DNA of 51,908 nt from Basidiobolus meristosporus CBS 931.73 (lineage: Eukaryota; Basidiobolomycota; Basidiobolomycetes; Basidiobolales; Basidiobolaceae). The stretch's first letter is position 1, and each line of letters opens with the position of its first letter. The stretch is from assembly GCA_002104905.1 (NCBI GenBank), contig MCFE01000625.1, positions 1-51,908 of the forward strand, in the 5' to 3' direction. Positions 1-51,908 of this stretch are shown one piece after another. The notes beneath the pieces are model-generated. The model made no database searches. It was not told the origin of the DNA and was given only the letters and a program-made list of their open reading frames with translations. A program made the position numbers and the translations under genes.

Positions 1-2
1 TT

Positions 3-239
3 ACTTTATTTCAAGATAATCCAGGATGTGTACAATTAGGTAGAAATCCAAATTTTCATGCTAGAACTAAGCACATATATATCAGACATCATTTCATACA
101 TAAAGCTATAAAGAATAAATTAGTTAAGTTGGCTTGCTGTCCTCCAGACAAAATAATTGCAGACATATTCCCTAATCCATTGGAAAAAGGCAAATTTGAA
201 TTTCTTAGGTCAAAATTAGGATTAGTTGGTATAGATTAG
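3..239 (+). CDS. Ty1/copia polyprotein, C-terminal end (partial, cut by window edge)
   Basis: An open frame runs from base 3 to a TAG at 237-239 (78 residues). It carries the conserved end of the copia RNase H domain: a DNxG-type motif (residues 5-8), a NPxFHARTKHI-type block, IRHHFI, an ADIFxxPL block and the terminal KFEFLRSKLGL. These motifs are typical of the last 80 residues of Ty1/copia Pol. The upstream part of the element lies outside the window. The frame is intact to its stop, so the element may be fairly young, although nothing more can be said from this piece. A short purine-rich stretch and a 3' LTR follow directly, as expected for the 3' end of a copia element. Confidence 0.9.
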   Translation, partial: TLFQDNPGCVQLGRNPNFHARTKHIYIRHHFIHKAIKNKLVKLACCPPDKIIADIFPNPLEKGKFEFLRSKLGLVGID

Positions 240-267
240 TCAGTATGAGCTTTTAGTTGAGTGGGTG

Positions 268-606
268 TGTTGTAATTCCACCTGGATATTCACCTAACTT
301 AGTCACTTAGATTATTACCTACAAATTGTGGAGAATACTGACTAAATTCCTTGATGGGATTTTCTTGGAGTATTTTCACAAAAATATCAGGTACCAGGTA
401 TTTGATAATTCTCAAAGTTGTCCAGACAGCCCCAAACTTTGCACTCATGCTCCTGGGACCATCCAGAACTTATTCTATGTGCTTGCTATACCAAGATCAT
501 GTAAAGCTATAAATACTAAACTTACATTCAACAAATCATCAAGTGAAAACCACATAATCTACTAGTTCTCCCAATCACCTCCAATATCTCCAAGACTCTT
601 GCAAAA
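268..606 (+). mobile_element. 3' LTR of the copia element
   Basis: The LTR starts with TGTTGTAA at 268, 28 bases after the polyprotein stop and just after a purine-rich tract (gagtgggtg), and ends near 606 with TTGCAAAA, a degenerate form of the TTACAACA end seen in the intact copy at 37303-37650. At least four further related LTRs or fragments occur at 1640-1870 and 35967-38720, sharing internal blocks such as CTTAGTCACTTAGATCATTA and the CTCTTGGGACC region. Length about 339 bp. Confidence 0.85.
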
Positions 607-1639
607 TCATCTTTGCTGCATAGAAGGAACTCAACTAGCAAAATGTCACCATAAGAGCTGAGCCATTTCCTGATGTAACAGCAGAGGAACACTGTAAAGT
701 CTATTAAGTACAATAACAGTGCCCAAATATAATGCCCACAGAAAGACTCATCACAGCATGGGAGGGAAAAAATGTAATTGACCTACCAAAGCCAAATAAT
801 CAAAAGACTTCAAGAACTGTGAAGCCAGTGAGAAAAATGATGAGGAGTGGGCTAAAATTCAAGAGGCTGTACAAAGTCTAACACATCATTACCATAAGGC
901 CAGCATACCAAGGGACCATTGCAAACTCAAAGCCAAGTAGAATGTGCTTGATCTGTTCCATGAGCATTATGCTGGACTAAGCAAGTAAATAGATTTTGGG
1001 CCATCATTGATTTGCTAAGAGAGTATCTCAAAAGTAGCAAAAACTATCAAAGGCAGAAGAACAAGGGTGCCACAGCTAAAAATTAGCAACATCCTCAAAG
1101 GCCCATTACAAGCAGGGGCAACAGACCTAAGTAAGCAGCAAAGAAACATCAAGTAGCTGGAAGAATGATGGTAAGGGAAGTGCAGGCAGAAATGGATTCA
1201 CCAGTGCAATACTTATTGAGGAAAAGTGTTGTTCCATTCAAGAGGCACTCAGTCAAAGTAGCAGTAACAGACCAGGTAGCAATAAAGACCAGCAGCTTTC
1301 TCAGGAGCCCATCACAACCATGGCTGAATGCTTATAACAAGCAGCAGAGAAACATTGGTCTGCCAAAAGAGTGCCAGTAAGGGACAAGCAGGTGGAAATG
1401 AGTCCACCAGTGGAGCATTCATCTGCGTAAATATGTAGTTCAATACAAGTACTCAGACAAAGTAGCTGTCAAGACCCAGCAGTGATAAAGAAAATGGTAA
1501 AGGGAAAAAAGTCTACCAAAGCCAGACACAGGGAAGCAAGAGAAAAAAGCTGCAGTTCTCACCTATTAGTTTCATAAGACTGGAACAGTCTGAATCCCAT
1601 TATTGCCAAGACAGCATCAATACCTCTTAGTCACAGGAC
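607..1639. other. Decayed AT-rich repeat-like sequence, no gene recognised
   Basis: About 1 kb downstream of the LTR with no convincing coding frame, only short frames broken by stops. The stretch is purine-rich on the + strand, contains several loosely repeated segments around 1140-1500 (variants of cagtaagggacaagcagg-like text), and has essentially no CpG until about 1424. It is most likely old transposon-derived sequence, but I do not recognise the family. Confidence 0.4.
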
Positions 1640-1870
1640 TTAAATTTTGTGATGGCCTTTTGACAGGATCATCGCAATTATTTTTCATAGGGAGTATGTG
1701 AATCTTGGAATATCTTACCCAAAGTCTTTGTCCGGATTCACTCTGAAAACCCTGCCAAAATATCAGGTACTCAGGACAAGAAAAATTTCAAAGTTGTCCA
1801 AAGATTGCTAAACTTTACACACATGCTCTTAGGACCTTTGCCAACATATTGTGCATATACTCACCTGTTG
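1640..1870 (+). mobile_element. Degenerate copia LTR fragment
   Basis: The segment matches the central and 3' part of the LTR at 268-606: an ACCAAAATATCAGGTA-like block near 1755, a TTTCAAAGTTGTCCAAA-like block near 1785, and the ACACATGCTCTTAGGACCTT block near 1820. The terminal TG/CA ends are not clear, and substitutions are frequent, so this is an old copy. Confidence 0.6.
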
Positions 1871-3829
1871 GTAGATTGAGTTCAGCCAATGCCGCCGTAC
1901 CTTTGTATCACTCCAGGATAGGAACAACAACCAAGTGGTAGGAGCCAGACTGTGTATCAGGTTTACGGTGACTTAGATGAGTTTGAAGATATTGATTAGA
2001 TTTAGTCGGTAAGTGTATGGAATATATGCATGGGATTTGGCTTGTCAGTAGAGACCCACGATAGATTAATAACCCAGGGGGTAAACCGAACTGCAACACA
2101 ATCAGCCAACAACGCCTCCAACCCTGATTTCATGTTTCTCATATGATATGATGATGACTACTGTCACTCATTAGCAACAATCGTGAACAATCAAGCCCGC
2201 CAACAAATGCGTGGAGTGGGAAAGCCAGTATACGCCAAGAATCTGGACTGTAGATAGCCATTAATAATGCGTGGTAGCTAACCCTAAGCACTTCATGTAA
2301 CGCATTAGGACATCGTTAGATGGGTAACATATAATATGACACATGGGTACATCAACCAGTTCCTCAGCCCAGTGACAACAATCCTAGCAGGCTGTGTGTC
2401 CGTATGGGCCCGCCTGATTGGTGCGGCACAGCGTAGTTTGGAAATATTCGCCGAGTTTCCTCCATGATTAGTGGAGAATCTCTGCCATCCAAATTAGCAA
2501 GTGTAACAAGCCGGGTACTGCTGCGAGCCATTTGAAACAACGTAACCATACTCACCGGAGTCAATCTATGGGATGAGAACCTATGGTAGCCTACATATCC
2601 ATTGTGCGCGAAGAAGCATAGGAGAGGATTTTTCTCCCATGCAACCCGTTTCAATGGAGCCTGCTGGAGGCATCGAGTTCGGCATCTGGTTATTCATCTA
2701 GTATACGGTGATCTTTGCGTTTGCGGGAAATTCTGAGGATTTCTCTGTGTTGATAAGCATCCTCTGCATTGCTCGATGGTTTTCACACTCCGTCTGGTCA
2801 TCGAGTATGAGGGAGGAAGTGGTGCTAAGACAAGGGGCTGTGCAGCCAAGGTGCGAGTGAATGAGACAGATCAGATTGGAAATCATTATTGGAAGAAATA
2901 TACGATTACGCTCTCCGATTTCACGGCAAACGGATCTCGATGGTGGAGGAGGCCGCTTAGAAATGGGTGACTGTAGTACAGTGAAACATGGGGGAAAACC
3001 GAACTTCGGATCCTAGTGGCACCAGGAGCCGAGCCCATCCACATGGAAACCTCGTTCATATGGCCACCGCAGAGGACAAACTCGGTCTGGAGGGAACCAT
3101 GAAACACAACGATGAAATAGGCTTATCAAGTACCCAACGGGACCAGTCAGCCTAGTTTAGTCATGATGTGGGGGATGGATCGAACGAAAGCACCATGTCA
3201 GGATGATGGACAGACAACAGCCGAGTCAACGACGGGATGGATTTCCGAGGTTGTCTTCCGAAGATGCGCATCTCTGGCCATCAGTATGCCCAGCAAGCAC
3301 CATGACTGGCTTGCTAATCGGTACACACGCTGCCCCTGGGATCCGGCCATGTCAGACATGTAGCACAGTCTGAGCGACTTGGCCAACTGAGAAACTTGTT
3401 ACAAGATAGCGAACAAGAAACATGAGCCACTGTATATGAACATACCACCAAGTTTCACCTCCCCGCCGCCCCATTGGCCTGCACTAGAGGAATCGATTGC
3501 TCCAACCCGTTTTTCTCGATGATTAAGCATATCAGGAGATGACTGGGCAAATGACAAATCCCAGACCAATCTTGGAACTCTATTCTACTGAATGTACAGC
3601 GACCATTTCGATTCGGGGATTTGAATACAAGAATGCCTACTTACGTAGGAGCTCTTGCATAAAGACGATCTGCACTGTCGGGTGCTGATCGTAGGTTTCA
3701 CTGTGCCGAACATTCCATATAACATAGATAACTGATGGATCCGGCGGGGGATGTCTGTTCTCAGCAAACTTGCTTGATCTCTCGTGCGCTTATAAGCACT
3801 TGATCCGCACTCCCCCTCAGCCATTGAAG
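1871..3829. other. Intergenic, no supported gene
   Basis: The base composition changes here from the CpG-poor repeat zone to a more balanced one with normal CpG. Several short frames exist on both strands (for example 2364-2654 minus and 2776-2970 plus), but none shows a recognisable domain, and joining them with plausible introns did not give a family I know. It could be a decayed gene between 2360 and 3110. The last 200 bases serve as promoter for the HSF-type gene. Confidence 0.4.
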
Positions 3830-4747
3830 ATGCAAGAATCACACACTGGCAAATGGGACACTAGGGTCCCCTTGTTCGTTCTGAAATTATACAAGTAAAT
3901 CCTTCTCTTCTGACCCTCGCCTCTCCTTCGATGCCTGACTGACCATCTGATTTTCCCAGCATCCTAAGCGACCCCATCTTTGGAGACATGATATCTTGGG
4001 AAGAATCAGGCAGCAGATTCGTCATATCCAACCCGAAGGAATTCGCCTCCCAGGTGCTACCCAAGTATTATGAGACCAGCAAATTTGCCTCCTTCTCTAG
4101 ACAACTCAACGTAAGTGCTGCCCTGCGTGGGGGTCTGGCCAGCATATCTAACCTTCCCTCTACAGATATACAACTTCTATCGGATTTCCGATCGGCGACG
4201 GACGAAGCAATACAGCGAGAATTCAAGTATTGTTTACTCTCATCCACACTTCCAGCGGGCCAAGCCCGAGCTCCTCCATCACATTCATCGCAAAACTGGC
4301 CCCTATTCCCAACAAAAAACCTACCTAGAGCAGCCAAAGAGGCCCGTCCAACCCTCCCCACCCTCACCAACCCCAAGCCACGATTTGCCTGACCCCTCCT
4401 CCGCCGCCTCCATTCCCGCCCCCACCTCCACATCCACTCCAACCCAATCATACCCAACATCAACCGTAAATGCTGAGCTCGAATACTCACTGAGCGGCAC
4501 CGGTAGGTGCATGAACTGTGAGAAGCTAATGCAGGAAATAGCCGTATTAAGGAATACAATTGAACAATACATTTCGGTATTACCTGAGCCATTAATACTT
4601 GATAGCAACAATCCGCTGAAATTACTCTCATTCTATCCTGTTGCCGCCTCGGTGCAGGATTCCTCATCGCTATTGGGGGAGCCGTATGCTACGTACCTCC
4701 AGCCAACAATGGACCTCTGTGCCCCAGCTTGGCATATACAATATTAA
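3830..4747 (+). CDS. HSF-type DNA-binding transcription factor, 265 aa, 3 exons
   Basis: Exons 3830-3894, 3960-4110 and 4166-4747 (introns 65 and 55 nt, GTAAAT..CAG and GTAAGT..CAG) close into a 265-codon frame. The first ~100 residues are a heat-shock-factor DNA-binding domain: VPLFVLKLYNIL at the start of helix 1, ISWEESGSRFVI, the LPKYYETSKFASFSRQLNIYNF recognition-helix region (split by intron 2), and the wing ending in HPHFQRAKPELLHHIHRK. A Pro/Ser/Thr-rich linker follows, then a short heptad-like segment around CEKLMQEIAVLRNTIEQ. It lacks a long HR-A/B trimerisation coiled coil, so it resembles the smaller fungal HSF-type regulators (Skn7/Sfl1/Hsf-like) rather than full-length Hsf1. An AATAAA overlaps the stop. 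It is convergent with the nitrate reductase gene, 159 bp away. Confidence 0.82.
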
Positions 4748-4906
4748 TAAACCCATGTGAAGCGCACAGGTTCTGCGTCTCGAAACACTACGGGGAAGCG
4801 GCGGAGGGGGCTTTGCATCCGGTGGACATACCCGTTAGTGTGCAGGGACCATTTATTAATGATTGGTGTTGGGTGTTGCCGGTACATACTGGTCAGTTGG
4901 GCTTGT

Positions 4907-7315
4907 CTAAAGAGTAATGATGGACGATGGGTTGAGTTGGAGTTTTTCCAAATTTGGGATGCATATGTGCTGTATCATGCCTGGTGGTCCGCACAGTAAG
5001 ACGATGGTGTTTCGTTCCCCTGGATTGGGGAGCATCCTTTGGCACATACTATGGTCCACTGGGCCAATGGAGTGGGTCCAGCTAGCGGACGTGCTTTCGC
5101 TCACCGTGTAACACACCGTGAGTTGATCAGGATGCTGGCGCACGAGGTTGTTGAGCTCCTCATACAAAATGACATCATCGTCCGTCCGGTTGGCAAAGAT
5201 CAATGAGAGCCTCGTTGGATCCTGGGGGTTCTGGAGGATCGACTTGATCACCTGGTACATTGGGGTGATCCCGCTGCCACCAGCAATCATTCCAATATGC
5301 TCGACGACCCCTCCCGCCTTGCCCTGATGAGCACTGTAGAGACCGTTTCCGTTGTAGGCAAAATGGCCGATGAGACCTTTCATCTCGACCGTCTCCCCGA
5401 TTTGTAGGGAGTCAAGATGTTGACTCATTAGCCCGCCGCATGGGAATTCGGCGCTCACGTTTGGGAAATACACCTTGACAATCAGATCGATATGGCCTGG
5501 CTCGTTGTCTGTCGAGGTCGGGGTGTAAGTTCGGGTGATGGTCCTTGTGCCAATGTTACTCCTGAGGAGAATGTGGGATCCTATTGGAAGGCCTGGCCTA
5601 TGCTGTGCTGTGGGAAGCTTGAAACGGAACAACCGCGTGTTGTGGTTTAGCTGGACCTTTTCCATCAATGGAAATTCCCGATATTCCCGGGGCGAAAGGG
5701 CCACTAGATCGTCCGGCTCGTTCTTCGCCGCAGGGCGGATCGTTTCGTCGGCCGAGCCTTGACGCAATTCCCCTATGTAGAAGGTGTGCAACACATTATG
5801 TGCGTTGCTGGAGTGGATCGACTCGAAATCCTCCGTGCAATCGGATCCAGCGTTGATCTCTATGCTATTTCTACCACCTGGGTGCATGGCAATGAATTTC
5901 GTGACATCGTACACTTGCTCGTTGATAAGGACCCAGCAGTCATCGGGCTTGTTGTGTTCCTTGATCTCGTTGTGTGAGTAGGATTTCTCTCCTCCAGTGA
6001 TGCGAATACTCTCATTTGGGGTAGGTTCGAATGCTGTCGCGGGCGTAGGATCGCTGGGATGCATCCACCCACCCTCTTGGTTGCCAGCCACGCAAGGATG
6101 CTCCATTCGGTACCCCATCTTTCCGTTGCCACCTTCCTCCTGGGTGACCTTCAGCCGAAAGTAGGCGTTGTTCATCTGGCCCAGGACATTCCAAGTAATC
6201 TGGGAAGGCTGGGTGTTGTAGGTTGCGTCCCAGGCACGAACGACAATCTCCTTGCAATCAGACAATTCTCTTACTGGGAGGTCGTATGACCATCTGGCCC
6301 AGGACCAGTACTTTTTGCTGATTGGAGAAGGGATTTGAGGTTCCAAAGTGGACATCAACCACGATTCACCACCATCCATCGAGAGCTCCACCCTGATTAT
6401 CTTGTTTCCGCTTCCGGTGTATGCGTAGCCTCGAAATAGATAGGTATCTTGAGAAAGCGGAATGAACTCGTCATTTTGTGGATAGGCAATGGCGGAGTTG
6501 ATGTTGAGGGAGTTGATGACCGTGTCAGGGTTTCTCCACCAATCCTCCACATCGTTAGTAGGGATTATGCGATTATCGTGAATATGATACCAGTTGTCGG
6601 ATTCTTGTTTGGCGACTGTTATCCTCTTCAACCACTTCACCATCCGCCCGCCAATGAACCCAGGCATAAGCAGCCTGATAGGATAGCCATGATCTGGAGG
6701 TAGCTGCTGACCATTCATTTGGTATGCAATGAGCACTTCGTTAGCCGGGTTCATGACATGGCTGTAGCGGATGCTAGTAGCATAGGTTCCATTTGGGAGC
6801 TCATCACTCCCTTCAAAATGAACGTACCATTCTTCATCATCCGTATCTGGTGTGTGGACCCCGCAAGCACGCAGCAACTCGCAGAGCATCACTCCACCAA
6901 AAACCGAGGTGGAAACCGCGGCCGAGCCCCAGTTGAACCCCTTCGATTGCTTGACTAGATTTACCTCCCGGCGACGATTTCCGGCGCAGGCAAAAGTCAC
7001 CGGGAATTGCCGGCTAGGAAACGCAGCCAGCTCGTTCATGGTAAACGTCTTTGGACTGCTGACCATTCCGGTGACCTCTAGTGTGTGCGTGTCCCAGCTG
7101 AGCCTAGGCACAATGCCATGATTACGTACATAGAATAGGGCGTTGGGGGTAATGTGGCCTTCGGCGTGCAAGCGGGACGGAGAGGGCTCACTATTGAACG
7201 GATGGCTTCCAGTGAGTCGTATCAACTCCGGATGTCTCTTGATCCAGTGATCTGGGGTTCGCTTGTCCCGCTGATCAAGAATAACCTCACTGTTGGCTTT
7301 AGATTCAAAGGCCAT
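4907..7315 (-). CDS. Nitrate reductase (eukaryotic, assimilatory), single exon, 802 aa
   Basis: Reduces nitrate to nitrite with NAD(P)H in the cytosol. The order of domains is complete: N-terminal molybdopterin domain with the Mo-ligand cysteine in FACAGNRRREV (about residues 108-118); Mo-cofactor dimerisation domain (WARWSYDLPV, WNVLGQMNNAYFRL); cytochrome b5 domain with the haem motif HPGG (about residue 480); ferredoxin-reductase FAD domain (RTYTPTS) and the NAD(P) domain with GGSGITPMYQ, ending in CGPPGM. The ATG at 7313-7315 is chosen because the domain begins soon after it. At 802 residues it is slightly shorter than most fungal enzymes (~860-900), the difference being a short N-terminus. 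No introns. No nitrite reductase or nitrate transporter is adjacent, so this is not the usual nitrate-assimilation cluster within this window. Confidence 0.96.
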   Translation of the reverse strand: MAFESKANSEVILDQRDKRTPDHWIKRHPELIRLTGSHPFNSEPSPSRLHAEGHITPNALFYVRNHGIVPRLSWDTHTLEVTGMVSSPKTFTMNELAAFPSRQFPVTFACAGNRRREVNLVKQSKGFNWGSAAVSTSVFGGVMLCELLRACGVHTPDTDDEEWYVHFEGSDELPNGTYATSIRYSHVMNPANEVLIAYQMNGQQLPPDHGYPIRLLMPGFIGGRMVKWLKRITVAKQESDNWYHIHDNRIIPTNDVEDWWRNPDTVINSLNINSAIAYPQNDEFIPLSQDTYLFRGYAYTGSGNKIIRVELSMDGGESWLMSTLEPQIPSPISKKYWSWARWSYDLPVRELSDCKEIVVRAWDATYNTQPSQITWNVLGQMNNAYFRLKVTQEEGGNGKMGYRMEHPCVAGNQEGGWMHPSDPTPATAFEPTPNESIRITGGEKSYSHNEIKEHNKPDDCWVLINEQVYDVTKFIAMHPGGRNSIEINAGSDCTEDFESIHSSNAHNVLHTFYIGELRQGSADETIRPAAKNEPDDLVALSPREYREFPLMEKVQLNHNTRLFRFKLPTAQHRPGLPIGSHILLRSNIGTRTITRTYTPTSTDNEPGHIDLIVKVYFPNVSAEFPCGGLMSQHLDSLQIGETVEMKGLIGHFAYNGNGLYSAHQGKAGGVVEHIGMIAGGSGITPMYQVIKSILQNPQDPTRLSLIFANRTDDDVILYEELNNLVRQHPDQLTVCYTVSESTSASWTHSIGPVDHSMCQRMLPNPGERNTIVLLCGPPGMIQHICIPNLEKLQLNPSSIITL

Positions 7316-7615
7316 CGTTCTAAGGAGCCCTCGCCGCTGTCGCGATGCTTAAGTACTTGGAATCTCATCATAAACCTTTACCCGAATACAATGTTTAATC
7401 CAGCATAGCTGAATGAAAGACAAAATGCGTAAATCGGCAAAGCTTCTCAAACATGGAAATAATCGATTGCATGGAAGATTGTGTCGCACCATTTGTCTCA
7501 TCCCAGCAAATCCGATTTCTTTCCGAGATTGGCTGAGTATTCTGGTTCGTTGGCCAGAGATCAGTATGCATGGAGTATGTATGAATGCCCGCCAATTCAA
7601 CGGGAGCTGGCCGCA

Positions 7616-7622
7616 AGATAAG
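7616..7622 (+). promoter_or_regulatory. Candidate GATA-factor site upstream of nitrate reductase
   Basis: AGATAAG lies about 300 bp upstream of the nitrate reductase ATG, in the 400-bp gap before the next gene. AreA/Nit2-type GATA factors bind HGATAR in fungal nitrogen-regulated promoters. A single site is weak evidence, since such a motif is expected by chance every few hundred bases. Confidence 0.3.
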
Positions 7623-7714
7623 TTTAGACCAAACTCAACAAGCACGAGGTTCGCCGGATGTCTTTATTTAGTACAACTAGTCATACGTTTAGCTAAAGGG
7701 GGGAATGAACAGTC

Positions 7715-10181
7715 TCAATGGATGGATTTGGTTCGTTTGCGGATTTTGACTCCAAACTCGGGCTGAGTGGGATTGATCGATCTGTACAGCGCTCTCGATT
7801 TCAATTCTGACCAAACTACGCAAATCCTCCGATGGTTAGCCTCCTCTTCATCTTCCAAGAAACCCAGCACACTTACATTTGTTCAGCTCCAGCTCCACAA
7901 GGCACCTGTTTCGAATCTGGGGAATCATGGGCCAGGTCGAGGCCTCACCCTTACGGATCCAGTAATCCAACGCGTTGTGGGTGGGGTTGGAGAAAAGGGT
8001 GTTGAAGTCCTGGTGCCAGGTCAGTTAAAAAGACGGATTCCACTCAGAATATTGTACAACTCACACTAATACTGAGGGAGGGGACGATGGTGACATTTCC
8101 CGATAGCTTGATATCGATCAATCCACGGAACACCCTGGGCAGCAGGTTAAATTGTTCCAACTGGAGAATGCTTTAGAAAAGGGGCTTCGGCGCATCGTAA
8201 AACCGCCAGGCTGTACCTGTATTAAGCGGTGTCTAGCTTCCGTCATGATGATCCGCATGATTTTGGTGAGTATCCCTCCAGGCTCCTTGAGTCCGCGGGA
8301 GATGAACGGCACAATATACGGATTGGCTTGAGAAACAATGAAGTGATTCACGTGAAATAGTTCGGTCAATCGCGTGGTGTGCGACTCGCTATGCAATAGA
8401 TATTAAATATTCGTCATGTAGTTTGCCACCCAGACTATCTACCTCTCATTCAACGCAGCCTCACTCCATTTGATTGCTGGGAATATGCATTAATAGGAGG
8501 GGATTGATATCTATGATGTGAGTCTACCTGAGGGGTTCCAAGAAACAATCTTTCCATTCTTGTCTTTGGCCAATAGCTCCACTGATTCATAAAGCCCCAT
8601 CATTGCTGTAGAAGCGCAGGCGGCACTCCAAATCAACTAGGAGAACTCTCAGAGGATGAAGTCCAATAGAATCTTGAGCATACATACCACGTTCGGGGCA
8701 GTCAGATAGTTGAGCAGCTGCGGTACTTCGTATTTACGGGTTGGGGATACTGTAATGTTTAGAATGCGACCAGTCTTTTTAAACGCATCCTAGTAAACCA
8801 ATGGTTCTCAGCATTCATTCAATGCCGTGCATGTGATGATCAGATCGGCTACCTCGAAGGTAATGTCACCGACGTTACTTCTCACACAATCTTCTAATAT
8901 TTTGACATCCAGTAAATACCCTGGAATACCACTTAGCACTTGGAACTGGCTTTTCAGATGAAAGTCTCAAGCATACCATGCTTCAAGAGCCTGTCGATTT
9001 TTCTTCGGATATTTCCCTCCACTTTTACCTTAGCAAATGCCTGTAAGTTGATTCCTCCAGGTTTGCAAATGTCCTACTCCAACTGACTTAGACCAGGAAG
9101 AATGAATGCCAACACGCTCACCTACCGGCAGCTCCTCGTCGGTATGAATGCATACCAAGGTTGCTATCAAAGCCCCTACCCCTGTTCCGCATAGGATTTT
9201 AGGAAGTAACTTTTGCTCGTGTAACGCTTTAACAACTCCTAAATGGTAGAGTCCTGAATACCGAGTGGTACGGGTTAATCGGAAGACAAGCTAAAGCACG
9301 ATTTCACCGAATTACCAAATGTGGTGCCCCCTTGCAAAATCAAAGCAGTCCGCCCAAAACTTTGTTGGGTGTCGTTAAAGAAGTCCATCTTCGCTTGCAC
9401 ACCAAGTTTACTTGGATCGCTGTTGGCAATGATGGCAAGTTCAAGAACCAGCTCGGAGATGTATTCCTCGATCAGTCTCTTTGTACTGTTGGTGTATCTT
9501 TGGTTATTATTTGTTGGGGTAGCTACAATGATGGGCTCTCTTACCCCACGTAGGAATGTCTATAGAGGCGTCGGTCGTGTATACCACCAAGATTCCGGAG
9601 CAGCCCTACATATCTTTGAATCAGCCGCTTGAGAGGTTTTTACCAGATACAACCAGCAACATACCAGAGCGTAAATAATATATCATCGCCTGAACATCAT
9701 CATTCTCCCGCACTCCAATTAGGTGTTCCAAGCGAGAGTGGATTAGTCTATAATCGTAATAACCGGATACAGGATTACTCTTCCACACGTTATTTCCTAA
9801 CAGCCTATGGGAGTGAATAAACCACGACAAGGGAATTGCCAATGATGTCTACTTACTCATCCAAAGTCAAGGCAGCTTTTAGCCAATCTTCATAGTTTTG
9901 GGCAGTCTTCAGCTGTGAACGAAGCTTATCTTCTCGGCTAGGTTCCCATAGGAAATTAAGATAGCTCTGTGAAAAAGTAACTCTTCAATACAGCACGCAG
10001 CTAAATCATTGGAATGCTCAATTACCCTCCACCAAAATTCCGCCACTTCCACAATTAAGGCAATAGACGCAAGAATTAGCTTCAGCAGGCTCTCAAACAC
10101 TTTGCTTATTTTCGGCATGAGAAGAACAACTTGAGACAACGTACTACACGCAAACAATTTAGCATATGGTGGCTTAGTCAT
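7715..10181 (-). CDS. Patatin/TGL-family (Tgl3/4/5-SDP1-like) protein lacking the catalytic dyad, 15 exons
   Basis: Fifteen exons (10181-10026, 9966-9857, 9804-9665, 9605-9545, 9485-9316, 9253-9126, 9040-8977, 8920-8853, 8789-8688, 8636-8528, 8476-8443, 8388-8217, 8160-8065, 8009-7877, 7815-7715), all with GT-AG borders, give a closed frame of 547 residues. It contains the N-terminal DUF3336 region ([39 protein letters not shown]), the patatin core ([40 protein letters not shown]), and the C-terminal [22 protein letters not shown] and [10 protein letters not shown] blocks of lipid-body triacylglycerol lipases. The lipase GxSxG is GTGVG (Ser to Gly, near 9175), and the catalytic Asp position in the W-x-D-G motif reads W-S-E-A. 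The start could also be the ATG at 10118. This is probably a pseudoenzyme on lipid droplets, because splicing and frame are preserved. Confidence 0.8.
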
Positions 10182-10189
10182 CACCAAGT

Positions 10190-11120
10190 AGGATTTTCAT
10201 GTGAGAATAGACTGTCCTCGTGATTGTCAAACTGAATGATATTCTTTAGTCATCACGATATTTATTTGCTAGCAACATATCTATATTTACTGTTTGCAGG
10301 ATATTGGTTGGTGCAAATGGTGTTGACCAAGAAGACCTGGAGTTGTCAGCTCCATTCGTAGGAACGGTGCGCTGAGTGTTGGTGGTGGGTACTGAGGTTG
10401 GATATATATGTAATGCGGAGAAGGATTCTCGGATTTGGACTTCGTCTCTTCCTTTTACGAAGCAAGAAGCGAAACGCCAATAGACAACCTTGAAACGCAC
10501 ACCAGAAATATCGTCAACTGCATGACCAAAACCAGGGCAAAGAACTTCGACATTCTCCGCGACAAATTTCAACAGTCATTATTGGGAACAAGGGTGGTGA
10601 TCTTTTTCAATTCTAGATTAGCTGGATACAATCATGATTATAAATAGCAGAGTTGGGCTGTTTGGCTCCAACACCAATCTTTTCCGGCAGTCCCCTTGGT
10701 GCGAGTAGAGCCTCCTAATAGAGAAGGTTTGGAAGCGTTACCAAGGGCACCTTTGTCAGCCCAGCACTCCTTGAGACGATGGTTACGAAGTTTGTGCGTG
10801 GTTGGGATAAACTTGATAATGGATTCGATACATAAACATGACCATGAAAGTGAACACACACTAACCCATATTGGAAAAAGTTGTCGGGTAGCAAGTGCGA
10901 GGTTGCTATTTTGGGTGCCATACCGAGTGCTATTTCATTGAGAGATCCATATCAGAAACAGGTTAAATAAGTTAATCATACTTCCCATCCATTTTACATA
11001 GTAACCCATCCGATGTTGGCAAAACAAATATTTCGCTTAGCACGATCCATCATCGAATTATAGTCCGAAAAATGAGCTAGTCCAGCGGTTCGCGTTTCAC
11101 TTCCTTTTCTACGGTTGAAC
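10190..11120. other. Intergenic, no supported gene
   Basis: Divergent spacer between the TGL-like gene and the PPWD1 gene. A minus-strand frame at 10246-10572 (108 codons) and one at 10715-10921 (starting MAPK) are open but match nothing I can name. The second could be a decayed gene start, with some resemblance to the start of ribosomal protein eL13, but this is too weak to call. Confidence 0.35.
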
Positions 11121-13806
11121 ATGGCGAACGAGGAATCAAGCAAACGAGTTTTAGAGCAGACAGAGGCTAACCACGAAAACTCTGACTCCGATGGTAATCC
11201 CCAACAAGCGGTTTGTTGTATGTCCCTTGACCGATCACTCACTCTTTTCAACAGTGGATATTGGGCCGTTACCTCCCAGCAGTGCGGAAATCGCACCAAA
11301 AAAGAAGCGCAAAGGTACTCTAGACCCGAAAAACCGCCGGATTATTCTTCCGCTCATCCACCTAATACGATTTAGTCTTGGCCCACGAGAAGCTTTACCT
11401 GGATCAATTGCCCAGTTCGGATATGTACGAGCGTAGTTTTATGCATCGCGATGTTTTGAACAATGTAGTAGTCACAAGGTTGGAGGTTTACGGTTTCTCT
11501 TCAGTGGATGCAGCTTCTAAAACGCCCCCGTCGTTTCACCTTCGCTTTACAGTACCGACTTTCTGATCACCACCTCGGTCGATGGCCACTTGAAATTCTG
11601 GAAAAAAACCGAAAAAGGAATCGAGTTCGTCAAGCATTTCCGCGCACATCTAGGTAAGCTTGGCTCCGTAGAAAGGTCCACCCCTACCCTGCAAATTTCT
11701 TACTGAGCACTTCGTTTGGATCAGGCGCGATCACTGGAGTGAGCATATCGGCGGACGGATTGCTTTTTGCTACTATCTCGGTTGACAAGTCATTGAAGGT
11801 ATTCGATGTGATCAACTTTGGTACGTCTCTTTTGTCTTGACTGTGGGCTATTCAGAAAAGCTAAACGAGTCTTCGTTCAAGATATGATCAACATGATTAA
11901 GCTAGACTACGTCCCCGGGTGTGTATGTTGGATGCATAAACGTGGCCAGGCTCAAGCTCTACTCGGTTGGTAAGTTCACAATCAACCACACCCTCGCTTA
12001 TTACAAGAAAGGCATTTCTGACCGTTCTACCTAATAGTGCTGATCAGAACTCCAATACAATTTACATGTATGACGGAAGAGGTTCCAACAAGCCACTCAG
12101 TGCGATCACAAGCATCCACGCCAATCCGGTGATTATCATGAAGGTATGTTGGGATCCTATACACCGCCGCACTCAACACTCACCAACACCATGGATCAGT
12201 ACAACGAGAAGTACGACTGTGTGGTCTCTTCCGATAATGCAGGTTTTCTAGAATATTGGAGCCCTGAGGCCCCTCACGAACTCCCCAAGAGCGTGGACTT
12301 CCAGTACAAATCGGAGACCGATCTATACGAGTTTAAGAAGTCCAAGACTGTCCCTACATCGATCAACTTCTCGCCTGATTTCTCGCAATTTGTTGTGTTG
12401 AGCGTCCAAGATCGCCAGATTCGAGTCTTCAAATTTGCCACGGCAAAAATGATCCGCAAATACGACGAATCCTTAACCGTAGTTAGCGAGATGCAGCAGG
12501 TACCGCCTAGGAGCAACTTGTCGGGGGGAAATCGTGCTAATCTCTCGAATTAGGCTGGGACCGCTGTCTACAAGTTGGATGATATGGAGTTCGGTAGAAG
12601 ATTGGCTGTTGAACGCGAGATGGAAAAAACCCCCCAGATCCATACGATGAACGCCGGTATGTGCACCATGAGACATCGCCCTTCCGCTAGTCGTCGACTC
12701 ACGCGTAATCGCAGTCTTTGACGAGAGTGGTCACTTCATCATGTACCCAACTCTGCTAGGTATCAAAGTAGTGAACATTCACAGCAACAAAGTTGTTCGG
12801 GTCATCGGAAAATCGGAAACCCACCGCTTCTTGAATCTCTCTTTGTATCAAGGCGCACCCCGTAAGAAGGCCGCGGTTTCTCTGGTAATGGACCAGTGAC
12901 CCTATACGCGTTGCATCAGTCATTTACCTTCTCCTTTACCAGGCCATGGCTGCCTCCGATAACCCTACGGTCAAGGAATCGGAAACACTAGACCCTACTC
13001 TGTTCTGCACGGCATACAAGCGCAATCGGTTCTACCTGTTCACTAGAAGAGATCCCGACAAGTATACACCATTCACGATTGGTTTGACGCGTCGAAACAC
13101 TAACCGGGTTATTTAGTGAGGAAAGTTCGAAGGGTGACAGAGATGTGTTCAATGAGAAACCCTCCAGAGAGGAGCAAACAGTCGCAGTCTCGCAGTCCAA
13201 GGCTGCGCTCAGCTCCAGTGCTATCCTGCGCACCACCATGGGTGACATCCATCTTCGACTGTTTCCGGAGCACGCTCCTAAGGCGGTGGAGAACTTTATC
13301 ACTCACAGTAAGAAGGGGTACTACGACAATGTCATATTCCATAGAGTCATCAAAGGGTTCATGATCCAAACCGGCGACCCATTAGGTAAGCAGTCCATCG
13401 AGTCCCAACCACTCCCACTCGAACATGACCACTTAACGGGCCATCTTTTATAGGCGATGGAACTGGTGGCGAATCGATCTGGGGCAATGACTTCGAGGAC
13501 GAATTCCACCGGGAACTGAGACACGATCGTCCGTACACGCTCTCCATGGCCAACGCCGGACCCAACACCAACGGATCCCAATTCTTCATCACAGTTGTCC
13601 CTACGGTAAGTAGCCTTCATTCGTGCATCTCATAAGGATATGCCGGACTCAACATGAATTCCTAGCCTTGGCTTGACAACAAACACACGGTGTTCGGAAG
13701 AGCGGTGGCCGGGATGGACGTCGTCCACGCCATTGAGAATGCCAGAGCGGACAAGATGGACAAGCCCTACGAGGATATCCAGATCCTCAACATCGAGATT
13801 CGCTAA
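11121..13806 (+). CDS. WD40-repeat cyclophilin, PPWD1 homologue (peptidyl-prolyl isomerase), 626 aa, 14 exons
   Basis: Fourteen exons with 50-75 nt introns close into 627 codons: 11121-11193, 11255-11314, 11376-11478, 11553-11653, 11725-11820, 11882-11969, 12038-12143, 12200-12499, 12554-12656, 12715-12884, 12943-13061, 13117-13385, 13454-13605, 13666-13806. The N-terminus has the family block [15 protein letters not shown], then WD repeats ([43 protein letters not shown]). The C-terminal ~160 residues are a cyclophilin domain with intact active-site motifs: [15 protein letters not shown] (catalytic Arg), [30 protein letters not shown], and [14 protein letters not shown]1 is a nuclear, spliceosome-associated proline isomerase. 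AATAAA follows at about 13857. It ends 85 bp from the convergent methylesterase gene. Confidence 0.93.
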
Positions 13807-13891
13807 ACCCGCCCCCTCTCCTCAGTACCATCAAAGCACGTTTATTGAGAAAGAGAAATAAATGTACATTCAAAAGCCCAACATCACAAGC

Positions 13892-14951
13892 TCATTTCAT
13901 CTTCGCTGGTAAGATCAATCTATCGTTGCGCTTCCAGAACTCGAACAGCGCGAGCGCCAACCGGTCCGGCAAATCCTCCTGTATGGCGTGGCCAGCCTCG
14001 GGCAAGACGAGCAGCTGGAATCTCCCTTGCATCTGGGCTATGGTCAGCTCCTTGTCCAGCCTGTCTGTCCCGGCCAGAATGAGGATCTTGGCAGTGGATG
14101 AGTTCAGGAAGCGTTTGGAGAGGCCGGTAAACCACTCCTCCCAATATTTCTCCGTTTCGTAAAGGTCGATCTGCCATTTGTATCCTTTCGAGGGCTCCTC
14201 AGGATCAATCGGCTCAAGCAGGGAGGGTACCGACACCTTGGCCGACTCGAGGTTGTGAATGGTTCCTGATCTCAGGTTCCATTCAATAGCCTTCTCGATG
14301 GTTGGGAATTGTGAGGGCCTCGTCTTTAGATAGGCTTTCATCCCAACCAAAGACTCCAGGGCGGTGCCCTCCACCACGTCGATCACCGCCAGCCCGATCA
14401 GTTTCTGGATTTTGCCACTTTCAGCCAGGTGCGTGACCACCGCACCACCCAAACTGTGTCCAACCAAGAGGAGCTCGGTCTGGTCGACGTTCGGGTACAC
14501 CGTAGTTAGTATGTTCCATAGATCGTCGGAAAGGGTGCTCAGCCGCAGGTCCTTCCCGCTCTCATTCAGCGAGCCGCCGTGGGAGCGACAGTCGAAGCAT
14601 CAGGATCGTCACTTTGTCGCTTAATTTCCGGATCTCCTTCACCAGAACCGCGAAGGAGAGCGCGGTCAGACCGGCACCATGGTGCATCACAAACACCGGA
14701 CCGGCTTCCTCGCCCTCTTTGACCTTTCCGAAGCTCTCGTAGATCCTGAACGTGTCTCCGGAGACCTGGACGTCTCTTCGGATGTCGAAATAGGTGCCCC
14801 ATTCCACCTGATTGTAGTCCCGCTTTCGAGTGGATCTGGTGAGGGCGGGCAGAGCAAACTCGTCCTTTTTTTGTGCGGTGCTGTTTTCTGGGACCGGTGG
14901 TAGCTGGGTCAAGGCCGCTTTCTTCAGGAGGGAACGCTGCAAGTCGGACAT
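13892..14951 (-). pseudogene. Protein phosphatase methylesterase 1 (PPME1-like), frameshifted
   Basis: Removes the C-terminal methyl ester from PP2A catalytic subunit. The N-terminal part (start ATG 14951; MSDLQRSLLKK, then FVMHHGAGLTALSFAVL) and the C-terminal part (GHSLGGA with the nucleophile Ser, IDVVEGTALESL, TDRLDKEL, and GHAIQED with the catalytic His) are both well conserved, but lie in different frames. The frame breaks near 14590-14605, just before the conserved DCRSHGG segment; the total length (1060 nt) is one base more than a multiple of three. Either the gene carries a 1-nt insertion, or the assembly has an error. A GT..AG stretch of 52 nt (14612-14561) could restore the frame by splicing, but it would delete the conserved DCRSHG motif. 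No other introns are needed. All other residues look functional, so a sequencing error is a real possibility. Confidence 0.8.
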
Positions 14952-15148
14952 GATACAATCAAGTTGAACCAAACGAGACCCACCACGCCATCCCCAAATA
15001 CGTGGAGTGGATCTCATGGATCCTGAGGGAATCTAATCATACGTTAAGCACAGATGAATTTCATGATTGTTTATCGGGCTCGGCACAAGAACAAGGTCCG
15101 ATTGCGTTTATTAATAATATGAACGGGTGACAGGGCCGAATCCCAGCC

Positions 15149-15988
15149 TCAATGGATCTTCTTGGTCTCTTCCAAGTCTGCTTTCTCCGGTACGTTCTGT
15201 TGGTTGGTAATGCTGGTTTGCACGAGGTGGAGGGACACCAGTATCTTGTGAACTACCCTCTGACAGATCAGGAACCAAAACAGCACACTGACCGAGCCTG
15301 GTTCCAAAGGTACCGTCAGCGCTGAATAACATCGAGGGGATCAATGGAAAACATACCAGTGGGCGCGGCTGGATAAGAGAAAATGAAGGTGATGGGGCTG
15401 AACCAGCCCTGGGGGAGATAGAACATCGGCTCGTATCTGTACCAAAAAATCGCCGTGATCCTTGCCCCATACAGCACTACACGTGAAGCGATGCTCATCT
15501 TGACTTCAAACCCGGTCTTATCGTATGCCAGGTCAGTAGCTGTTACGAGCGTTGGTTAGGCCGTGGGGGAAACCTGCACTGGACCTATGTGGGGGACGTA
15601 CCTAATTTGTCGTATTTGGCTGTCGCAGCATCCAACTTTCTTCTGATCCTGGCCCACTTTGCGAATTCGTCCTATTCGTCGGAAGTTGGAGACCAATCTG
15701 GAGGGGAGGATAAAGGAGGGGTCACTCACTTGGGAACTGGTCTGTCGTAGCTGGGTCTTCAATTCAAGGATCTCCTTTTTGTGCTGACGTAACTGTAGCA
15801 CGCTGCTCCTCTGCACCGCAAGCTTATAAAGTTTGTAACTCTGTCCCGAACGTAAGCGGTTAGCCCTCTTGAACTTGGACCGGGGGTGGTGGCCGTCTTA
15901 CCTGAGTCACAAAGTACGAGTATCCAACATACTGGATGAACTCGCAGATAATCGCTACTAACAGAACCACAAGCGCAGCTTGTACCAT
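15149..15988 (-). CDS. GET1: GET1/WRB homologue (tail-anchored protein insertion receptor), 193 aa, 5 exons
   Basis: Exons 15988-15902, 15822-15730, 15671-15602, 15539-15357 and 15297-15149 close into 194 codons. Features: an N-terminal membrane helix (VVLLVAIICEFIQYVGYSYF), a charged coiled coil with the diagnostic CHD5/Get1 signature (SSQ, then DEFAKWARIRRKLD, with the intron inside), and a C-terminal pair of membrane segments containing LPQGWFSP and PTGSVSVLFWFLICQ. Get1 forms an ER-membrane receptor with Get2 that takes tail-anchored proteins from the Get3 ATPase. The fourth intron was set at 59 nt (acceptor at 15298) rather than a 35-nt alternative, because only the longer one yields the conserved GSVS block and closes the frame. 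It shares a 450-bp divergent promoter with the CDP-DAG synthase gene, another ER-membrane protein. Confidence 0.88.
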
Positions 15989-16438
15989 GCTCACTCTTGT
16001 GTAGGAGAGGGTTAACCAGATATATCGATGGGAGAGTATTCACGATTGTATGCATGTTTGATTTGGATTTTATCAAATCTACTTGGTCGGTGACTATCGA
16101 ACATGTCGCCCATGGAAAAAAACCGCCCCGTCACGTGATCGGATCTAATCAACCTGTCAAAGTCTCGTACCTCGACAAGCAACAATTCAAGCATAGATCC
16201 AAGTGTTCATAAAGTGTTCGAGCACCCTCAGCACCCTCAGCACCCTAGGCACCCTAGCACCACACCCTCTCCACATTCATTTCGTCATTAATTAGTGCCC
16301 ACACCACTGATTGGGTCGCCACACTAATTCGTTGGTAGTTAAGGCAGTGATGACTGCACTTTCATGTGACAAGCAAAGATTAGGCATATCGGACCTTTTG
16401 CATCAATCCGACGGGAGCCTTTTGACATCATCCATACC
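15989..16438. promoter_or_regulatory. Divergent promoter region between GET1 and CDP-DAG synthase, with CACCCT microrepeat
   Basis: 450 bp without a gene separates two divergently transcribed genes. It includes a short imperfect tandem repeat of CAGCACCCT-type units at about 16214-16256. No clear TATA box is visible on either side. Nothing else is recognised. Confidence 0.45.
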
Positions 16439-18246
16439 ATGGTAAAACGCCGCAAGAGTCAGAAAACCCTCGGCAACCAGAACGACGCAGTCACCGTTCA
16501 AACCACCACGGCAAACGACCAGGTCAAAGCCGAGGTAACAAAGGCGTCTACTTTCCCTTCACTCCGAGTACACCGTTGGGTGTGCACGTTTTTCGACTCC
16601 TCCCCCTCTAAAGCGCACCCTTTCTAGTGACCGCACCACTTACACACCACTTTGTCTCTAGATCCCGGGCTCGGGAGTGCTGCTGGTAGACCAGGCAAGC
16701 GACAAGAAATGGAAGAACTGGTGGGTGAGAACGACCTGGACGCTTATCATGATCGGGGGTTTCTTTATGATATTGGCGGCCGGTCACTTGTACGTGGTGA
16801 TGCTCGTCATGGTGTTGCAGAACGTCGTTTACAAGGAGGTGATCAGCCTCTCACACGAGCCGAACAAAGAGAGGAAACTCCCGTGGTTCCGGGCCCTCCA
16901 CTGGTAAGTGCACCTGGGTCCAAAGAGGTTGAGGACCGCTTTGCTGAGCCGAAATTTCCCGGATAGGTACTTCTTGCTCACGACGAATTATTTCCTCTAC
17001 GGGGAATCGATCATCTACTACTTCAAGAGATGGGTGCTTGTGGACGCATTCTTGCTGCCCCTCGCGACCTATCATCGATTCATCTCGTTCATGCTTTACT
17101 GCTTTGGTAGGCACCTTTCCGAAGTATCGTTCACCCGCAGATGGACTAAGTAACATCCACCCTGCAGGATTCGTCTGGTTCGTCACCAACCTAAAGAAAG
17201 GCCACTACAAGTTCCAATTCAAGCAATTCGCCTGGACCCACATGGCGCTGCTGCTGGTGTGCTGCCAAAGCCATTTCATCATCAACAACATATTCGAGGG
17301 TCTGGTTTGGTTCTTCCTTCCGGTGGCGCTGGTGATCTGCAATGACATATTTGCCTACGTCTTCGGGTTCTTCTTCGGACGCACACCGCTGATCAAGCTG
17401 AGCCCGAAGAAGACGGTGGAGGGGTTTATCGGAGGATGGGTGTCCACCATCCTATTCGCATTCATGGTGAGCGTTCCCAGCTGCATTCCTTCCCCGCCCC
17501 CCTCGATGACGTTTCTCACTCCCACTAGTTTTCCATTGTGCTGATCAAATCGAAATACATGTGCTGTCCGGCGGAAAACTTCTCCACGAACGCGTTCAGC
17601 GACATCAGCTGCGATCTGAACCCAGTCTTCATCCCTGTAGAGTACAGGCTCCACCCGTGGACGGTCCGACTCACCTACCTACTGGTAACTATGTCTGCGT
17701 TCGATTCGGCCCATTGAGCTTTCTCTAACCATCTCATCCCCTTCCCAGTTCCGCACCGAGGTTCACCAGATCTATATCGCCCCGCTTCAGCTGCATGCTT
17801 TTTTCATGGCCTCCTTCGCCTCGCTGATCGCTCCATTTGGGGGCTTCTTCGCGAGCGGATTAAAGCGCGCGTTCAACATCAAGGTTGGCCTCGGGATCCA
17901 GCAGTCGCACCTCCATTATTTTGACGACTAACTCGTGTCATAGGACTTCGGAGACTCCATCCCAGGACATGGTGGGATTACTGATCGCATGGACTGCCAG
18001 TTCCTCATGGGCTTCTTCTCCTACATCTACTACCAGAGCTTCATTAAGGTTGGATTCGGTATGGACCAGTGGCGACCGCCCCTTACTAACCTCCATCTGT
18101 AGAGCGCGACCGGCGCGTCGATTATCATTCTTCAGGACATCATCAACAATCTGTCGGTGAACGATCAGCTGGACGTCTACTCGAATTTGCAGGAATACTT
18201 GGTGAACCAGAAACTGCTGGCGGAGAAAGTGGCGGAGTGTACGTAG
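16439..18246 (+). CDS. CDS1: Phosphatidate cytidylyltransferase (CDP-diacylglycerol synthase), 438 aa, 8 exons
   Basis: Makes CDP-diacylglycerol from phosphatidic acid and CTP, the precursor for phosphatidylinositol, phosphatidylserine and cardiolipin; an ER integral membrane enzyme. Exons 16439-16534, 16662-16903, 16967-17106, 17168-17466, 17529-17684, 17749-17883, 17944-18048 and 18103-18246 close into 439 codons. After a polar N-terminus (KRRKSQKTL) come several membrane segments, the [31 protein letters not shown] block, and the family signature [27 protein letters not shown] spanning exons 6-7, with the metal-binding Asp residues. The C-terminus is a soluble tail. No oddities; codon use matches the neighbouring housekeeping genes. 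Confidence 0.95.
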
Positions 18247-18673
18247 ATCCATGTCGAGGGGTAGAAAATCGATCGTCCCCACCCCGAGAATTTTGAATAA
18301 AGTGCCTAAACCTCAGCATGTGCCCACGAGTTTGTACACTGTATCGACGATGGAGTTCAGGTGGTTACGATGAGGGCCACCCCTCCAAATCCGGCCCGTG
18401 TGAATGGGAAAGGGGGATCGATTGCCGGGAATGGATAGATTGGGTACGGCTCATGGAAGCCAACTTGATGATTACCATAGCTGTGGGATCTATGTGGAAA
18501 CCGGAATCAACCATTCCTTGGGCGGATTTGCATGGCGGCGATGTGGAACAGGAATTTCTCAGTCATCCCGCACTCTAAAGGCAATCGGCAAACCTCGTGC
18601 GTGTCAACGGCTGTTGGCTACGAAGTGGGATCCGTGAGGCAGCTAGGATGGGGACATCCACCCGGTACGTTGC

Positions 18674-18680
18674 TATATAA
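18674..18680 (+). promoter_or_regulatory. TATA box of the subtilisin gene
   Basis: TATATAA lies 51-57 bases upstream of the subtilisin ATG, followed by a pyrimidine-rich leader and a CGACAATG start context. The rest of the 18247-18730 gap holds no recognisable gene; short frames at 18318-18637 look like shadows. Confidence 0.6.
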
Positions 18681-18730
18681 GCTTTCCCTCCAATCGACCA
18701 TCTAGCCTTAAAACCAACACCGCCTCGACA

Positions 18731-19973
18731 ATGTCGCTACGTTCCTACCTTCTGAGCGCCCTCCTCGGTTTGGCCCTGGTAAATCATTACGCCGCCGCCC
18801 AGGAGATCGACCTCACCAACCGCTATATCATCAAGATCAAGGATGGTGCAGATGCTAACAAAGGTACTCGGTTGAACCCTCCTGGCGAAAGTTCAGCATT
18901 AACCCACTTCATCGTTCGTAGCGGAGCAGTATCTAAAGAGCAAACTGGACCAGTACAACCGTGGCCGTAGCGGGAATAACACCATCAAGAGCGAGCTCAA
19001 GGACAAGTTCACCATGCAGAGCTTCAACGCGTATTCCAGCGTGCTTAGCGAACCACTGGCGAAGGCGCTCCTGGAGAATGGCGACGTGGAATACGTCGAG
19101 GCGGAGCAGATCTTCAAAGCCACCGGGGTCCAGCAGAACCCTCCGAGCTGGGGTCTGTGGAGGGTATCCCAACGTGATCGGAACCCTTCAGCGCCCTACA
19201 ACTACCCAGACAGCGCGGGTTCGGGGGTGGATGTGTACATCATCGACACCGGAATCAATGTGAAGCATGTGGATTTCGGAGGAAGGGCCACTTTCCCGAG
19301 GAGCTTTATCAGTGGTGAGGCGGTGGAGGACCTGAATGGGCATGGGACTCATGTGGCCGGAACCGTAGGTGGAACCACGTATGGGGTGGCGAAGAAGGTG
19401 AACCTCATCGGAGTGAAGGTGCTGAACAAGAACGCCAGTGGAAGCACCTCGGCCATCGTTGCGGGGATCAACTGGGTTGCCCAGCAAGCGAAAGCCACTG
19501 GTCGTAAAAGTGTGGCCAACATGTCCCTAGGTGGTGGGAACAGTGATGCCCTCAAGAGTGCAGTGAACGCGGCCGTGAAATCCGGGGTCAGCTTCTTCGT
19601 TGCTGCCATGAATGACAATCAGGACGCGTGCAACGTTTCCCCCGCGAATGCTGACGGGGCGTTCACGGTCGCCGCGACCACCATTTCCGATACCGCGGCC
19701 AGCTTTACCAATTACGGTCGGTGTGTGAACATCGCTGGACCTGGTCTAGACATCACCTCGGCCTGGATTGGTGGCAACAACGCCTACAGGAGAATCTCGG
19801 GTACCAGCATGGCCACCCCACATGTCGCAGGAGTAGCTGCACTCTACCTGGCTCAAGAAAACCTCACCTCGCCCCAATCCGTTTACGACACTCTGGCTGC
19901 GAGAGCCACCAAGAATGCCATCACCGGCTTGAAGGGCAACACCCCCAACCTGTTGGTCCACAACAGCAAATAA
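18731..19973 (+). CDS. Secreted proteinase K-like subtilisin (peptidase S8A) with I9 propeptide, 394 aa, 2 exons
   Basis: Exons 18731-18863 and 18922-19973 (58-nt intron). The signal peptide is the first ~23 residues (LLSALLGLALVNHYAAAQ). It is followed by an inhibitor-I9 propeptide (RYIIKIKDGA, NAYSSVLSEPLAKALL, VEYVEAEQIF), then the mature protease starting near the PPSWGLWRVSQRD block. The catalytic triad is present: Asp in IDTGIN, His in NGHGTHVAGTVGG, Ser in GTSMATPHVAGVAAL; the oxyanion Asn is in AAMNDNQDACN, where proteinase K relatives usually have AAGNDN. Six or fewer cysteines, as in proteinase K-like enzymes. It degrades extracellular protein; in plant- or animal-associated fungi such enzymes often act on host tissue. 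A strong TATA box precedes it. Confidence 0.96.
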
Positions 19974-20078
19974 GAAATCCGACTACTTGGCTTGAATTTA
20001 TTTTAACCTGAACATATATGAATTGGAAGATGAATGTGAATAAAGCTACAATAAGTGAGATCGATCCAACCCTGGCCA

Positions 20079-23000
20079 TCATTCCGGAATGGAGTTCGCC
20101 GAGTGGAAGTCCGATTCATCCAGAAAACCTATTTGCCTCCAATAATCTAGATAGCGAGCAATAAGGGACTCACCAATCTGTGGACATTCCTGGCCCAATG
20201 CCAGGGACCGCTCGCATGTGATGGTTGTGCTTAATTTGATCTCGGTGGAGGGGGAAGGTGCGTGGGCCATCTTCTCAAAAAACGGTAGTAATGTGAAGAT
20301 TGGATCGGTGGCTCGGAGGTGTGAGTCACTTTGGGCCAACTCCAATAGGTTGATCCACCATTCCTCCATAGACATCATCTTGATCTGGCGACCAGTGAGG
20401 TTGCCAACATATCCAATGAGCTCACTCCATGACTCAGCTGGGTGTGGATTCACCTCATGGTAGACTGAGATGCTCTCATCTGGTTGCTTTTGCCGGGTAA
20501 TCAGCTCTACCAGACTCTTGGCTCCGATGTTCACCGGAATCCAATCAGTGGGTAGGCTCATCATTGGTGACACCCCAGTCTTGATAGCGTTGCGGATGAG
20601 AATAGGGAACTGCTCGCGAGTATTCCAGGCTCCGGTCGTGCTGTTGCCCGATATCTGGCCATATCGAAAGATTGTCACCGGCAACCCTTGCTGGGCCATT
20701 CTGACCAGCGCCTCCTCCGCGACCAGCTTTGACCTGCTGTATCCATTTGGCATTGCAATGCGGATATCTGGTGGGTGAGGGGCCTCGGGGATCAGGGACC
20801 TCGAGTCAGCAGCAGCATGCACCAATGCTCGATATGAATATGTACTGCTTGGGCGCAAGTCCAGACACTGCGAATTTCGCTAGGTTCAGGGTCGGGAGTA
20901 GGCAAGTGGGCTCGAACGCCTCAAGGTTCGAGTTGAAATCCATTCTCCAGGCCCCATGGTAGATGTGGGTGATATTCTCCCTCAAATGGTTGAACGTGGC
21001 CTCGTCTAGGCCAAAGTGGGCATCACTCAGGTCACAGGGGAGCACCGTGAGCCTGTCCTCATTAGCCAGCAGCGCTTCCTTGCTCAGGTGGAAGTGGTCG
21101 AACGCCCCCTCGAGTTTTCCTCTCGACGCATCCGCGCTGTCCCCACGAATCAAGCAGTATACGTGATCGACCTCGTTGTTCAGTAACAGCTCGTGGATTA
21201 CGTGGATGGCCAGATACCCAGAGGCTCCAGTCATCAGGATGTTCATTCCAGCCGAGTCATGAGGTGACTGCTTGGCTCCGAATGGACCGATATCCTTGAG
21301 GGTGTACTTGTCGACGAATCGCTCAAAGTAGGCGTCAAGATCCTCAACATCATCCTCAGCCCCATTCTGGGTCTTGGCTGCGTTGGAAGCGCGAACTAAA
21401 TACTCGGTGAGTGATTGGATGGTTGGATATTCGAACACTAACGAGTAGGGAAGGGTGAGGAAGCCGAACCTCTTCGAGATCACACTGCGGAACTCCATGG
21501 CTGCAATGGAGTCCATCCCGAGATCTACGAGGGATGAGCCATGGTTCGCGAAGTGTTGCGCACCCACATCGAGTATGCTCGCAATGCTGGTCTGAAGGAA
21601 TCCTCGGATATTCTCCGGCTCCACGACTGCCTCCTTCGCAATGGTGAAGATGTGCGAGCCCAGGGCCTGGATGGTTGCGTTGTCGAAGATGGAAGCAAAG
21701 GCGAGTTTGAGCTCAGGAATCTGAGCCATGATTCTGCCGTGGAGCTCCATCGCGGCAATCGAGTCCATCCCCATATCAATGAGGGATTTGGAGTGGTCAC
21801 TGAACAGCTCAGCGGGCTGATTGAGGATCTCCGCAATGGTTTGTTGAATGAAGCACTCGATGGAATCAGGATTGATCACCATTTCTTGAGAACGACCTGA
21901 CTTTGTGTCGCCCTGTTGGTACAACTCCTCAATCTCCTTCTCGTACTCGATCAAGATCTTTTTGCGAGCAATGTTCCCTTTGGCCGTGCATGTAAGGACT
22001 CTACCTGGGGGCAGGGTGTAGATCATATTTCTACGTATTCTGGAGTGTTTAGGAATCTGTTGATTGATTTTCTCGACCAAACTCAAGAGCAACTGATACG
22101 AATCATCCCGATCCTTATTGGATGATAATTCCACTAGCAGGCAAGTGCCAGTCCTGTTCGAACCCAGGATGGCGATGTTGGAGAATGCGCCTCTCCCTTC
22201 AGCCACCAACTGTTTCTCAATGGGTAGTGGCCTGGTCTTCTCACCATTGCTGTGCACGAGGATATCATCGTATCTTCCTCTGTACAGCCATTTGTTTGAG
22301 CCGACTGGAGTTTCAACGAAGATGTCACCAGTATGGAATGCTCCTGTCTGTTGATTAATGGAGAGACCAGGAGCCAAGAAAGGCTCGCCTTCCAGAAACA
22401 CCAGTTCTTTCCCCTCATCCCCTTCTATCGGCATGAAACGAGTGAATTCTGGGTGACATGGGATCAGTAGATTCCACTCTTTGTTACTCCTATCGGCATC
22501 AGCAAATAAGGCCGGGCCACTTGTCTCAGTCATTCCGTATAGCGATACAAGATTGATACCTTGGTCAATGTATTTTTCGGCAATCTGCTCCGAGAACGCA
22601 GCGCCACCAAAGATCACTAATTTAAAACTCCTCATCAAAGGATACACCGTAGGGTCCTCCTCAGCAACAAAGTACACCTGTTCAAGCAACCATGGGACGA
22701 GTAGCAGCATGGTGGGCTTGTACTTTTTCAATGTGTTGACGATATTTTGCCCAGTAGGAATAAAGGTGCCTGAAGGAGCAGGAGGGACGATATACGTCGC
22801 TCCATAGTACAGCATTCTCAGATATTCGCATATAACGCTGGCTACATGGAACAATGGCAGAAACCCGCAGGCTGAGCTGTTGGAATCAATCAAGCCGCTC
22901 TGTGCATACTCTCCGTACTTGATACCTGTCATGATTTGTTTGTTGCCCTGAGCGATGAGTTTGGGAAACAGTGTACTGCCTGAGGTGTGTATGTACATGA

Positions 23001-23550
23001 TAGTACGGTTGGAGTCTTCTAGACGGCCTCTTCCACGGGCCTCCATCTCGGGGGAAATAGGGTAGGTTTCGTTCTCCTTGAGGCTCAGGCCAGGGATACT
23101 AGAGTAGTCCTCGGGGCTATTCTCAGTTATGAAATAGATTTTTAGTCCAGGGATTGCTTCCTCAAGAATCTTTGCGGTCTGCTCATATTGGGGGTGGACT
23201 ATCAGGACATCCGCTTTTCCATCTTTTAGGAGATGAGTCAAAGCATCCACCGAGTTCTTTGTGCTCAGTTGCAGTGCAACAGCTCGGGCCCTGATCAGGG
23301 AGAGCACCAAGGCACAGTACTCCACACAATTGGAAGAGAGGATCCCGACCACCGTGTTCTCTGTAATTGGTATATCAAACGTTTCCCACAAGTGAAAGGC
23401 GTTGTATATGGACATATCTCTAAGCTGCTTATAGGTGACCATGTGCTCTTTCTGTTGAGCATCTGTGTGGATGATGGCCGTATTGGACGCCATCTTCCTG
23501 GCGTAATGGTCTAGTAGAGTGTTGAAATCGTTGAATTGGACACTTGGCAT
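20079..23550 (-). pseudogene. NRPS-like adenylating reductase (A-T-T-R), copy 1, frameshifted in the reductase domain
   Basis: Single-exon, about 1156 codons. The adenylation domain (start ATG 23550, MPSVQFND) carries IMYIHTSGSTLFPK (P-loop-like A3), YGMTETSG (A5), HTGDIF (A7-like) and a late GNIARKK lysine motif. Two tandem carrier domains follow, each with a phosphopantetheine serine in GMDSIAAME, and then a thioester-reductase (NAD-binding) domain with ILMTGASGYLAIHV and the YSRSK motif. Such proteins activate a carboxylic acid, hold it as thioester and release it as aldehyde or alcohol. The frame breaks at about 20812, where a run reads CAGCAGCAGCATG against CAGCAGCGCATG in copy 2; one extra base moves the last 250 codons out of frame. 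The rest is intact. Either a recent pseudogene or an assembly error. Confidence 0.85.
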
Positions 23551-23592
23551 TCTGATTGTTTAATGTTTGGCACTCCATCGCCAAACACCGCA

Positions 23593-23599
23593 TTTTATA
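23593..23599 (-). promoter_or_regulatory. TATA box of reductase copy 1
   Basis: TATAAAA on the minus strand, 43-49 bases upstream of the ATG at 23550, a spacing similar to that in the subtilisin and secreted-peptide genes of this window. Confidence 0.5.
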
Positions 23600-24706
23600 T
23601 TGGTTCTTAGGTGCGTCACCCATGCTACGACGCGCCTGAAGTAGCATAGTCCTCGGCGGAACTGGAAAAACTAATCGGTCCTTTGTAATGCCAGGATGGG
23701 GAGGCATAATCATCCGTGTTTCGACCTTAGTTGTCAAGATGGTACCCTCGCTTACATTCGATGCAATTGATTCGGTCGTGCGGTGCGTGTATGGTGACTC
23801 AGTTTATCCACATGTATACATTTCATTCAGGGGCCTATTCTCTTCATCGGAAATGCAAATATGAATAGTGCATTGCCTGATACCCCTGAGAACCCATTGT
23901 TAGGAGAACTTGGATTTTGCAGCAAGCACCTGAATTCGATACGCGTACGATTACCTAATGAAACCCCATACTTGCTTCACCTGACATCGGATTTAAATTT
24001 CTCCCGAGACTCTTCTATCCTCGATGAGAAGCTGACATTCATTGCCATTAATAACTATTAGTAACCGTTAATAAATCGTCACAAGCAAATCCTTCAGAAA
24101 CCAGGATTTCAGATTCCCGATAGGCGGGTCACGAATTAATAGAAGAAACTAGGAGTTACTGATGCTGGTCCTTGGTTATCAGCATCAATCCATCTGTTCA
24201 CACTAGGCAGAAGAAGGAGGAGCTCCATATCAATGTTATGGAGGCTGGGGATGAGGTAATTATTACATGGATCCATGGCGCGTGAATACCCAACGTACAA
24301 CACCCACTTTACCATTGCAAAGAGAGTTGATTGGAAATCAGGCTGATGCTTTGATTGATGGCTATATCTGAGTTACACCTGATTCTTGTGAAACATGTAC
24401 TGCTTGATTAGGGAGTAACTGTGATGCCCAAATCGCTCCATTCGATAGGTCACTTCATGACTTTGTAGGTTCAGTTACTAGATTTACGCCCTTATTCGTG
24501 ATAGATATGATGTCAAGGCCCTGACATGCCAGCTACAAATAATCATGATTGTAGTCAAGTAATAGGTTCGGGTTGGGTTCGGGTTCAGTCAAGCTCGGAC
24601 TTCAGTTAGGTTTTATTATCTCATTATTACATACAAAGAATTGTTAGGCCAGTGTTAACTGTAGAATGTTGCTTGACTTGTATATTACAGTTGATAAGCT
24701 GGAGGG
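23600..24706. other. Spacer between the two reductase copies, no gene
   Basis: About 1.1 kb. A 66-codon plus-strand frame at 23861-24061 has no recognisable features. A short GGTTCGGGTT-type repeat lies near 24567-24590. Nothing else is supported. Confidence 0.4.
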
Positions 24707-27700
24707 CTAATGGAAATCCGATTCGTCCAGAAATCCGATTTGTCTCCAATAGTCAAGATAACTGGAGATCAATGTCTCGTTGATAGTGGGGCATTCCTTG
24801 GCTAATGTTACGGAACGATCACAAGTAACCTCGGTATCCAGCCGGCCAAAGGTGGTCGCCGAAGGTGAGCTCGCCATCTTCTCCAAAAACGGCAATAGAG
24901 TTAGAATGGGATCATCAGGTTTAAGACCGTTCTTCGTTTGGGTGAGCTTCAATAGGTTGGTCCACCATTCCTCCATAGACATCATCTTGATCTGGCGACC
25001 AGTGAGGTTGCCAACATATCCAATGAGCTCACTCCATGACTCAGCTGGGTGTGGATTCACCTCGTGGTAGACTGAGATGCTCTCATCTGGTTGCTTTTGC
25101 CGGGTAATCAGCTCTACCAGACTCTTGGCTCCGATGTTCACCGGAATCCAATCAGTGGGTAGGCTCATCATTGGTGACACCCCAGTCTTGATAGCGTTGC
25201 GGATGAGAATAGGGAACTGCTCGCGAGTATTCCAGGCTCCGGTCGTGCTGTTGCCTGATATCTGGCCATATCGAAAGATTGTCACCGGCAACCCTTGCTG
25301 GGCCATTCTGACCAGCGCCTCCTCTGCGACCAGCTTTGACCTGCTGTATCCATTTGGCATTGCAATGCGGATATCTGGTGGGTGAGGGGCCTCGGGGATC
25401 AGGGACCTCGAGTCAGCAGCGCATGCACCAATGCTCGATATGAATATGTACTGCTTGGGCGCAAGTCCAGACACTGCGAATTTCGCTAGGTTCAGGGTCG
25501 GGGGTAGGCAAGTGGGCTCGAACGCCTCAAGGTTCGAGTTGAAATCCATTCTCCAGGCCCCATGGTAGATGTGGGTGACATTCTCCCTCAAATGGTTGAA
25601 CGTGGCCTCGTCTAGGCCAAAGTGGGCATCACTCAGGTCACAGGGGAGCACCGTGAGCCTGTCCTCATTAGCCAGCAGCACCTCCTTGCTCAGGTGGAAG
25701 TGGTCGAACGCCCCCTCGAGTTTTCCTCTCGACGCATCCGCGCTGTCCCCACGAATCAAGCAGTATACGTGATCGACCTCGTTGTTCAGTAACAGCTCGT
25801 GGATTACGTGGATGGCCAGATACCCAGAGGCTCCAGTCATCAGGATGCTCATTCCAGCCGAGTCATGAGGTGACTGCTTGGCTCCGAATGGACCGATATC
25901 CTTGAGGGTGTACTTGTCGACAAATCGCTCAAAGTAGGCGTCAAGATCCTCAACATCATCCTCAGCCCCATTCTGGGTCTTGGCTGCGTTGGAAGCGCGA
26001 ACCAAATACTCGGTGAGTGATTGGATGGTTGGATATTCGAACACTAACGAGTAGGGAAGGGTGAGGAAGCCGAACCTCTTCGAGATCACACTGCGGAACT
26101 CCATGGCTGCAATGGAGTCCATCCCGAGATCTACGAGGGATGAGTCATGGTTCGCGAAGTGTTGCGCACTCACATCGAGTATCCTCGCAATGCTGGTCTG
26201 AAGGAATCCTCGGATATTCTCCGGCTCCACGACTGCCTCCTTCGCAATGGTGAAGATGTGCCAGCCCAGGGCCTGGATGGTTGCGTTGTCGAAGATGGAA
26301 GCAAAGGCGAGTTTGAGCTCAGGAATCTGAGCCATGATTCTGCCGTGGAGCTCCATCGCGGCAATCGAGTCCATCCCCATATCAATGAGGGATTTGGAGT
26401 GGTCACTGAACAGCTCAGCGGGCTGATTGAGGATCTCCGCAATGGTTTGTTGAATGAAGCACTCGATGGAACCAGGATTGATCACCATTTCTTGAGAACG
26501 ACCTGACTTTGTGTCGCCCTGTTGGTACAACTCCTCAATCTCCTTCTCGTACTCGATCAAGATCTTTTTGCGAGCAATGTTCCCTTTGGCCGTGCATGTA
26601 AGGGCTCTACCTGGGGGCAGGATGTAGATCATATTTCTACGTATTCTGGAGTGCTTGGGAATCTGTTGATTAATATCATGGGTTAGGCTTTGAATCAATT
26701 GAAAAGCGCCTTCGCGATATTTCTCCGAAGATAGCTCCACCAGCAAGCAGGTGCCAGATCTATTCGAGCCTAGGATAGCGACGTTGTTGAATTTTCCTTT
26801 CCCTTCAGCCATCAACTGCTTCTCAATGGTAGTGGCCTGGTCTTCTCACCATTGCTGTGCACAAGGATATCATCGTATCTTCCTTTGTAAAACCATTTGC
26901 CGGAACCAGCAGGGGTTTCAACAAAGATGTCACCAGTATGGAAAGCACCAGTTTTGGGATTGATGGGAAGGGAAGGGGCCAGACAAGGATCTTCCTTGAG
27001 GAAAACCATCTCCTTCTCTCCCTCAATACCTCTATTGGTAGAAAACATGTGGTTTCCGGATTGACAGGCATCAACAAATTCCATTCAGGCTTTTCAGCCA
27101 TTAGCACGATTCCAGAAGTCTCTGTCATTCCGTACATTGATACCATATGAACATCTTCCTCTACCAGCCTGGTGGCGATTTGCTCCGAAAAAGCTGCACC
27201 ACAAACTATGATCATATCTAGGTTTCTCAGCATCTGGTATACCGTGGGGTCCTCCTCAGCTGTGAAGTAAATCTGCTCCAACATCCATGGAACAAGCAAC
27301 AAAACGTTGGGATGGTATTGCCGTATCGTTTTGACCAGGTTATTACCGGTTGGGACGAAGGTACCTGATGCAGATGGAGGGATGACGAAAGTCGCGCCAT
27401 AGTAGATGATTCTAATGAACTCGCATAAAGTACCAGCCGCATGGAATAATGGCAGAAAGCCGCAGGCGATGCTTTCGGAATTGATCGGGATTGCCTGGGT
27501 GCATTGGATACCAGTGATTATCTGCCGACTCCCTTGAGCAATTAGTTTAGGGAACAATGTACTGCCTGATGTATGCATGTACATTATAATTCTATTAAAA
27601 TCCTCAGGGCGGCTCTTGACGAGCGACTCTACTTCCGCGGGGATTGCATACACCTGATTTGTCTTGGGAGCCAAATTAGGAAGGGAAGGGAAATCGTCCA

Positions 27701-28136
27701 TCGCACTCTCGGTCAAGAGTAGTATCTGAAGATCGGGCATTGCCTTTGCGATCAATCTGGCTGTCTCGATGAACTGCGGATGGACAACAAGAATGCTTGC
27801 TTTGCCTTCCTTCAAAAGATGGATCAATCCCTCAGTAGAGTTTTTCGTACTCAAATTCAGCGAAAAAGCCCGTGCCCTGATTAGGGAGAAAAGCAGCGTA
27901 CAATATTCAATACAGTTTGGGGCCAGTATTCCCACCATGGTATCCTCTGAGATCGAAATACCGCATTGATTCCACAGCTGTAGCGCATTGTAAATAGTTA
28001 AGTCTCGGAATTGCTTGTAAGATATCCGCTGCTCCTCCCCTTGAGCGTCGGTGTATATGAGCGCAGTTTTGGAGCCCAGTTTCTTGGCATAACAGTCTAG
28101 TAAAGTGTTTAAATCCTTGGATTGGATACTCGGCAT
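24707..28136 (-). pseudogene. NRPS-like adenylating reductase (A-T-T-R), copy 2, two frameshifts in the adenylation domain
   Basis: Same architecture as the copy at 20079-23550: adenylation (MPSIQSKD start at 28136, YMHTSGSTLFPK, YGMTETSG), two carrier domains with GMDSIAAME serines, and a complete reductase domain through to its stop at 24707. Two single-base losses, each in a G run, disrupt the adenylation domain: near 27040 (after CFLPIE) and near 26829 (KTRPLP followed by a shift before AEGKGKF). Restoring two bases would give 1144 codons. The 5' adenylation part is only moderately similar to copy 1, yet about 1.7 kb from the end of the adenylation domain into the reductase is almost identical, which indicates gene conversion or a mosaic duplication. 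Its lesions are at different positions from that of copy 1. Confidence 0.85.
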
Positions 28137-28168
28137 TGTTACGCTGGCTGCTTATCGATTCCTGCCAC

Positions 28169-28177
28169 CTTTTATAT
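28169..28177 (-). promoter_or_regulatory. TATA box of reductase copy 2
   Basis: TATATAAAA on the minus strand about 35 bases upstream of the ATG at 28136. A C-homopolymer of about ten bases lies just beyond, at 28207-28217. Confidence 0.5.
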
Positions 28178-30047
28178 ATTATGTACTGCCCCAACACCAC
28201 GGTTCCCCCCCCCCCCTTGAATCTATTTCAGATCTCACAAATCAAACATTGGGAGAGGAAATCTTCCACATCGCCCTTGCTGATCTGTGGAATAGGATAA
28301 ACTCACCGGACCTAAGTCAAAAGACCAGAGTGTGTTATCAGTTGCAGTTTTGGACATACATCTAGATCCACCCTAGGGAGCTGATCCCCTTATGGATTAC
28401 TTAGAATATTCCTAATGGTTATCATCCCTTTTCTGTCTGAATGCCATCTACACCCACTTTTTATTCAGCTACGAAGGCCTCTGGCGATGTTAGGATTTTA
28501 GAGCCTGATAACTACTACGGCATCGTATGCGGAATGATTTTCGTACCGAGATAACGGATAAACTTAACCTTCCGAATGCAGTTGTTTTGAGTTAATAAAT
28601 CGACCAATGATATGGGATATATATCACAATCACGCCAATTGTTACAGCCATGTGTTGCGGTAGGGATGAAACATGTGCCACGTGTTTTTGGGATATGGGA
28701 GACCAACTTTAAATCATCCACTGTTTTGCGATAGGAAATCACCATATCTGCAATCATCAGGCAAGTAAAATCTTTATTCCAGGCATCCAATAGTCTCAGT
28801 TTCAACTTCGTCATCAACCAATGTATATTGGGCATACTACTGGTCATCAGATGACCTACCCAGTCGTGCTCTGGATTTATTCATCTGCGGTATTTACCTG
28901 CCAAACTAATTAATTCCAACCCGTTGCTGACTCCCAGTTACCCCGCTCGGATCTTACCATACCCGTCGAAAAGCATCTGGTGAATCCTGGATATCTACAT
29001 GCTTTTCGTGGTAATACAACACTATTGCAATGTACAGGCAACTTGTATATACTTCCGGTAAATCTCCAAAGCGTTATAAGTACAGAACCTTCTACCATCA
29101 TCTGTTTTGGGAACTCCGTATTACCGCCCCGTCAGCATTGTCAATGCATCATTAATACTTTCGAAAATTCCATGATTTTCTTGGTGCCCGTTCGTTTGCA
29201 GGCTTTCGATGACAAGGTTAGTTACCAGTATGTGCCTACCACCTTTCTATTCCGATTACGAATGGTAAGAGACAACCGCGATTTGCTGTTGTGGAAAATG
29301 GCTGCTGATAGCGCTTCCCAGCTGAATCCATGCTCACCTAAAACTTCCATTTCAAGTGGGCAAGCTACACATCGAAGAGGATAGTTATCCGGCCGATATG
29401 GTCTCAGGAGTAGGATACATGTATGTTCACCCAGGGATAAAGGAGTCATTTCTCTACACCGCTCTCCAGATGGTGATGATCTGTAATGGTGATGGAGTTG
29501 ATATTGTGTCATGGGCCACAAGCCTCATGGTGGAGCATTGAAACGGCGCACTTCCTACATCATTCAAGATCAGCAAACGTTGCCAAAGCGAAATCCGCGC
29601 ACGTGATGTCGAACATTATGGCATGCATTGGAATTCGTGATATCACGAATTGAACGATTTCGGACTCAGTTGTAATCATTACAACATCGTTGGGGATAAA
29701 TCCAGATGAGTGCAATCATAGTGATGGGCGTTAGCCAACTATACCAGCACTACGCTTCGAAATAAGATCCAGCCTTATATTCAACCTTATAATCGCATAC
29801 CCTTATATTCAACCTTATAATCGCATACCCTTATATTCAACCTTATAATCACATACCACAGACCACATTCTGGATCCAGGAGAAACGGCTAATTGAGAGC
29901 CCAAATGATCGAGCATTGGGACAATTCCACGCTTAGTAGGTCGCTATTCCATGATATTTCGCGAGATTCGATCCATTAATTGTGTATTGTTTATTGGAAT
30001 GGGGAAATATGTTACATTGGGGTATTTAATTTACGGTTTATGCTATC
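28178..30047. other. Gene-poor spacer
   Basis: About 1.9 kb with only short frames (28515-28847 minus, 28980-29384 plus, 29222-29521 minus), none with recognisable domains. It contains the 28-bp triplet repeat listed separately. I see no RNA gene. Confidence 0.4.
29773..29856. repeat. 28-bp tandem repeat, three copies
   Basis: Three head-to-tail copies of a 28-bp unit beginning CCTTATATTCAACCTTATAA (29773, 29801, 29829); the third differs by one base (cac for cgc). Each unit itself holds two CCTTATA half-repeats. Simple satellite, no evident function. Confidence 0.9.
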
Positions 30048-32066
30048 TTACTGCTTCTTCAACCTTGAGTTTTGGGAGGTTTCACTCGCCACCGTGCTGC
30101 TTGCCTCATCATCGGAGTGGGAATGGAATTCCTTTGAGATCATACTGTAGGTGGGCCATGATGAGTTATCCACGCTGATCAAGCGTGATTTTATCATCTT
30201 TTCGCTTGGATCATCCTCTTGCCTTTCCAAGTCGACTTCCGGTACGCAGCAGCACATGTAGCTCTTGATGACATCCCAATAGAGAATTCCCAAAGGGATG
30301 ATAACTACCAGAATCACCAACCAGCCCAATGCACTGTCAAGCAACGACCAGAGAAGGCGACCGACACCGACGACAAAGGCTATGAACCAAGGAATATGAA
30401 TGATCACGTGCGAGGTCCGCTCCATGAAGGAGTCCCCTTTACGCATCTCACTGGCCGAGCGCGCAGATGTACCCCACTGGGTGAGATGAGGAGTGAGCAT
30501 GGCATACATTTTGGCTGGGATGAGGAAGAAGAAATAATAAAAGCCATAGAAGGAAAACAGGAAGAAGTCCAATCGAGCATAGAGCACCCAAGGGGTACAC
30601 AGGAGGGGAATGCGGACACCTTCTTGGGATAATCTGCTGTCGAACTCGTATTTGTTTACCTTTTCGTCTTTGCGCACCAATTTGAGGGTGATCAGGAAGG
30701 CGTACAGAGCTCTGACAAGCCCGACAACCCAAACAGTAACCAAGAAGATTCCAAGTCGCTTGAGACTATGGCTTCCGTACAGATAAGCGAGCGCATTGTA
30801 TGCCAAGATGAAGGGGTATACTGCCTGGATGCTCATCTCCACGCATAACCAGGGTGAGTGAAAGATGTATACTTTGGGGAACCAGAGGAGCTCTCTATAG
30901 AAGGACTTTCCCCAACGAGTCTGCTGTTTAATCCATCTAACCACTGTGGCGGGTGCGTCGGAGTAGCAGTAGGCATGATGTGTATAGAGAACCTTGAGAT
31001 TTTGATGGAGAACTTGATTTGTAAGGTGGCGATCGTCACCGAACGTAGTCTCGGTCTTGGCAAATTTCTGAGTCACCCAAGAGCCCAGAACGACTTTAAG
31101 AATACGAACGTCATACAACCCGAGGGGGCCGCTGACACACAATACGGCTCTGTTGAAGGACTGACAAGCACGCTCAATATTGAAGGCGAACCAATAACGG
31201 AGGGAGCACATTCTGGCCAAGAAACTGTCGCTCTTGTTCCAAATCTTGACGTCACCGGTTACAGCACCAACATTTTTTTCGCATTGGATGCATCTGACCA
31301 AATGGCCGATGGCATCCTCATCTACCAAGGTGTCGGAATCCGTTGTGAACAAGTAGCCATCACACTGGAAGCCCTCAAGCGCCATAAGGAAGCCGGTAAA
31401 CATCGCGATACGCTTGTGTCCGTGTGGTTGGAGAAAGCAGATATGTTGGCTGGATTCAAGGTTGTAAGCACTAACAATATACCGCACGTCTTCACTGGTA
31501 TGTTTCCATGCCCAAGCTTCAGCCTCCTTCGTGGTATGGCCTTCCTCCAGAGATTTGTCATACATGCGCTTATAAACGGTAGCAATGCTCTCTGGCAGAG
31601 ACACGATTACTCCTTCGGGGAATACTCGAACAAACTCTTCAGCCATCTCCTGGTCGGCCTCCTCGTCACCATCGCAGACAGCAATCACCCTCGTTAAACC
31701 AAGGTAAGTGGACCTTTTAAGACTCTGGAGCGCAGCGGACCAGGCATTGATCTCTTCACGATAACCAACAATCACAGCATTCACCTCCTTGGTCTCCTTG
31801 GCGTCCAACACCTTTTTTGCAACACGATTCATTCGAAGCCGGTTGAGGGTGGCAAAGATCACCTGAACAACGAAGAACGAAATGATAACTATGCCGTAAA
31901 TACCTAGGGTGAGCCAGGATGTGCCGGCCACATTCACTTTCAGCACTAGCCCTACAATCACTGCAGCCACGAAACATGGGCCTAGCAGCACTTTGATCAG
32001 GGCGAAGCAATAGAACCAAAATCCCGTAGGATGTGGTGGAGGATACGGTTTTACCTCATCAGACAT
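30048..32066 (-). CDS. Hyaluronan synthase / Cps1-like processive glycosyltransferase (GT2), 672 aa, single exon
   Basis: An integral plasma-membrane glycosyltransferase that polymerises and extrudes a polysaccharide. Two N-terminal membrane helices (about residues 15-75) precede the cytosolic catalytic domain with NAVIVGYREE, a TDSDT metal/UDP-sugar motif, SGPLGLY, FGDDRHLTN and QQTRWGKSFYRELLW (the product-binding QxxRW motif). Several membrane helices and a Ser-rich tail follow. The GPLGxY plus GDDRHLTN combination is typical of class I hyaluronan synthases and of the Cryptococcus Cps1-type proteins rather than true chitin synthases. The polymer cannot be told from sequence alone: hyaluronan, chitin oligomers or another glycan are possible. 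Compared with chlorovirus or vertebrate enzymes (~550-570 aa) it is longer, mainly at the C-terminus. No introns; a TATAAAT lies about 60 bases upstream. Confidence 0.88.
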   Translation of the reverse strand: MSDEVKPYPPPHPTGFWFYCFALIKVLLGPCFVAAVIVGLVLKVNVAGTSWLTLGIYGIVIISFFVVQVIFATLNRLRMNRVAKKVLDAKETKEVNAVIVGYREEINAWSAALQSLKRSTYLGLTRVIAVCDGDEEADQEMAEEFVRVFPEGVIVSLPESIATVYKRMYDKSLEEGHTTKEAEAWAWKHTSEDVRYIVSAYNLESSQHICFLQPHGHKRIAMFTGFLMALEGFQCDGYLFTTDSDTLVDEDAIGHLVRCIQCEKNVGAVTGDVKIWNKSDSFLARMCSLRYWFAFNIERACQSFNRAVLCVSGPLGLYDVRILKVVLGSWVTQKFAKTETTFGDDRHLTNQVLHQNLKVLYTHHAYCYSDAPATVVRWIKQQTRWGKSFYRELLWFPKVYIFHSPWLCVEMSIQAVYPFILAYNALAYLYGSHSLKRLGIFLVTVWVVGLVRALYAFLITLKLVRKDEKVNKYEFDSRLSQEGVRIPLLCTPWVLYARLDFFLFSFYGFYYFFFLIPAKMYAMLTPHLTQWGTSARSASEMRKGDSFMERTSHVIIHIPWFIAFVVGVGRLLWSLLDSALGWLVILVVIIPLGILYWDVIKSYMCCCVPEVDLERQEDDPSEKMIKSRLISVDNSSWPTYSMISKEFHSHSDDEASSTVASETSQNSRLKKQ

Positions 32067-32125
32067 TTGAGTTGAAGAGAGACAAAATTAGTTAATGACA
32101 ACTCGACCACGAACTCATGGATCCC

Positions 32126-32132
32126 ATTTATA
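32126..32132 (-). promoter_or_regulatory. TATA-like element of the GT2 gene
   Basis: TATAAAT on the minus strand 60-66 bases upstream of the ATG at 32066. Confidence 0.4.
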
Positions 32133-35100
32133 TTTCAAATAAGATCTGCCGGGTCCGTTGTAAGTAACGAAATTACGCTATTCATCCACTTACCTATAAT
32201 AGCCTAGTGGTATCAAGATACTGGTGCTCCGTCATTAATGGTCTAGCGATCAGATTTAAAGTAAGAGCTCTACATTAAGCCGTCTTTCGATTTAATATAT
32301 CTCGGGATGCAGGGCGGTATTGATACCCACCAGATTTAGGCTGCACATATAACCTCTTTCATTCATCATACCATTGGCTTCGATATAGGCTCGACTGCGT
32401 TGGATTGACGAGGTTGCTTTCTGCTTGTTTTCTGGACGAATAGCCGCTGTCATCTGTTTACCGAATTAGGTGCGATTTTGGGTAATGAGCTTTCCTAATA
32501 AGACTAAATTGCTTGATGTGCTATTCTAGAATAACCTAATCTAGATTGCATCTCAATGGTTGTTACTAGGCTAGAGATGGAATGGGAAGGCAGCAAGGGC
32601 ATTCTTTGTGCTATAGTGTCGGTCCCCATTCTTGTGATTGTATCGTCAATCCCTATACTTATCAACATCCTAACCCCAACCATAGCCACAGCCGAACTCT
32701 AGTCCTACCCCCTAGAGGTACCGCTACCCTTACCGCACTTCGTAGCCAGCAACGTAATTCGATCAGTTAAATATGCTCCCATATATGCTCCCGATATATC
32801 ACCTCTAGATCACCTCTGGATTACTCAAATTGATTAGGACACACGTTTCGAACGAGCCTTTTACTTTACGCCAATAGTAAACGCTTATAGATAATCAGTG
32901 ATCATGATGGTTACACGGACAGGCTAATTTTAAACGATCTTCGTGATTTCATTCGACCAAGTTATTAATAGATACGAGTGGGTTTTGATCAGCTTCATAC
33001 GTGATCTGCAGGTCATCGCTGTTTATGTTGCGTAGTGAGCGGGATTTTGTTATGATCGTTTGGACAGAATGTTCCAAGTCCAGAAACTTAGTCGAAGAGG
33101 AGTGTAGAAGCTTTAAAGTGGGTCAGATGCTGCATAGGCGTACGAAATAGTGTAGATTGTATCGATCGTATTGATTCCATCAAGATACGATGGTAACTTC
33201 AGTCATTCAATTTACACGTAACCGGTGAAGAACTTCGAAAGCCATGGGGATACAACGAATAGCTCCATACGAGGTTGTCTACGGTCAACGTTGCATATCG
33301 ACCCCGGTACTTCGCGCAAATCAATGTTGTTAACCCAACCAGAATGATGTTTGGATGCACAAATAGGAAAAGATGAAAAAACATCGTACAACCGTGAAAA
33401 TCATTGCCATAGCATCCCATTCAGCAGTAAAATCTTCACATCGGAAATTTTCTGCGCCACTTCATCTATCCAGAAATATCAGCAGCGATGACCACTTCCC
33501 CAATAGTACCAGGTGTCCTCGGCGAAATTTTCTCCGTTAAACGGGGTAAACCTCCTTCTCTATTTGCAGTGGTAAGATAGAGCCTATTTAGAAGGAGAAA
33601 AACTTTTGTTACGCCCTGCTTAAATTACTACCAAGTTTTGCCAAAGTGTCTACCAACACGGCGGCTGAGATATGTTTGATACTGCACTGATCAATTTGAC
33701 CCCTTTAGTTGTCAAGTTTGATGCTGCACTGATCTTACATATGCATATTTACCGCTGAGGTACTTGTATTGTGCCATAGCTTTGTTGGGTGATTTAGGCA
33801 ATCTTATTGGTTTCTGTCAGTTGGCGGTGCCACGGTAACCTCATACCTTTCCAGCTGCTACAATACTTCTATCCCCACAAAGCTAGCAACCTCCGGGTTC
33901 TATATAACAGCCATATAGCTCTATAATGATGAGCGGTCGCATTCTTTCGACCATTTGGTCAACAGAACTACTTTTTAACACTCCCTCCACTTGGCGTATT
34001 GCTCTGATGGCATCCACCCTGGACCCCAGAAAGATTAATCGAGTAGTTATTAACAATATCACCGATTTAACCTTATTGAGGAGTGACTTCACTCCGGTAT
34101 ATATATGGGTTTTTTTTGAAGTGCATTTATTGGTTATTATTTGTTAGGGTGACCTGACCGCTAAAATATTCCATTCTTGAGTGTTGATTGGATCATCGGG
34201 AGTCGGGGACTGAACGGGTGCGAGGTTGCTCAAATTTCTCATTGAGAATGCTAATGCTACGGTGGATGCAATGTATTCGGTCTTGGAAGCTAAACCCATA
34301 CGGAAGAATATTGATATCTGAGGGTGTCACTTGGCTTGAATATATGTGTGGGGCGAGAGATTAATAAGTAATGGCTTTAGTAACTTAGCGCCAAATCTGC
34401 ATATCGAGTCAATCTCCCAATGTACTAAGGTTGTGGAAATATCGAAGCAATGCGAGTATCACCATTATTTTCATGACTCTCCAATTTCTTAGCACCATTT
34501 ATGATCCACCGAATCATACTTCACATAACACAGCTTTTACTCACCCGCAAGTGAGATATGTTTCCAATAGACAAAATTAGTTCGGCGCCGAATTTTTCAC
34601 ACGTTAGTATCAAGTTTGAGGGTACAATCTTCATATGAAAGCAGTGCTCTAAAGCATTGTGAAGTCTGCCAAGCCTTATTCGCACTTAATCCAATTTGGG
34701 CATGGTTAATAGGTGGATAGTGATCTGACTTTTGCGCATTTCCTCTTTGGGAAATACAAACTGAGTGCGTGGAGCAGTGAGAATGTACAAATTATTGATC
34801 AATTATTGGCGACCAGCTAGGATGAAATTCAAGGGGAATCTGTTGTAAGTTAACACAGGGGCCTTGAAAGAAGGAACGTGATTTTCACTTAAAGTTGAGC
34901 TATAGCTCTATACTTTCACAGGGGTCTTGCGAATGTAAATATTCTACAGAATAAGTCATATGAGCTATTCAACTGGTAGGGAGTTGTTGGATTTCTTCGA
35001 GGGATTTTAGATAGGTGTTAGGGCAAGGCCAACAACATGATCTCTGATGATATGCTAAATGTTAAGTGCAGCATTTTTTGTTTGGTCTTGGCTCACAAAA

Positions 35101-35966
35101 CCTGCGCTACAGTCTCATTGCTGGTTGCTATGTCTTACACACATTATATAGCTAAGTTCTCAGCGATAAACTTACCTCTATTTATGTGTAGCCAATACAA
35201 CCTTACAGTAAGATAGGATGTAATTCTAGGTGGTATTGGCAGTGATTTGGTGAAATAGAGGAATGCCACGATATTCACTTGTTGTTTTGTTGAACTCGAA
35301 TAAAGTATCTATACCTTCAGAAGAGCTCTGTAAGCATACCGGTTTTCTCCTCTTCCTTGTATCATATAAACTTGCTTGTATATGAAGTAAACATATATTG
35401 ATGCCATTGGGTATTTTCACATAAAAGTTAATGTTTTGGAAGTATGCGTGGATCTTATTAAGTTGTACTATTTGATCCAGTAGTCTTGTTTAGCTTAGAG
35501 CTCCTTGTGATTGTCAGGATTGACTACCATCCATATAGGCTGCAAAAGACTCCATCCTTGTGAAGATCAATTCTTTCTCTGGATATTACATGAGTTTTGT
35601 TCAATCAGTGCAAAATATCTAAGCTGATATCTCTAAGCTATTCTGGCTGATCATGGTGACTCAGAGTGCCATAGCATGCCAGAGAGTACTAATGAGAGCA
35701 AGATTGGAATCAAAATTGAACTGCATATGAAACTAATTTACCAAATCAATAACAGAATATGCAGCACTGCCTGGCTCTTTCATGTATACAGAATACTCAT
35801 AGCTATAGTTAAGACCATGCCAACTTGATAGTGAGAGGGTGATTCCCCTATGTACTGTTGGGATGAACTTGGATTGCAACCTGCTTATTGGGATCAAGTG
35901 CTGCTTGGTGTCCCATTTATACTTTCTTGATTGCAGTTTCTTCACACTAAATGAAAGCAGTTGTAG
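32133..35966. other. AT-rich gene-poor region
   Basis: About 3.8 kb without any convincing coding frame on either strand; the longest frames are under 75 codons and show no domains. Transition from CpG-normal sequence (up to about 34,000) to the CpG-poor subtelomeric zone. No tRNA or structured RNA seen. Confidence 0.45.
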
Positions 35967-36304
35967 ATTTTGTAATTACACCTAAACATTCACATAGCTT
36001 AGTCACTTAGATCATTACATACAAGTCTTAGAGTATTTAATCAAATTTCTGGTTAGCAGTTACTTGGAATATTCTTACCAAAATATTAGGTTTGTATAAC
36101 ATGAGATTTTGAGAAGTTATTCAAGCAGTCCCAAGCTTTGCACACATGCTCTCAGGACCTTTCTAAACATACTCTAAGTGCTGATTCTGCCAAAACAGTA
36201 ACAAAGTACAAATACTACTTTACATTCAATAAATCTTTGAGCAAAAATCTTATTATCTACTTGTTCTCCTGGTCACTTCCAATACCTCCAAAACTCTTAC
36301 AACA
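35967..36304 (+). mobile_element. Solo LTR of the copia family (diverged)
   Basis: Collinear over about 338 bp with the LTR at 268-606 and ends in a perfect TTACAACA (36297-36304); the 5' end is degenerate (TTTTGTAA near 35968). Shared blocks include CTTAGTCACTTAGATCATTA and CACACATGCTCTCAGGACCTT. No flanking polyprotein, and no clear target duplication. Confidence 0.75.
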
Positions 36305-36479
36305 AAAGCTACAACAAGGTATGAGGTGCAGCTAGATCTTGTAGTTAAAGTACTGTGAAAGCTTTGGATGTATTGCAAATGACCAGTGTGCAAGAAAGGT
36401 GAATGTTGTTTACCTAAAAATTTAATAAATGAAGAGGCATTGATCATACTTGTTCGTAGTATTGGCTGATAGACATGCA

Positions 36480-36640
36480 GAGTGGATCTAAGAAGACTCT
36501 AAGAACATGTATGGAAAGCTTGAGAACCTTTGAACAACTTAATAAATTTCCATGCCCTAGATATCAGATGTTTTGATGAGAATATCATAGCTAAATCCTG
36601 AGAGAGAATTTTTACAACTGTTCTTAGATTCCAACACCAT
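36480..36640 (-). mobile_element. Inverted fragment of the copia LTR
   Basis: Read on the minus strand, this segment matches the middle of the LTR (the CATACATGTTCTTAGAG region, then GGCATGGAAATTTATTAAG, then TTCTCATCAAAACATCTGAT), resembling the copy at 36742-37073. It is truncated at both ends and lies in the opposite orientation to the neighbouring copies. Confidence 0.55.
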
Positions 36641-36741
36641 AATATGGGTAACTTAGTTGTAGCTACAAAGCTAACATCAGATATAGCCTAATTGTAAACT
36701 CTGGCTGGTCACTAGGCTCCAGGTACGTATTGTTTTAAATT

Positions 36742-37073
36742 TTGTAATATACCTAGATATCCATCTGACTTGGACACTTAGATCATTGTAAACAAACATC
36801 AGAAAATTTTACCCATATTTCTAGTTGAGGCTTACATTGCTTATTCTCACCAAAACATCTGCTATCCAGGGCATGGAAATTTATTGAGTTGTCCAAGCAG
36901 CCCTAAGCTTCTAAGCTTTGAGCACATGCACTTGGGACCTTCCTAAACATATTCTATGTGTTTGCTCTGCCAAGACAATATAAAGGTGCAAATACTACTT
37001 TCACATTCAATAAATCACCAAGTGCAAACCACATAGTCAGCTTGTTCTCCCATTCACTTTTGAAATCTCTAAA
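36742..37073 (+). mobile_element. Diverged copia LTR
   Basis: Collinear with the other LTR copies from TTTTGTAATATACCTAGATA to the CTTGTTCTCCCATTCACTTT block, with internal differences including a small duplication near 36905-36920. The terminal TTACAACA is lost. Confidence 0.65.
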
Positions 37074-37302
37074 CCACATGTATCCAAAATAAGTAGCCAA
37101 TTTCTAGTAAATGTGGTTTACCAAGGTCATCATTTCTTAACCTCTTATTGTGATGGCTGATGTAAGGTAAGTTTTATTTCCTTAGCTTCTGTGACTCTAT
37201 CAAAGATGTAGAGATGAAAGTAGAAGTCCTTATGAATCTATTAGTATTAAGAAAATTGTAATAAAGATGTTCTCAGATTACTGGGCTGCAGAGTATTTCA
37301 TT

Positions 37303-37650
37303 TGTTGTAAAAACTTGGAATTCCACCTAAATGTTCACCCAGCTTAGTCACTTAGATCATTACCTTCAAATCCTAGGGAATATGGACCAAATTCCTTGTC
37401 AGGATTTACTTAAAATATTTTCACCAAAATACCAGGTACCCAGAACATGAAATTATCATAGTTGTCCAAACAGCCCCAAACTTTGCACACATATTCTTGG
37501 GACCTTCCTTAGCCTATTCTATGTGTTTGTAATGCCAAGACCAGGTAAAAGTATAAATACTACTTTTACATTCAATAAATCATTAAGTGAAAACCACATA
37601 ATCTACTTGTTCTCCCAATCACTTCCAATATCTCCAAGACTCTTACAACA
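37303..37650 (+). mobile_element. Solo LTR (copia) with perfect ends and 5-bp target duplication
   Basis: 348 bp, starting TGTTGTAA (37303-37310) and ending TTACAACA (37643-37650), a perfect 8-bp inverted terminal pair. TCATT directly precedes (37298-37302) and follows (37651-37655) the LTR, the 5-bp target-site duplication expected of copia integrase. It is therefore a solo LTR left by recombination between the two LTRs of a full element, and defines the family's ends. Confidence 0.92.
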
Positions 37651-38224
37651 TCATTGACCAGTAGACTGTAATATATCAGGTAATACAGATACCATCTGTT
37701 ATAAGTTGCTAGGATGCAACTTTAGAGCTGTGTGATTAAAAAGAACTAACTCCAGGCCATGGATGCCCCTGGGCTTGAGCAATGTCAGTAACATATCCCT
37801 TGGCCTACTACTTATTCCTCCAAACTCCTCTCTTGTAAGGAACTAGCAGTGTTGCACCTAATTTGAGCCACACTCCTTTTATATAATTTAGGCTGATTCT
37901 CACTGCATATTATTACTATCCAATAATCTTGATATACTTACTAGTTCACCACTTTCCTGTGCAATTACTACCCTGCTCACAAATGCTAATACATATGAAT
38001 TAACAATCTTACTGTACCATTGATGTCTAAAGAACAAAAACACATGAACATATTAATAAATATGTCAGTAGCTCAGTCACAATCAGCTCTTAGTACATGA
38101 AGTATACCTATGTGAGTAAGCCCTTCAGCATGCATAATAAATCTTTTTAGGTTAATTGTACAAAAGAGATTTGCATGGGTAATGAATCAACAGTGCCAGA
38201 TTCTGACATATGTCTTTGATAGAT

Positions 38225-38475
38225 TGTTATTTGTGATGTAGATTCTGGAATTGCACCTAAATGCTGACTGAACTTAGTTGCCTAGATAAAAATACAAACC
38301 TTAGAGAATTCTGGCCAAATTCCTTGATGCAACTTACTCTGAATATCTCACCAAAATATCAGGCACCAATCACATGAAATACTGATAGGTGGTCCAAATA
38401 GCCATAATCTTTCATACATGCTCTTGGGACCCCTCCATCAATACTCTATAAGTGAATTTTGCCAAGACCTTGTAA
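38225..38475 (+). mobile_element. Degraded copia LTR fragment
   Basis: Matches the LTR family from GGAATTGCACCTAAATGCTG through CAAAATATCAGGCACC, CATACATGCTCTTGGGACC and GCCAAGACCTTGTAAA, then diverges; the 3' ~80 bp are missing. Confidence 0.65.
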
Positions 38476-38599
38476 ATGATGCAATATTCTGATGAGTATT
38501 GGAAGTGATGTGGAGCACTAGAGAACACACATGTTATTCACTGGTAGATGTATTAATCAAAAGTATGGTATTTCTAACTTTGATAGAGTAAGACAAACA

Positions 38600-38720
38600 A
38601 GCTTGTAGAGCTTGTTAAGGAAGGTTTCAAGAATATGTGTTCAAAGTTTGGGGTCATTTGGACAGCTTTGAGAAAGGTTATAGTTTGGGTATCTAATAAT
38701 TTTGTGAAAATATCCCAAGC
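38600..38720 (-). mobile_element. Inverted copia LTR fragment
   Basis: On the minus strand this segment contains the LTR blocks around AAACTTTGAACACATATTC and GGATATTTTCACAAAATTAT. Short and degraded. Confidence 0.5.
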
Positions 38721-40172
38721 AAATCCAAACAGGAAGTTTGGTCAGGACAGAATGCCATTCATAGAATAAGATATATGTGGCTGAGTTAGCATAAATATTT
38801 AGGTGACAAATTGATAATCATAACACTTACAGACCAGAAAGGTTATAGAGCTCATTCATATTTATATATACATTAGGTCTGATACTATTCAGCAGATCAG
38901 CCATTAAAGAATCAAAGTAATAAATCTTCTGCTATGGCCAAATCTTGTGATTACATTGTGTGTCACCTTCACAACTCTCACAACTTTCACCACAACTCCA
39001 ATGCTGAAGTAATCATAATTGGCCAGCTAAACAAAGAAGCCTTACCCACTAATGAAGGTGATGCACTCATTGTATCCCTGTGCGGCCCTTCTGCTGGTGC
39101 GGTTGCTGCCACCATCCATGTCAGATCCAGGCCCGTTTCCTCAGACAAAGGTGCTCAAAAAAGCATACCTCAACTACAGTAGGGTCAATCAACAATGCTC
39201 TAACGCGTGTTGGTGTTGTTCATTGTGGAGCTGCAACAGTGAGTTCAACCAGTGGCTACTAGTGATTGAAGCGGGGTAGAATAAGCACGAAGTTACTATG
39301 CACGAGGAATGACCCCAAACATGACTACTTCAATGTCCTAAACATGTTTATGGTATGTATACATATACACTTTGGCCCTGAAGTATAATTAGGTATGGTG
39401 ATGCTAGCCTTACCGAGTTACAATGGATGTTGCTTTGTGTTATGGAATAAACTGTAGTGTCTCTACTCTATGAAGACTCAGTGCATGCGCTGAGTAGAAA
39501 TTGCCATCATTGGCTATCCAAAGTGTACTGTAGCGCGTGCCATACAAAATCGGAGGCTACTTGGTTCCGGATTGATTTGGGTACTGGGATTAACTTGAAA
39601 TAGTTAGATTTGGACCATTGAGAGGCAGCATAGATCGTGAAGTCTATTTGGGTGGTTAGTCATTAATGGATTGGAGGCTACACCTCAATTCCTTATTTAA
39701 TGATGAAGTATATCCTTCTGGCGTAGCAAATCAAGTTGGTGTTTTGTGATTGATATCAAACAAGGAGGACAGTTCCAAGATAATGGCAAACTCCGAAGCA
39801 GTTGGGATAGATGGGGCATTGTATAGATCATATACAGTTAAAGCACTAGTAATATTCACTTAAACTGACACATCTAGGTATTACAGTTGTTACATATATA
39901 CTGCCAGATATGCACTAAGTATTCGGTTAAACTCTACTGTGCTCTAATATTTCCACAGACTACGTCCAGTATTACACCTCTCCTGTAATGTAACATTGGT
40001 GAGCTAACAGCACTGTATGAAAATGACTTTATTGTATCAGCTTTCTTAAAGAAAAGCAAGTAGTAGAAGTGCGCAGAAACCGTAAAATAACGGAACCTAA
40101 GGTGCTCTGCTAACAAAATCCTATTAGTGGATTAATAAAGTCTTCAGATCAAGGATCTAAGTGCAAGCAAAA
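38721..40172. other. AT-rich subtelomeric sequence, no supported gene
   Basis: A GC-richer island near 39050-39250 contains overlapping frames in three phases (82, 75 and 60 codons from 38934-39279) but no recognisable domain. It could be a fragment of a captured or decayed gene. The rest is AT-rich with no features seen. Confidence 0.35.
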
Positions 40173-40412
40173 TCAATCGCGGCACTGAATGAGAGAGCAT
40201 GACTTGCAGTTGGTGTAGTTGGGCCAGCCTTGGTATTGGCAATTCACATTCTTGTCGGTGCATTGTACGGTGGTTCCGGAGACATAGCAAGATCTGGTGC
40301 CAAGGGAGAGAGAGCTGGCGCACTTCTGGGCGGAGGAACCACATTCAAGAGAAAATTGGGTAGCGCTGACAGCCAGCCCGAAGAAAGCAACCACAAGAGC
40401 AACAGTACGCAT
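40173..40412 (-). CDS. Small secreted cysteine-rich protein, 79 aa (effector-like)
   Basis: The ATG at 40410-40412 starts a textbook signal peptide (MRTVALVVAFFGLAVSA, cleavage likely before or after TQ), leaving a mature peptide of about 60 residues with eight cysteines, enough for four disulfides (order: ECG, KCA, SCY, QCT, NCQ, NCK, SCS, QCR). The frame extends upstream to a further ATG-like start at 40457, but that start would put a polar stretch before the signal sequence. A TATAAAAA box lies about 55 bases upstream. I do not recognise the family. Subtelomeric position, small size and high Cys content fit a secreted effector or antimicrobial peptide, which is inference only. Confidence 0.65.
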   Translation of the reverse strand: MRTVALVVAFFGLAVSATQFSLECGSSAQKCASSLSLGTRSCYVSGTTVQCTDKNVNCQYQGWPNYTNCKSCSLIQCRD

Positions 40413-40466
40413 TATTATAGACGGAATCAGAATCTGGTTGATGTCTTTGATGTCCACAGGCGCCTC

Positions 40467-40474
40467 TTTTTATA
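40467..40474 (-). promoter_or_regulatory. TATA box of the small secreted protein gene
   Basis: TATAAAAA on the minus strand, 55-62 bases upstream of the ATG at 40412, the same spacing as the TATA of the secreted subtilisin. It supports the start chosen at 40412 rather than 40457. Confidence 0.5.
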
Positions 40475-40533
40475 TCAAGCACCCGTAGTTAAGATGGAAT
40501 GGCTTTGAGAATCTCGACCTACTTGAGGTTGCA

Positions 40534-40690
40534 CCAGCAAATAAGAACAAGATTGCGGGTGAATGGGAAGCAAGTGTTGGAATATCGTTAGCCGATATAA
40601 ATGGTATAGATCAGCTTTCTATACATAACTTTCCATAAATAAACATTACGGACTATGGCGACACATATAAGCTTGCATCAGAAAAAGCAC
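40534..40690. repeat. Segmental duplicate, copy 1 (upstream of the secreted protein gene)
   Basis: From about 40540 the sequence AAGAACAAGATTGCGGGTGA followed by GGAAGCAAGTGTTGGAAT, and further on ACTATGGCGACACATATAAG, is matched in order by a second copy at 41868-42030. Identity is moderate with indels. Confidence 0.55.
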
Positions 40691-41867
40691 TTACTCCCGA
40701 AGGCTTGTGGTGTCAGATTTAATTGTTTGTATTTTCATTAAAAACAATGCTGATTGCTTCACAATAGAGTTGCCTAGGTGATACAATTGCAATGAGTTGC
40801 GCAAACAATACAATTAGAAGTGGTTACCTAATGTCGATCCATTCTGTATTAGCCAGATTTCAAATGATGACAGGTTCTAGATTATACAGAAGTTGATGCC
40901 AACATATCTTTACTTGAGACGCAACTGGATGCGCTCGTTGAGTGGGTACCGTGGAAGCAAGCAAAGCATAGCGTCAATATACTCTTCACCCATACTAACT
41001 TCCTCATTGACAGTTGAAGTGCATTAGAGCTGCTTATACAATAAACCTGGTACTGCCATAGAGCTTATAGAACTAGTGGCATTAGAATATGGTGTAAGGT
41101 GAATCAATCAATGCTGAGTGCGAAATCTATATCCAGCGGTAAAGGAGAGTGGTGGTTAAACCACTATAAATTCTGATATTATTCACGCGGCTACTTACTG
41201 CCTGGATCAGGCAATGATCTATCCACTGCTAGTGGTACATACTGCCCTTAGTACTTCTCGGCAAACCAACTAGAGGCTTAAGAGAGTCAGAATATCTTTT
41301 GAATCATCAGGAACATATTTGCTCAGTCCGGTAGCTAATGGGATCCGGTATGAAAGGAGATACTCAGACCACCATATAAGCATGATGTAAGAAATTGCCA
41401 CCAAGAAAACAACGCCCATTGCAGGGCCAGTCAATATAACGATTTCAATTGCTAGTTAGCAGAGCTATTTGTAACTTGATGTTCGATTGTGACTTATGGA
41501 AAGGCCTCGGAATATTAAGAATTCATTGAAATGAAAAACACACAGAGTGATAGTGGAACCAATACTCATCGCACTCATCCATCCATTAATCACTTCCCTG
41601 ACACGGCATTGCACCCATAACTGTCCATTATGTATACCAGCTTTTTGGGGATTTGAAGTAGCAAATTTACAGTAATAGTGCCGTTATACTCACCAAAATC
41701 TACCATGAAATACTGCAATTCTTCCATTTATTCATTTTTTAAACAATGTTGCGTTGATATTGTCCAACCCAGCCCTAAAACTGCTAGAAGTCGCCTGTAA
41801 AGCCTGCTCTTTACCCAACAAAACCATAAAAATATACACCCACATGTTTACATGCCGCTGAGTTGTA

Positions 41868-42030
41868 TTTAAGAACATGATTGCGGGTGAATAGGAAGCG
41901 AGTGTTAGAATCTCCCTGACCAATGTATACAGGGGAGGCTGTCTTGCTCTCAATTGGCTTCTAAATATTGCTGTAACAAAAACAATCATTGTGGACTATC
42001 ATGTTGCATATAAGTCAGAGACTAGGTCGA
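41868..42030. repeat. Segmental duplicate, copy 2
   Basis: Contains AAGAACATGATTGCGGGTGA, then GGAAGCGAGTGTTAGAATCT, and GTGGACTATCATGTTGCATA, in the same order as in copy 1 at 40534-40690. No intact second secreted-protein gene is seen to its left; an 85-codon minus-strand frame (41732-41989) crosses it but has only a weak hydrophobic stretch and no signal peptide. Confidence 0.5.
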
Positions 42031-43027
42031 ATGCATGGCAACTCAACATATTAGAAAATTTTGGGAAAGCAAAAGCAATACTCCGCATGATTCAAAGCCC
42101 ATTGGTTCTCTTCCTCAAAGTAACATTGCTTGGTTTATCCAGATGGGAAGACACGCGAGTTATACAGTAGAAATAATCAACCAATTTTGGCTACAATGTG
42201 AGAAAGTGAAGGTACACTAAATAGTTGGCACCTCTATACTGGTGTGATATGACTTGATAAGTGCTACTTGATGGGAATCTTTTCTTTTTGAGAGATAATG
42301 ATGCTTACTACTGCAGATGTATTTGCACAACAAATTTTGGGATACTGATAATTTATCCAGCCACATATGTTTGCGAAATGAATTTGGCTAGTGCTACACA
42401 TTTAGACAGGATTACAGTCAAGTCCCCAATCAGAGCCACTGGGAAAATCATTGTAGATGGTAATTATCTGCTAAGGCTGCGGACCATGACTAAATCCATA
42501 GCTATCCCTGTGAAAAATTGCAAACTTGGAATTCATCTGATTATCAGCTGGTTTTCAGCTGGTGTTTTTCCTTCTGATTTTCAGTTGCAATTTGTGATAG
42601 AAGTAGCAAGCAGCCAATTACCCAATTTGTTATGAGTGCTAGTTGGCCTTGTTTTGTCCTGGAAAATATGTCTGCTTGACTGTCCAATAGCTAGTACCTG
42701 CAATATTGATAGTAGACAGTTTTGAGAAACTTGGAATTCAACTGAAATCATGCTGGTATTCCACTGGTGTTTTGTTAAATTTTTTTCTTATGATATGTCT
42801 TGACCACAGTATGGAATATCAGACCATGGCTTTCTGATGGTAAAACTAGGCACATCTAGAGCTTGGCATCCATCACTCTGATTGATGTACAGTCTGGCTT
42901 ATTCAAAGACATAGCAGGACTGAATACTTTAAGTAAGGTAACTAGTATCTCTTCAGGTAGAAAGACCACAGTATGAGGGCAAGTATGCAATGCTCAAAGC
43001 CAGTTCAGATAAGGCAGTTGCATCAGG
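42031..43027. other. Subtelomeric sequence before the retroelement array, no supported gene
   Basis: A 124-codon frame (42261-42635 plus) has no recognisable domain and AT-rich codon use. The boundary with the array at 43028 has no TTAGGG on its left, only a GGGGAGGG run. Confidence 0.4.
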
Positions 43028-43037
43028 GGAGGGAAAG

Positions 43038-43053
43038 TCACCAAGGTAGGTGA
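43038..43053 (-). other. Shared 3' terminal hairpin, gag-only copy A
   Basis: TCACC-AAGGTA-GGTGA on the plus strand (RNA: UCACC, 6-nt loop, GGUGA). Preceded in the transcript by AAAUAAAGAUU and followed by CUUUCCCUCCCC. Confidence 0.7.
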
Positions 43054-43151
43054 AATCTTTATTTGATTTCAGACAAGTCTAACTACAAATAAAGAAGCCA
43101 GCTGGGAATAGAAGATTCCCAAAGTAAACACTAAGTTGAATATGAATAAAT

Positions 43152-43880
43152 CTAAGCTAAAGTTAAGGCAGTATCCCAGAGTACACTGGGGTTCAGGTTT
43201 ATGGGGGAGTGAAGTAGATAAGCTTGAGAGATATAATAATCTTTTAAGAAGTGGGTGACAGCAGGTGAAGGGGAGTTTTTGATAAGTGAAGTGAATCTTG
43301 AGATCAGAGATTCCTCTAATGAGAAAGTCTTGTAAACTGGAGAATCAGGAAACTCTTTAAAGGCATGGTCAGAAGGTTCCCAGTAAAACTGGTCAGAGGC
43401 GTTTTGAGAGAATTCTTTAGCAATACTTTTGTCAAGTACTACCTCAAGAGTGTGATGGTTGATAAATCTCATGTTGACAATCTTGGATAAGTTGTAACCT
43501 TGTTCCTTGAGATACATCCTACGCTCAGATATAGGAATAAACTCCACATTGGCAAAGTAGCAGACAGCCCAGTCAGTAGCAGGAGGCAAATCAGAAGTGG
43601 CAGGAAACTTTCTTTTGGTCTTGGGAGGAGCAGCAGGATGTCTTGAAGAAGCAGGAAGAGGCTTTTTGACAACTTCAGAGTAGGAAGAGTGAGCAGGAGC
43701 AGATGATTCTTGGGGAGTCTTGTTGGCAGGAAGAGTTGGCACAGGGACAATAGATTCTTGCAGATCAGAGAAGGAAGAAAAGAGCTTTTGAACTTGTTTC
43801 TTGAGTAGAGCATTTTCAGCTTCAACAAGTGCAAGCCTTTCCTCAAGGAAAGAAATCTGAAGGGAATGGAGTGAAGGCAT
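43152..43880 (-). CDS. Gag-like coiled-coil protein of the gag-only element, copy A, 242 aa
   Basis: The ATG at 43878-43880 begins MPSLHSLQ; the frame upstream of it lacks another ATG. The N-terminus is a leucine-heptad coiled coil (LEERLALVEAENALLKKQV), then a Pro/Ser/Lys-rich linker with SYSEVVKK, then a ~150-residue domain starting DLPPATDWAVCYF and ending PSVLWDTALTLA. That domain aligns in order with the C-terminal part of the LINE ORF1 at 48449-49165: PPAxxWxVxY, PIS, SRIVN/SKIVN, LEVxLDxxIA, FLKxxxIS. The family is not a standard RRM or CCHC gag. It probably binds element RNA and assists reverse transcription in trans; this is inference from its relation to ORF1. The zinc ribbon of the LINE protein is absent. 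Confidence 0.7.
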   Translation of the reverse strand: MPSLHSLQISFLEERLALVEAENALLKKQVQKLFSSFSDLQESIVPVPTLPANKTPQESSAPAHSSYSEVVKKPLPASSRHPAAPPKTKRKFPATSDLPPATDWAVCYFANVEFIPISERRMYLKEQGYNLSKIVNMRFINHHTLEVVLDKSIAKEFSQNASDQFYWEPSDHAFKEFPDSPVYKTFSLEESLISRFTSLIKNSPSPAVTHFLKDYYISQAYLLHSPINLNPSVLWDTALTLA

Positions 43881-44052
43881 AAGAAATAAGAAGAAGAGGG
43901 TAAGATGGGGTGGGTGAGAGGGAAAATTAGCAGGGAGAAGAGAAGGAAGGAGCAAAAATTCCAGAAGTCAGAATTTATAGATGGATGGACAAGGGTAGAT
44001 GAATGGATTATTCCTGGGTTAGGAAAATTAGCAGGGAGAAGAGAAGGAAGGA

Positions 44053-44067
44053 GGGTTAGGGTTAGGG
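44053..44067 (+). repeat. Interstitial telomeric repeat
   Basis: GGGTTAGGGTTAGGG between gag-only copies A and B. Confidence 0.95.
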
Positions 44068-44075
44068 AGGGAAAG

Positions 44076-44091
44076 TCACCAAGGTAGGTGA
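44076..44091 (-). other. Shared 3' terminal hairpin, gag-only copy B
   Basis: TCACC-AAGGTA-GGTGA, next to TTAGGGAGGGAAAG. Identical to copy A. Confidence 0.7.
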
Positions 44092-44189
44092 AATCTTTAT
44101 TTGATTTCAGACAAGTCTAACTACAAATAAAGAAGCCAGCTGGGAATAGAAGATTCCCAAAGTAAATACTAAGTTGAATATGAATAAAT

Positions 44190-44918
44190 CTAAGCTAAAG
44201 TTAAGGCAGTATCCCAGAGTACACTGGAGTTCAGGTTCATGGGGGAGTGAAGTAGATAAGCTTGAGAGATATAATAATCTTTGAGGAAGTGGGTAACAGC
44301 AGGTGAAGGGGAGTTTTTGATAAGTGAAGTGAATCTTGAGAGCAGAGATTCCTCTAATGAGAAGGTCTTGTAAACTGGAGAATCAGGAAACTCTTTAAAG
44401 GCATGGTCAGTAGGTTCCCAGTAAAGCTGGTCAGAGACATTTTGAGAGAACTCTTTAGCAATACTTTTGTCAAGTACTACCTCCAGAGTGTGATGGTTGA
44501 TAAATCTCATATTGACAATCTTGGATAAGTTGTAACCTTGTTGCTTGAGATACATCCTATGCTCAGAAATAGGAATAAACTCTACATTGGCAAAGTAGCA
44601 GACAGCCCAGTCAGTAGCAGGAGGCAAATCAGAAGTGGCAGGAAACTTTCTTTTGGTCTTGGGAGGAGCAGCAGGATGTCTTGAGGGAGCAGGAACAGAC
44701 TTTTTGACAACTTCAGAGTAGGAAGGGTGAGCAGGAGCAGATGATTCTTGGGGAGTCTTGTTGGCAGGAAGGGTTGGCACAGGGACAATAGATTCTTGCA
44801 GATCAGAGAAGGCAGAAAAGAGCTTTTGAACTTGCTTCTTGAGTAGAGCATTTTCAGCTTCAACAAGTGCAAGCCTTTCCTCAAGGAAAGAAATCTGAAG
44901 GGAATGGAGTGAAGGCAT
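44190..44918 (-). CDS. Gag-like coiled-coil protein of the gag-only element, copy B, 242 aa
   Basis: Same length and architecture as the protein of copy A, with about a dozen substitutions (for example SSFSDLQ/SAFSDLQ, SERRMYLKEQ/SEHRMYLKQQ, NASDQF/NVSDQL) and no frame disruption. Two intact frames in independent copies, with substitutions that are often conservative, argue that the gag-only frame is maintained by selection rather than being a chance remnant. Confidence 0.7.
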   Translation of the reverse strand: MPSLHSLQISFLEERLALVEAENALLKKQVQKLFSAFSDLQESIVPVPTLPANKTPQESSAPAHPSYSEVVKKSVPAPSRHPAAPPKTKRKFPATSDLPPATDWAVCYFANVEFIPISEHRMYLKQQGYNLSKIVNMRFINHHTLEVVLDKSIAKEFSQNVSDQLYWEPTDHAFKEFPDSPVYKTFSLEESLLSRFTSLIKNSPSPAVTHFLKDYYISQAYLLHSPMNLNSSVLWDTALTLA

Positions 44919-45072
44919 AAGAAATAAGAAGAAGAGGGTAAGATGGGGTGGGTGGGAGGGAAAATTAGCACGGAGAAGAGAAGGAAGGAGCAAAAATTCC
45001 AGAAGTCAGAATTTATAGATGGATGGACAAGGGTAGATGGATGGATTATTCCTGGGTTAGGAAAATTAGCAG

Positions 45073-45089
45073 GGTTAGGGTTAGGGGGG
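45073..45089 (+). repeat. Interstitial telomeric repeat
   Basis: GGTTAGGGTTAGGGGGG between gag-only copy B and SINE copy 1; the last G run is extended to six. Confidence 0.95.
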
Positions 45090-45610
45090 AGGAAAGTCAC
45101 CAAGTGGTGAAATCTTTATTTACTTATGACAAGTATCCAAAGAAGCCATGTTAATCTGAAGTAATTCCTAGAAAGCTAGGTCTGAGGGATATCTTCCTGG
45201 TAAGCCAGGTCTGAGAGTTGAGAAGCTGAGTGGTACTGTATTTCCTAGTTAGCTAGGTCTGAGAGAGGTTTCCTGGAAAGCCAGGCCTGAGAAGTGAGAA
45301 TCTGAGTATATCTGAGGTGAGTTGTACTGATTTGCGGTAGCTGATTTGTGGCCAGAATGGCCAGTAGACTGGGGGAACTGAGGGTATTTCTGGGCGATCA
45401 CTGGCCAAATTTACTAGGCAAATCTGACCAATTAGCATTTCAAGGATTTCAGCCAATCAGAGCCTTTACTTTGCCCAATGGTTGATCAAGCCATCTCCCA
45501 ATGAGCACACATCAATTTATTAATCAAATTTTGCTGGATCCAGGATTTGAACCCACTACCATGGGTATGGAAGGGTTAGGGATAACCACAAGGCTAAGTG
45601 TTCTTGGTTC
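45090..45610 (-). mobile_element. Telomeric tRNA-headed SINE, copy 1 (oldest)
   Basis: 521 bp. On the minus strand: tRNA-like head with an A-box-like TAGCCTTGTGG and B box GGTTCAAATCC, a unique middle, four small hairpins, and the shared 3' module (hairpin 45097-45110). It differs from copies 2 and 3 at many positions, including CpG to CpA changes (GGCCAGAATGGCC here, GGCCGGAATGGCC there), so it is older. No protein is encoded; a 67-codon frame at 45253-45456 is not conserved. Confidence 0.82.
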
Positions 45611-45625
45611 TTAGGGTTAGGGGGG
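45611..45625 (+). repeat. Interstitial telomeric repeat
   Basis: TTAGGGTTAGGGGGG at the 3' junction of the LINE. Confidence 0.95.
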
Positions 45626-45631
45626 AGACAG

Positions 45632-45645
45632 TCACCAACAGGTGA
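45632..45645 (-). other. Shared 3' terminal hairpin, LINE
   Basis: TCACC-AACA-GGTGA on the plus strand. The stem is the same as in the gag-only elements and SINEs while the loop differs. Confidence 0.7.
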
Positions 45646-45679
45646 AATCTTTATTTCAGTTGAAACAAAGAAGCCAGCG

Positions 45680-48448
45680 CTACTGTTGTAGCTTTGATAC
45701 AAGAGTGTGTAGCTGAGGGGAATTTGTAGGTAAGTTAATAAGAAGTGATGATAGTTCTTCAGTGCTCAAGACACTGTTCAGTGGGAAGGGGGGTAGCAAG
45801 AGAGGTAAGAATGACTTGTGAACAACATTAATGAGGGGAATGTGATAAGGATTGATATTCATCATAAAGGGAGTGTGCTGCTGCAGATATTGCTGCCAAA
45901 GGTCTGTCAAGTACTTCAGGTAGGCCAGCTTGGGTTTTTCTGACTGCAGAATATAGTGTGCAAACTTCTTGACTTCAGGATCTCCAAGTATAGTTCTCCA
46001 GCAGGAGTCAGGTGTTGTGTGGTGTGTTCTCTTCCAGGCCTTAATCAGTGGGTTGTTGCAGTTGTGAAGTCTGAGGTATAATCTGGTTCTAAGGTAGAGA
46101 AGTCTGATCTTATAGGGCATAAACCCAAAAGCACCAAGAATAGCATGTCTGTAGGGGCATTCAGGCAAATGAGGCACCAAGGAGGTAATGCACCATACTG
46201 CAAACTTGTCAAGCTTAGTGCAGTCTCTAGAAGTAAGAGAGAGAAGTGGTAAGCCAAATTCCAGGACAGGGAAGACAAACTGCTTAAGTAGAAGGAGGCA
46301 GCTGGGAGCTGAAGTTGTAGGAGGAGTAACAGCCAGTAGCTTGTGGAGTGCCTGTCTTGCCAGGATAATTCTCTTCTTCAGGTGTGCTCCAGAGTCTAGT
46401 CCAGTAGGAAGGAAAGGAAAGCCAAGATATGTAGCAGAAACCTGAGCAGGTAGAGTGGAGTTCTGCAAGTTGATGGGAGAGCCCAAAGGTACTGTCTTTG
46501 CAATGGAAAGCTGGAGATTATTCTTCTGCAGATACTGGTGGATGGTCTGGGAGTCTTGTTGTACATTGGAGGAGGATATTCTGATGTCATCAGCAAAGAG
46601 AGTAACCAGGCAGTCAGCTGAGAGTCTTGGGAAATCATTCAGGAAGATGGCAAACAGTATAGGACCAAGCACAGAGCCTTGAACCACTCCATTAGGAACT
46701 GAGAACACAGCTGATTGCTCACTTGGGTGCAGAATTCTTGCTTGTGGATCCAGAAACAGAGACCTGACAAGGAGGGTGAGAGAGGTAGTGGAGAAGCATT
46801 GCAACTTGGACCAAAGCAGATTTCTGTCAACTGAATCAAAGGCCTTAGTAATATCAAACAGAACAGAGGGATACTTGCACTGGAGAGAGTGATCTTGGCT
46901 AAGTATGACTGCATATTCCAAGGAGAGGCCAGGAACAAAGCCAAACTGTGCAGGATGAAACTTGAGGGAGTCAGAGTAGAGCTCCTGAGCAAGCAGAAGC
47001 TCAAACACCTTTCTGCAGGTGGGCAGCAGAGATATTGGCCTGTAGGAGCTAGGATCCAGGTGCTTTCCTTTACCCTTGTACAGTGGCAGAACATTTGCAA
47101 AGGACCATTCCTCAGGAGTAGAAAGCTGGGCTGAGCATTGCTGAAACAGTGGAAGCAGAAGTGCAGACATGGCCTTGGTACTAGTCTTCAGAAGCTCATA
47201 GGAGATTGTGTCCACACCTGGAGCAGTAGAGTTGGGAAGCCTCTTGAGCACATTATGGATTCTCCTTTGATCAAGTGCAAGTGGGATGGGCAGAGTCTTG
47301 AAGTCAGGATGAAAGCCAGGAGTTGAGTACTGCTTTGTAGAGAAGAAGATGTTAGCCAGCTGTTCTGTTGAAGGTAACTTCCTGGAAGAGGGCCTCATTG
47401 CCCTGTAGAGTCTTGATACTGTTCTTGTTATAGAGTTGGAAGATTGCAGAGGCAAGGAACTCATAATATGATCCCAGAGCTGAGTATGCAGAGTGTGGTG
47501 AATTGCCTTGGAGTGGTGTATTGCTGTCAGGAGGAGTTTCTCTGTTTTTGGGTTAGGGAAACTCAGGTAGCTTTGTTGCAGGGCTGAAACAATGGATTCC
47601 CATTTTCTTGAGGTAACAGCAGTAGTCTTGCATGGCAGTGAGAGGGAGGCAGACACCAGAATCAGATGCTTCACAAAGAGCCAGGCATAGTTGAGATCAT
47701 CTGGCAGAGAAAGTAGCAAACTGGCAAGCTTCAAGTAGTTCCCAAAGTCTTTCTTCTGATTCTTGGTAGCTTTGTGGGTGAGCACAGTAAGTTTTGGCAG
47801 CTTCTTCTTCACAACTGGTTGCATAGAAAGGGACCAGGCTGGGTGGTCAGAGGCTCTCAAGGATCCTAGCTCAGCTCCAGAGAATTGCTTAACTTCATTC
47901 ACAAAGTAGAGGGCAGCAGCAGAAGGGCAGATCCAGTCAACACATCTTTTCTCAGATTGAGCACCTAGTGCTAGCAGGTGGCTTTCTCTCAGGAAGTTCA
48001 GTAGGAATGTAGACCTTGGCTTCATTCTTGCAGTCAGAGTAGTCTTGTTCTCAGGATGGGGAATGTTGAGATCTCCAAGCAAGATAACAGGTGTTGATAT
48101 AGATTGTTGGTATTGCTGAACCTTCTGGCATATAACTTGCACTTCCTGAAGGGCAAGACTTGGAGGCAGATAGCAGAGCACCAGACTGATAGTTGGCAAC
48201 TGGAGAGCAGCACAGTAAGGGGAGTAAAGAGGAACACAGAGCTGAGGAGTATTGATGGTAGAAGAGATGAAGCAGATAGAGGAGGTATTCTTTGTTCTAG
48301 GAGTAGAAAAGCAATATAGATTAGTCAAAAGTATAGAGGGTAGCTGGACATCAATCAAACACAGGAGGGAAAATCTTGAAAGAAGTCTCTCTAGAGTTGG
48401 TCTTGATGGCTGTATGCTGTTGCAGTTAAGCAACAGAACTTCAGGTAG
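45680..48448 (-). CDS. LINE ORF2: APE endonuclease and reverse transcriptase
   Basis: Open from directly after the ORF1 stop (48449-48451) to 45680, about 920 codons. The N-terminal endonuclease has NCNSI (metal-site Asn), LLGDLN (GDxN), DWI and SDHPAWS (SDH) in order; the usual QE glutamate position reads ID. The reverse transcriptase has SYRPISLL, FDITKAFDSV, GVVQGSVLGPILF and the catalytic FADD. There is no RNase H, and no CCHC knuckle is evident. No AUG occurs in the first ~130 codons, and the frame is the same as that of ORF1, so translation is probably by readthrough or reinitiation. Function: nicks DNA and reverse transcribes element RNA. Clade not assigned; the APE nuclease separates it from the RLE-type telomeric MoTeR elements of Magnaporthe. 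Confidence 0.9.
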   Translation of the reverse strand, partial: LPEVLLLNCNSIQPSRPTLERLLSRFSLLCLIDVQLPSILLTNLYCFSTPRTKNTSSICFISSTINTPQLCVPLYSPYCAALQLPTISLVLCYLPPSLALQEVQVICQKVQQYQQSISTPVILLGDLNIPHPENKTTLTARMKPRSTFLLNFLRESHLLALGAQSEKRCVDWICPSAAALYFVNEVKQFSGAELGSLRASDHPAWSLSMQPVVKKKLPKLTVLTHKATKNQKKDFGNYLKLASLLLSLPDDLNYAWLFVKHLILVSASLSLPCKTTAVTSRKWESIVSALQQSYLSFPNPKTEKLLLTAIHHSKAIHHTLHTQLWDHIMSSLPLQSSNSITRTVSRLYRAMRPSSRKLPSTEQLANIFFSTKQYSTPGFHPDFKTLPIPLALDQRRIHNVLKRLPNSTAPGVDTISYELLKTSTKAMSALLLPLFQQCSAQLSTPEEWSFANVLPLYKGKGKHLDPSSYRPISLLPTCRKVFELLLAQELYSDSLKFHPAQFGFVPGLSLEYAVILSQDHSLQCKYPSVLFDITKAFDSVDRNLLWSKLQCFSTTSLTLLVRSLFLDPQARILHPSEQSAVFSVPNGVVQGSVLGPILFAIFLNDFPRLSADCLVTLFADDIRISSSNVQQDSQTIHQYLQKNNLQLSIAKTVPLGSPINLQNSTLPAQVSATYLGFPFLPTGLDSGAHLKKRIILARQALHKLLAVTPPTTSAPSCLLLLKQFVFPVLEFGLPLLSLTSRDCTKLDKFAVWCITSLVPHLPECPYRHAILGAFGFMPYKIRLLYLRTRLYLRLHNCNNPLIKAWKRTHHTTPDSCWRTILGDPEVKKFAHYILQSEKPKLAYLKYLTDLWQQYLQQHTPFMMNINPYHIPLINVVHKSFLPLLLPPFPLNSVLSTEELSSLLINLPTNSPQLHTLVSKLQQ

Positions 48449-49958
48449 TCAGGCAGAGGTTGTAGCTTCTTCAGAGGCAGCATTGACAATGTGACCTGCA
48501 GAGTCCCAGAGCTCTTCAAATGGTGCATCACTTAAGTCAGCAAGGAGGGAAATGGCATGATTCTTGAGGAAGTATGCCACATCATAGGAGGGGGCTTGTC
48601 TCTTGATGGCAGCAAAGAAAGACAGAATGGCAACATGGGCTGGAGGCTTGTTGAACAGTAGAGAGTCAGAGGATTCAGATTCTTCAGGCACTATCTTGAA
48701 GTCAGTTTTCAGCCAGTTAAGGTTCTTCTCCACAAAGGCAACAAATGGGTCAGCAATGTTTTGGTCTAGGATAACCTCCAGAATCTTCCCTTTTCTCCAG
48801 GCCAGGTTGACAATTCTTGAGAGCTGAATATTGCATGCCTTGAGTGCTTTCCTGATGTTGGAAATGGGAGTCCAGGGAACTTGCTTCAAGTACACCACAG
48901 TCCAGGTAGAAGCTGGTGGTAGGTTTGCTGGGGGCTTGTAAGTCCTTCTGTGTTGCAATGGAGCTGCAGTAGTCAGATTGGAGTCCACATTCTCAGTAGA
49001 AGGTTTTCTTGATGTGTCTTGCTGAATAGTACTGGAGCTGGATGTGCTGATAATTCTTGCTAGAACCTTGCCTGCATAAGTCTGAGGTATAGCTGAGGTG
49101 ACTGTAGAGGTGGTGGCAGCTGGTGCAGGTGGAGAGGCAGAGACTGAAGCAGGAACTGAGGTCACCTGGGAGAAGGCAGTAGGAAGCAGGTTTTCTGGGA
49201 GGAACAGAGTTCACTATCCAGTTGTTCTGTAAAACACTGGAGTAGCTTTTCTGTGGAACAGGATCTTGCTCTTGAACAGGAACAGAAGCAGGAGGCTGGG
49301 GCTGAGCAGTAGTGGTAAGGCAGTGGCACTCCAAGGAAGCTTTTTGCAAGGCATCTCTGGCAGTTTTCAGGGCAGTATTGGCTTCATTCTTGAGCTTCTT
49401 GCATTGGGCATCCAGTCTCTTGTTTTCAATAGCCAGGGCAGTATTGGCAGCCTCTAAATCAGCAATTCTCTTCTCAATTGCAAGGAATCTCTGAAGAAAT
49501 GCATCAGTAGAAGTGCTGGCATCTGGGAGAGCAGTGGCAGGAATAGAGTCCATTGACAGTGGGCTTCTTGGAGGCAAGGAAAGTGGACTGGCAGATTCAG
49601 GCACAAAAGGAGATATCCTGGCAGGAGGAGAAGGAGTATCCAAGGCAGTAACAGAGGCAATTCTTGTTGGTGAAGCAGCAGCAGGGGAGGCAAGCCTGTT
49701 CAGAAACTGGGCAGGAGAGAGTGCTTGAGGAGAGGGAGTCTTCAGCTTGCCAAGCATGTCTTCCATCAGAGTGATACCAATATTCCTGGTGCATTTGCAG
49801 AGAAAAGTAAGCTTCCTGAGTCTGCCAGCTCTTCCATTCCTTCTGATAGTTCCTTTGTTTCCACAGTTGGGGCAAGAAATCTTCTTGACAGACTTGTCAA
49901 AGCAATCAAGAACCTTCCTTTCAGGTGTAGTGGGCTCCTGTTGAGGTTTTGGTGGCAT
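48449..49958 (-). pseudogene. LINE ORF1: zinc-ribbon, coiled-coil gag-like protein, one frameshift
   Basis: From the ATG at 49958 (MPPKPQQEP) the frame encodes a four-cysteine ribbon (C-x2-C-x21-C-x-C, residues about 29-56, with TIRRNGRAGR between), Pro/Ser-rich linkers, a coiled coil (IEKRIADLEAANTALAIENKRL) and SYSSVL. The gag-like C-terminal domain (PPASTWTVVYLKQ to LWDSAGHIV), related to that of the 242-aa proteins at 43152 and 44190, is in another frame, open from about 49213 to the TGA at 48449-48451. The change of frame must occur between 49213 and 48993, and the total is one base more than a multiple of three. It is either a 1-nt indel (decay or error) or a programmed +1 shift; a CCC-AGA-AAA stretch near 49195 lies in the window where it could occur. 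Confidence 0.75.
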
Positions 49959-50027
49959 ATCCAGAGTTTCAGCTTCAAATTTCAATTTTTGAGATTTTTG
50001 GGTGATTTTTGATGGGCGGGATCAAAA

Positions 50028-50041
50028 TTAGGGTTAGGGTT
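50028..50041 (+). repeat. Interstitial telomeric repeat at the LINE 5' end
   Basis: TTAGGGTTAGGGTT directly abuts the LINE leader, so the LINE is flanked by telomeric repeat on both sides. Confidence 0.95.
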
Positions 50042-50282
50042 GCGCGCTGTGACTGCTTTTTACGATCGCAAGGTCAGATCCTAGGAAAAAATAAAAATAG
50101 TTAGTAAAGGTGATTTAATGGATGGATGGATGGATTCGGAGTCAGATTCAATCAAAAAATCAAATCGTTGACTAATTTAAAGAGGAAAAAATAAAAATAG
50201 TTAGTAAAGGTGATTTAATGGATGGATGGATGGATTCGGAGTCAGATTCAATCAAAAAATCAAATCGTTGACTAATTTAAAG
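50042..50282. repeat. Fragment with a 100-bp tandem duplication
   Basis: A 41-bp unique start is followed by two exact copies of a 100-bp unit (50083-50182 and 50183-50282) that begins AGGAAAAAATAAAAATAGTT and contains a GATGGATGGATGGATT tract. A similar GATGGATGGA tract sits in the leader of the gag-only elements. It is probably the 5' leader of another telomeric element, perhaps a promoter array; alternatively a local satellite. Confidence 0.75.
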
Positions 50283-50283
50283 A

Positions 50284-50294
50284 GGGTTAGGGGG
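50284..50294 (+). repeat. Interstitial telomeric repeat
   Basis: GGGTTAGGGGG at the 3' junction of SINE copy 2. Confidence 0.85.
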
Positions 50295-50371
50295 AGGAAA
50301 GTCACCAAGTGGTGAAATCTTTATTTACTTATGACAAGTATCTAAAGAAGCCAAGTTAATCTGAAGTTATT

Positions 50372-50490
50372 CCTAGAAAGCTAGGTCTGAGAGATATCTT
50401 CCTGGTAAGCCAGGTCTGAGAGTTGAGAAGCTGAGTGGTACTATATTTCCTAGTTAGCTAGGTCTGAGAGAGGTTTCCTGGAAAGCCAGG
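50372..50490. other. Cluster of four 5-bp hairpins with a covarying base pair (SINE copy 2)
   Basis: CCTAG-AAAG-CTAGG (50372), CCTGG-TAAG-CCAGG (50401), CCTAG-TTAG-CTAGG (50449) and CCTGG-AAAG-CCAGG (50477). The fourth stem pair alternates A-T and G-C with both partners changed, and each is followed by TCTGAG or CCTGAG. The same four are present in all SINE copies. Confidence 0.8.
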
Positions 50491-50749
50491 CCTGAGAAGT
50501 GAGAATCTGAATATATCTGAGCTAAGTTATACTGGTTTGCGATAGCTGAATTGTGGCCGGAATGGCCAGTAGACTAGGGGGAACTGAGATGAATTTCTGG
50601 GCGATCACTGGCCAAATTTACTAGGCAAATCTGACCAATTAGCATTTCAAGGATTTCAGCCAATCAGAGCCTTTACTTTGCCCGATGGTTGATCAAGCCA
50701 TCTCCCAATGAGCACACATCAATTTATTGATCAAATTTTGCTGGATCCA

Positions 50750-50803
50750 GGATTTGAACCCACAACCATGGGTATGGAAGGGTTAGGGATAACCACAAGG
50801 CTA
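50750..50803 (-). promoter_or_regulatory. Internal Pol III promoter (A and B boxes) of SINE copy 2
   Basis: The A-box-like TAGCCTTGTGG (50793-50803) matches TRGCNNARYGG at 10 of 11 positions, and the B box GGTTCAAATCC (50750-50760) matches GGTTCGANTCC at 10 of 11. GTGGTTA follows the A box as in a tRNA D loop. The anticodon and acceptor stems are not well formed, so this is a tRNA-derived head, not a tRNA gene. A telomere-like CCCTAACCC sits between the boxes. Confidence 0.75.
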
Positions 50804-50814
50804 AGTGTTCTTGG

Positions 50815-50823
50815 TTAGGGGGG
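50815..50823 (+). repeat. Short telomeric junction between SINE copies 2 and 3
   Basis: GTTAGGGGGG-type junction; only about one telomeric unit remains. Confidence 0.8.
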
Positions 50824-51345
50824 AGGAAAGTCACCAAGTGGTGAAATCTTTATTTACTTATGACAAGTATCTAAAGAAGCCAAGTTAATCTGAAGTTATT
50901 CCTAGAAAGCTAGGTCTGAGAGATATCTTCCTGGTAAGCCAGGTCTGAGAGTTGAGAAGCTGAGTGGTACTATATTTCCTAGTTAGCTAGGTCTGAGAGA
51001 GGTTTCCTGGAAAGCCAGGCCTGAGAAGTGAGAATCTGAATATATCTGAGCTAAGTTATACTGGTTTGCGATAGCTGAATTGTGGCCGGAATGGCCAGTA
51101 GACTAGGGGGAACTGAGATGAATTTCTGGGCGATCACTGGCCAAATTTACTAGGCAAATCTGACCAATTAGCATTTCAAGGATTTCAGCCAATCAGAGCC
51201 TTTACTTTGCCCGATGGTTGATCAAGCCATCTCCCAATGAGCACACATCAATTTATTGATCAAATTTTGCTGGATCCAGGATTTGAACCCACAACCATGG
51301 GTATGGAAGGGTTAGGGATAACCACAAGGCTAAGTGTTCTTGGTT
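50824..51345 (-). mobile_element. Telomeric tRNA-headed SINE, copy 3
   Basis: 522 bp, as far as I can read identical to copy 2 at 50295-50816, including the 3' hairpin (50831-50844), the four internal hairpins and the Pol III boxes. Identical adjacent copies point to a very recent tandem duplication or two recent insertions of one source. Confidence 0.85.
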
Positions 51346-51362
51346 AGGGGAGGGTTAGGGGG
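51343..51362 (+). repeat. Telomeric junction between SINE copies 3 and 4
   Basis: GTTAGGGGAGGGTTAGGGGG, a slightly imperfect two-unit telomeric stretch. Confidence 0.85.
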
Positions 51363-51684
51363 AGGAAAGTCACCAAGTGGTGAAATCTTTATTTACTTAT
51401 GACAAGTATCTAAAGAAGCCAAGTTAATCTGAAGTTATTCCTAGAAAGCTAGGTCTGAGAGATATCTTCCTGGTAAGCCAGGTCTGAGAGTTGAGAAGCT
51501 GAGTGGTACTATAGTTCCTAGTTAGCTAGGTCTGAGAGTGGTTTCCTGGAAAGCCAGGCCTGAGAAGTGAGAATCTGAATATATCTGAACTAAGTTATAC
51601 TGGTTTGCGGTAGCTCAATTGTGGCCGGAATGGCCAGTAGACTGGGGGAACTGAGAGGAATTTCTGGGCGATCACTGGCCAAAT
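51363..51684 (-). mobile_element. Telomeric SINE, copy 4, truncated at its 5' end by the telomere
   Basis: About 322 bp of the 522-bp element: the 3' module (hairpin 51370-51383), the four hairpins and the middle are present, but the tRNA-like head is missing. It stops at GGCCAAATTTA, where intact copies continue CTAGGCAAATC, and the TTA is shared with the start of the terminal TTAGGG tract. Confidence 0.88.
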
Positions 51685-51908
51685 TTAGGGTTAGGGTTAG
51701 GGTTAGGGTTAGGGTTAGGGTTAGGGTTAGGGTTAGGGTTAGGGTTAGGGTTAGGGTTAGGGTTAGGGTTAGGGTTAGGGTTAGGGTTAGGGTTAGGGTT
51801 AGGGTTAGGGTTAGGGTTAGGGTTAGGGTTAGGGTTAGGGTTAGGGTTAGGGTTAGGGTTAGGGTTAGGGTTAGGGTTAGGGTTAGGGTTAGGGTTAGGG
51901 TTAGGGTT
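51683..51908 (+). repeat. Terminal telomere, (TTAGGG)n
   Basis: About 37-38 perfect TTAGGG units run to the end of the window, G-rich strand 5'->3' toward the chromosome end, as expected of a telomerase-made fungal telomere. Confidence 0.99.

Follow-up and report, generated by a model that had tools for sequence, protein, structure and literature searches.

Telomere-bound retroelement arrays in Basidiobolus meristosporus and a possible retroelement-based route of chromosome-end growth

How a Drosophila-like chromosome end maintained by LINEs could arise from one maintained by telomerase is a long-standing question. A contig end of the fungus Basidiobolus meristosporus CBS 931.73 gives it a concrete form: the window analysed here (the whole 51,908-nt stretch of contig MCFE01000625.1, assembly GCA_002104905.1) closes with a line of retroelements and, outermost, a telomere, and it has to be asked how such elements came to be attached there. 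In this early-diverging fungus, whose telomeres are of the ordinary kind and which has kept a gene for telomerase, they appear to represent a second, retroelement-based route of chromosome-end growth.

The element array in the window

Direct reading and BLAST place seven minus-strand elements at 43030-51684, namely two gag-only elements, four SINE copies and one LINE (Table 1), which confirms the sequence-only reading of an array that ends in the telomere and whose innermost 3' junction alone lacks TTAGGG. The repeat is present at six of the seven element 3' junctions; at the innermost, that of GAG1 copy A1, CATCAGGGG meets AGGGAAAG (43021-43030) and the junction holds CAGGGG only. The interstitial motif TTAGGGTTAGGG was found in none of 100 shuffles of the window. 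That LINE1 begins at 50024 and that 50028 marks a junction was considered and rejected, since TTAGGGTTAGGG at 50028-50039 recurs at the same place in copies on two other contigs; the motif and the 100-bp repeats at 50083-50282 are therefore assigned to the 5' UTR.

Table 1. Features of the terminal array (positions in the window)
Feature	Position	Strand	Remarks
GAG1 copy A1 (gag-only, innermost)	43030..44055	-	open frame 43152-43967 (271 aa); 97% to copy A2
Interstitial TTAGGGTTAGGG between GAG1 A1 and A2	44056..44067	+	
GAG1 copy A2	44068..45074	-	open frame 44190-45005 (271 aa)
Interstitial TTAGGGTTAGGG + GGG between GAG1 A2 and SINE1	45075..45089	+	
SINE copy 1, full length	45090..45609	-	96% to SINE copy 2
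Interstitial TTAGGGTTAGGG + GGG between SINE1 and LINE1	45611..45625	+	
LINE1 including 5' UTR monomers	45626..50284	-	BLAST, direct reading, copies elsewhere
LINE1 ORF2, 922 aa: APE-type endonuclease region and reverse transcriptase	45680..48448	-	RVT_1 4.2e-26
LINE1 ORF1, two overlapping frames in window copy	48449..50021	-	TGA then CTA at end, in frame with ORF2
LINE1 5' UTR	50028..50282	-	telomere-like motif 50028-50039; two 100-bp monomers 50083-50282
Interstitial TTAGGGGG between LINE1 5' end and SINE2	50287..50294	+	
SINE copy 2, full length	50295..50816	-	Pol III-like boxes in head
SINE copy 3, full length	50824..51345	-	100% to SINE copy 2
SINE copy 4, 5'-truncated, telomere-capped	51363..51684	-	BLAST
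Terminal TTAGGG tract, 224 bp	51685..51908	+	repeat call

In LINE1 ORF2, the RVT_1 match is accompanied by two endonuclease Pfam matches (3.1e-4 and 0.011) that fall under the curated cut-offs. The endonuclease catalytic columns D126, N128, D171, D201 and H202 are nearly invariant in relatives, with one E to D replacement, and a profile whose alignment also includes outgroup LINEs matches LINE-1 ORF2 and AP endonucleases. With a reverse transcriptase and an APE-type endonuclease, LINE1 is an APE-type non-LTR retrotransposon, as had been proposed; the C-terminal restriction-like endonuclease without an APE domain that marks the MoTeR/FoTeR group is not the arrangement found, since the APE-type region lies N-terminal to the reverse transcriptase. 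An endonuclease-dead LINE, suggested by the seeming replacement of the catalytic E by L, was dropped, because the alignment has D at that place and the other catalytic columns are kept. Of the 49 ORF2 copies scored across the genome, 45 are free of internal stops.

ORF1, split in the window copy, is a single 523-aa open frame in another copy. A TGA-CTA stop context favours readthrough, and at the end of ORF1 it lies within a 27-mer with 139 exact copies, compared with 145 for a neighbouring 20-mer. Readthrough was nevertheless set aside, since conservation among such young copies carries little weight and the relative P0001 has a start methionine at this place. The head of SINE copy 2 contains an exact Pol III-like B box (7 of 20,000 shuffles) and an A box with one mismatch; no tRNA was detected in the SINE head by ARAGORN or Rfam.

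Families and their distribution across the assembly

The three tiers described from the window proved to be an undercount, as at least five families (LINE1, LINE2, GAG1, GAG2 and one SINE) are present genome-wide. The second LINE and the second gag-only family carry the same 3' module, which consists of AAAUAAAGAUUUCACC, a short loop, a GGUGA hairpin and a family tail. The hairpin-bearing 3' tail common to SINE and LINE is that of a stringent LINE/SINE pair, its stem being invariant and without covariation. These shared 3' ends suggest that LINE enzyme may be supplied in trans to the gag-only elements and the SINE. For the window's own LINE, which the sequence-only reading had cast as their possible supplier, that role is not supported as stated: the 3' tails of SINE and GAG1 look somewhat nearer to that of LINE2, a family with no copy in the window, than to that of LINE1 (one representative of each, with a small margin for the SINE).

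More than 1,500 3' modules of three families were recorded in the genome (860 + 470 + 262). Proteins of this genome are 77-78% identical to those of B. ranarum, which supports the genus; a GAG1 relative occurs in B. ranarum, and the 3' module is predicted there as well. At the listed places on contigs longer than 40 kb, all 3' modules lie near contig ends with their 5' side facing the end (LINE 41/41, SINE 53/53, gag-only 90/90), and all 72 LINE2 copies on contigs longer than 30 kb lie within 25 kb of an end. The LINE ORF1/ORF2 junctions listed on contigs longer than 40 kb are less than 20 kb from the end faced by the 5' side in 79 of 81 cases; one of the remaining two is deeper, at an estimated 23.6 kb or so, and the other belongs to an inverted interstitial array (a pair) on C726. 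One listed LINE module on C355 also points away from its near end, which brings the exceptions or near-exceptions, from separate searches, to three in all. The proposed telomere linkage and one-way orientation are thus borne out by genome-wide counts, and the search for random internal copies or for both orientations left the proposal standing apart from these three places. Older LINE2 copies tended to lie deeper, a gradient too weak to be retained (Spearman -0.36, p 0.04, n=32; p 0.14 for the n=10 on contigs of known size).

That dispersed elements inserted at random and survive only at ends, interior copies having been removed by selection or assembly, is scarcely credible. The few interior or inverted copies (C726, C355) would fit such a history, but survival bias yields neither a single orientation nor a 3' junction locked to the GGG of TTAGGG.

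Terminal TTAGGG tracts were found at 24 of the 27 ends examined, with a median of 210 bp. On C880, two adjacent stretches match PF12009 (Telomerase_RBD) above the cut-off (40.5 and 34.7 bits) and are read as TERT exons; translation in six frames shows a TAG in frame in one of them. Tracts and exons together support the view that the genome keeps TTAGGG telomeres and telomerase.

Junctions and possible routes of attachment

The elements probably constitute a telomere-specific, LINE-driven non-LTR group that lengthens chromosome ends by serial terminal attachment, beside telomerase. The element RNA would end in the shared 3' module followed by a short C-run, and a module-recognising LINE reverse transcriptase would take as primer a very short telomere 3' end or, alternatively, the 3' end of a broken chromosome whose last bases are G or part of a TTAGGG unit. 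The RNA would be copied outward from the chromosome end, which would place the element 3' ends toward the centromere, and the new end would then be capped by telomerase or joined by the next element. Repeated end loss and re-healing would leave 5'-truncated elements about one telomere repeat apart. The features on which this proposal builds, namely location, orientation, junction phase, short stubs, microhomology, the shared 3' module and many intact ORF2 copies, are seen in the sequence.

Junctions are phase-locked as TTA, G-run and element in 119 of 155 cases, a form that a G-rich 3' end acting as primer would be expected to leave; the length of the G-run is specific to the tail class. The telomeric stub between elements keeps exact telomere phase and measures about 7-8 bp (the raw median is 9 bp over the 124 junctions with an identified inner element, the 31 with unidentified inner DNA being left out). 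AGGG is missing at 3 of these 124 junctions, and, to judge from a few elements that join DNA lacking TTAGGG, attachment also takes place at ends without that repeat.

The same junctions bear on a TRAS/SART-like insertion, in which the APE endonuclease would nick TTAGGG after GGG, target-primed reverse transcription would place the element within the telomere, and the short stubs would result from repeats lost afterwards. Such a route is rather unlikely, even though the junctions are locked at GGG and the endonuclease region is kept in relatives and in those 45 of 49 ORF2 copies; as the endonuclease looks intact, nicking of telomeric repeats could occur. Stubs of 7-8 bp contrast with real tracts of about 210 bp, in which a random nick would seldom leave so short a stub unless tracts shrink later, and a few junctions are wholly without AGGG. 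Against end-only attachment counts the retention of an APE endonuclease that such a mechanism does not need, and against terminal attachment the longer stubs, with raw telomeric tracts above 24 bp at 10 of the 124 junctions, one of them 57 bp of nearly pure repeat.

Microhomology of 1-3 bp occurs at truncation points above chance: among 54 points it was zero in 11, compared with 50% in the control, and at least 2 bp in 30, compared with 21%. The control used is the closer version, which allows for the free G-run; an earlier version ignoring the G-run gave the same conclusion. The same microhomology would be expected if telomerase alone healed the end and the element joined later, which counts against serial terminal attachment, as does the inverted interstitial pair on C726.

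The window's identical SINE copies 2 and 3 and the repetition of full-length SINE junctions on several contigs could also point to copying between ends, with break-induced replication or unequal exchange as the main spread of arrays and transposition minor; such exchange is reported for MoTeR arrays (accessible sections of PMC7367193). Among 167 junctions on 54 contigs, with 149 distinct flanks, no truncated junction flank recurred on another contig, and the 7 flanks common to more than one contig all belong to SINE or GAG1 elements at their full-length ends, where recurrence is to be expected. For the sampled junctions, copying as the main route therefore seems largely refuted, and it is very improbable overall.

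A bolder form of serial terminal attachment, to be held only tentatively, is that each element RNA bears its own telomere template (the 3' C-run plus UAA) pairing with 3' ends that show G or partial TTAGGG. The five families would then be 'long-template telomerases', healing ends that have eroded or broken, as rivals or backup of telomerase. This would account for the one repeat usually left at a junction and for a G-run that differs by family.

Comparison with known telomeric retroelements

According to the accessible sections of PMC7367193, MoTeR1 and MoTeR2 of Magnaporthe oryzae are arranged head-to-tail at chromosome ends with the 5' end outward and (TTAGGG)n, from half a unit upward, between them; truncated copies carry telomere seeds in 17 of 23 cases, and a non-autonomous partner has both ends in common; telomere-like repeats stand at the 5' end. 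The Basidiobolus arrays share with MoTeR, as far as those sections go, the fungal host, the head-to-tail, 5'-outward order, telomeric repeats between elements, truncated copies, a non-autonomous partner and telomere-like 5' repeats. MoTeR1 is CRE-like with a restriction-like endonuclease, and the same sections describe one LINE and one partner, with no SINE (PMC7367193), whereas Basidiobolus has an APE-type LINE, two LINEs in all, two gag-only families, a SINE and far more ends involved. FoTeR of Fusarium oxysporum is similar in its telomere-only location, 5' tandem repeats and asymmetric telomeric junctions, and differs in its restriction-like endonuclease and in having 3-7 repeats on the 3' side, compared with about one in Basidiobolus; the words 'SINE' and 'non-autonomous' do not occur in the accessible part of that text (PMC12857005).

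HeT-A, TART and TAHRE are the telomere retroelements of Drosophila (PMC5537684, accessible part). Basidiobolus likewise has head-to-tail terminal arrays with the 3' end toward the centromere. The Drosophila elements are added terminally, head-to-tail and 3' inward, with the gag-only HeT-A beside members bearing a reverse transcriptase, in a genome without telomerase or short telomeric repeats; their 3' ends are oligo(A), and no SINE is known among them. Sole maintenance of ends by retroelements does not apply to Basidiobolus, given its Telomerase_RBD stretches and terminal TTAGGG tracts.

TRAS and SART are described from Bombyx and Tribolium (PMC10088271, accessible part). The Basidiobolus LINEs resemble them as APE-type elements in the telomeric repeats of a telomerase-type genome. 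TRAS and SART are APE-type LINEs with nick-directed insertion into long telomeric tracts and poly(A), whereas Basidiobolus has short stubs, a C-run tail, and partners of the gag-only and SINE kinds.

Stringent LINE/SINE pairs have a 3' stem-loop common to both members, and the pairs in the accessible part of PMC4176376 are not described there as telomeric, unlike the telomere-bound pair of Basidiobolus, which offers material for studies of 3'-tail recognition and end priming. No comparable system combining a telomeric APE-type LINE with gag-only elements and a SINE was found in the open-access literature searched. If the proposed attachment is correct, telomerase and the reverse transcriptases of LINEs would naturally lengthen the same ends in this fungus, with gag-only and SINE hangers-on, and the large number of recorded 3' modules makes the origin of LINE-maintained ends testable there. 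In layout the arrays resemble those of MoTeR and HeT-A, but they include a SINE and their LINE is of the APE type.

The array in the window and its element families

Direct reading and BLAST bore out the sequence-only reading of a seven-element minus-strand array ending in the telomere, with corrections. The window is the entire contig C897 of an 89.0-Mb assembly in 1311 contigs. Its terminal 8.9 kb contain, from inner to outer, GAG1, GAG1, SINE, LINE1, SINE, SINE and a shortened SINE, and the innermost 3' junction lacks TTAGGG. The three tiers proposed (LINE, gag-only and SINE) proved an undercount, since a second gag-only family (GAG2, frames of 285–298 aa) and a second LINE (LINE2, RVT_1 match 1.3e-21) are present at other chromosome ends. 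All five families share a 3' arrangement in which AAATAAAGATTTCACC is followed by a loop and GGTGA, then by a short tail typical of the family and a terminal C-run. The typed 3' tails have a predicted hairpin fold (z −1.9 to −3.9), which receives no covariation support because the stem is invariant. In tail scoring, LINE2 was the closest match of GAG1 (70), while the SINE scores (LINE2 63, GAG1 60, LINE1 58) are separated by a small margin, given a single representative per family cut at slightly unequal lengths. In the SINE head the Pol III B box is exact and the A box has a single mismatch; neither ARAGORN nor Rfam found a tRNA there. The four families read at this end (LINE1, SINE, GAG1 and GAG2) carry a telomere-like motif close to their 5' end. 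GAG1 5' ends (e.g. contigs C505, C351 and C110) carry a 101-bp monomer in variable copy number, up to approximately 10, likened to the promoter monomers of other LINEs. A GAG1 relative in Basidiobolus ranarum (50% identity over 60%) suggests that the system predates the species studied.

The 922-aa LINE1 ORF2 has an RVT_1 match (4.2e-26), two endonuclease matches, both under curated cut-offs, and five metagenomic relatives at 48–80% identity; LINE1 and a LINE2 fragment are 52% identical across the part compared. Among the endonuclease columns of an alignment with relatives and outgroups, D126, N128, D171, D201 and H202 hardly vary, and an endonuclease site occupied by E in four outgroup rows is D in all three LINE1-group rows reaching it. 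ORF1 occupies two frames in the window copy and a single 523-aa open frame in another copy. ORF1 and ORF2 lie in the same frame, separated by a single TGA followed by CTA, and the first Met of ORF2 is positioned only after the GDLN motif. The 27-mer around the TGA has 139 exact copies and a neighbouring 20-mer 145. A TGA CTA context would make for a leaky stop, and readthrough is a candidate mode of expression. Internal stops are absent from 45 of 49 scored LINE1 ORF2 copies (from 1382 candidates). The 89 scored LINE2 copies range from 100% down to 71% identity, with a 949-aa open frame in 15, one with a stop within the match; stops are frequent among older copies. The LINE1 5' UTR includes TTAGGGTTAGGG and 100-bp monomers, as in copies on two other contigs. 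One telomeric LINE1 copy harbours a copia-type element whose open frame spans 1416 aa (RVT_2 2.5e-84). Elsewhere in the window, a chitin-synthase/GT2-like protein shows 77–78% identity to B. ranarum proteins, which makes Basidiobolus the very probable host genus. Two adjoining, closely similar reductase-type genes are a tandem duplication.

Features of the window and of individually mentioned loci
Feature	Location	Strand	Details
Nitrate-reductase-like protein	window 4907-7348		molybdopterin, Cyt-b5, FAD and NAD domains
Two reductase-type genes	window 20079-28151		AMP-binding/PP-binding/NAD_binding_4
28-bp unit, three copies	window 29773-29857		98%; repeat finding
LINE1	window 45626-50284	minus	
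Stop between LINE1 ORF1 and ORF2	window 48449-48451		TGA, then CTA
TTAGGG terminal tract	contig end		224 bp
Copia-type element in LINE1	C424 right end, locus L071 626-4873	opposite to LINE1	
Inverted LINE and SINE pair	C726 54400-60199 (loci L074, L075)		
Module directed away from near end	C355:154766		

Position and orientation at contig ends

Pattern counts allowing up to two mismatches gave 860 LINE1, 470 SINE and 262 GAG1 3' modules, and the reversed patterns of these three had zero counts in the assembly. Positions were taken from the first 100 places listed per pattern. Some contig sizes were interpolated, using 53 known sizes and assuming that numbering follows the text order of size-ranked names; all known sizes fit, the interpolated sizes sum to 89.33 Mb, and one size was 69,561 against 70,073 predicted. 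Among the matches listed on contigs above 40 kb, the 5' side faced a contig end at most 18.3 kb away in 41/41 LINE1 and 53/53 SINE modules, and at most 16.4 kb away in 90/90 GAG1 modules. Contigs of 40 kb or less, on which placement is hard to judge, were excluded from these tests (59 LINE1, 47 SINE, 10 GAG1 and 19 ORF1/2 places among those listed); there, 50 of the 59 LINE1 and 43 of the 47 SINE modules listed were nearer to the end faced. LINE1 ORF1/2 junctions lay within 20 kb of an end in 79 of 81 listed matches, as did 40 of 41 ORF2 copies on contigs above 30 kb, and 72 of 72 LINE2 copies on contigs of that size lay within 25 kb.

Random internal placement or mixed orientation was thus largely not found, with exceptions on three contigs: C669 (an estimated 23.6 kb or so deep), C355 and C726. 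The inverted C726 pair, approximately 10 kb from the contig end, is an interstitial relic or rearrangement; it is joined to other DNA on its 3' side, and a copia-like integrase region (PF25597) lies close to its 5' side. Exact TTAGGGx3 words numbered 8002 forward and 103 reverse across the assembly; the telomere is nearly always on the contig right, yet some element arrays face the left end, and the right-sided excess is probably an assembly or orientation effect. Position counts refer to contig ends, and a TTAGGG terminal tract was confirmed in 24 of the 27 examined. Telomerase is present, as shown by two adjacent PF12009 stretches above cut-off, one with an in-frame TAG in six-frame reading, and the claim that this genome still has TTAGGG telomeres holds.

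Junction structure and the attachment mechanism

Sequence-distinct 3' modules numbered 158, of which 155 had a classifiable tail, at loci mostly chosen for SINE or GAG1 content; at least one junction (contig C748), overlapped by two loci, was counted twice. TTA, a G-run and the tail formed 119 of the 155 junctions, and xTA with a G-run 21 of the remaining 36. G-runs were of four in 32/40 TTA-preceded AGGGAAA tails (GAG1 and LINE2), of six to seven in 26/32 LINE1 tails and of five to seven in 37/47 SINE tails, as expected from copying of a fixed-length C-run. Genome-wide, TTAGGG lay within six bases of 479 LINE1 modules against 860 by the looser count, i.e. at least 56%; all 67 LINE1 junction strings among the matches listed went on to further Gs, and in no case to TTA.

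An inner flank of 200 bp or more was available at 155 junctions. The inner element was identified at 124 of these, truncated in 85 and full-length in 39; 11 of the 85 are GAG1 ending at a single recurrent point, probably the true 5' end of GAG1. The stub between adjoining elements, in exact telomere phase, had a median of 7 bp (truncated) or 8 bp (full-length) and a maximum of 32, while the raw tract had a median of 9 bp, exceeded 24 bp in 10/124, reached 57 bp of nearly pure repeat in one case and in some cases included non-telomeric filler. Terminal tracts had a median of 210 bp (range 146–271). AGGG was wholly absent at three distinct mapped junctions. After removal of 15 with imperfect tracts from 69 distinct truncation points, 11 of 54 had zero overlap with telomere phase, where a like-for-like control gave 50% (p 6e-6); overlap of at least 2 bp occurred in 30 of 54, where the control gave 21% (p 4e-8). 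The 167 physical junctions on 54 contigs had 149 distinct 40-bp flanks; because all seven flanks common to more than one contig were full-length ends (five SINE, two GAG1), each truncated junction in this sample is a separate event.

The simplest account is loss and re-healing with LINE reverse transcription from the chromosome end, which would explain the orientation, the one-repeat stub, the TTAGGG-free joins, the microhomology and the independent events. Ends would be repeatedly lost and then re-healed, a short telomere or a break offering the 3' end at which a LINE reverse transcriptase starts to copy element RNA. This RNA may terminate in a C-run and UAA, and the LINE enzymes may serve GAG and SINE RNAs as well. 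Nick-directed insertion of the TRAS type, by an endonuclease cutting telomeric repeats, gains from the retained endonuclease and seems to us unlikely; attachment to ends, which we prefer, would need no nick.

Comparison with known systems

In the open-access literature, as far as its accessible text extends, neither a SINE specific to telomeres nor a fungal group of telomeric LINEs of the APE type was found described; novelty of the Basidiobolus system falls short of proof because coverage was open-access only. The passages seen of an Entomophthora genome paper using B. meristosporus data name neither SINE nor non-LTR elements. MoTeR1 is the fungal example named in the consulted part of a 2023 paper on telomeric retrotransposons (PMC10088271). 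The endonuclease of MoTeR and FoTeR, in the portions consulted of PMC7367193 and PMC12857005, is of a type unlike that of LINE1. The presence of a gag-only partner is reminiscent of HeT-A. MoTeR, in the same portion of PMC7367193, has the same layout, partial repeats and seeds as the Basidiobolus array.
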